Source of the DNA: Branchiostoma lanceolatum
Taxonomy: Eukaryota; Chordata; Leptocardii; Amphioxiformes; Branchiostomatidae
Direction of reading: 5' to 3'
NCBI RefSeq assembly: GCF_035083965.1
Contig: NC_089729.1
Location: forward strand, 13,999,464 to 14,063,463
DNA length: 64,000 nucleotides
In this document: one piece after another, positions 1-64,000 of the stretch
Numbering within the stretch: position 1 is the stretch's first letter
Layout of the letters: every line of letters begins with the position of its first letter
Translations under genes and position numbers: made by a program
Notes under the pieces: model-generated
What the model was told of the DNA's origin: nothing
Seen by the model: only the letters and a program-made list of their open reading frames with translations
The model's database searches: none

Positions 1-322
1 AGTTTAGCATTGTAACATGATTACTACCAGTACAGATGAGCTTCCATTATATATTTGAAGTAGATTGAGACAAGAAGCAAGCTAGAAAGGATAGGGGAGT
101 AGTCTACAAAACAAACTAAAGTCAATATCTCTTAAATTAAGGAAGGTCAAAGTTCATACAGCTTGCATGATTTTCAACTCAAATCACATTACAGTCACAA
201 GTGATTGTGAAAATTTGCAAGTTAGAATTGTCGAGGGGGTATGAACTCTTAGCTAATTGATACGTGTGCATAGTTTTGCACTCAAGTATATGTACTAGAT
301 AATAATAATATGAATCATTTAA

Positions 323-395
323 CCTTTAGCACACTGAAATAGCCATTTGGCACCCCATTCTCTATACGTTACAGAGTTAGGCAGCAGGGAGAAGG
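323..395. mobile_element. 73-bp TTAA-flanked MITE (copy 1)
   Basis: The segment is bounded by TTAA on both sides (319-322 and 396-399) and has short inverted ends: CCTTTAG at the left, GAGAAGG at the right. A second copy lies in opposite orientation at 2444-2516. TTAA target duplication is the signature of piggyBac-type transposons, so this is probably a tiny non-autonomous derivative. It sits in the intron just upstream of the first TPP1-like exon in the window. Confidence 0.5.
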
Positions 396-438
396 TTAAA
401 AAGTCATGATAGGGATTTGTTTGTTCAATTTACCACAG

Positions 439-2362
439 ACAGATGCAGTGGAGAGCTATCTGAACAAGAGTACCAAGTTGCCGCCCAAGTCGTATTACAA
501 CACAAGCGGCCGGGCGTATCCGGACGTTGCTGCCCTCTCCGATAACTACTGGGTCGTCATGGACCTGATACCGACTCCCTTCATCTCAGGAACATCCGTA
601 AGTTTTGTTTCAGAACTTCTGTAAGTTTTCTTTTGCAACTTCTGTAAGTTTTCTTTTGCAACGTCTGTAAGTTTTCTTTTGCAACTTCTGTAAGTTTTCT
701 TTTGCAACTTCTGTAAGTTTTCCAGCTAATATTGTCTTTTTGAATATTTGGCCTGTGATTTTGAGATTGCAATTACCTGGCAGAATGTATGTGACAGTGT
801 ATAGTCATTCTGTCTTTTATTTAAGATGGTCTTTAAACCACTGCCACATGTTCAGGACCTTTCCATGACTTTCTCTCCCAACCACTCCCCAACCAAGGTC
901 GGCCCTGGCATGGGTTGGTGTAGTCTGAATCCCATCTTATTCCAACTCAAGTTTGCTCATCTGATCATGGGCAGTAGGCCTCAGCTCCGCGAACTCAAAC
1001 AATAGCGAGTTTGTCTTCCCCGCTGAGCAGTTGCGTAAGACATCCTACCCCATAGTTATGCAAATACTCCCGACGGCCCCCCGTCGTCCAATGTGAGACA
1101 GCCGCTCGGAGGAGCTAACTTCAAAATATCTCAGCTTCAAAATAACTTCAAAATAACTTCAAAATATCTCGCTCATTCCTCGCTCCGCGAGGAATTCGCT
1201 TGGCGCCTGTTTAAAGTAGGTGGGCGCCTTTGGGCGCACTTCGGGCGAGGTCGGCTTTCGGGTAAGTTCGGAATCCGCTCAGCCTATCACCCGATATCCC
1301 GGTATATATTCGGTATATATATAGACTCTCCTTCCGAGGCCTACAGCCTATGATCTGATCAGATCCAATCAGATAACAGTTTTGAAAGATTTACATACCC
1401 TATATTATACATATATTATATATACAAAGGAGAAGTACATTTAGAAAAATGTACTGGCCCAGGCCAAGGTTTTACAGGCCCCATATTTATATGACATATT
1501 TCTATGCATTTTTACTTGCAGCAAGAAAGCCCTTTCATTGTATTTTCTAACAAAGGAGCATACCATAATATCTTACATGTAATTCAACAGGCTGCTACTC
1601 CAGTGTTTGCTGGGATTCTGTCCCTGATAAATGACATGAGGTTTCAGCAAGGGAAGCCTGCTCTGGGATTTTTCAACCCCTTGCTTTACAAGTCTGGCTG
1701 GGACCTTCTGTATGATGTAAGTAGTCATTATACCATAGTGTGTTTTAGTGAAATACAGAAAAATCATTTGAAAAATCCTACACAATATATTATCACTTGA
1801 AGCATATGGTAGATTTCCAAAGACAATTATAAGATGCTAATAATGTGTCATACTCAATGCATGGGACAATATTCAAATGTGGAACTGACATGGCTTTACA
1901 GTTATTGTGCTGAAAATATATAAATCATAATTATGATAAGAAATGTTAAAGCGCACAGTCGGCAAGATGTGAAAACAGTGACTGTAATCATAATAAGGAG
2001 TTTTAGATATATTTTCATGTTACTATACACCTTTAGTTCATCTGTCCAATGGATTATGACTTGTGTATTTCCAAGCAGATTTAGTGTCTGGCATGTTTTT
2101 TACAAGGTTTTACACCATTTTTTATGTATTTCTAGTGGTTAAAATTTTTCTGTCTTTGCCGTCCCCTTACCGTGCCCTACATCTGCTTGGAGATTGTCGA
2201 GGATGTTGATGTTCTATTTTTGATTGACAGGTGACGGTGGGTTGTAACCTGGGTTGTCTGGACGACCTGACCAACCTACAGGGGTTCTGCCCCACGGAGG
2301 GCTGGGACCCCGTCACAGGGTGGGGCACGCCCAACTTTACACTGATGAAAAAACTGGTGTGA
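439..2362 (+). CDS. TPP1-like tripeptidyl peptidase (sedolisin S53), C-terminal exons only; 5' part outside the window
   Basis: Three coding exons, all phase 0: 439-597, 1591-1716 and 2231-2362 (TGA at 2360-2362). Together they encode the last 138 residues of a TPP1 (CLN2)-type lysosomal serine-carboxyl peptidase. Exon 1 carries the family segment [11 protein letters not shown] and ends on the codon of the catalytic Ser in SGTS. Exon 2 opens with [14 protein letters not shown]. Exon 3 carries [13 protein letters not shown], the loop that with an upstream Asp forms the calcium site in TPP1. TPP1 removes tripeptides from protein N termini in lysosomes. Intron positions equal those of the complete paralogue at 7249-21979, which supports the boundaries. 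The Glu/Asp catalytic pair and oxyanion Asp would be in exons left of the window. Splice donors are GTAAGT and acceptors end in CAG. Confidence 0.9.
598..735 (+). repeat. 23-bp minisatellite built from the 5' splice site (six GTAAGT motifs)
   Basis: GTAAGT occurs at 598, 621, 644, 667, 690 and 713, an exact 23-bp period. The first is the donor of the TPP1-like exon ending at 597. Each later unit repeats GTAAGTTTTCTTTTGCAACT plus TCT; the first unit differs at a few positions. The array therefore begins exactly at the exon-intron border and consists of tandem consensus donors. Confidence 0.95.
840..1590. other. Intron of the partial TPP1-like gene, with short degenerate repeats
   Basis: There is no coding exon here. 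Between about 1110 and 1165 the string CTTCAAAATA recurs four times, and 1300-1330 has GGTATATATTCGGTATATA. GC-rich stretches (about 1170-1270) look unlike the surrounding AT-rich intron and may be an old insertion. I could not define its ends. Confidence 0.5.
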
Positions 2363-2443
2363 ACTACATATACTTGAAAGCCTAGAAATATTCACAGGAT
2401 TTCTTAAAGTTTCACCATTTTCACAATCACTTCTCTGCTTTAC

Positions 2444-2516
2444 CCTTCTCCCTACTGCCTAACTCTGTTGCCAATAGGGAATTGGGTGCCAAACGGCTAC
2501 TTCAGTGTTCTAAAGG
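2444..2516. mobile_element. 73-bp TTAA-flanked MITE (copy 2, inverted)
   Basis: This is an inverted, diverged copy of the element at 323-395, running from CCTTCTCCC to CTAAAGG. It is followed by TTAA (517-520 of that kilobase); the left flank is TTAC. It lies in the presumed 3' UTR, about 80 bp after the TPP1-like stop codon. Confidence 0.5.
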
Positions 2517-2917
2517 TTAAATTCGTCACATAAAACAGGCACTGAAATTTACTTTACGTTGCGATTAGTACTACCGTTTCAACCACAAACTGAAGAATAC
2601 CGTAGGCTCACAATTTTCAGCATTGCCGTAAACTCGAGTGAATTTACAACATTACTGTATGTACTGTAGTACCACGAGTGGTTTAAAAATTTAGACAAAA
2701 TCATGAAAATTGAAGATTGTAGTAGTCACGTGGTGGTAGAATGGACAGTGCAGTCATGGTGATTGATAAATATATGCATTTAAATTGTGACAATGGAAAA
2801 AGGTTGACCTATATCACATAGTTATCATGCAGCTTGAATGTACATCCTTTTGCACTTCACTAAATTGTATTTTCTGAAGGCTTATCACTGAATTTGAAAT
2901 TTAAAAGCACCGTCACA

Positions 2918-2923
2918 AATAAA
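2918..2923 (+). terminator. Candidate poly(A) signal of the partial TPP1-like gene
   Basis: AATAAA occurs about 555 bp after the stop codon at 2362 and is followed by a T-rich stretch. It is the first canonical hexamer on this strand that I noticed in the 3' flank. The assignment is positional only. Confidence 0.35.
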
Positions 2924-3587
2924 GTGCTGTAACAGTTATAATGCTACATTGTCAATTCGTAACTCTCATAATTCAACTTGATACCCTGAGACCACCATCT
3001 TTTAAAAAAATGGTGAATTCAAAGAGATATTGAAGCATCATAAAAAAGCTTATGTAGCAAAATTCTTTTATTCAGTAATCCCTGAGTTACTGTATGTAGA
3101 CTTCATATATCCCAGTGTACATGTCCAAGACACACTTGATAATGCTGAGATAGCATTTTTTTTATCAGAAAGATCTGAAATTTAGCAAGAAGCAGAGTGC
3201 AATGTGAGCATGCTGCTATGATGACGAAGTCATTGAGAAGGAACCCACTTTCAGACTTAGACCATTTAATAAAAGTGTTTCGTGTATTCACGAATATTGA
3301 GTTTTTGTGTGTGCGTTTGTATTTGATACCCTGTACAGCCGCCCGTATGGCAATGGCTGGTTCCATTACATTGAACAACCTGTCACACCTAACCTCGCTC
3401 CAAGCATCCATATAAAGACACTAATGACATTGATTAAGAATTTCCTGCAATTACATAAACCATAATTATTATACTAGTGTTAACGTTGAATAACATAGAA
3501 ATTTTCACAAAATATTCACAGTTAGGATGTTATTGAACATCGAACCATCAAAACATCATACCTCCATGCAGCTTTTGATTCTTCCCA

Positions 3588-3857
3588 CCAGGTAATTACA
3601 TTAATCAGGGACTTGCCTGCTAATGACGTCACAATGAACATGGCAGCCGATTTGAAACTTTGCACTGCAGCTCGAAAAGAACATTATTTTTTGCAAGCAA
3701 ACAAAATAGATATTGTTATGTTATCACGATAATTAAGCACTGTTTGCTCATTAAATAATGTTTTTCACAAGCCGTGGTGTAAGGTTCAAAACCGGCTGCC
3801 GTGTACATTGTGATGTCATGAGTGGGCAGTAGTCACTGATTAATGTAATCACCTGGT
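3588..3857. mobile_element. Foldback MITE with ~85-bp imperfect terminal inverted repeats
   Basis: The left arm begins CACCAGGTAATTACATTAAT (about 3588). The right arm ends with the complement, ATTAATGTAATCACCTGGTG (about 3857). Both arms also share the internal GACGTCACAATG / CATTGTGATGTC and GGCAGCCG / CGGCTGCC pairs. There is no transposase. A related arm fragment occurs near 12845-12910 (GGACTGCCGT ... GACGTCATG). Confidence 0.7.
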
Positions 3858-4449
3858 GAGAGGATCAGATAAGAATAAGGACCTGGATCCATGGGAGTAT
3901 GGTTCCGATGGTTCAATGCTAAATAACATCAGAAGGGTGTGTATTTGTTTTAAACGTTTGTATTCCTTGAATAATGCTACTCCTATTTCTCAATCAGATA
4001 ATAAGAAAATATTGCATTTTGGTGTCTTATGCCCTTTAAAGCCATCTGTCAATTTGAGCTTCATCATTTTTTGTGTAAGGTAATAATCACATTAGGAGAA
4101 TCCAGATTATTGCACTAAAAACTTGTGATAATCAAATTGTTTTTTGACGTAGTTGAGTTTTCTATAACCTGTTATGATATAGGCATGAGGACTACCTTGA
4201 AGAGCTATAATAATTATTATTAAATATAATATTTCTGTTTTTTGCTTTTTTTGGATAAAGTTGAATTCCCGCAGTTCTAACTTAAGCTGAATGGGGGAGG
4301 GCGGTCTAAGTGTTTTTTTTGTACTCAGTAATAAATGGTTATGATTGCACGAAAATAATATAACAGCAGGTTGGGAGTGGTTGTAGGCCGATTCAAGGGG
4401 AGATAAGTTTTCTGGCCAGCACACAACACATCCACATCCAAACATCTGT

Positions 4450-4466
4450 GTGCACACACACACACA

Positions 4467-4537
<71 letters not shown>

Positions 4538-4549
4538 AAACACACAAAC
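4450..4549. repeat. (CA)n dinucleotide microsatellite
   Basis: Nearly uninterrupted CA repeats, followed by AAACACAC-type variant units to about 4575. The long Cys/Val ORFs on the minus strand here are only translations of this repeat. Confidence 0.98.
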
Positions 4550-4644
4550 ACACAAAAGAAAATTTGCACACACACACCAACAGGCACAATCCTTGGGGTG
4601 TAATAATATGCCTATCTCTGGTAGAATTACATTTGTATCATATC

Positions 4645-4765
4645 TGTGAATAGTTTTATCAGGTTGGTAAGTCACTGAATAAAGATGCTCTTTTTTACAC
4701 ATCCAAGAGATTCATAATCCACCGACAGTCCGTGGAATAAATCTCTTGGTTGTGTAAAAAGAGTA
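4645..4765. mobile_element. Small hairpin element related to sequence at 54,220-54,295
   Basis: It contains inverted arms CTCTTTTTTACACATCCAAG and CTTGGTTGTGTAAAAAGAG around about 40 bp. The flank TTATCAGGTTGGTAAGTCAC (4656-4675) recurs in reverse orientation at about 54,255-54,280, also next to a CTCTTTTTAC hairpin. Two copies with the same layout point to a dispersed MITE. Confidence 0.5.
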
Positions 4766-7201
4766 TATTTACTAATAGATTTGTATCATATATACTAAGC
4801 TTTCATTTCAAATCAAATACCTGCAGACATTTTTCCAGGCTTTACCTTTATTCATTGATATGATTATGGTAATAATGATAAGTAATAAAGGTTGCATACA
4901 TCTCGTCAATCTCAATATTCCATACTTCATGTTAAATATGTCAAAGTTTGTAACACAATACTTTAAACCATATTTCAACAGTCTTGATAAAACAGGGACC
5001 ATCTTTCCACTCTGCGAAACATAAAACAACCCTATCATTTCTTAATCTACTTAATATGATAATATGATAATTATGGTAGCTATTTTAACTTAGCAGTATC
5101 TTAGATGATTAGGTAATATCTTAGTACATTAGTCAATATTAATAGATTAGATATGATAATTAGATAAATATAACAGCATTGGTTTTATCTTTTTCATCTT
5201 GTTTCAGTCTTAGGCAGTATTTGATCATTGGCACTGCAATCTCAGAATTGCTTTGTGTAATCAGGAAGCTTTGTGATGTTATTAGAATCCTCATGCAGGG
5301 GTTAAATGTTACAGTTCAGGGCATACAATAGACTTTCAAATTCAATTTGATAACATGATGTAAAAATGATAAAAAGCAGAAAAGAAATGTAAGCCACAAA
5401 TGAAGGAAGAAAACTTTAAAGTTTCAAAGTTCCAAAATGATCTGTTGTTGTTGTTGTTGCTGGTATGTTGTTTTCCTGGCCCCTGCATCATTTTATATGA
5501 AGAAATTTAAAGTAATAGATCAAAATGGATATGAAACTGACAAATTTGAAGATATGTATTTTGCTGAGTTACTTCCAATTAAAACAAAAACTATTGTGTT
5601 CACCGCTCCCTCAACTTCAAACACATCTAGTTTTGCTTGATTTAGCAATCTAAGATTTGTAATAACCAGTGTTGCTGTATTAAATCAACTAAGGATTAAA
5701 ATATATGTTGAAGGTTAAATACAATTATAAGATAAAATTCACTCTAAAGGTGAGGCTTAAGATCAATCAAAAAGAAGTGTGCTACAAGCAAGCACTTCAA
5801 AGCAGAGCCAAGCAGCCATTTTTCTCCATATCAAGTCTCACTATGACTGGGCGCACTTCACCTTGACACTATTAAAATTATAATCAAAGGAATACTATGG
5901 AATATTATTAGGTTTTACTACACTTCATATAATAGCTTACTAATTTTTAGACTTAGCAGAATATTAGATAATAAGATTAGTATATATATGATTATATTCA
6001 ATACTCAATAAGTTTTTATATTAGATTAACTCAGAGCATATGTATAAAGCATGCATGTGACTGCGTTCGAACAGGAAATTATGCAATGTGTCGATTGAGT
6101 ATGTTGGGTGAACCATTTTAGGTAACAGTCTTTAAGAGTATTTCAGACTCGTGCAATGATTGCATTAAAAGCTGTAAAGCCATTAACATTTCAAGCAGGT
6201 ATTTTGCAGTTGTCATCATATGCGGAAGTGGAATGTTCCAAAAATCAATGTTAACGGAAATGAAGGTGTCACAGATTGATAGAAAATATAAATTTTGCCC
6301 CCTATGCCATGGTAGGATGGGCAGAGAATATTCAGGACTTTGTAAAATTCATTTTTGTAGATTTACCTGGACCAAATAAACATGGTGCATGCATGTATAC
6401 ATACCTGTGTATACTAAGAAAAAAATGTAATACTATATAGAATAGATATATTTCATTCCCTAAAGGTGTTATATAATAATGTATCATTAAATTCACTTAA
6501 TAAACAAACTTAGGCGATGCTTAGAATCAGATCTTGAACACAAAGCAGATGCCAACAGTTCCTTAACAACATTGAGTATTCTGCAAAAGAATGGGCATTT
6601 CACCTAGCTTGAAAGAACTAAAAGAGAGACTTAACGAAACCCTAGCTACTTGGTATTACCAAGTAATATTTTGTCTCACACACAATAGCATAATTGAATA
6701 GTATAATGATAGCATAATATTATATAATAGTTTGATCAACATCCAGAGAGCACATTCGATCAATAGATTGGTTCTCAGTTGCCTAACCTCCTTGGAAATA
6801 CCATCAAGACTTCATTTATGCACAGTCATTGGCAAGCCTACACACTTTTGTGTTAACTTGGAAATGATTTATTAGGATAAAAATTAAATTACAGTTCATA
6901 AATATCTTGCCGCGATATGGAAAGGTTATAAAAGCAGAATTTTGATAAATGCATTGCCTGTTACTATATTGGGCCATAGTGTCTAAAACATTTGTTTTTG
7001 TAGATGAAATACATACAGTATATAGTTCACCAGTATTTAATGATTTGTGTAATATTTCATTTTGATGTGTAATGCTCTAGGACAAATTTCCCTTTTGTAA
7101 AAAAATGGATATCTTTTGTCAATTAATAATAGACTTTCTGTCAGACTTGGTCAAAAACTGAAATGTAGTTTGAAATTTTGTAGGTTGCCTCAGTGCACAA
7201 A

Positions 7202-7207
7202 TTTATT
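7202..7207 (-). terminator. Candidate poly(A) signal of the complete TPP1-like gene
   Basis: On the minus strand AATAAA lies 42 bp past the TGA stop (7251-7249). Such a short 3' UTR is possible but unproven. Other AATAAA-like sites lie further downstream in this AT-rich flank. Confidence 0.4.
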
Positions 7208-7248
7208 GTCAAATTGGTTATTTCGAAGGATTCCATATCACATTGTAA

Positions 7249-10200
7249 TCAGACATCCATCACTGCCTTTAGCATGGTAGGGAAGTTTGGGTTGCCCAGT
7301 CCAGTCACAGGGTCCCATCCTTCCTCAGCAAAGAATCCCCTGTCGTAGAATTCACTCAAATCGCACCCAGCGTTGTAGCCTTTGGTTACCTACCAATCAA
7401 ATCATCATAGAAAAATGTAGTCACTCAATCAGCTAGGTAGAAGCATGTAGTCACATTCATTTTTTTAATATGGCTGCTCACTAAAAGCATTTGAGGATCA
7501 GTTCTAAATCTTATCTAAGGCCACAGCAAGTAAATTTCTTGGATGACAACCTCCGCAGACTCCAAAACTATTGAGTTTGAGCCTCAAGTTTGCTGCATCA
7601 TATCAAACAATTACACAACACAGAAAGCCTTCGGACATATCTTTGGAGGGCAATGAAATTTCATTTTCTTTTTTTTAAATGAGGCGAAAATTAATGAGCG
7701 CGCTGATGTCATCCATAAAATGTACTTGCTGTGGCCTAACAAAACAACCACACAATCATCTTTGCTCTGTTTCTTCCCACATTGCTTGCAAACTCTAAAA
7801 GGTCAAAAATAAATGTTTACTTACGTCGGTCAACGTTTCGGGATTTTGGTAGAGGAAGGGGTTCACAAATCCAAGGGGTGGCAGACCTGCGGCGAGCCTG
7901 TGGTCATTTAAATGGGCTAGAATCCCAGCAACCACTGGACAAGATGCCTGGATGACCAAGAGCAATTATTACAGTATTATAAATACAATGTAGTATCACT
8001 TATTCATAAGGATATTTTTGCGAGAATGATCTCGATCAGGACATCCTGCTTGCCTGGTTCTATTAAAAAAATATCATGGAAATCCGACGTTTCTCTCTTC
8101 AGTTATTCTCCTTAGAATATTTTCACAATAACGCCCCTGCAGTTCCAGAACAAGCGGAAAGGGGGCCTACCCTACACCAATTCTTCATTACGTCACAAGC
8201 TATCTGCCACAAAAAAAATCAAGACCATAGCACGTCCAGGTCAAGGTTGTTTGAACACCCGTCCACATACCAAATTTCATCGTAATCCATCAAGAGGTTC
8301 TTGAGTTATGCTGATTACAGTAGTCCGGAAACACAAAGGCACAGACAGACAGAGACACAGACACGCCAAAAACTATATCTCCATTTTTCATGGAGATAAT
8401 AAACATGCCCTTCCAGAGGAAGACCGTGTGTGGTCGATCAAATCTTAAATAAACACATTAATTTTCACTTTTACATGTAGATACCACATATTTTTACTAA
8501 GTCTAAAGAAGTACACTTTGACTAGATACAAATTTAATCTTTTAGAATCATACTTGCACACATATCAATTATCCTGTTTTCCTTTCAAAGAATTGTACTT
8601 AAGAAATACGATAAAGTCCTACATGACTGTACAGTCAATGTAAAATGTGAAATGATGAAAAAGTGTAAAAGCGTAGTTATCGAAAAATAATTGTTTTACC
8701 TGATTTAAAAAAATCCTTTTCTAATGGACACTTCAGATATCAATTTGTCAAATGTGTCAAAAAACACTGCCAGAAAAGTTTTGTTAATGAATGCGTAGAT
8801 TTTGAACCAAAAACTTACAGATGTTCCTAAGACACCTGGAACAGGGACTATGTTGTTAACAACCCAGTAGTGGTTGCTGACAGCGGCTATGTCAGGGTAC
8901 CCCCGTCCGACTCGATTGTAATATGATGCTGGTGGCATTTTCTCCGGATCAGACATCTTGAAGTATTTGTCCACTAGCTCTTTCTGTAAAACATCATGGA
9001 TCACTCTTTAATGAAAGAGTTTTGACATTAAGTACAAGACTTAGTTATACTTATTACATGTATTTACATATTAGAATCTGAATGACAGCACGATGTTCTG
9101 CAACAGACCAAGATGAGTATATATAAAAACATTTATGAAAACAATAATTTAGATTATGAAAATAATGTAATAAAGAGCCATTTCCTGGCATTATGTTGAT
9201 GAAGGTTAGACATCCAGGTAAACAATACATACAGGAAGGCAAATCAATCTCTACAATTTATTAAGATACAGCCATCCAGATGTTTTAAGTGACATCTGTA
9301 ATCTTCTTCTGAATCAGTGGCACGTATTACCTCACTCATTGTTACCATGTCAGTCATGCACTTGGAACACCCTCCAGATTAATTTTGGAAAATACATTGC
9401 ACTTTGGACTAATGATTGTCGCATTTGACAGTTTATACTTACAGAATTGATATTTTGTGAACAACTTCCTTGCCACTAAATGGATTATAACTAACCCCAA
9501 TGGGGATCGTCACACATCGTTGAAAATTGAAAAATCTTCAAATCTTTCTAGAAAATCTTCAGATTTTATGGAAAATCTTCAGATTGTTAGAAAGTATCTT
9601 CAGATTGTTTTGCGATTGGTTTCAAACAATCTTAAGATCTTTTATGTGATTTTCAAAGTTATGTTTGAACTTCCTTTAGTATTGATTAGTATGATACGAA
9701 ATTACAAGAATGCTATTAATGTTTTTTTTTTCTTTTTAATCAATTCGTCAGAGGCTGATGTTGCCATTGATTTACGAAGAAATGCGTTTCAATTGTTACT
9801 GTAGCAGCATCTCTTCACCCTAGGTCAGAAACATCAATGCTCGAGACAAGCATGACTTCACTGACCCATTAGGAGAAGAAGGGGTTACGAAGGCTGCTCG
9901 GGAAATTCCCTACCCCATTTTTAGGCCGGAATGTTTTTGATCCACTCACATCGGGGCATGCCCCTACTCTTTTTTGAAAGATGTGGTGGGTTCTTTTACG
10001 TGCTCAATGTGTGACTCTCCTCAAACACGGAACCTCCATTTAACGTCCTATCCGAGGGACATCTCTAACCGAAGTTCAAAGGTACTCATTTACCCCTGAG
10101 TGAAGTGAGGAAATTTGTGTTAAATGCCTTTCCCAAGGGCACAACGACGGGGCGCATGTCCAGACATGTCTGGGGGCAACTCGGGATCGAACGCAGGTCC

Positions 10201-13200
10201 CCTTGTTTGACAGTCGTATGGCTTACTGAGACTGTAAGAGATTACAGGTACCTGATAGTCTGGCGCGTCGAAGAAGTTGCTAAAGCCTCCACCGCTAATG
10301 TCATAACCTTGCTCTTCACCGATGCCAAACGGTTTTATAAATGCGGTTCCACCGACAGTTGTGACATACGGACTGTAGCAACAGAGACAGGAGAAATACA
10401 GAGTTACACAATGTCTCGCTGTCAGGGGCTTATCGGTACATGGGCCACTAGACGGTTGATTTAATTCAAGCCCTGGTCAAACTCCTGCTCACTGCCGCAC
10501 TGATACTTAAAGTTTTCATGCTGCTGGCACAGTGATTTCACAGCAATTATGACTGTCCAAGTTTCCCCCCCTAAACTGCCAACCCATCAAAGCCTTGAAC
10601 CAATTAGTTGGAGCAATACCCCATTGATTCCATTTACTGTCACGGCAATTATCTAGTGGTCATGCTCCATCTATAGATTAATTGAGGAGGATATATGACT
10701 GGACTGAGACGGCATCAATGCCCAAATTCTGCGTCGTTTGGCATCAATGCCAGGCCTGTGCAGCACTGAACACAACTTTCGCAAGGGCTTAGGCTAAGAA
10801 ATGCAGTGTTCTCAGGTGTCCATTGCAGTTCATGTTGATAAATTGTTTAGTGCAGCCCTTTTAGATTCTTAGGTGACAGTGACCGCATTTTTACACTCAA
10901 TCTGTCAAATGCACATTGTTAAATGGAAAAGCTAAAGTCTGTCACATGATAAAAAGACGATTGCTCCAACTAAAGTCATATCACAATCATGCAATTACTT
11001 CGATTGGGTAGTAAATACTTGTTGAAAACTTGGTATAACATATAAATATATATACATGTATATACATATATACAGAATTTGGGAAACAGAGTCTTTGAAT
11101 TTGATTTGAGCTTAGCCTAGAAATATAATATCTGAAACAGGTGACATAGGAAAATATGTTATTTTCAGGTCATTTTCTTAAACATCTCAATATCTTCTAC
11201 ATCCGTTTGGAAGAATAGCTGAAATGCCAGGCTAATTGTGGATCCAATCTTTGGGGATCAACTCCCTAAGACAGAGAACATAACTGAAGGTCTATACAGT
11301 CAATAGTAATAAGCCATGAACCATAATATAACGTGGCATTCATCATTCAGTTAGCACATGACTACATAGAAGAATCCAGGTTGCCAATGATAAAAACATT
11401 TAAAAAATTAGGTCATTCCTACCTGGTTGAAGGAAACTGTGGCTCAAAGTGTTTATTATCATGGCATCCTGCTCCATCATCCCCTGTGCATCAAACAAAG
11501 TGTATTCGTCAGTGAAATCCAATACAACAATGATCTTACATTTACACTATGCAGCCTTAGATTTCAACCATAAAAGATGACAAAGGATAAATTTGAAAGA
11601 TGTTACAGTATTGGATTGTCCTTTGCACTAAAAATGGATTAGATATGAATTAAATTTAAAACAGATATCCATATCTGTTCACAAAGTTATTACGTGTTAT
11701 TACATTATATATGAATATATCAACAATCAAGAATTTAATATATATAGCTGCTATTAGCTAGACTAAGAATTATGGCATAGAGAAAAACAAAACTTGCTCA
11801 TGGTGATGAAAGTGGTATGACGTAATGAAACAAGCGACTTTTTGGATTGAATCAGCCCATTTAACGTTGCTGTCAATGAAGCGTCATGTATTAAACTATT
11901 TTCCCTAGTGATATCATGATATTACAATATCTTTGCTCCTTTGAAATTACAGGAAAGGCAATTTTTCATAATGATTTTGTTCAGTTAAGTAATTATATAC
12001 TGGACTCATGTACAGACCTGAAGCAAAAAGTAATGTGAGTCCCCTTACACCAGCCTTCATGAACTCTGTGTTGATCCTGTTCATATAATCAGGGTCAACT
12101 GTCCTCTCTTTATCTGAGTAGCTGGCGCTGTTAACAAGTGGTGCATTTTCCATATCACTGAGGTCAATCAGCCACTGAAGAAAGGGTTCTTGCTGCTCAT
12201 GTCGGCCTATTGGTGTGAAATAATGATTAGGCCACACCATTTGATTTTTTCATTCTCGGAATCACTTTTATCTTTCCCAAATTGCAAAAAAAAAAATTCA
12301 CCACACCTCCCATGTAAGAAATTTTTACTCACTACATCTCTATAAAGTCATTCTACAACTTTCCAGTAATAGTAAAATCGCCTAACTGCCTATACATGAT
12401 AACCTAATAGTAGTACCCAGATGAGTTGGTAGTCTGCCATAGAATGTTTTTGATAATCCTATTATCCTTTATGTTATATAAGCCCCTATTATATATATCC
12501 TCACCCCACCCTTTCTGCAATTTTTTTCCGCCCTGTCGCAGGTTCCCGGAAAAGGTGGGGTGGGCTAGTTGGGTGGGCTATCTCAGCATGCTACCCTTTC
12601 TGGGCCCCAAGGCTATTAATGGGGGCTAGGCCTCTGATGGAATTTCCATGAGGAAAAGATGGGTCAATCTGTGGGTGGTGCTAGAGGGAAGGCAACAGCT
12701 AATCATATGACAGGGGCATAAACGTTCTTTTGAGAAGCAAACAGTGCACTATCATTTTAAATTATGATACATACCAGATTGCAAATGTCTGTTTTTGTAA
12801 ATTCACTTTTCTGCTCTCAAAAGAATGTCTTTCAAGAGTCACGGTACCAGGTTCTGAACCCGGACTGCCGTCTTTACTATGACGTCATGTGCCGCAAATT
12901 AACTTGATTACTCGAAAGAACGAGAAGTATGATTTCTACGATTCAATGTTCGTTAACATTAGAAGTATTTGGTGCAAAAGTCTACGTTCATTGAACAATA
13001 CTAATTAAGTATGATTATAATGATTATTGAATATAGTCATGAGCATTTTAAGTTCGACATATTTTTATGTCATATATTGTACATACCTGCAGTGTACCAG
13101 AACCAAGTGGTGATGTTGTTCCCTGTGCTCATTATGTACTGTGTGTCCAGACTAGCCTCTATTCCCGATAGCCCACCAGGGACTTCACCGACTACCTTGT

Positions 13201-16200
13201 CGATTTCGTCCCGGTGGACATAGCCTTTTCCATATAACCTCCAGAACAAGTCAAGGTCTCCTTGGTGATAGTACTGTTCCAGGAACTGTGAAAGACATTA
13301 GCGCTTAGTGTGACAGTCATATTTCAGTACTGATGGTTTGCTAAGGCACCAAAACAAGGCTGCAGTTGGTGCACTCAGTAGTAATATGTCTGTATAACAG
13401 TGATTGCCACCTTCGGTGCAAGATTTGCACCTCACAGGTGAAATACTGCGGCACAATATTGTGCCTATAACTTATAGAGAATATTGTTGTGGACATTTGA
13501 GCTAATGATATTGGCCAAATTTTGTTTCTGACGGGTCATTTGAGTACACTTAGCATCAGTATTTAGTCCTCCATTTGTACGTTGCAACGCGATCAGTATA
13601 ACAGCTTTACTGGTAGGATTAAACTCCGTAAAACATGGAAATATCAAACTGACATCCCATATGTTGTGAGAAGAAATTTAGAACACATTTGGCACATGAA
13701 ACAATGCAATTTGGAATTAGGAACAACAAAAGAACGAACAAAAATCAAGTGAAATAGATCAGACAAGCTCTATATCGAACAGATCTTAGGCTCACCTGAG
13801 GTGTACATTGAGAGTTGGCTTCATGTTTTCCGCCTACTTCCTTACTGATATTGTACCTCTCCCGGATGACTGTTGGATAGTTGCCGATGTGCTGAGGGCT
13901 GGAGATGTTCTTACTTTCTGCTGTCTTCAGTTTCAGTCCAGGTGGGAACCTATGCACTCCACCAACTGGAGTAAAAAAAAGAAAATGTTAGAAGGACTCA
14001 GTCTACAAAAGGAAATGGTTTGTATACTTTGCTTAAGCCTCAATTTTAAGTATTGAGGTCTAGTATGACGTATCATTTACATGTATTTGCTTGTACTAAT
14101 CGTATCACTGCCTTGTGGCGGCTACAAATCAGTTCTGTACCCAGATGTAAGTCTTGCAGAGGCAGCATTGTTATCATGTCATTTGCTCCATGAGTTTATG
14201 GTTGTATTATACATGCCAACATGCTACTGCTGTAATCCAATACACCAGTTTCCAGTTTCAAAGGTCATTTGGAGCAATTCAAGCCTGGCCCCATTCTAAT
14301 ATATAGTGTCAAGGCGATTGGTGCAAAAAATAAGAATAAATTGTGCATGAATCTTTGCAGTATTGCATACAATAAATTAAAGTAATATTTCTAATATAGA
14401 TCTTATCTACTTGGCAACCGTTGCTAGGCAACATTTTCCCTTGACAACCAGTGCCCTCAATAGCTAGTGTTTGTTGTATTACATAATTAATATCATGCAA
14501 TATATATATAACGGAACCTGCCCTAACTTGTGACGCGCCCTAACATGTTACGGATTTTTTACTGATCTTATTTCCCATAACTACGCCGTGTTTGTGTCCA
14601 ATGACTATGCTGATAACCCGGGAAGGTAAATAACCCAAGTTCATGCACATAATTGTCATTTGCATTCAAAACATACATGTACATATTCATTTCTTGTTTT
14701 GTCGAAAAGTAGTATTTTGACAATAATGATGGTAGCGCTGAGTAGAGGGTCACTGCGTAGCTAGACGGCCCGGCACCTAAATATACGACCTGTGCCAAGC
14801 AGATACACAAGTCACACAACTATCATACACATAAGAAATATAACTTCAAAAAACACTAAAAATTTGGGTCTTTAAGTGTTTGTTGAGAAGAAAACCGACC
14901 AGAGAAAAACAACGTAAACATTGCTGTCGTCTGGCGACTTTGTTTTCCCGCCATTTTTTTGGGCCGCAATGGTGGCGGAACGATGCAACGCACAGCTTTG
15001 TTACGCTCTAACATGTGATTGGTACCGTCCATGAAAATGAAACTGAATACAGAGATGGCGAAGATATTTCCCAATTAGTAGATGGAGTATTGTTGATGTA
15101 AGCGGTGTCGTATTTTCGTAATGATTTCGTAAATCGGGCCGCATTCAAGACGTACGTCGGGCCGCGCGTACAGTGCGAGGTAGCCTATTTCCCTTGAAAA
15201 CATGAGCTGGGATGCGCTAGATATAGCCCTTCTCACATGACGTTAGATTAGTGCAGACAGTCAAACTTTTCCTTTCAAAAGAAAGCTAGAATATAGTAGA
15301 CTTCAAGCCTAAGATATATTTACATTTCCCTAACTTCATCACCAATCCGAAGAGAGCAAAATTACCAAAGCGTAATAAGTTAGGCACACTATCTGGCGTA
15401 GCACTAAATCAGAAGGTACATTCGTGAAAATGTCTCACAGCGTTTTCCGCCTGTAACGCGGAGCGTGAAGGGCCCATGAACAGTATGAATACATTTCTTG
15501 TCCATGTATGTTCTTTACATGAATGTTTTCAAAATTCATTCATTAAAACCTCAGACCACTCTCTGGCAACCAGCAATGGACCGCCGTGAGTTCGAGCGCG
15601 TAAAAAAGCGTAACATGTTAGGGCAGCTCCCGTTATATATATATATATATATATACAATTATACATATAGGTATAAGATTACTAATATATAGACACTTAA
15701 TTGTGAAAGAACAAGAGAATAGAACACCTGTTCTAGATTCTGCTCATAATTCCGTTTTAGATCGGGTAAGGGGAAAACCCTGTATACGTAGGTACCCGTA
15801 CCCATATAGGTCCCCGTATAAGTATACCGGTATACCCCATTTGGGGCCCCAACAAGCCAGGAAACACGCTATGACGACCGCCATATGGGGCACCCAGAGC
15901 GGCGGTTTTTTTACGGTCTCCACATTGATATAAGACACAGACAGTTGACTATACTTGGTAAGAAAATAGCTGAACAATCATATTTTACGATCTTTTGATT
16001 TCTATGAAGGACGGAGTTTTGGAATATACGGAATTTGCGAAGTTCGTACGGAGCTCTGTCAAAACGTGCGAGCACCGATCTCGGAGAGGAAACGGCTCAC
16101 GCTAAAGACAGAGACCGAGCACGGCATATTCAGACAAATCACGCCGAATGGCCATAATGTTTGTATCGCAATATTTGAAGTGGTTACTTTCCGTCTATTA

Positions 16201-19200
16201 AAGCGGCTAGTTCGCACATGTGTCATGGCGGACCTTCCGTGCATCGAGAACCGGGCGTTTCCTGTAGGTTTTACGCAGGTTTACTGGCAGCTCCAGCCAA
16301 ACAGATCATGAGTATTGCATCTGAAGATAATGAAATGCGGAAAGGTTGATAGGTTGATAGTTTGAGTGTTTTTTTCTATTTCTTTTCAGAACAGGTTTAG
16401 TTGAAAGGTCTCCGAGATCGGTGCTTGCACGTTCTGACAGGCGCTCCTTACGAACTTCGCAAGTTCCGTATTTTCCAAAACTCCGTCCTTCATAGAAATC
16501 AAAAGATCGTACAATATGATTGTTCAGCTATTTTCTGACCGAGTATAGTCAACTGTTTGTGTCTTATATCACTATGTGGAGACTGTAAAAAACAGCCGTT
16601 CTGGGTGCCCCATATGGCGGCCATCATAGCGTGTTTCCTGGCTTGTTGGGGCCCTAAATGGGGTATACCGGTATACCTATACAGGTATACGGGTACGGGT
16701 ACCTATACAGGGTTTTCCCCTTACCCTTTTAGATCCTATTCGTTACGATTTAAAACATTTTTACCTGTGCGCACCTGGCGGCAAGGTCATGTTTGTTTGT
16801 TCTCAATAAGGGGCTTTTCTAATAGAGCCCCCTTGGCCTCAGATAAGTGCTATTTTTCTTTGATTATATAGATATCTTATAATATAAGCTGAAGGTATAG
16901 AAAGCAGTACTTCTTGAATGAATAGAATGGATAAATATTAACGCATCCCACGATTGAAAATAAAGGATTTGAAAAGAGGAAAAGATTCCCAAGATGCACA
17001 AGAAACAATGAAAAGCCAACAAGAATAGTGTAAGACTGCTGCAATTCTGTTTGTGCTGAGGCTATTGATATAATTGGATTTCAATGTCATTAACGAGATT
17101 CCAATATGCTTTAAGCCCTTACCAAAGTCCAGATGGTCCTTGAGATGTCTGGGTACGAGGTACCTTACCTCAGACCTGATGACTCGTCTTTTCCCATCTG
17201 TGTACCTGTGAAACTTGATATCTCCCAGCAAGTTCTCTGCGGTCCTGTTAAACATATAAATTTCATAGTTAACAATCTCGTCAGGTTGTCTATTATCAAG
17301 TCTCAACAATGATGACCACATGCATGAATGACTAGGTGAGAACATAGTTAAATCTATGCTAGGTTTAAGCTAAATCCAATTGTTCTAATTTTGCTACGAA
17401 TATAAAAAAACTGCAAACATTCCAGTAGTATTATTTTTAAAATTCTTAAGTAACCTTTAAAGTCAATCATGTTTTATATTATTTGAAAGTTAAGTTCTTT
17501 ATTCACAATTTCCTTACCATGCGCGTGTACCTTGCCAGTATTTTGGTAACATCTCATCTAACTTCATTACTTCATTAAGGTTACAATTTTAATGTCTGTC
17601 ATATTTGAGGAGGTGCGTTAATCTTTACCACAACAGGACATGAATACAATACATTGATTTTCTTGAAAGTCAGCATTTTTGGTGATACTGTAAGGAAAAG
17701 ATCTAGTTGGGCTGGTTTTTGCGCAAACCATGAATGGAAGTAAAAATGCAAAATAATAACAGAAATGTGTTAAAAACTGATAAGAAATGTCAATCACATA
17801 TTTGTTTGGTTGTATTATTTTTTTTTGCCATCTAGAATATTCAAAATATCAAAAATATCACATAAAGCTGCTTTTAATGTTTTGTATGAAGGGGCTCATT
17901 GTATTCAATTACTCAGGACTAATAAAATGACATGTGTTGTTTGATTTGGCAAACCTTGCAGGCATGGAGCACTCCAAAAAGTCTTCGGTGATGATTGTCG
18001 AGCAATCAGTGACCCCTGACCCTTCCAGCCATCGTTCCACTTCCGCCACAGTCTCGTTGGATGGTTTCACTATGTCAGCAATCTCATGAAGACTCAAATA
18101 GTGACCTGTTCATTAGAGTAGGATCAAAATTTGAGTAAGAAGCATCATGATCATAGCTGCTACTGCCTGGCTATTAACAAACAAACTTCTGTTAAACCGT
18201 CTTGTGCCAGCAGTAGATCCACTCTTAAGGAAAAACCAGAATGGCTTCAGAAGAGGTAGGTCTACCATATCACAAATCCTATCCAATCCGTAGAATCATA
18301 GAAGAAATGAGAAGATGCAATAGAGATCTAGAACTGCTCTTTGTCGACTTCCACAAGGCTTTCGACTCAATAGACATGTTTGAGATACTTCTATCTCCTG
18401 TATGGAGGGATTGCGGAAAAAGCTGGCCCTGTCTACCTGGCCTGTCTACCCTGGCTACCTCCCTTTTTCGGACCCCAAGGGTATGCATGGGGGTTAGGCC
18501 TTTAATGGAATTTCCTTGAGGAAAAACTGGGTCAATGCATGTCCAGATATATGTGTGTGAGCTGGATGGAAGATAATGCCTATTGGTGTTTTGTTGGGGC
18601 GGGTGTGTGGGTGAAGCTGGTAAAGCAATTCCACCAAGACTGGAAAAAAAGTTCCAGGTACATGTATACAATAAACTGCACCTGGAATATTAAACCCAAT
18701 TGAAGTGGAAGGTAAGACAAGGAAGAAAAGAAAACTGGTAGGATGAGCCAGACAACAATAGGACTCTTGTTTGTCACAACAGCTAAATTCTAAACAGATG
18801 TCTGACACTCATTGGGGTTACTGTAGCTGATACTGACGAAATCTTTAGCAGCTGCTGTTCTGGCAAACCATCCTATCAGTTTTCGGTTTTCTTTGTTTAT
18901 CCTATATCCTGTATCTGATACCCCTTCTATCTAGTTTAACAACAAGAAGTTTGTTTACAAATGATAGATTTTCTTCCAGTGTTGATGGAGTTGCTCATAA
19001 CTGTCCCTATCCTCCAATAGTATGATCCAGCCCACCCACAGCTGGAATTGCCACTGACCCAGTTTTTCCTCAAGAAAATTCAATCAGATGCAAAACCCCC
19101 ATGCATGCCCTTGGGGTCCAAAAAGGGTAGCTAGCCAGGGTAGACAGGCCAGGTAGACAGGGCCAGCTTTTTCCGCAAACCCCCTGTATGGAATACCTCA

Positions 19201-21979
19201 GCCCCATTGTTAATGCAAGAAACAAGTTCAAGATGAGGAATCCTTACTGTAACACTGACATTTACTTTTTTTTAATTTTTTTCATCTTAGACTAGTTCTT
19301 TGCTGCCTGATGAAACCGTGATTCTATTTTCAAAGATTCATGGGCAACATTATGAACAATTCTAATTTTAGATTTAAGGACCATTCAATGTAACTCGAAA
19401 GGTTGACACTGAGCCATTGGACCTGCTTCTTCAAGTTTGAATCAGGGGGATTCAGTCCTTTTGTGAAACAATTATTTTTCTTTCACAACAAAATTGACTC
19501 CTATGCTGGTAGTACATTTCCCTAAGAAGACAAAACAAGAACTTGAAGAGCTCACGCGGTAAAATATAGGGAGATTTTGTGAATTTCTTTTTGCCATAAG
19601 CCCTAGCCGTCGTATATATCTGACTGATCTTCCACTTCCCTCAGTTCTTTAATCAATCCCAAGTAATTGTCCCTCCCATAAGATTAGCAATTGAAATTCC
19701 CATACCACTTTCAGGAAGGGGGTGATGGCCTGCAAACTGCAGCACCCGAAAATGCTACTAGGGGGCCCAAAATCACCATGTTTCTTTGAGACCTCAATAA
19801 CTACCAAAATTCATTTTAAAAAATCCATCCTAAGGATCTTGAGTTATAGGTGAGAACACACAAACTTAACCAAAAAATAGTACCCCCCGTTGATATGAGC
19901 TTCCAATCTGGAGGTAACAAGAACAAAACATCTTGCAGGGGTGTACTTGAACATGTAAGCAATAGAGGGTTGATAATTGATGGAATTTACCATACTCCTC
20001 ATGAGTTGGGTCGGACACTTTCCAGAACAGGTCTTCCAACACGTCCACATTCTGCTGCTTCAGGGCAAAGGTCAGTTTCAGGTCCTCGTCGGGTGCAACA
20101 CGCTCAATACGTGTCCAGCCCTCAGGTATACTGGGGGCAGAAAAAATAGGAGATAAATCTGGGTTGTTGGAATCAGACATGACGGTAACACGTCGGACTT
20201 CTTGCCCTTTTCTTAGTTTCTGCACAACCATACGCAGATTGAAACAATCGGACAGCTTTTTCCACCCCAAAATCAGACCAGACAGCTATTTCCGCCAATC
20301 GGACTGGACGGCTAATTCCAACAACCCTTCCCATCTTTACTTCAGTTTGAGTAAATTGCCCCCCCAAAATTGTACTCTGAACCTATGTCTTGTTGTCTGA
20401 AGCAAGGGATGCACAGTATTTATGCTTTCATGCCTCCCCATAACAATCTAGACACATTTATAATGATTTTAAAAGATGAGTACAGTCAAAACTGCCCAAG
20501 AGAGGTCACCTCACAGAGGACCGATAAAATCTCAGGTCTATGTGGCTTGCAGATGATTACTTAAACAAATTGGTTCTTTAAAGGTGTGTGTCCAAGAGAA
20601 AGATTATCTCAAGGGTTTAAATCCAAAGTGGTCACATTGGCTCAAGGTGTCCTCATGTATAGGTGCATCTGTGCAGCTTTGACTGATGCAACCTCTGTTG
20701 ATAATCTTGACAATTAAGTTCTTGTCAAAATTATTTGTATGATACACACAATCATCTATTTCTCAAATAAGTTTATGAACAAAACCAAATCATATTTACT
20801 ATTATATTTAATGTTCAGCTGCAATGGCCCTATCTTACATTATTACTTAGGAATCAAAGTGTCTTAGTGGAAAAGGGATTGAAAAACCAACAGACTCTTT
20901 ATTATACATTTTTGTGAAGCATCGGTACTATACTGAGTCCGTTACTAAATATGCATGCAACCAGTTAGTGGCCCCGCAAAAAAATACAGACAGTACTTCT
21001 GGAGTGTTCGCACTGGGGGTTTACAGAAACTAGATCTATCTGGACTAGTGCTGCGTACCCGCCGCGGTACTGTGTACCGGTACTGTACCATAAAAACTGA
21101 TTAGGTACAGGTCCAAAATACCGGATCATGAAGTACCAGTGCTGTACCGATATAAATTTACACCAAATATGTGCTTATTTTGTGACTGATATCCTGACCC
21201 CATGGGCACTTACAACACCAAACATGACCAAAGTGACACCTTCAAACAGCGTAACTAATATGCAACAGATCATTCAGGCAGGCCGGGAGTTTTGATAGCA
21301 AGGCCAAGGGAGTTTGGCGGTAGAAAAATTTACACCAAATATGTGCTTATTTTGTGACTGATCTCCTGACCCCATGGGCACTTACAACACCAAACATGAC
21401 CAAAGTGACACCTTGAAACAGCGTAACTAATATGCAACAGATCATTCAGGCAGGCCAGGAGTTTTGATAGCAAGGCCAAGGGAGTTTGGCGGTAGAAAAC
21501 CTAGTTATTTTCTTTGAATAAAGATACTGACATTATTGAAGAAGTTCATAAGAACACTATCATCATGTTAATTGTTCAGATTGTTCAGGTACAGGTACAG
21601 GTCCGGACCTGTACCTAAACCTCTGTACCGGTACCTGTATCTGTACCTGATGTTACGTTTAGGTACGCAGCACTAATCTGGACTGTCTATCCTGGGCTGT
21701 CTACCCTTTTGGGCCCAAGAGCATGCATGGGGGTTTGGCATCTAATGGAGACAGTCCAGGGTAGACAGGCCAGGTAGACAACCCAGCGTTTTCCGTAAAC
21801 CCTTCGCACTGGCCAGCCAATCAGACCTATGCGTCTGCTAAGAGATTACCGTGCACATATATGTACGTGTAGACTCACCTTGTACTCTGGCCCGGCTCCA
21901 AGTGAACGTACTCAAACGACCGCGAAAGCACGGCAGAAAACCCTGCAAACAGGACGCACAATCCCACTGCTACACGCAT
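7249..21979 (-). CDS. TPP1: Tripeptidyl-peptidase 1-like protein (sedolisin family S53), complete, 560 aa
   Basis: Twelve exons (minus strand, 5' to 3'): 21979-21879, 20130-19991, 18105-17955, 17244-17123, 13965-13796, 13285-13087, 12206-12018, 11483-11423, 10372-10252, 8983-8819, 7947-7825, 7389-7249. All junctions are GT-AG and phases agree; the total is 1,683 nt. Residues 1-19 look like a signal peptide (MRVAVGLCVLFAGFSAVLS). A propeptide runs to about residue 195, then the peptidase domain. The catalytic residues are seen: Glu271 and Asp275 in GIEASLD, Asp359 in GDDGAGC (oxyanion hole), Ser473 in LGTS|ASCP. The calcium-loop motif GWDPVTG is present near the C terminus. TPP1 is a lysosomal tripeptidyl exopeptidase autoactivated at low pH. 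Human TPP1 is 563 aa, so length and numbering agree. The SGTS consensus is LGTS here. The paralogue at 439-2362 converges on it. Confidence 0.93.
8071..8403. repeat. Dispersed repeat family R1 (copy 1)
   Basis: It starts CATGGAAATCCGACG and contains CGCCCCTGCAGTTC, AAGACCATAGCACGTCC, TTCTTGAGTTATGCTGA and an ACAGACAGACAGA run. It ends with ATCTCCATTTTTCATGGAGAT, a near-perfect palindrome. Copies with the same block order occur at about 22,680-23,007 and 23,708-24,243; a degenerate partial one lies around 19,725-19,855. It has no coding capacity. It lies in intron 10 of the TPP1-like gene. Confidence 0.75.
9930..10245 (-). mobile_element. SINE-like repeat (family of 53,395-53,665)
   Basis: It shares GGGTTCTTTTACGTGC, GCCTTTCCCAAGGGCAC and GGGATCGAACGCAGG with repeats in the aconitase introns. 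The GGGATCGAAC block is the complement of a tRNA-like B box, suggesting a tRNA-derived SINE on the minus strand. Its inner end comes within about 10 bp of exon 9 of the TPP1-like gene (10252). Confidence 0.5.
12540..12685. mobile_element. Single arm of the hAT-like foldback family
   Basis: The arm contains CCCGGAAAAGG, GGGTGGGCTA, CTACCCTTTCTGGGCCCCAA, GGGGGCTAGGCCTCTGATGG and TTTCCATGAGGAAAAGATGG in the same order as the left arm at 18,406-18,545. It is diverged and has no recognisable partner arm, so it is an old or truncated copy in intron 6 of the TPP1-like gene. Confidence 0.55.
14511..15633. mobile_element. Non-autonomous TIR element in a TA run (Tc1/mariner-like spacing)
   Basis: The ends are inverted: the left begins ACGGAACCTGCCCTAACTTG, and the complement of the right end reads ACGGGAGCTGCCCTAACATG (17 of 20 match). 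TATATATA abuts both ends, consistent with insertion at TA. The 1.1 kb interior has no convincing transposase ORF. It lies in intron 4 of the TPP1-like gene. Confidence 0.6.
15764..16726. mobile_element. 963-bp foldback element with ~320-bp arms and 9-bp target duplication (MULE-like)
   Basis: The arms 15764-16090 and about 16405-16726 are inverted copies. Terminal sequence is GGGTAAGGGGAAAACCCTGT, and the complement closes the right end. The direct repeat TTTTAGATC flanks the element (15755-15763 and 16727-16735). A 9-bp target duplication with very long terminal inverted repeats is typical of Mutator-like (MULE) foldback elements. The central about 310 bp has no transposase. ORFs in the two arms are mirror translations of one another, not genes. 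Confidence 0.85.
18168..19250 (+). pseudogene. LINE reverse-transcriptase fragment, frameshifted and split by a MITE
   Basis: Bases 18168-18397 translate to RT-like sequence with RKNQNGFRRGRSTISQIL, then after a one-base frame change RRIIEEMRR and FVDFHKAFDSI. These are conserved finger/palm blocks of non-LTR reverse transcriptases. The reading frame stops at the foldback element and resumes after it (from 19192) as LYGIPQPIVNAR. It is too short to classify beyond non-LTR. It is dead, in intron 2 of the TPP1-like gene. Confidence 0.75.
18406..19183. mobile_element. 778-bp foldback MITE, 8-bp target duplication CTGTATGG (hAT-like)
   Basis: The arms run from GCGGAAAAAGCTGGCCCTGT (left, from about 18413) and its complement (right, to about 19176), each about 140 bp. 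The right arm also has GACAGGCCAGGTAGACAGGG. CTGTATGG is duplicated at 18398-18405 and 19184-19191. Removing the element and one copy restores the LINE frame ...CTG TAT GGA ATA CCT, which fixes the boundaries. An 8-bp duplication suggests hAT-type transposition. No transposase is present. Confidence 0.85.
20161..20327. mobile_element. 167-bp MITE with 13-bp perfect inverted ends
   Basis: It starts GGGTTGTTGGAAT and ends ATTCCAACAACCC, a perfect inverted pair, with internal CGGACAGCTTTTTCC / GACAGCTATTTCCGCC subrepeats. It lies only about 30 bp from the acceptor of TPP1-like exon 2 (minus strand), with its arm abutting the polypyrimidine region. No target duplication is obvious. Confidence 0.7.
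21046..21675. mobile_element. 630-bp hAT MITE nested in the foldback element
   Basis: It has perfect 14-bp terminal inverted repeats, TAGTGCTGCGTACC and GGTACGCAGCACTA, and the 8-bp direct repeat ATCTGGAC at 21038-21045 and 21676-21683. It is rich in GGTACAGGTACAG-type subterminal motifs on both sides. TIR type and 8-bp duplication indicate hAT. There is no transposase. An internal 172-bp tandem duplication is listed separately. Confidence 0.9.
21154..21499. repeat. 172-bp tandem duplication inside the hAT MITE
   Basis: Two nearly identical copies start with AAATTTACACCAAATATGTG at 21154 and 21326 and end with GGTAGAAAA. Differences are single bases (for example GATATCC versus GATCTCC, GGCCGGGAG versus GGCCAGGAG). 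Confidence 0.9.
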
Positions 21980-22017
21980 GGTTGGACCCTCGTGTTCAAT
22001 CGATCGTCAACTGGTAA

Positions 22018-22679
22018 GAGGTTCCAGATCAGGAAACTAGCACAGAAATGATAATATGATACAATTGTTAGTTGATTCACTTCCGAGAACAATACTTCAG
22101 ATCTAGTATTAAATTAAAAATTATGCATGTAAAGTATTATGTGTGTGGCCAAACTATGTAAGAAAGATGCTTAAAGTCTCTTTTTGCTTTGAATTATTCC
22201 GTCTACAAATACATATATCTTACAACAGCATTTTGCTTTATGTAAATGCACACCACATCTAACAAACCAACGAATGTCCAAACATAGTCCAACAGACTAC
22301 AATACCTCCGTTTTAACGGAGGTAATAACTGATATGATTGTGTTACTACGGTAATCATAATAGCTATAGCCATACTACCATTAAGTCAGGCTGTATACTA
22401 TATACAACAGTGTTACCTAGTTACATATTCATAAGGATAAAATTATTATTTAAAAAAACGCAGTTTAAAGAAATCTCCCAGCTTTTAGTTGCGAGGTTTT
22501 CAAACTACAGAACAAACAAAAACGCCGGCTTTGTCACTAAAGAAAACTAGCTATACAACGTGAGTGTACCCGGCAAAAATGTAAACACATTTTATTTTAT
22601 TTCTGAGGCTATTTACTATACGTTACCAAAAGGTCATTACAGTAAAACATTCCTCAAGAAAGAGTCAAAACGCTGCATA
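22018..22679. other. 5' flank of the TPP1-like gene; nothing recognised
   Basis: This is AT-rich sequence upstream (minus-strand sense) of the TPP1-like start codon at 21979. I see no TATA box at a convincing distance, no exon and no repeat I can name. Confidence 0.4.
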
Positions 22680-23007
22680 TCCTACAAGCTGCTAGGGGGC
22701 CCAAACCTACACCACTTTTTTGCTACCTAAAAATCAAGACCATAGCACGTCCGGGTCAAAAGATACAAAAACTGAAGTTCTGCTGCAGGACCAAGGTCAC
22801 ATACCAGGGGGCCCAAAATCGACCTTGAATTTTGGCTTCCTAACACCTACCCACATGTCAAATATCATTGTAATCCATTAAGACGTTCTTGAGTTATGCT
22901 GACTACAGTAGTCCAGAAACACAGACAGACACACAGGCAGGCAGACAGACAGACAGATACACCCAAAACTATATCTCCATGAACATCTCAATTTTTTATG
23001 GGGATAA
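22680..23007. repeat. Dispersed repeat family R1 (copy 2)
   Basis: It has the same ordered blocks as 8071-8403: GCTAGGGGGCCCAAACCTAC, AGACCATAGCACGTCC, TTCTTGAGTTATGCTGACTA, a CAGACAGACAGACAG run and an ATATCTCCAT end. Confidence 0.75.
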
Positions 23008-23707
23008 ATATGGACTCTGCAGTTTTACGATGGAGCTGTCAGGTTTTGATTGCACAAGAACAGTCTAGGAGAAGCCGGACTGTACACGGGAGTAAATGCT
23101 GGATTTTCGTCTATTAGGATACAATCATGGTCGTCAGCCGCAGTGGGCGTTGCTACGTCAGCTAAATATTGCGCAACGACGGGATGGGTCGTCTTTCAAA
23201 TTGTGGCAAGGGAAAGAATGTGGGGCGTTCTGTCATGACCATAAGACAACGTCTATATAGTTGGTAATTAATTGCCTTGTAGGGAAGCAACTTGTCCCCT
23301 ATTGAAAGGGAAAGAAGTATGTATTACTAAGTATATCAACTAAAACTCGTCACAAATGATTCCCAATTAGAGAAATATATGACACGAAAACCACAGTCCT
23401 GAAAATAACTGCGTACTCAAACCAATCATTCCCACGATACCTCAGAATACATCTGTTGATCAACAAGACAGGAAATCTACCGCCGTTTGCTTTTGTCGAA
23501 AAGGCGAGGCCAACTAATAATAATGCCGAAAACGGAGAAAAATAAGATTATCCCAAGACATCAAGGGATAAAAGATTACATTTATAGCCGTCCTCGATCA
23601 TTCGTGTCTCTACGCTACATTACAGAGATCGAGCAATCCCCTTGCTTTCAACCATGCAGAAACAACGTCCCTCATACTCAGCTAGAGAAGACATAAAGTA
23701 CCAAACT

Positions 23708-24243
23708 TATCATGGAAATCCGTCGTTCCTTTGTTCAGTTATTCTCCTTAGAGGATTTTCAAAATGACGCCCCTGCAGTTCTATAGCAAGCTGCTATGGG
23801 GCCCAAACCTAGTCTCCAAGCAGACCTAAGGGTTGCAAAGACCGTATCCAACTGGCAAAAGGAGTTTTTATAGCAACTTGGGTTGCTATAAAACTCCTTC
23901 GGCCAGTTGGATACGGTCTTTGCAACTCGTAGGTCTGCTTGGAGACTAGCCCAAACCTACACCACTTCTTTATTACATTACAAGCTATCTCCCACCAAAA
24001 ACTCAGGTCCAGGTCAAAAGATACAAAAACGGAAGTTCCGCTGCAGTACCAAGGTCACATACCAGGGGGCCAAAAATCGACCTTGATGTTTGGCTTCACA
24101 ACACCCGCCCACGTACCCAATATCATCGTAATACATTCAGAGGTTCTTGAGTTATGCTGACTACAGTATAGTAGTCCGGAAACACAGACAGACACACACA
24201 GACACACACAAAACTATATCTCCATTTTTCATGGAGATAACAA
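23708..24243. repeat. Dispersed repeat family R1 (copy 3), interrupted by a hairpin MITE
   Basis: It begins CATGGAAATCCGTCG and shares CGCCCCTGCAGTTC, CATACCAGGGGGCC, TTCTTGAGTTATGCTGACTA and the final TCTCCATTTTTCATGGAGAT palindrome with the other copies. The element at 23,809-23,948 splits it. Confidence 0.75.
23809..23948. mobile_element. 140-bp near-perfect hairpin MITE with 8-bp target duplication
   Basis: The two arms are almost complete inverted repeats, ending in CTAGTCTCCAAGCAGACCTA and its complement, with the turn at about 23,878. GCCCAAAC is duplicated at 23,801-23,808 and 23,949-23,956, and the host R1 repeat reads through once it is removed. Confidence 0.85.
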
Positions 24244-24891
24244 ACAGGTAAACTGACCTATCCTTTTTCACCATGTCAATATATCTGCTAAACTATATAT
24301 CTTAAACACCAAATATTGCTCACCGTACAAAATAGTACGTATGTCATAGTCAAACCTGTACATTTCAAAATTGCATTCTAACTCATCAGCACATCCAAGT
24401 ACAGCAAGATAATTGAACTAAAGTAGAAACGTGGACCAAATGGCAATAAAACAACAACTGAGCGAAGCAAAATTAAGTAAGCTCTATAGAGTCAGAACCT
24501 GAGAACAACTCCAGCAACAAATAAAAGGCGGACGACGTCGACGCGATGTTAAGTCCTTACATACCTGAGAGAATTTTTGTTGCTGTTGAAAATTCCGATT
24601 TTTAGTTTCAAAATGAAAGATTGCGAAGCCGCATTGCAGTAGCACGTGCTGTATTGGCTACTTGAAAAAGCAATTATATACTTCATCTCAATTGAGGATG
24701 CTTGCTTTACCTTGTGGACATCTTTAACAATCCATTCTCACCCATGTGATACTTACCCTTGTCATCATCAGAGACATTCTATCAAATTAGGCCCAATTTA
24801 CATTACATGGGTCACACCAGCAGTAACAATGACAATTATGGCTTAAGCCTGGGTGCAATCCTATTACTACCGTGGCTTTTACGATCTAGGT

Positions 24892-25557
24892 CGGGGAACA
24901 TACGCTACAAGACGGGGTACATACGCTACAAGACGGGGTACATACGCTACAATTTGGGGTAAAAGTTTGGGTACGGACCTTTCAAAGTACTTTGGCTCCG
25001 TTTAAAAGGACCATTCAAACACTACAGGTCGGGGTAGATACGCTACAAGTTGAGGTGCATACGCCACATGTCGGGGGTAAAGGTTGGGGTGCTTGGCTGC
25101 ATTGGAAATGCTACAGGTCGGGGTACATACGCTACAAGTCAGGGTACATACGCTACAGGTCGGGGTACATACGCTACAAGTCAGGGTACATACGCTACAG
25201 GTCGGGGGTACATACGCTACAAGTCAGGGTACATACGCTACAGGTCGAAGGTACATACGCTACAAGTCAGGGTACATACACTATAATTCGGGGTTAATGT
25301 TTGGGTACGGACTACGGACCTTTCAGACTACTTTGGCTCCTTTGGAAAAGACCATTTAAACGGTACAGGTCGGGGGTACATACGCTACAAGCCGGGGAAC
25401 ATACGCTACAGGTCGGGGTACATACGTATACGCTACAGGTTGCGGGGTACATACGCTACAGGTCGGGGTACATACGCTACAGGTTGGGGTACGTACAAAC
25501 GCTACAAGCCGGGGAACATACGCCGGGGTACATACGCTACAAGTCGGGGTACATTCT
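24892..25557. repeat. 20-bp minisatellite (core GGGTACATACGCTACA plus AGTC/GGTC)
   Basis: About 25 units of the core GGGTACATACGCTACA occur, alternating between AAGTCA and GGTCG linkers. They are interrupted by two related longer blocks (about 24,960-25,110 and 25,290-25,360) that share TTTGGGTACGGAC and TACTTTGGCTCC. Open frames with GTYATS-like periods on both strands are translations of the repeat. Confidence 0.95.
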
Positions 25558-25764
25558 CCGTTAACGTGCACAATTATATTGCTGTCGCACAAGAATATCC
25601 ATACGTAGTTAATTGTCAAATCGCACATTGTCTTCGACTTTGGTAGTTTAATGTCACCAGTAGATATAAGATATACTAATGGTAACCTTTTTACCGCCAT
25701 GGCAGGCTATTTTTAGGTCGTAAAGGGCATTATTGTGGTTTGTAACCGTCAAAAAAGACCTGTC

Positions 25765-26205
25765 GCAGCTATAACTCCGTATAACCATGAATGAGAAAAT
25801 AAAGCGGCTTCATTCCTCCAATACCTACCAAGTGCCCTATCGTTTGAAAGTAAAGTTTGAAAATTCTGGTAAAGAGATTGATTTTTGGACCTGTGTCACT
25901 GGCCTATAATGCTTAAGTATGGGCGGCGAAACTGTCAACTTTGGTCAGCTATATCGCCGTAACCATGAATGAGAAAATAATGCGGCTTCACTCCTCCAAT
26001 CCCTACCAAGTGCCCTATCGTTTGAAAGTAAAGTTTGAAAATTCTGGTAAAGAGATTGATTTTTGGACCTGTGCCATTGGCCTATCATGCTTAAGTATGG
26101 GCGGCAAAACTGTCAACTTTGGTCAGCTATAACTCCGTAACCATGAATGAGAAAATAAAGCGGCTTCATTCCTCCAATACCTATCAAGTGCCCTATCGCT
26201 TATGT
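25765..26205. repeat. ~178-bp tandem repeat, two and a half copies
   Basis: Units begin at about 25,768, 25,948 and 26,126 with GCTATAACTCCGTAACCATG-like sequence. They share GTGCCCTATCGTTTGAAAGT and GAGATTGATTTTTGGACCTG, and the third copy is cut after TGCCCTATCGCTT. I do not recognise a gene in it. Confidence 0.9.
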
Positions 26206-26534
26206 TATCATTTCCGTGTCAAAATTACGTACGTAAAAACCGTCAGTGACGGGCGGTGGTGTTAACACCCCTGTTCTTTTATAAGAACGTGGCTACAAGT
26301 ATTCGCGAGGACTAATGGGCAGGATATCTGCTCGCACACATCGATCGTACTCGGGGATTCCTTCTCATGAACTTTCCAAGCCCCTTTGTGTCGGTTTTTC
26401 AGACACTGTGACAGACTACCACACAACATGGCGGTCTTACATCTTCCTGTTGTAAACCATCAGAGTCACAGAGGGTAGTAAGAGACAGTCAGGAATTCGA
26501 AGCCCGGCAGTCACTCAGAAAACAGATCTTTCAC

Positions 26535-26665
26535 CAAATAGCGATCTGCTTAAAGCTCTCTTCATCTGCTTTAGAGTCCCAGCATCTGCTTGAATCGCAA
26601 ATATCTGCTTAGAGCCCAGACATCTGCTTGGAGCCCAGACATCTACTTGGAGCCACTAACATGTG
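26535..26665. repeat. Short degenerate tandem repeat (ATCTGCTT core)
   Basis: The core ATCTGCTTNGAGCCCAGAC recurs about six times with spacing of roughly 20-24 bp, becoming more regular toward the right end. It is non-coding. Confidence 0.75.
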
Positions 26666-26711
26666 CTTTTCAAGATCATAGATGTGTCTTTCTAGCCTGA
26701 GTGTCAGCTTT

Positions 26712-26880
26712 TTTAGCTTTCGTCTGGGCCGGAAGGTGGGCCTGCCCACGGACCGTGGCCAAATGTAAATGATTGGTACATGTAATTGTTCTGTAGAAAT
26801 TAAAGGAAAACGGGCCCATATGAGGTGATTGGTAATTGCTCTGTAGATTAAAGGGTAGATATGAGATATAATGTGACCAA
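26712..26880. repeat. Terminal segment of the 1.6 kb unit, left of the LINE insertion
   Basis: It carries CGGACCGTG, AAATGATTGGTA, AATTGTTCTGTAGAAATTAA, CGGGCCCATATGAGGTG and GTAGATATGAGAT as at the end of each array unit (for example 35,130-35,262). The LINE starts immediately after it, and the next unit begins at about 33,653 right after the LINE. The retrotransposon therefore inserted at a unit junction. Confidence 0.75.
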
Positions 26881-28265
26881 AGGATGTCTACAGAGCACTT
26901 GATACACCTTCTCCAAGTAGTTGTGGGGTCAAATCCCACACACCTCATAATCGCAGGAGACTTTAACTACCCTGAAATTGACTGGAAACAAGTCACTTCA
27001 TGTGCAAACGAGACTCGCCCTTCCCATCAATTTATACGTTGTATGCACGAAAATCTTCTGTACCAGCATGTCTTCAAGCCGACTAGGTACAGGGTAGGAG
27101 AGTCACCGAACATTCTGGATTTAGTTTTAACCAATGAAGATGGGATGGTGGAGAAAATTGAGTACCTTCCAGGCATCGGACTAAGTGACCATATAAGGAT
27201 ACAATTTGAAACCAAGCTATACACTGACAGAAGGGACAGTCTAAAGCCAAGACTCAACCTATACCGCGGCGACTATGCCAATATGGTTGCGGACTTATCC
27301 GGTACTGACTGGGACTCCAGGCTTGAGAACAGGTCCTTCGACGAGGCGTATAGTGTTTTTAAGGACATCCTACAGGCCAGCATTGACTTACACATTCCCA
27401 ACACGAGAAAGAAGGCGTGCAAGAAGAACTTGTACACCACATCAGAAGTCAAGAGACTAAGCAAGAAGAAGCGGGCCAGTTGGGACCGTTACACTGCCTC
27501 TAGAGACGTGGTGGACTACGCCCGCTACGCTGCTATACGTAACGACATTAGAAGGCTCACCAGGAGACTCCGATACGAGTTTGAATCCAACCTTGTCCAG
27601 GACATAAAACAGAATCCAAAGTCATTTTGGAAGTATGTCAACTCCCGTCTGAAAACAAGAACTACTATCGGAGACCTGAAGAGGACAGACGGCACCATGA
27701 CAAGTAGCAATAAGGAGAAAGCTTCTGCAGTGTGTTTACGAAAGAAGATACCGACCACATGCCAGTGATGGAAGCCAAATACTATCTGCCTCCCTTGAAG
27801 GACGTCCTAGTTACCCCTGAACTCATGTTGAAAAAAAATGAGAAACCTTAAGAAGGGGAAGTCCCCCGGACCCGATGGGTGGCACCCCAAGATCCTGGCT
27901 GAGGTCGCAGAAGGAGTCGCCAAACCACTCGCCATCATCCTCCGTAAGTCTTTAGATGAAGGCCGCCTGGCAGATGAATGGAAGCTCGCCCATATAACTG
28001 CTGTACATAAGAAGGGACCGAAGACTGAACCCGGAAACTACCGCCCGATTAGTCTCACATCCATCATTGTGAAGCTCTTCGAATCTGTTATCCGGGACGT
28101 GATCGTAGACCACATGATGCTGAATGAACTGTTCTGCGACCAGCAACATGGCTTTGTGCCTGGCAGATCTTGTACAACACAACTGATAGCCACCATAGAC
28201 CAGTGGACTCGAGCGGTAGAAGATGGTGAACCCTTGGACGCCATATACCTTGACTTCAGAAAGGC
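26881..28265 (+). pseudogene. CR1/L2-like LINE, 5'-truncated: endonuclease C-terminal part and first half of reverse transcriptase
   Basis: The frame from 26884 carries the endonuclease block IIAGDFNYPEIDW, then NILDLVLTNEDG and LSDHIRIQFE (endonuclease C-terminal His region). The frame shifts near 27,730 and again at the A8 run near 27,830. From about 27,838 the RT fingers begin: GKSPGPDGWHPKIL, AHITAVHKKG, NYRPISLTS and FVPGRSCTTQLI, ending at YLDFRKA. There the 4.2 kb element 28,266-32,495 interrupts it. The order endonuclease then RT and the motif style fit CR1/L2-type LINEs. Truncation at the 5' end is usual for LINEs. It is inactive. Confidence 0.85.
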
Positions 28266-29454
28266 GAATTGTTCTCACTCGAAGAGACGGAGTCTGAATT
28301 GGCACTTGACATCATTTTAATCAGTTCGCGAGTGATGGTACAGTTCTTATGCATCACAGATGTCAACGGCCTAGTACTGCAACTAGGCGGGTAACTGAAG
28401 TTACACAGGTCACGGGATACCTGTTGAGTAACCACTTAGGATGGAGTTAGCGTGCCTCTTAATATAACAGACTATAACGAGACTAGATTCTATAATACAA
28501 ATCAGTCATTAACTAAGAGAGGTAACTGGCTCTGCCAGTGTAAAATCTGAACTGGGAGAACATTAAACGCAGTAACTAGCCAAAGCATGAAGTTAAAAGC
28601 TGATACGAGGTAAAATCGTGCGGTAGCACTGGGACGAGTGCACATATTCTGTCCCAAATCACAAACAGTCAACTTCACGTACAGTGTGGGCTCATTCTTC
28701 TCTCTGATGAGCGACTGGTATCAACAAACACAGTATTTAACAGGTGGCATATACAATATATACAGAAAAAGGTGCAGGTGAGTGTGACTCAGGCTCTGCC
28801 CGGATCTGCCTCGCGTCTAAAATGGGAGCTTCAGTGTTCGCACTGACTATATACATGGCTGCAAGACTCAGTCTTGTGTACATAGCCCATAGGGGTTGTC
28901 GCTGTCACTGTTTAAGCTCGGAACGATGGTGCAAACTTAAGTGAACTAAACTACTCACTACCACATGTGCGTAACTTACAATGTGTCGGAGACGGTAGAA
29001 CAAGAGTGCTTAACTGACAAACTATACACAATGCTTGATACTTAAAGTTTGCATGACATGAGTCTGATGTGGGGACGGCGGTGGCGTGTCAAGCTCTGAG
29101 TCCCAGATTCAGTTAATCTCCGAGCTCACGTGTGTTCTCGCGCAATCTCGTGTGACATGCGCCATTCTCGCGAGAACAATTCCGTCATATGCTGCCTACT
29201 GTCATCATGTGTGCCTAATTGTTCTCACTCGAAGAGACGGAGTCTGAATTGGCACTTGACATCATTTTAATCAGTTCGCGAGTGATGGTACAGTTCTTAT
29301 GCATCACAGATGTCAACGGCCAGACCGAAGGCGCCAAGAAGACTCCGATGAGAGGTAAGTTTGTCTGTTGTCGTGCAGGGGTCGCCTAAATATTGTTTGG
29401 TCGCGGTACCGTTGTTGACCGCGGACCCTGGGGGAAAACTGAGATCCACAACTC

Positions 29455-30381
29455 CTAGCCGATACCTTCGGCGCGTTTCTGGGCGGTCTGGAGTGGGGAT
29501 GTGATGAAGTCGCTTCCGAACGGCGGTAACTGGAAGGGCCCCTGTGTGGCTCCATGCCCGGTCTCCTTGTCGATGTAGCGATCTACGGCCTTGCTGTAGG
29601 TTTTTGGCGTTGTTGTGGTTGCATCTGAGGCATGGATGACTTCATGTAATGAACATGCTGCATACTGCTCTGCCGACGAGGGTGGTGGGACTAGCTGTCT
29701 GAGCTGGGCGCTGGTGGTTGAAACTACAGGAAAGGGACTCGCCATCTGTGTGGCTGCGGGCTTCAGGGTAGGGAGCTGCTGGAACGTGCTTGCCGCCTGG
29801 ATGGATGAGGGCTTGAAGGCACGGTCGTCGGGGCGGGGAGTCACTGACGTGGGTGCTGTGGTTGAGACTGCGGGGAGGGAACTCGCAATCTGTGTGGCTG
29901 CGGGCTTCAGGGTAGGGAGCTGCTGGAACGTGCTAGCCGTCTGGACGGATGAGGGCTTGAAGGCACAGTCTTCGGGGCGGAGAGTCACTGACATGGGTGC
30001 TGTGGTTGAGACTGCGGGGAGGGAACTCGTCATCTGTGTGGCTGCGGACTTCAGGGTGGGGAGCTGCTGGAACGCGCTAGCCGTCTGGACGGATGAGGGC
30101 TTGAAGGCACAGTCTTCGGGGCGGGGAGTCACTGACGTGGGTGCTGTGGTTGCAACTGCGGGAGAGGGACTCGCAATCTGTGTGGCTGCGGACTTGACGG
30201 GACGGTCTTCGGGGCGAGGATTCACTGACGTGGGTGCTGGGAGCGTCAGTGCGAGTGGTCCTGGGCTGGTACTCGCCATCTCGGTGCGTGAGGGCTTGAA
30301 GGGACGGTCTTCAAGGCGGGGGTTCCCTGACGTGGGTGCTGGGGGTGTCAGTGCGAGGGGTCTTGGGTTGGTACTCGCCAT
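29455..30381 (-). pseudogene. Pro/Ser/Thr-rich 3' part of the element's gag, with 48-aa tandem repeats
   Basis: This is an open frame of about 308 codons inside the retroelement, probably open upstream of its first Met as well. It contains three to four copies of a 48-residue repeat (144-bp period at about 29,736, 29,880 and 30,024, degenerating toward 30,180) with cores PRPEDCAFKPSS and TFQQLPTLKPAA. The C-terminal part has PPFGSDFITSPLQ. The protein type is low-complexity and not identifiable alone. It lies directly downstream of the Cys/His-rich gag segment. Confidence 0.55.
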
Positions 30382-30540
30382 CTTGGTGCATGAGGGCTTT
30401 GGGGCAGGGCGTGGGCGTACGGCGCTGACCTTTGGTGTAGGGAGGGGCGGAAATGGGGGGTTGGTGACGTGGCTGGAAGTTGTGAGTCCAATCAGTGTTT
30501 TTTCCAGATTGGGCAGTTCTATGTTGTGAACAGGGCCTAG

Positions 30541-31901
30541 TCAGAAATTGTCCCGCGCCGCTGCGTAGTTGCCTTGACCATCCCGGTCCTTGTTGTGTGG
30601 GCAGTAACTTGCCGGGTGCCCGGCATCCTCTCCCGGTCTATGTCTGGAGCAGAACTTGCATGCATGGACGTGCAACACGCCTGAGGCAGCTATATGGTCC
30701 GTGGCGAAGGAGCATGTGTTGCCTTTGTATTTGTAACAATACGTGGTTCTTGGCCCGGCAGCTCTATCCATGTAGGCTGTTTGGCCATGACTGGCTTGCA
30801 CACTGCTTGCACTACCAAAGTCAGCTGAGGGATTCCGTAGATTCTTTGAGTTTATGCACTTCTGCTGTGGTGGTCTCGGAGTCAATGGTGACGAGTCCGT
30901 GTTCGACATGGATCCACAAAATCTTGTAAAAGTTTCTGATACCGATGAAAGAATATGTGGGGATGTCGAGCATCAGACCCCTCAGTATATGGCCCCGGTT
31001 CCGGCTCTCCTTGGGATTTGTGTTCGGGCTCAAGATAATGGCCATTTCGCCTGCAACTAATTGATCCCATGTTAGGGAGTCATGGGTGACTGGTTTGGAG
31101 GCCGAAAATACGAACTCATGAGGCCAATTGACTTCCCTAACCACTCTATCGTATGCCTTCCTTGATAAGCCACTGGAAAGTTTTTTTACCTGAGAACAGT
31201 GGATCGCCGTCCGGGGAGGACTGAAGGTTTTCGGGGGGAGGGCGTTTCTCAGATCCGAGTGCACCGTCGGAGGCCTGCTGCCCGGTTGAAAGTCTTGGGG
31301 CAAGTGGTGGCGGGTTGCTGTGCAAGGCATGGAAGGCCCGCACCTCCCGCAGGGTGGGCACGCTGTTGTGAGACGGCGCGAAGTGCCTCTGCACGCCGAC
31401 GGGAACACTCGACTGCTGGCGGCGGCCATCTTGTTGGGAGCTGGGCGCCGCTAAGCCCCCTGGGAAGATGGCCCTGTGATCCGTGACGTCGTCTTCTCGT
31501 GGCCGCGGAGAAATGGGGAGGGGGGTCTTCGCCGTCTCAAGTTCTGCCTCCTGAATGCCCAAGTCGGTTTTCATCTGTTCCATCTGCTTGCTCACGTCTA
31601 AGAGTTCGTTGTGCAGCTGCTCCGTCAACCTGGCGGCCGGCGTGGAGTGCCATCCGTGCTCGTCAGGCTCTTCGGTGGGGGAAAGTGCGAACCGCGCCGG
31701 GGGCCTCGTTTTCCGTTTACCTGCTCCGTACATACTTGAAAGGTGGAGGAACGGCGGTTGTAAAGGTTGCTGGTCTCGGGGAGAGAGGTCTGGGCGAGAG
31801 TCAGAGGAGTAGTACGGGCGTCGGTGGGAAAAACTGGCGCGCAAAAGGGGGAAATATCGGACGGAAATCGGTGCAGTCCGACTCGAACCAGATCGTGTCA
31901 A
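30541..31901 (-). pseudogene. Gag-like ORF of the retroelement, broken by two frame changes
   Basis: Three overlapping frames continue one another. From 31901 there is an Arg/Pro-rich N-terminal part with a coiled-coil-like stretch (LTEQLHNELLDVSKQMEQM). The frame changes at an A7 run near 31,184-31,190 into a core with WPHEFVFSASKPVTHDSLTW. It changes again near 30,840 into a Cys/His-rich tail (YCYKYKGNTC ... HACKFCSRH ... GHPASYCP) ending at 30,541. Such a knuckle resembles the tail of DIRS-type Gag proteins and would bind nucleic acid. Breaks may be mutations or, at the A7 run, slippage; I cannot tell. Confidence 0.6.
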
Positions 31902-31925
31902 GCTCTGAGTCCCAGATTCAGTTAA

Positions 31926-32392
31926 GGTTGCAGACCACAGTATTTCTCCTATAGGGATTTATATAGTTAAGGATCCCAAGGTGAGATGCTTCGACGCTTG
32001 AAAATTTATAGAAAGGTGCAGAATTAGGGTACCAGATTTTTATATGCTTGACTTCAAGGTTCAATCTACAAAATATCTGCAAAATAAGGTTGAATTTGCC
32101 GGCTCGTTCTCTTTTAAAAGCCACTTTGATATGCCGCCCGGCGGAGGTCACCGTACTGCAGGCGACTTACAGTAGTCGGGCGGTAACAATATCCAGGCGC
32201 GAATCCAACCCGACCGAACAAACATCGTAATCAAACTCGTACTGTCTCAAAACTGACGTATTCCTCTACCATTCACCACAGTTTCAGCCTCGCTAACGTG
32301 CACAGAAGAAAAACTATGGCCTTTTCAAGTAATGTGACGCACTACTTCATACCCGAACTACTATTGCCCATTTAATACTGTGTTCTGCGACC
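31926..32392. mobile_element. 467-bp piggyBac-type MITE with TTAA duplication and an empty site in the same window
   Basis: It is flanked by TTAA at 31922-31925 and 32393-32396. The ends are GGTTGCAGACC and, as complement of the right end, GGTCGCAGAAC. The other copy of repeat A reads GATTCAGTTAATCTCCGAGC without interruption at 29106-29125, which is the empty target. No ORF of note. Confidence 0.88.
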
Positions 32393-32495
32393 TTAATCTC
32401 CGAGCTCACGTGTGTTCTCGCGCAATCTCGTGTGACATGCGCCATTCTCGCGAGAACAATTCCGTCATATGCTGCCTACTGTCATCATGTGTGCC

Positions 32496-33652
32496 TTTTG
32501 ACTCAGTGCCTCACGCACGTCTGTTGTACAAACTGAGCCAGTATGGAATCAGGGGCAAGTTACACGGCTGGATCCAGGCTTTCCTAACGGACAGGAAACA
32601 GCGAGTGTGTGTTGACGGCGAAATGTCTGACTGTTCCGCTGTGACAAGTGGAATTCCCCAGGGATCCGTCCTTGGACCGATTCTTTTTGTTGTTTTCATT
32701 AATGACATGCCTGAATGTATCAGTAGCACCTGTAATCTCTTCGCCGATGACGCTAAGGTGTTTCGCCGAGTGAACTCTCCACAGGAGACAGCTGTCTTGC
32801 AAGGGGACATAAACAACCTGGCAGGCTGGTCTAACGACTGGCAGCTCAGCTTCAACATTGAGAAGTGTAAACGAATGCACATTGGGTATGGAAACAAGAG
32901 TACGAGATGCAAGGTCACATTTTAGATGAGACCAGTGAGGAGCGTGACCTTGGTGTAACCGTCGATCATAAACTCAAATTCCACGCCCATTGTACCGCCA
33001 CTGCTGGCAAAGCTTTTCGAACCCTTGGTCTCATCAGGAAAAGCTTCCAACGGCTTGATGAGAAAACTGTGCCCATATTGTACAAAACCATGGTTCGTCC
33101 AATAATCGAATACGGAAACGTCATATGGGGCCCACACTACAAAGGTGACCAGCAACTGCTCGAGAGAGTACAGCACAAGGCGACGCGACTTCAACGGTTC
33201 CTGGTTTTGCCGATATCAGCTATGAGGAGAGACTACGCCGCCTCAAACTTCCAACCCTTGAACACCGCCGTAAGAGAGGTGACATGATACAGGTGTTCAA
33301 GTTCGTGCAAGGATTCGACCGTGTTAACCCAAGCCGCCTGTTCAACTTCAATGTTGACAGACGCACCAGAGGCCACCCATACAAGATGGTCAAACCTCAA
33401 GCTAAGAAGCCGGCCAGGTCGAACTGCTTCAGTGTCAGGTCTGTCAACTCATGGAACAGCCTCCCCGCGGATGTTGTAGCTGCCGAAACTGTGAACACCT
33501 TCAAGTCAAAACTGGACAACCACTGGAGGGGACTGGAGTACTCGCCCAGCCCAACATAAACTCTAATCACAAACTCCAAACTTTTAGCTTAAGACGCGGA
33601 TCTTATAGGCAATATGCCTCCTATCCGAGCACTATGTTATGTTATGTTATAA
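32496..33652 (+). pseudogene. CR1/L2-like LINE, second half: RT palm/thumb, C-terminal domain, 3' tail
   Basis: It continues the RT interrupted at 28,265: FDSVPHARLLYKL, SGIPQGSVLGPILF and FADDAKVF (the catalytic Asp pair), then WQLSFNIEKCKRMHIG. A frame change at about 32,907 leads to ERDLGVTVDHKLKFH and PIIEYGNVIWGPH. Another near 33,220 leads to a C-terminal stretch SVNSWNSLPADVV ending at the stop near 33,559. The 3' end is TATGTTATGTTATGTTATAA, the short tandem tail usual for CR1/L2-type LINEs, abutting the first array unit. Confidence 0.85.
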
Positions 33653-36600
33653 TAATTATACAAGTAAATACAATTCATCACATATGCTTTCCATATGGAA
33701 GAATTCAACGAGCCCCAACGTCCGGCCCCAGAAGCACAATACGCACTAACTCCAACCGTTCTCACGATACTTCAAAATATATCTCGTGATCGTCACGAGA
33801 TCGTTGGACTTTTTCGAAAACACGAGGTTAAATCTTGCAAAAGAATATAAAATATAAGTTGAAACCAAGATTCTAAGGATTACTAGTGTTGGTCGTAACG
33901 ATTCCCGACCATATGGGTTTCTACGCTATAGTACAGAGCTCGAGCAATCCTCTTGTTCAAAAATCGAAAAACAATGTGTTTCACACTAAGATGGTGCAAC
34001 AGGTGATATAATCAAGCCTTTTTCATCATTTGTTAACCTCATCTGACTACCTTAAGAAAATTGCAGACAGAAAATGTACTATATCATAGTCAACCCTGGA
34101 CATTTCAGATTTGCATTCTTTAAGCCATCAGCGCTTCCAATAGCAGCAAGATTATTGAAATGAAGTAGAGAGGTGGACCAAGTGGCAAAACGACAATAAC
34201 TGAACAGAGCATAGAAATTTCTAAGTAAGCACTACAAAATCCAGAACCTTTATAGATGAAACTTTAGCAACAACATAAAAATTGGACTATGCTACGGTAA
34301 TTCCTTACCTGAGACTTTAGTTGTCGTGTGTTCTTCCTCGGAACGCAAAGGTCAAAAGAGACCGATTCAATGATGTGCGCAGCAAGATCTAGAGTTATCC
34401 TATCTGCGCATGTACGTGTGGGTGGTGCACCTCTCAAGAACGCACCATTTCAATATAGGGGTTGTTTGGTGTTACAGTAGCATTTTAGAGTACACCTCTG
34501 TTATTAGAAAATATCAATTTTATCAATTTTCAGTTTCTAAACTAGACTTCTACTGCTTCGACGAAGTCTTTAACAACCCACGCCTATCCACAGGATATTT
34601 GAATTTGTCAAAGACCGATTGAGATGGAACTACTCGGAAGTGTCTTTTTATAACAAGTGTGGTTCCGCCCACAAGTACGATTCAATAAAAATCTTCACAT
34701 TTAGCAGAATACGACGGGTGTACCAAATGATAGCTGACAAATATGATCACGCTGATAGCATTCAAATCCTGGCGAAGCGACGGCTTATTACATTAAGATC
34801 AACTGCAACATTAATACCTGCGAACAATCTCCTACGTTTGTAATGACATCATGCATGTTGCATTGTTTTCTTAGTAACTTCACAAAAAATTACCGTACGC
34901 GATCATCATTGTTCTTAACTTGAGTGGCATGTAGTAATATTGTTACGCAGGTAACAAAAAATATGAACGACCAACTAGCAGACTACGCAAGAAAAGACTA
35001 TTCCCAGAAGTGAAAAAAAAACGTATGCTGATATTTTGCCTTCAGAAAATAACTTAACGATGGTACCTGAAATGTACATCTGCAATTTAATGCATAACGA
35101 GGGGAGGGGCCTATTTGTTGCAATAGAAAGAAGGTGGGGCTGCCTACGGACCGTGCTCAAACGTAAATGATTGGTAATTGTTCTGTAGAAATTAAAGGGA
35201 AGCGGGCCCATATGAGGTGTTGGTCATTGCTCTGTAGATTAAAGGGTAGATATGAGATGTAAGAATTATACAAGTAAATAAAATTCATCACATATGCTTT
35301 CCATATGGACGAATTCAACGAGCCCCAACGTCCGGCCCCAGAAGCACAATACGCACTAACTCCAACCGTTCCCACGATACTTCAAAATATATCTCGTGAT
35401 CGTCACGAGATCGTTGGACTTTTTCGAAAACACGAGGTTAAATCTTGCAAAAGAATATAAAATATAAGTTGAAACCAAGATTCTAACGTATAAGGAGTAC
35501 TAGTGTTGGTCGTAACGATTCCCGACCATTTGGGTTTCTACGCTACAGTACAGAGCTCGAGCAATCCTCTTGTTCAAAAATCGAAAAACAATGTGTTTCA
35601 CACTGAGATAGAGCAACAGGTGATATAATCACGCCTTTTTCATCATTTCTTAACCTCATCTGACTACCTTAAGAAAATTGCAGACAGAAAATGTACTATA
35701 TCATAGTCAACCCTGGACATTTCAGATTTGCATTCTTTAAGCCATCAGCGCTTCCAATAGCAGCAAGATTATTGAAATGAAGTAGAGAGGTGGACCAAGT
35801 GGCAAAACGACAATAACTGAACAGAGCATAGAAATTTCTAAGTAAGCACTACAAAATCCAGAACCTTTATAGATGAAACTTTAGCAACAACATAAAAATT
35901 GGACAATGCTACGGTAATTCTTTACCTGAGACTTTAGTTGTCGTGTGTTCTTCCTCGGAACGCAAAGGTCAAAAGAGACGGATTGATGTGCTTAGCAAGA
36001 GTTATCCTATCTGCGCATGTACGTGTGGGTGGTGCACCTCTCAAGAACGCACCATTTCAATATAGGGGTTGTTTGGTGTTACAGTAGCATTTTAGAGTAC
36101 ACCTCTGTTATTAGAAAATATCAATTTTATCAATTTTCAGTTTCTAAACTAGATTTCTACTGCTTCGACGAAGTCTTTAACAACCGACGCCTATCCACAG
36201 GATATTTGAATTTGTCAAAGACCGATTGAGATGGAACTACTCGGAAGTGTCTTTTTATAACAAGTGTGGTTCCGCCCACAGGTACGATTCAATAAAAATC
36301 TTCACATTTAGCGGAATACGACGGGTGTACCAAATGATAGCTGACAAATATGATCACGCTGATAGCATTCAAATCCTGGCGGCTTATTATATTAAGATCA
36401 ACTGCAACATTAATACCTGCGAACAATCTCCTACGTTTGTAATGACATCATGCATGTTGCATTGTTTTCTTAGTACTGACTTCACAAAAAATTACCGTAC
36501 GCGATCATCATTGTTCTTAACTTGAGTGGCATGTAGTAATATTGTTACGCAGGTAACAAAAAATATGAACGACGAACCAGCAGACTACGCAAGAAAAGAC

Positions 36601-39600
36601 TATTCCCAGAAGTGTAAAAAAAACATATGCTGATATTTTGCCTTCAGAAAACAACTTAACGATGATACCTGAAATGTACATCTGCAATTTATTGCATAAC
36701 GAGGGGAGGGGCCTATTTGTTGCAATAGAAAGAAGGTGGGGCTTCCTACGGACCGTGCTCAAACGTAAATGATTGGTAATTGTTCTGTAGAAATTAAAGG
36801 GAAACGGGCCCATATGAGGTGTTGGTAATTGCTCTGTAGATTAAAGGGTAGATATGAGATGTAAGAATTATACAAGTAAATAAAATTCATCACATATGCT
36901 TTCCATATGGAAGAATTCAACGAGCTCCAACGTCCGGCCCCAGAAGCACAATACGCACTGACTCCAACCGTTCCCACGATACTTCAAAATATATCTCGTG
37001 ATCGTCACGAGATCGTTGGACTTTTTCGAAAACACGAGGTTAAATCTTGCAAAAGAATATAAAATATAAGTTGAAACCAAGATTCTAACGTATAAGGAGT
37101 ACTAGTGTTGGTCGTAACGATTCCCGACCATTTGGGTTTCTACGCTACAGTACAGAGCTCGAGCAATCCTCTTGTTCAAAAATCGAAAAACAATGTGTTT
37201 CACACTGAGATAGAGCAACAGGTGATATAATCACGCCTTTTTCATCATTTCTTAACCTCATCTGACTACCTTAAGAAAATTGCAGACAGAAAATGTACTA
37301 TATCATAGTCAACCCTGGACATTTCAGATTTGCATTCTTTAAGCCATCAGCGCTTCCAATAGCAGCAAGATTAATGAAATGAAGTAGAGAGGTGGACCAA
37401 GTGGCAAAACGACAATAACTGAACAGAGCATAGAAATTTCTAAGTAAGCACTACAAAATCCAGAACCTTTATAGATGAAACTTTAGCAACAACATAAAAA
37501 TTGGACTATGCTACGGTAATTCCTTACCTGAGAGTTTAGTTGTCGTGTGTTCTTCCTCGGAACGCAAAGGTCAAAAGAGACCGATTCAATGATGTGCTTA
37601 GCAAGATTTATCCTATCTGCGCATGTACGTGTGGGTGGTGCACCTCTCAAGAACGCACCATTTCAATATAGGGGTTGTTTGGTGTTACAGTAGCATTTTA
37701 GAGTACACCTCTGTTATTAGAAAATATCAATTTTATCAATTTTCAGTTTCTAAACTAGATTTCTACTGCTTCGACGAAGTCTTTAACAACCGACGCCTAT
37801 CCACAGGATATTTGAATTTGTCAAAGACCGATTGAGATGGAACTACTCGGAAGTGTCTTTTTATAACAAGTGTGGTTCCGCCCACAGGTACGATTCAATA
37901 AAAATCTTCACATTTAGCGGAATACGACGGGTGTACCAAATGATAGCTGACAAATATGATCACGCTGATAGCATTCAAATCCTGGCGGCTTATTATATTA
38001 AGATCAACTGCAACATTAATACCTGCGAACAATCTCCTACGTTTGTAATGACATCATGCATGTTGCATTGTTTTCTTAGTACTGACTTCACAAAAAATTA
38101 CCGTACGCGATCATCATTGTTCTTAACTTGAGTGGCATGTAGTAATATTGTTACGCAGGTAACAAAAAATATGAACGACGAACCAGCAGACTACGCAAGA
38201 AAAGACTATTCCCAGAAGTGTAAAAAAAACATATGCTGATATTTTGCCTTCAGAAAACAACTTAACGATGATACCTGAAATGTACATCTGCAATTTATTG
38301 CATAACGAGGGGAGGGGCCTATTTGTTGCAATAGAAAGAAGGTGGGGCTGCCTACGGACCGTGCTCAAACGTAAATGATTGGTAATTGTTCTGTAGAAAT
38401 TAAAGGGAAACGGGCCCATATGAGGTGTTGGTAATTGCTCTGTAGATTAAAGGGTAGATATGAGATGTAAGAATTATACAAGTAAATAAAATTCATCACA
38501 TATGCTTTCCATATGGAAGAATTCAACGAGCCCCAACGTCCGGCCCCAGAAGCACAATACGCACTGACTCCAACCGTTCCCACGATACTTCAAAATATAT
38601 CTCGTGATCGTCACGAGATCGTTGGACTTTTTCGAAAACACGAGGTTAAATCTTGCAAAAGAATATAAAATATAAGTTGAAACCAAGATTCTAACGTATA
38701 AGGAGTACTAGTGTTGGTCGTAACGATTCCCGACCATTTGGGTTTCTACGCTACAGTACAGAGCTCGAGCAATCCTCTTGTTCAAAAATCGAAAAACAAT
38801 GTGTTTCACACTGAGATAGAGCAACAGGTGATATAATCACGCCTTTTTCATCATTTCTTAACCTCATCTGACTACCTTAAGAAAATTGCAGACAGAAAAT
38901 GTACTATATCATAGTCAACCCTGGACATTTCAGATTTGCATTCTTTAAGCCATCAGCGCTTCCAATAGCAGCAAGATTAATGAAATGAAGTAGAGAGGTG
39001 GACCAAGTGGCAAAACGACAATAACTGAACAGAGCATAGAAATTTCTAAGTAAGCACTACAAAATCCAGAACCTTTATAGATGAAACTTTAGCAACAACA
39101 TAAAAATTGGACTATGCTACGGTAATTCCTTACCTGAGAGTTTAGTTGTCGTGTGTTCTTCCTCGGAACGCAAAGGTCAAAAGAGACCGATTCAATGATG
39201 TGCTTAGCAAGATTTATCCTATCTGCGCATGTACGTGTGGGTGGTGCACCTCTCAAGAACGCACCATTTCAATATAGGGGTTGTTTGGTGTTACAGTAGC
39301 ATTTTAGAGTACACCTCTGTTATTAGAAAATATCAATTTTATCAATTTTCAGTTTCTAAACTAGATTTCTACTGCTTCGACGAAGTCTTTAACAACCGAC
39401 GCCTATCCACAGGATATTTGAATTTGTCAAAGACCGATTGAGATGGAACTACTCGGAAGTGTCTTTTTATAACAAGTGTGGTTCCGCCCACAGGTACGAT
39501 TCAATAAAAATCTTCACATTTAGCGGAATACGACGGGTGTACCAAATGATAGCTGACAAATATGATCACGCTGATAGCATTCAAATCCTGGCGGCTTATT

Positions 39601-41600
39601 ATATTAAGATCAACTGCAACATTAATACCTGCGAACAATCTCCTACGTTTGTAATGACATCATGCATGTTGCATTGTTTTCTTAGTACTGACTTCACAAA
39701 AAATTACCGTACGCGATCATCATTGTTCTTAACTTGAGTGGCATGTAGTAATATTGTTACGCAGGTAACAAAAAATATGAACGACGAACCAGCAGACTAC
39801 GCAAGAAAAGACTATTCCCAGAAGTGTAAAAAAAACATATGCTGATATTTTGCCTTCAGAAAACAACTTAACGATGATACCTGAAATGTACATCTGCAAT
39901 TTATTGCATAACGAGGGGAGGGGCCTATTTGTTGCAATAGAAAGAAGGTGGGGCTGCCTACGGACCGTGCTCAAACGTAAATGATTGGTAATTGTTCTGT
40001 AGAAATTAAAGGGAAACGGGCCCATATGAGGTGTTGGTAATTGCTCTGTAGATTAAAGGGTAGATATGAGATGTAAGAATTATACAAGTAAATAAAATTC
40101 ATCACATATGCTTTCCATATGGAAGAATTCAACGAGCCCCAACGTCCGGCCCCAGAAGCACAATACGCACTGACTCCAACCGTTCCCACGATACTTCAAA
40201 ATATATCTCGTGATCGTCACGAGATCGTTGGACTTTTTCGAAAACACGAGGTTAAATCTTGCAAAAGAATATAAAATATAAGTTGAAACCAAGATTCTAA
40301 CGTATAAGGAGTACTAGTGTTGGTCGTAACGATTCCCGACCATTTGGGTTTCTACGCTACAGTACAGAGCTCGAGCAATCCTCTTGTTCAAAAATCGAAA
40401 AACAATGTGTTTCACACTGAGATAGAGCAACAGGTGATATAATCACGCATTTTTCATCATTTCTTAACCTCATCTGACTACCTTAAGAAAATTGCAGACA
40501 GAAAATGTACTATATCATAGTCAACCCTGGACATTTCAGATTTGCATTCTTTAAGCCATCAGGGCTTCCAATAGCAGCAAGATTAATGAAATGAAGTAGA
40601 GAGGTGGACCAAGTGGCAAAACGACAATAACTGAACAGAGCATAGAAATTTCTAAGTAAGCACTACAAAATCCAGAACCTTTATAGATGAAACTTTAGCA
40701 ACAACATAAAAATTGGACTATGCTACGGTAATTCCTTACCTGAGAGTTTAGTTGTCGTGTGTTCTTCCTCGGAACGCAAAGGTCAAAAGAGACCGATTCA
40801 ATGATGTGCTTAGCAAGATTTATCCTATCTGCGCATGTACGTGTGGGTGGTGCACCTCTCAAGAACGCACCATTTCAATATAGGGGTTGTTTGGTGTTAC
40901 AGTAGCATTTTAGAGTACACCTCTGTTATTAGAAAATATCAATTTTATCAATTTTCAGTTTCTAAACTAGATTTCTACTGCTTCGACGAAGTTATTAACA
41001 ACCCAAGTTTATCTGTTAGATATTTGCATTCGTCAAAGACCGATAGAGATGGACCTACTGGGAAGTCCCAGTGTGGTTCCGCCCATAACAAGTGTGGTTC
41101 CGCCCACAAATGATATTTGCCCTCTAATTACATGGCAAGTGAAAAATAATCTAACGTCACATGTAGCGGAATACAACGGGTGTAATAAATGATAACTGAC
41201 AAATATGATGACGCTGATAGCATTCAAATTCTGGCGAAGCGACGGCTTATGACATTAATATCAATTGCAACATTAATACCTGCGAACAATCTCCTATGTT
41301 TATAATAACATCATGCATGTTGTATTGTTTTCTTCGTACTGACTTCACAAAAATTACCGTACGCGATCATTATTGTTCTTAAATTGAGTGTCATGTAGTA
41401 ATATTATTACGCAGGTGACAAATGATACGAACAACGAACTAGCAGACTACGCAAGAAAAGACTATTCCCAGGAGTGTAAAGAGAACATATGCTGACATTT
41501 TGAAAACAACGACGATCCCGAAAATACATCCGCAAGATATTGCATAACCAGGGGAGGGGGTCTATTTTGTTGCAATAGAAAGAGGGTGTAGCCTTCAACC
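33653..41600. repeat. Tandem array of a ~1,606-bp unit, five copies
   Basis: Units start with GAATTATACAAGTAAATA at about 33653, 35263, 36865, 38471 and 40077, giving lengths of 1610, 1602, 1606 and 1606. Units 3 and 4 differ at very few bases, units 1 and 2 more. Unit 5 is near-identical until about 40,985, then diverges and ends around 41,600. Each unit has a perfect ATCTCGTGA/TCACGAGAT palindrome (for example 33781-33801), a donor-like CTCAG|GTAAGG on the minus strand in the first two units, and about 58-bp direct subrepeats at its right end (TGTTCTGTAGAAATTAAAGG / TGCTCTGTAGATTAAAGG). ORFs of 70-100 codons recur only because the sequence does. I do not recognise an rRNA, snRNA or tRNA gene in it. 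Confidence 0.95.
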
Positions 41601-42168
41601 ACGCAGACTAACCACGCCAGCTATAGGGGGATATTTGCCAGGAAGGTTTGACCACCATTAACATTTGCAGGCGTTGGGGAATCATTACCCTTACCGTACA
41701 CTGACTCTACTGAACAATTATTCACTTTATTTGTCAAATTCTATGATCCATACGCCCGTAAGAAGGCCTGGTGGAGGCTACTTCGACTGTGCGACAGGGG
41801 CTATAGGAACTAATGTTATTTTACAAAGTTAACGTTGTCAGTGAAATCACAAAACCGCTTGTCAACTGACTTTATCCTAACAAGTACGTTGACTAAAATG
41901 CTAGTTGACGGAAATGCTGTTCTGAATAGAAACGAACTTCAAGCCAAACCAAAGTAGGTTCTATCTTTGAATTGAGAGAAACTCTTTTCTCGTTGGACAT
42001 GCCATAACAAGGGAAAATAGACAACGTTCTGTAATTTGTTTCATTACAATTTATGCTAATCATTCCAATTAAGTAATTTTCCTAATAACAAGTGCTACAA
42101 TGAGCTTGCCACACCGACAAAGAGTTAACATTTGCAAGTCAAAAAGGTTGTCTTCTTCCATGAACTGA
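41601..42168. other. Spacer between the tandem array and the H3-derived gene
   Basis: This is unique-looking AT-rich sequence with no exon or repeat I can support. It leads into the histone-type promoter at 42,169. Confidence 0.4.
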
Positions 42169-42259
42169 CCAATCACAACGTAGGTTATTGCAATGCTAAC
42201 CAATCACACGGCATGCTCATTCAAATCTACATAATCCAATTAGTGAAGGCTGTATAAAT
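42169..42259 (+). promoter_or_regulatory. Histone-type promoter: CCAAT boxes and TATA box
   Basis: CCAATCA occurs at 42169-42175 and 42200-42206, CCAATTA at 42237-42243, and TATAAAT at 42253-42259. The TATA box is 78 bp before the ATG at 42337, leaving a short leader of about 50 nt. Repeated CCAAT plus TATA close to a short 5' UTR is the standard arrangement of replication-dependent core histone genes. Confidence 0.8.
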
Positions 42260-42336
42260 CCGGTCTAAAACGTCCACAGACTACTTTATTTTTCCGTAGC
42301 TCATCCAGAACAAAACAGACGACTTCCCGATCGAAC

Positions 42337-42561
42337 ATGGCTCGCATCAAGCGCATCGCCCGCAAGTCCACCGTGTACGTCGTACCGAAGAGAGTCACCA
42401 ACGGCGGCGGCGCTGCTAGGAAGTCCCGCCGCTACAGGCCCAGCACCGTGGCCCTGAGAGAGATCCGTAGCTACCAGAAGACGACGAAGCGAGTGATCGT
42501 CCGCAAGCGCTTGGTGAGGGGCATTCGGCTTGCTCGTCGCATCCGCGGGGAGCGGGGATAA
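42337..42561 (+). CDS. 74-aa arginine-rich H3-derived protein lacking the histone fold
   Basis: This is an intact, intronless frame from ATG to TAA. Residues 2-12 match the H3 tail (ARIKRIARKST versus ARTKQTARKST), keeping K4, K9 and S10 equivalents. Residues 26-30 AARKS match H3 24-28. Residues 32-50 (RYRPSTVALREIRSYQKTT) match the alpha-N region, followed by RKRLVRGI, and residues 64-74 match the H3 C terminus (LARRIRGER). H3 positions of roughly 29-39 and 75-124 are missing, so alpha-1 (most), alpha-2 and alpha-3 are gone. It has 19 Arg and 7 Lys against 2 Glu. Codons are GC-rich as in histone genes. Flanking TATA/CCAAT boxes and the histone 3' stem-loop indicate a real histone-type transcription unit. 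A nucleosomal H3 role is impossible without the fold; a protamine-like DNA-binding role is inference. Alternatively it is a recently truncated H3 gene with a preserved frame. Confidence 0.85.
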   Translation: MARIKRIARKSTVYVVPKRVTNGGGAARKSRRYRPSTVALREIRSYQKTTKRVIVRKRLVRGIRLARRIRGERG

Positions 42562-42633
42562 ACAGGACGTCAACATGGACAACCAACGGCTTTGACGGAT
42601 CACGGATCGGACTCAACATCACGTGGAACCCCC

Positions 42634-42649
42634 GGCCCTTTTCAGGGCT
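42634..42649 (+). terminator. Histone mRNA 3' stem-loop
   Basis: GGCCCTTTTCAGGGCT folds into a six-base-pair stem with a four-base UUUC loop and matches the histone consensus GGYYYTTYTNARRRCC except for a terminal G-U pair. It begins 72 bp after the stop codon. It is bound by SLBP in replication-dependent histone mRNAs. Confidence 0.9.
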
Positions 42650-42662
42650 ACGCACATACCCA

Positions 42663-42673
42663 CAAAAGAGCTG
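42663..42673 (+). promoter_or_regulatory. Histone downstream element (U7 snRNA target)
   Basis: The purine-rich CAAAAGAGCTG lies 13 nt after the stem-loop, the normal spacing for the element that pairs with U7 snRNA to direct non-polyadenylated 3' processing. Confidence 0.75.
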
Positions 42674-42699
42674 TATCGTCTCACATCACGATCGTTGTA

Positions 42700-43920
42700 A
42701 ATCTGTGCGTTTCACGTGTTTTCTCTATGACCCCCGCTCCTGGGGCGTCACCAAAATTAAGATTGCATACAAACTATATAATCTAAGTTCTCTCTCTCTG
42801 ACCAAGGAGGTCTGACAAATGCCCAAGCTTTGATTTCGAAAAATTGATGCAAAATTAGTCTTTTGCGTTGTTGGTGAGCAATTAGTCCAGTACTCTGCAC
42901 ACTTGTGAATATGTAATTAGTTACCATGACAACAGACTATGATACAATGTATTTAGTTGTCTAATTCAGCCAAGCAAAAAAAGAAAAGTTGTGTTTTCCG
43001 GTTACCTGTCCAACCCTACCCGAGAGTTGTTTGTGGCGACCGCCGCCAAGGGACATAAAATTTTCAATCGGACATTTACCTTCTCATTCATTCTTAGCAA
43101 GAGCTGTTTTGCTAAAAGGCACAAATAAGTCCAACCCTAAATCAATTCAAGTAGAACAAGTAGATAACAGTTGGTTTATTACTTACAAATAATGTGGAAA
43201 ATCTACCTCACAACCTATGCTAATACAAGTAAAATACAAAAATAAAGTTTGTTTCATATGAGGTATATAGTACATAAAGTTTTGTCATTTTTGGTGCCAG
43301 TGGTTTGATTTGATGGTGGTATGGTACACACATTCTGCTGTTATGTTAGTCAATGCACTATTAATATGAGGTAGTTTTGCTAACTAACATTAACAACATT
43401 ACTTTTGGTATTTATGTTACTGACTAACTGTTAGTCAAGGCACATATCACTTAAAACTTGAAGGTTTTGTTAACTAAAATGCAATAACATTGATTGAAAA
43501 TAATAATAGTAAGAAGATGCAGGTAAATGTAAGTTAAGGTATTATATAAAACGTTTTCTTAAGTAACAACATGGCTTAAACATAATATTACTACTGAAAT
43601 AGGCTGATCAGGGCACTATACTACTAGTAACACTATATCAACATGGCTTAAACATGAGTTCTAGATAAGGCACTTTTCATAAAGTCTTTTTAACTACCAT
43701 GGCTTAAACATTACTCTGTTAAAATTTGAAGCATACGCTCGTACTCCAAGCATGATATTTTAGAAAACATTCAATGACTCTTTTAAAAAGTTGACATTTA
43801 AAGCAACAAGTAAGTAAGGTGGCAAGTTAGGTGGCAGGGGAAAAGTTCCCTATTTTGAACAACTGCAATATGACTTCTAGTACAAGTAATACTAAAAGCT
43901 CAACTGATAATGTTTACCAG
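42700..43920. other. Intergenic DNA; no gene recognised
   Basis: AT-rich. The phrase ACATGGCTTAAACAT recurs at about 43,568, 43,643 and 43,698 (CCATGGCTTAAACAT), a degenerate short repeat. Nothing else is supportable. Confidence 0.5.
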
Positions 43921-44425
43921 GGCTTTTTTTAAGAGAGGACGCAGCACCCCCATGCCCTGACTACACACCCCCTTACCCTGGCAAGCACATGATCTACATG
44001 TAACAAGCATAACATTTTGATCGATCAGGCCCGCTACTACCACATGCAGCCAGTCTTCCACTGTGAACTGCCTGACAGTGATCTTGTCCCTCAGGAAGCT
44101 TTAGAATGGTCCATTTTCACTTAAAATTCTCTAAACCTCTACAGTATGTTCCCCCTTTCAATTTTTTCCTAGAAAACCCTGTTTACTGTTGCATGCTTAC
44201 ATTTCTTTTACAAGGGCTTTTTCTAAAGAGGCGACCAAGGGCGCTGTGCCCCCATGCCCTCACTTGGAGAACCCTTTCCTAGAGAATCCCGTTTACTATC
44301 GCATCCCATAACGTTTACCAGCCTGAGGGCTTTTACTAAAGAGGGGAATAAGGGCGGAGTGCCAAATGCCCTCACTTGCACAACCTTTTTGTAGAGAATC
44401 CCTGTTTACTGTCGCATCCCGTTGC
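43920..44425. repeat. ~110-120-bp degenerate tandem repeat overlapping the PLD6 stop codon
   Basis: Blocks AGGGCTTTTTNTAAAGAGG, CCATGCCCTCACTTG and CTGTTTACTGTCGCATCCC recur in order. The last block starts at about 44,179 (TTGCATGC variant), 44,289 (TACTATCGCATCCC) and 44,403. The final copy contains the PLD6 stop and the codons for its last residues, so the repeat seems to have spread from the gene's 3' end. Confidence 0.8.
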
Positions 44426-46896
44426 TAGTTCCTGTGGCTTTTAAATCTTTCAGAAACTTCTCGGACTCCTCCCTTCGCTTCTTCAACAGTCCCGGCTCGT
44501 ACATGTTCCACAATCGCTGGAACTCTTCCGCGTACGGTCGCAATATCCGCCTGCTGTTGGTGACCAGGAGGTTCTCGGAGTTTCCCGTGATGGCCTGCCG
44601 CGTCCAGTTGAAGGACCCGTTGATGAGGATGGAGTTGTCTACTATGGCAAACTTGTGGTGCATGAAGTATGGGCTGTTGTCATGACGGACTTGGATACCT
44701 GGAACATAATACAAACATTAGTGAATAAGACAGTCCTATAGTAGAACTATTTAAGGCCATGTTGATTTGATTATATACAAATGTAGATAACATCCACGCG
44801 CACGGCTTTCAACCATACTGTAAATCGTCAAAGTAGATAAATGCCTTAAATTGCACACAAAAATACATGTATCACTAATGTCATAGAATGCTTCAATTCC
44901 AAAGTCAAAGAAGATGTGAAAGAACAAGAATGCAAAATCTATTGCTTGTTATACTCTGTGTCTTCAGTCATTTGTTCAATCTTTCTGACCACTTATAGAT
45001 TTCCTAATGAAGAAAACTTTCCCATGTGCGGTATAAACTGTGAATCAGCTTATCAGAGCAAACTTAGACCCGATTCACAAAATTTCTGAACGTACAAGAC
45101 GAAATCGTATGTCGAAGCCTTTTGTCTTGGGTGTGAACTGGCCCGCGCGTCGTTCGGCAGCCATTTTTATGGCCCGTATGATTTTGTCATACGCCACCTC
45201 CAGGCCTAAGGTGAATGTACAACCGCCCAGAGCAGAGCAGGCTCGTACATGAGTTGCCAAAAAAATATGGAAAAACTGATATTTTAATCAATGTCGTAGA
45301 ATGCTATTCCAAGTCCGAGTTTCTTGCAATTGTGTGTGAAAAGGAAACTGCTGTATGTCGCACACCATTGTCGTGCGTCCAGAAATTTTCCCAGCGTGGA
45401 TAGGGTCTTCATCTTTCTTTGGAGAAACGCACTCACCTTCGCTCCTGAAGTACCACACTTGGCTCCCGGTTTGTTCCATCTGCTCCTTGTCTGTGATGAT
45501 CCTGACTAGGACTCCCTTGTGGTGCAGGTCAACCACAGTTTTGGCCAGATCAAGACAAGATATCGTGTACACACACAGGTCTAAAGTCTTCTTGGCACTG
45601 TAAGGAACAAGTAACTTGCATATATGGCATTTAAAAAAAGAATAGAAACTCAATATACAGAAATACTTTTCCAATAATTACATCGTACATGTATCATACA
45701 AAGACAGATATGTTAAAAGAGTACAGCAAGTATACACAGTACATGTACATGTGTATACAACGATATTATAGATGAATATCTGTGTACAAAAAGAGAGCTC
45801 GAGCATTTAGTCATTGGATAAAGCTTTCTTCTTCTTGAAGTGATTACATGTACATCTAAAGCCTTAGTTGTAAATTCACTATTTTTGCGGGGACTTAATT
45901 TTGCAGTAGAAGAAAGTACCTTATATTTTAGCAGTGTTTAAGTTCACAATTAAAACAAGTCTGTAGTATACTCTATAGTAGGAATACAATGGAAATACAC
46001 ATTGGTAGTGTCCTGACTTTGTGATGAAGAGGTAACTGCAAAAAATACACTGCAAACATTTCAAGATTTACAGTAGCATTGCAGCTGCTTGAGTTTTCTT
46101 TCTTCTTTTTTTTTCAAAACTGAACCAGAAAATAATAAATGGCACAAACCTGCATAAGTATTGTTTGAGCTGACTGAGAGAAGTGGTGTCGTGTGTAAAT
46201 TTGCATCTCCTCATCTTACAGCCACCTGGCTGCGACTGGCGGGGACAGGACACCTGCGCATCTGGGAAGAACAGCACCTGTGTAGAAAAATCAAAAAGTC
46301 AATCATGATCACAAACAACGTTCTTCCGTACCCAACCAAAGGGGAGTTGTCCAGAAATTTTAGTCCGAGTAAACAAAGAAGAACAACACCACAAATCGCA
46401 AACCTGTAAAAATGGCAACATTGAAACAAAATGGTGGCGCCCATTGACGCGAATTAAAACAATACATAGTGCATATGGGAGTTGGGAAAGTTCTGAAGGA
46501 AATAGAATAAGCTTACTGTCAATTATTTAAGTGTCATGTTTATCAATCTCATATCTTTAAACATAATAAATTACCAGTAAGAGACACCATGGACATTATT
46601 TAGGAATGTCCTTGGAGACACTAACCATAAAACATTAATATAAATATTCCAGGTTTTCGATCAGGCAATGACACGAGGGAACCAACGTTAAAATCTATGA
46701 ATGTTGAAAATACAATCTTTTGCAGACGACAAGTACATGTATGACCTCCATGTATATGTACCTTGTGTATCACGTGTCCCTTCTGTGCCTTCTCTCCAGA
46801 ACTCACTCTCTTCCGTCGCCGGAAAATTAGAAGATACAACAAGTCTACCACACAACTGGCTGCTAAGGCGATGCCAAACAACTTCAGATAGCCCAT
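44406..46896 (-). CDS. PLD6: Mitochondrial phospholipase D6 (MitoPLD/Zucchini), 238 aa
   Basis: Four exons (minus strand): 46896-46762, 46277-46150, 45597-45437, 44698-44406 (stop TAA). Phases agree. I start at ATG 46896 because the frame upstream offers only TTG. Residues 2-23 form a hydrophobic N-terminal anchor followed by RRRKR, as in the mitochondrial outer membrane anchor of the family. VLFFPDAQV opens the catalytic part. C56, C65, C70 and H74 form a CCCH motif typical of Zucchini proteins. The single HKD motif is H156-K157-x4-D162 (MHHKFAIVDNSILINGSFNWT region). The family acts as a dimer: it hydrolyses cardiolipin and/or is the endoribonuclease that makes primary piRNA 5' ends. The human protein is 252 aa. 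It is head to head with aconitase. Confidence 0.93.
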
Positions 46897-47308
46897 GTTT
46901 GCCAAAAACCAGATACAAAGGGAAAGAAACCGTCTAAAAAGATCGTATTTTGACGAAAAAAAAGGTAAAGCTTGACAGATCCTACTGATGAGTTACCGCC
47001 ATTTTCTTTAAATTTTCACCAATCAGAAGACGTTAAAATGTATAAATATGGGGGTTGTCTCACACTATTTGTTTTACTAATACGTTAGATATGGTTTCTA
47101 GAAACCATTAAATATTGTATGAGTATATTTCAATATGATATTAACATTTTTTAATAAGGGAATACATTTTATCAGCATTTCAATATAATATTTTAATAAA
47201 TTAAAGAGTATTATATCCCCGTAAAAGTGAGGCAGTCCTTATTGTGACCTTTGACCAGAAGGGTATTATGGGTAGTGGTCTTTATCGTCCATCTTTGTAA
47301 GAAGCAGA
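46897..47308. promoter_or_regulatory. Shared PLD6/ACO2 divergent promoter region
   Basis: The two start codons are 412 bp apart on opposite strands. Visible sites: CCGCCATTTT at 46996-47005 (YY1-like), CCAATCA at 47019-47025, TGACCTTTGACC at 47245-47256, whose complement GGTCAAAGGTCA is a DR1 nuclear-receptor half-site pair, and CCATCTTTG at 47290-47298 next to the ACO2 start. There is no TATA box at the expected place. That both genes act at mitochondria is family knowledge; co-regulation is inference. Confidence 0.55.
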
Positions 47309-60656
<13,348 letters not shown>

Positions 60657-62117
60657 AGGAAACTCAACTGTAGCAAAATAGGACATTTTAACGATACCTG
60701 TTTCAACAAATATGCCAGATTCATTTTATCACAATCGTTTGCCTGTAAAGCTGAATGAAATTTATTCTGATATCAGACCATAAGCCCATAAAGAAACAAT
60801 ACAATGTAGTAAACTTGCTGTGTAAAGATTATCTGAATGTGTATATGTATACATTTCTGTATACATTTCTGTATACAGGTTGGTACACACATGTACTTTG
60901 TTTGCCAAAGCTTTTAGTGCTGTGTAGTACTGTGATTTGTGGCCTTAACTTTTGATTGGCGGCTGAGTATACAATATTATACTGAGTATACTATACAATA
61001 TTATAATAGACTCTTCTTCAATGTGTACATTCGATGGTTTGTAAAAATACACGCCATACACACACACTTATTGTACCTGACCTGTTGGTTCAATTTAAAT
61101 GTATCATTGAGTTTTTCTGTGACTTCCTTTTTCAATTCTATGAAAACATATGTATACACATGTTTAAGTCCAGAACTTTGAGTATTGTATGTAATATGCT
61201 TCTCCGCTTTGAATTACAGAAGTGACGATAATGCATTATTATACATGCAACTTTAAGTATAATACCTGACTCTCACAAGTTTTTCAACAAACAATGCAAC
61301 TTAACTACAGTACTGGTAACACCTTTGTTCAACAAGGCATGAAGTACAATTCTTGGTCAAGTTTGATATATTCTTGAAGATGAATTATATTCCATGGAAT
61401 TTATTATTTGATAATGGGTTGATTTCCTCAGCATTTAACTTCATATATGTCTGTCTCTACAGATGTCTAGAATAAATTATTACAATTGTTTTGGCTATTC
61501 CATAAAAGAGATTTAAAGAATGATTAACTATTGTCACACAGTTGTTTAGAAACATGTTGTCTTCTGACATGTACCATGTGATAAGGACATATTGAAGATT
61601 AAAGTTTTCGAAAAAAAATGTTTGCCTTGTACTTGGATTTTAGTTGATATGTTTTATTTGTAAGGATATTCATAAGTTTGCCTCAACGTAACCTCGGCCA
61701 CTGTCCCTTATTTGGTCTTCGACAGCTTCATTTTAACAGGCAGGCCTGTGATTGGTTACTTGGTCTAATTTCGTAACACCTGTTGGTTGTCTTCTGTCCA
61801 ATGTAAGATGACTGAGGATAGAGCAGTATGGAGAGAGTTCACCATGAGGCTTACAAGTTACAGGCCATTGGCCTAAAGGCGTCATGGTGAGAAGGTGTGA
61901 GAAGAGCAGGTTGTCTTCTGTCCAATGAAATGACGCTTTGAAACTACAGGTGCACGGTTTGAAATAGCTTGAACCCTTAGCTCCGCCCACCTCCGTCAAA
62001 ACGTAGAAATGCAAAATAAAAGCATAAAAATGCAAATCATCTAACGGACATACAGTCACTCTCTCATTGGGCGAACCGATAATTGTCATACTATCATTGG
62101 TCGAACTGCTAATCGTG
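60657..62117. other. ACO2 3' UTR and spacer to the ZAR1-like gene
   Basis: AT-rich with microsatellite-like TATACATTTCTG and TATACAATATTATA runs. The likely 3' UTR ends near the AATAAA at 61,471. From about 61,790 to 61,930 TTGTCTTCTGTCCAATG occurs twice, about 125 bp apart. No other gene is seen. Confidence 0.5.
61471..61476 (+). terminator. Candidate ACO2 poly(A) signal
   Basis: AATAAA lies about 815 bp after the ACO2 stop codon, followed by TTATTACAATTGTTTTGGC. It is a positional assignment. An ATTAAA near 61,598 is an alternative. Confidence 0.4.
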
Positions 62118-63608
62118 ATGGACAGTAAGGATCGGTCGATTACAACATCTGTATTCGGGTCTGTCGTGGAAGCCGCCATGCCGGAGAGAGGCACGCAGTT
62201 CCCCCTGCCAGAAAAAGGGGTGCAAACTCCGGCCCACTGGCCCCCTCCTGCACCAAAGTCGGTGGTGCTTTGGGGGACAAGATACAAACATCCTCAGCGG
62301 CCAACTTTGCGGGTATCCGCGCTTTCCCCTGTGCAAGAATGTTCCGAGACAGAGGCACGCGACGAGACTCCAGGCCGGGCGGGTGGTGGTCGACGGCGTC
62401 GCCGCAGACGGCGTAACTCGGCCGCCGAGAGAGGACCCAACGAGCAGAGTCAAGAAAAGACCCGCCCGCGACGCCGTAAAGAGAAACCCGACCTGCAAGC
62501 GCCTTTAGATGAAACGTACGAAACCGTGCCTTTTGACGAAACGTATTCCGTCGCCAGCGAGTCCGGAACCGAGCAGTTTGGAACGACAGTCGGCGATGAA
62601 GAAAATGTGAAGGAAGCAAAGGCGCCCTCTACCGACCATCAGGTTGAGCGCTCCATGCCTAAACCCCAGAGAACGCGCACTCGACGAGCAAGACAGAAGA
62701 AAGGAGAAGACACCGCCGAAAATCTCGAAGACGGTATGAAAGATACGAAGGTGAAAGAAGAGGCAAGGAGAGAAGAGACGCCCACGGCATCACCCGAGGA
62801 CGTGAAAGGGGTTGTTGGAGACACCGCACGTACGGAGAGGTCTGGGCGCCGCTTGTTCTCAGAATCCTCCACTGGATCCACAGAACATCAGGTAGGTTAA
62901 TACCCATAATGATGATGAGGCTATGTTTATACAGGCTTTTCATTTAACGTCATTTGCGTCATTATAGTATGCGTCGATGTGCTACTTCTTGATCCAATTA
63001 CCAAACAAATTTGAAAGCCTCTATAGTAGCATACACATACACATACACATCACACATTCACATGTTATGAAATGGCTGTCAATGTCAATGATGCTCTAAT
63101 CGTCGAAATTTGAATCCTACATAGTTGTCTTAGCGATGGATAATTACTTTTATTTGGAAGTTCTTATAATATATTTACTGGCGAATGTAGTGACGTGCAT
63201 AACTTACTTATTTTACCAGGGGGATACATATCGCCTAAAGGCCTTTTTTCAATGTTCCCTGGGTTAACATTAACTCAAAGATACAACAAAGTTATGCAAA
63301 TTATTAAATTATACAAAAACAAAATGATATATACTGTAGATAAAGTCATACTACCAAATGAATAAAACAACATGATATCATATAACGTAGAATGTAACAG
63401 AATTAAATCAGGATGGAATTTGCATATTGAAATCCATTATTAGGATGACTGTACCAGTCAAGATGAGGACGCCTCCGGGGAGAACAAGAAGTCGCGGAAG
63501 GATCGCAAACGGCTGTTCTTCGAGCAGAAGTACGGGTACTTCCACTGCCACAGCTGTGACTGGCGGTGGGAGAGTGCTTACGTCTGGTGCGTGGCAGGGA
63601 CTGATAAG
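62118..63608 (+). CDS. ZAR1/ZAR1L-type zygote arrest protein, 3' end outside the window
   Basis: Two exons visible: 62118-62891 and 63444-63608, phase 0. Two ATGs compete, 62118 (MDSKDRS) and 62178 (MPERGTQFPLP, in a GCCGCCATGC context); I keep the longer. Exon 1 is disordered and basic, with GVQTPAHWPPP and runs of Arg (GGGRRRRRRRRNSA). Exon 2 carries KYGYFHCHSCDWRWESAYVW, the start of the ZAR1 C-terminal zinc-binding domain: its first C-x2-C pair, then CVAGTDK. Remaining cysteines must lie in exons beyond 64,000. Family members bind translational control elements in maternal mRNAs of oocytes. The tryptophan-rich core matches the family closely. The N-terminal part is not recognisable. Confidence 0.88.
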
Positions 63609-63714
63609 GTAATTATGAAGTCGGTCCATAAAACTGCGTCATCTTAATTGTTATTACAATCAAAAAGCCTTAACAGCGAATGCGCAGAAAAATGCATGAA
63701 TTTTGGTAATATGT

Positions 63715-63945
63715 CAACGATGAAGGCCCCCAACATAATATATTACTCATGAAAATCTAAGCCCACTCGTAGATTCGAGTGCGCATGTGCAGTGTCAAAG
63801 GTGAAGGCCCCTGACTTGCAAACAGTGCTTGTCTCGACATTGTCTCGATTTGCATAACAATGCCCAGACGGGTTTTGTTTATGTCTCAGGGACCTTTACC
63901 TTTGACACTGCACATGCGTACTCGACTCTACGAGCTGGCTTATTT
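63715..63945. mobile_element. Foldback MITE in ZAR1-like intron 2
   Basis: The arms (about 63,760-63,830 and 63,870-63,940) are inverted: CACTCGTAGATTCGAGTGCG, CATGTGCAGTGTCAAAGG and GGCCCCTGAC on the left, with complements GGGACCTTTACCTTTGACAC and TGCACATGCGTACTCGACTC on the right. It is related to 56,885-57,060. Confidence 0.75.
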
Positions 63946-64000
63946 TTGCCGATCGAATTATCAGTAAGTTTTGACTGCACAGAAAAATGCATGTTTTGGG

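Follow-up and report, generated by a model that had tools for sequence, protein, structure and literature searches.

Is an H3-derived gene that has lost the histone fold, inside a transcription unit of the replication-dependent type, maintained for its short product, or is it an H3 gene that died recently? This question is raised by a locus of the lancelet Branchiostoma lanceolatum that we analyzed within a 64-kb window, by which we mean the whole stretch of DNA under study. Histone orphons are isolated histone genes away from clusters, and the locus is a solitary histone H3 orphon in 64 kb: tblastn with H1, H2A, H2B, H3, and H4 found no other histone gene with E <1 in the window. The original prediction of an H3-derived 74-aa frame lacking about 50 fold residues was confirmed, as the best PDB match of the product is H3.3 (E 2e-10; aligned residues 1-61) and the locus matches H3 in tblastn with E 3e-10 and 46% identity. 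The core histone family was the only Pfam match of the product at E 0.01, with a score of 21 bits that lies under the cut-off of 26.4 for the Histone family, and residues 59-73 can be matched to the C-terminus of H3 once the intervening fold is skipped, at an i-Evalue of 34 that is not significant alone. This homology to H3 rules out a pure chance ORF. An H3-derived orphon with an intact replication-dependent unit is real and unusual, and its features are collected in Table 1.

Table 1. Positions of the promoter, coding, and 3' processing features of the H3-derived locus within the window.
Feature	Position	Strand	Sequence or remark
CCAAT box 1	42169-42173	+	GACCAATCAC
CCAAT box 2	42200-42204	+	AACCAATCAC
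CCAAT box 3	42236-42240	+	
TATA box	42253-42258	+	TATAAA
H3-derived ORF	42337-42561	+	MARIKRIARKSTVYVVPKRVTNGGGAARKSRRYRPSTVALREIRSYQKTTKRVIVRKRLVRGIRLARRIRGERG; 74 codons and stop, uninterrupted
RYRP and alpha-N segment	42430-42486	+	RYRPSTVALREIRSYQKTT; near-intact
Deletion junction	42517-42525	+	codons AGG GGC ATT; H3 R72/D123 or E73/I124
Histone 3' stem-loop	42634-42649	+	GGCCCTTTTCAGGGCT; sole exact consensus match in window
Histone downstream element (HDE)	42664-42675	+	AAAAGAGCTGTA; single copy in window

The arrangement of three CCAAT boxes within 90 nt, followed by TATA[AT]A within 60 nt, occurs once in the window when both strands are scanned, a uniqueness that is a raw count taken in the real window alone. 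Judging from spacing, transcription would be expected to start near 42282. Exact matches to the stem-loop consensus numbered one, compared to about 0.08 expected from base composition, and with one mismatch allowed just one was again found, compared to 2.9 expected by chance. Rfam RF00032 fits the stem-loop region over all 46 positions (31.4 bits, E 6e-7 in an 801-base search), and the whole-window Rfam scan was empty because this score is under the gathering score of 34. The stem-loop folds as a histone hairpin with 6 bp and a 4-nt loop (-8.2 kcal/mol); 3 of 200 shuffles fold as well as the hairpin alone, and 29 of 200 do so with flanks included. The HDE starts 14 nt after the stem-loop and presumably pairs with U7 snRNA, being complementary to 12 bases of the 5' end of the vertebrate U7. 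The ATG of the frame lies in a favourable context, with A at -3 and G at +4. Thus, the complete histone-type unit that had been predicted stands with respect to the three CCAAT boxes, TATA box, stem-loop, and HDE, and deviates at its 3' end, where the terminal pair of the stem is G-U and the 5' flank is CCCCC instead of A-rich.

Processing of replication-dependent histone pre-mRNA needs a stem-loop and a downstream element, according to the relevant section of PMC9756948. The locus has the stem-loop, a U7-type HDE at the right distance, CCAAT and TATA boxes, and an intronless frame, all as in a replication-dependent gene, and it lacks the neighbouring histone genes of such a gene within 64 kb. 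With a replication-dependent H3.2 gene it shares the uninterrupted frame, CCAAT/TATA, stem-loop, HDE, N-terminus, alpha-N, and C-terminus, but it has no fold, a shorter tail, and changes at 27 of 73 residues, and it is solitary in 64 kb. The promoter and HDE both lie outside the mature mRNA and yet are kept; therefore, the locus is not a retrocopy, and retroposition is ruled out. Duplication of a replication-dependent H3 gene at the DNA level may have produced a dispersed orphon that then diverged. Mussel H1 genes have been titled 'orphon' (reference lists of PMC12153100 and PMC5011920); the locus resembles histone orphons as a solitary member of a multigene family, whereas the orphons so titled in these lists are H1 genes.

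Branchiostoma H3.2 and H3.3 proteins are identical to those of other animals, as stated in part of PMC2939574, and canonical H3 is therefore a sound starting point for comparison. We used four alignments to H3, made with an aligner whose gaps were restricted to whole codons; frameshifts that compensate each other within an interval could escape it. In all four alignments, 50 codons are missing between R72 and D123 and another 3-4 at LPF(Q), and the fold from alpha-1 to alpha-3 is consequently absent (residues about 73-122 and LPF(Q) missing). The tail is also shorter than that of H3 by 9-11 codons. The loss of about 50 residues had originally been given as the whole loss and is therefore too low, by these tail codons and by the 3-4 codons of alpha-1 (LPF or LPFQ). 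The alignments disagree on the tail, and they imply 3 to 5 indels and 24-31 differences over 71-74 aligned residues (27 of 73 in alignment B). The H3-homologous blocks (tail start, alpha-N, RLVR, and C-terminus) share one frame; thus, the net length change in each of the three intervals is a multiple of three. An assembly error that fused both ends of a normal H3 gene, in which the 150-base loss might be an assembly collapse, is extremely improbable: the 24-31 amino-acid differences and two or more other indels are inexplicable by end joining, and these many other changes rule out such joining as the sole cause.

Retention of the H3 tail, another part of the original prediction, held for ARKST around K9, which is intact, and failed for the K4 context, where T3 and T6 are replaced by Ile and Q5 by Arg, and for the 9-11 lost codons. 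AARKS had been read as the H3 K27 motif. With each of 5 gap-cost settings, the best codon-aware alignment pairs it with GVKKP of H3, and tblastn pairs it with VKKP; aligning AARKS with AARKS (K27) scored 102.7, compared to 111.0 for the GVKKP alignment and 105.1 for the other alternative. The K27 reading is thus not favoured, but the score gap is modest; AARKS need not be the K27 motif and may still descend from it. The loop that is diagnostic of a centromeric H3 falls in the deleted part, which leaves descent from such an H3 neither favoured nor disfavoured.

REI and KDI meet at the 150-bp loss. Their codons are in phase and identical at up to 7 of 9 bases; averaged over synonymous codons, no more than 1.1% of tripeptide pairs spaced 30-60 codons apart match as well. 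The histone fold may have been lost through a deletion at this in-frame microhomology, a route available to any gene encoding canonical H3. Given the microhomology, this 150-bp loss is apt to preserve the frame with or without selection, and we therefore dropped its in-frame state as evidence of selection. Without the big deletion, the two in-frame indels have P 0.04-0.11, assuming that 20-33% of indels are multiples of three. The same in-phase codons favour a young pseudogene, in which a dispersed, divergent full-length H3 duplicate with an altered and shorter tail was under selection, recently suffered the microhomology deletion, and left a functionless frame. The promoter and 3' signals would then not yet have decayed, and RNA may still be made. 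We consider this history and that of a constrained live unit equally likely, each of them somewhat short of an even chance.

The count of 26 basic and 2 acidic residues that had been reported for the 74-aa product was confirmed; its pI is about 12, and Cys and His are absent. We compared its net charge of +24 to simulated neutral decay with equal amino-acid changes (9 settings of 1000 runs and 6 settings of 2000 runs; 4 alignments). Decay from a start of about 20 gave means of 11-14, with P<=0.0015 for the observed charge retention in 15 of 15 settings and <=0.004 among stop-free runs. On the basis of this retention we reject plain neutral decay from H3. Lys/Arg sites kept as either Lys or Arg numbered 21 of 24, compared to 28 of 49 other sites that were identical (P 0.016), and with Lys-Arg swaps counted as kept the three alignments gave P 0.029, 0.016, and 0.006. 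Exact identity of Lys/Arg sites was not significantly higher than that of other sites (18 of 24 and 28 of 49, respectively; P 0.20), with P 0.18, 0.20, and 0.12 in the three alignments. Near the lost fold, over the 42 aligned positions that start at H3 residue 40, the product carries a charge of +14, more than any of the 118 compared H3s (mean 9.9, maximum 12), which speaks against a young pseudogene. Over all 73 aligned positions, one of the 118 is as basic as the product.

The cis-elements deviate at 1 of 49 bases, compared to 28 of 146 first and second codon positions (P 0.001-0.002), and the stem-loop and HDE alone at 1 of 28 bases (P 0.03-0.05); this test was post hoc, its single deviation was counted by hand, and decayed elements would have gone uncounted. 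Cis-elements better kept than codons would be expected if the locus acted as RNA or regulatory DNA, for example as a histone-type promoter or a U7/SLBP decoy with an incidental frame, but the directional retention of charge within the frame argues against this reading, which we regard as improbable. The stem-loop also distinguishes the locus from the Hydractinia H1.3 pseudogene, which lost its stem-loop according to the part of PMC5011920 that treats it, and this difference counts against a young pseudogene.

Stops, frameshifts, and lost control elements, the marks of a pseudogene, are all absent from the locus, and the lost fold breaks H3 function. Simulated decay left the frame stop-free with P 0.19-0.42, and mononucleotide shuffles of the ORF were stop-free 13% of the time; thus, the openness of the frame is weak evidence. 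The observed/expected CpG ratio is 1.20 at the locus, which is not depleted, compared to 0.69 in the window as a whole, which served as the reference; this counts in favour of a maintained unit. We dropped retention of GC3 as evidence because its ancestral codons were reconstructed from those of the present gene, which makes the argument circular. It also counts against a maintained frame that the locus was singled out because it looked intact.

Many of the changes may predate the deletion, since G44S, R53S, and others occur in full-length H3s (G44S in 2 of 142 and R53S in 4 of 142 compared). Substitution types known from full-length H3s account for 21 of 27 changes, which is not a significant excess over the 66% expected (P 0.07; P 0.18 for fold-proximal changes). 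The changed sites are also more variable in divergent H3s (0.34 compared to 0.12), a comparison biased by a sample of H3s found through words shared with the query, and this variability favours a young pseudogene. So do the short-tailed full-length H3s P0001 and P0014, which are known to exist. Within a wider group of short-tailed or divergent full-length H3s (P0001, P0013, P0014, and P0144-P0147), some share T3I, T6I, S57T, or a shortened tail with the locus, but all keep the fold region that it lacks. Several changes at the locus fit a young pseudogene poorly: L60R (0 of 141 compared H3s), D123G (0 of 142), loss of LPF(Q), and, in 3 of 4 alignments, an extra codon all fall in fold-critical places with the frame unbroken. 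The absence of L60R and D123G from every compared H3 is as expected if change continued once the fold no longer mattered.

If a divergent H3 of full length had first been under selection and had then recently undergone the deletion, nearly all of the marks at the locus would be explained. L60R, D123G, and the excess of charge beside the lost fold would not be, and these are few events. The claim that the frame is maintained rather than freshly broken therefore survives in part. Charge retention and the integrity of the cis-elements speak against neutral decay since duplication, but the microhomology favours an in-frame deletion, neither the stop-free frame nor exact Lys/Arg identity is exceptional, and most of these marks would also be left by selection that acted earlier on a divergent H3 of full length.

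The nearest precedent also favours a young pseudogene. H3sh of Oikopleura dioica is a truncated H3 without detectable expression that is deemed a likely pseudogene in the portion of PMC3156773 describing it; H3sh and the locus are both short H3-derived genes of non-vertebrate chordates, and H3sh sits in a histone gene cluster, unlike the solitary lancelet locus (PMC3156773). A young pseudogene would likewise explain why the proteins listed include no relative of this small size. The H3 proteins listed from the public set (23; 120 of 139), the smallest of which has 97 aa, include no fold-less homologue. This set contains TPP1 of this species, so an annotated 74-aa product might have turned up in it, unless its lower length limit excludes short proteins. 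Among 142 compared H3s, at most 14 of 68 fold positions are missing from any one protein. Among the matches listed from the open-licence literature, we found neither a fold-less protein derived from a core histone nor this gene, and viral contigs held no relative of the ORF (49 pattern-matching stretches, 0 confirmed).

If the constrained unit is the correct reading, an orphon H3 gene that lost its fold has kept an S-phase-type transcription unit working for a constrained, basic product, a possibility to which we give just under half of our belief. RNA polymerase II would start about 30 nt past the TATA box, SLBP on the stem-loop and U7 snRNP on the HDE would bring about cleavage a few bases after the stem-loop, and the mature mRNA would be roughly 370 nt and non-polyadenylated. 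Translation would yield a strongly basic protein of 73 residues that is for the most part unstructured. Lacking alpha-1 to alpha-3, this protein is predicted neither to pair with H4 nor to be handled by H3-H4 chaperones; it may bind DNA or RNA via its charge, and ARKST (K9/S10) would be open to H3-tail enzymes. The fold-less product may itself be under selection. We think it rather doubtful that this derivative of the H3 tail and alpha-N is a chromatin protein that coats DNA or occupies H3K9-type readers or writers outside nucleosomes. As a short, cationic product it could also be a basic extracellular or granule peptide of the histone-derived antimicrobial type, but inspection of its N-terminus, MARIKRIARKST, by eye reveals no signal peptide, and an S-phase histone promoter and 3' end would be odd control for a defence peptide; we judge this reading very improbable.

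The composition had been called protamine-like, which overstates it: Lys and Arg make up 26 of 73 residues without Met, compared to 31 of 135 in H3. Like protamines and protamine-like proteins, the product is small and rich in Arg and Lys (26 of 74, or 35%). Of the protamine-like and protamine sperm nuclear basic proteins described in excerpts of PMC13148410 and PMC11607694, some descend from H1/H5 and others are far richer in Arg; the protamine-like ones are those of H1/H5 descent, and they carry a winged helix (PMC13148410). By comparison, the lancelet product has 19 Arg in 74 residues, short of the very Arg-rich composition of protamines, and its only Pfam match, to core histones, points to core-histone rather than H1/H5 descent. 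A sperm or oocyte chromatin protein and a decoy for tail readers, the roles originally suggested for the product, are candidate functions. If the frame is maintained, the locus would be one of few cases in which a core histone, rather than H1, has become a basic chromatin protein devoid of the fold; it would also be a natural test of the role of the H3 tail apart from the nucleosome, and an instance of the S-phase mRNA system with a non-nucleosomal cargo. If it is not maintained, the locus would be a well-preserved snapshot of H3 gene death.

The H3-derived locus lies 0.6-0.7 kb past the end of a tandem array of a 1606-bp unit, which has about five copies at 33650-41600, the last copy being diverged and partial; the first repeated block seen is at 33650, and most of the compared blocks are 95-100% identical and some 61-91%. 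A tripeptidyl-peptidase 1 (TPP1) gene occupies 7249-20285 (-), where ten exon translations joined by eye gave 490 residues. Residues 17-447 are identical to B. lanceolatum P0024 at 423 of 427 ungapped columns; all four mismatches fall at hand-joined borders, the 61 gap columns are exon parts omitted or misjoined, and the last exon lies outside the alignment. From this agreement we take the source of the window to be B. lanceolatum. TPP1-like exons recognized by eye at 406-1800 (+) suggest a neighbouring paralogue, and the plus-strand frame at 1504-1797 had no Pfam match. Between 29455 and 30529, ORFs of 308 aa (-) and 297 aa (+) lie over tandem repeats of 144 bp and 102 bp, and the 308-aa ORF had no Pfam match. 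Pieces of a non-LTR retrotransposon at 26884-28320 and 32437-32925 (+) encode endonuclease and reverse-transcriptase domains. A phospholipase-D-type exon at 44406-44663 (-) matches PLDc_2 with 60 bits and presumably resembles PLD6, and an aconitase exon lies at 56312-56506 (+; Pfam 55 bits).
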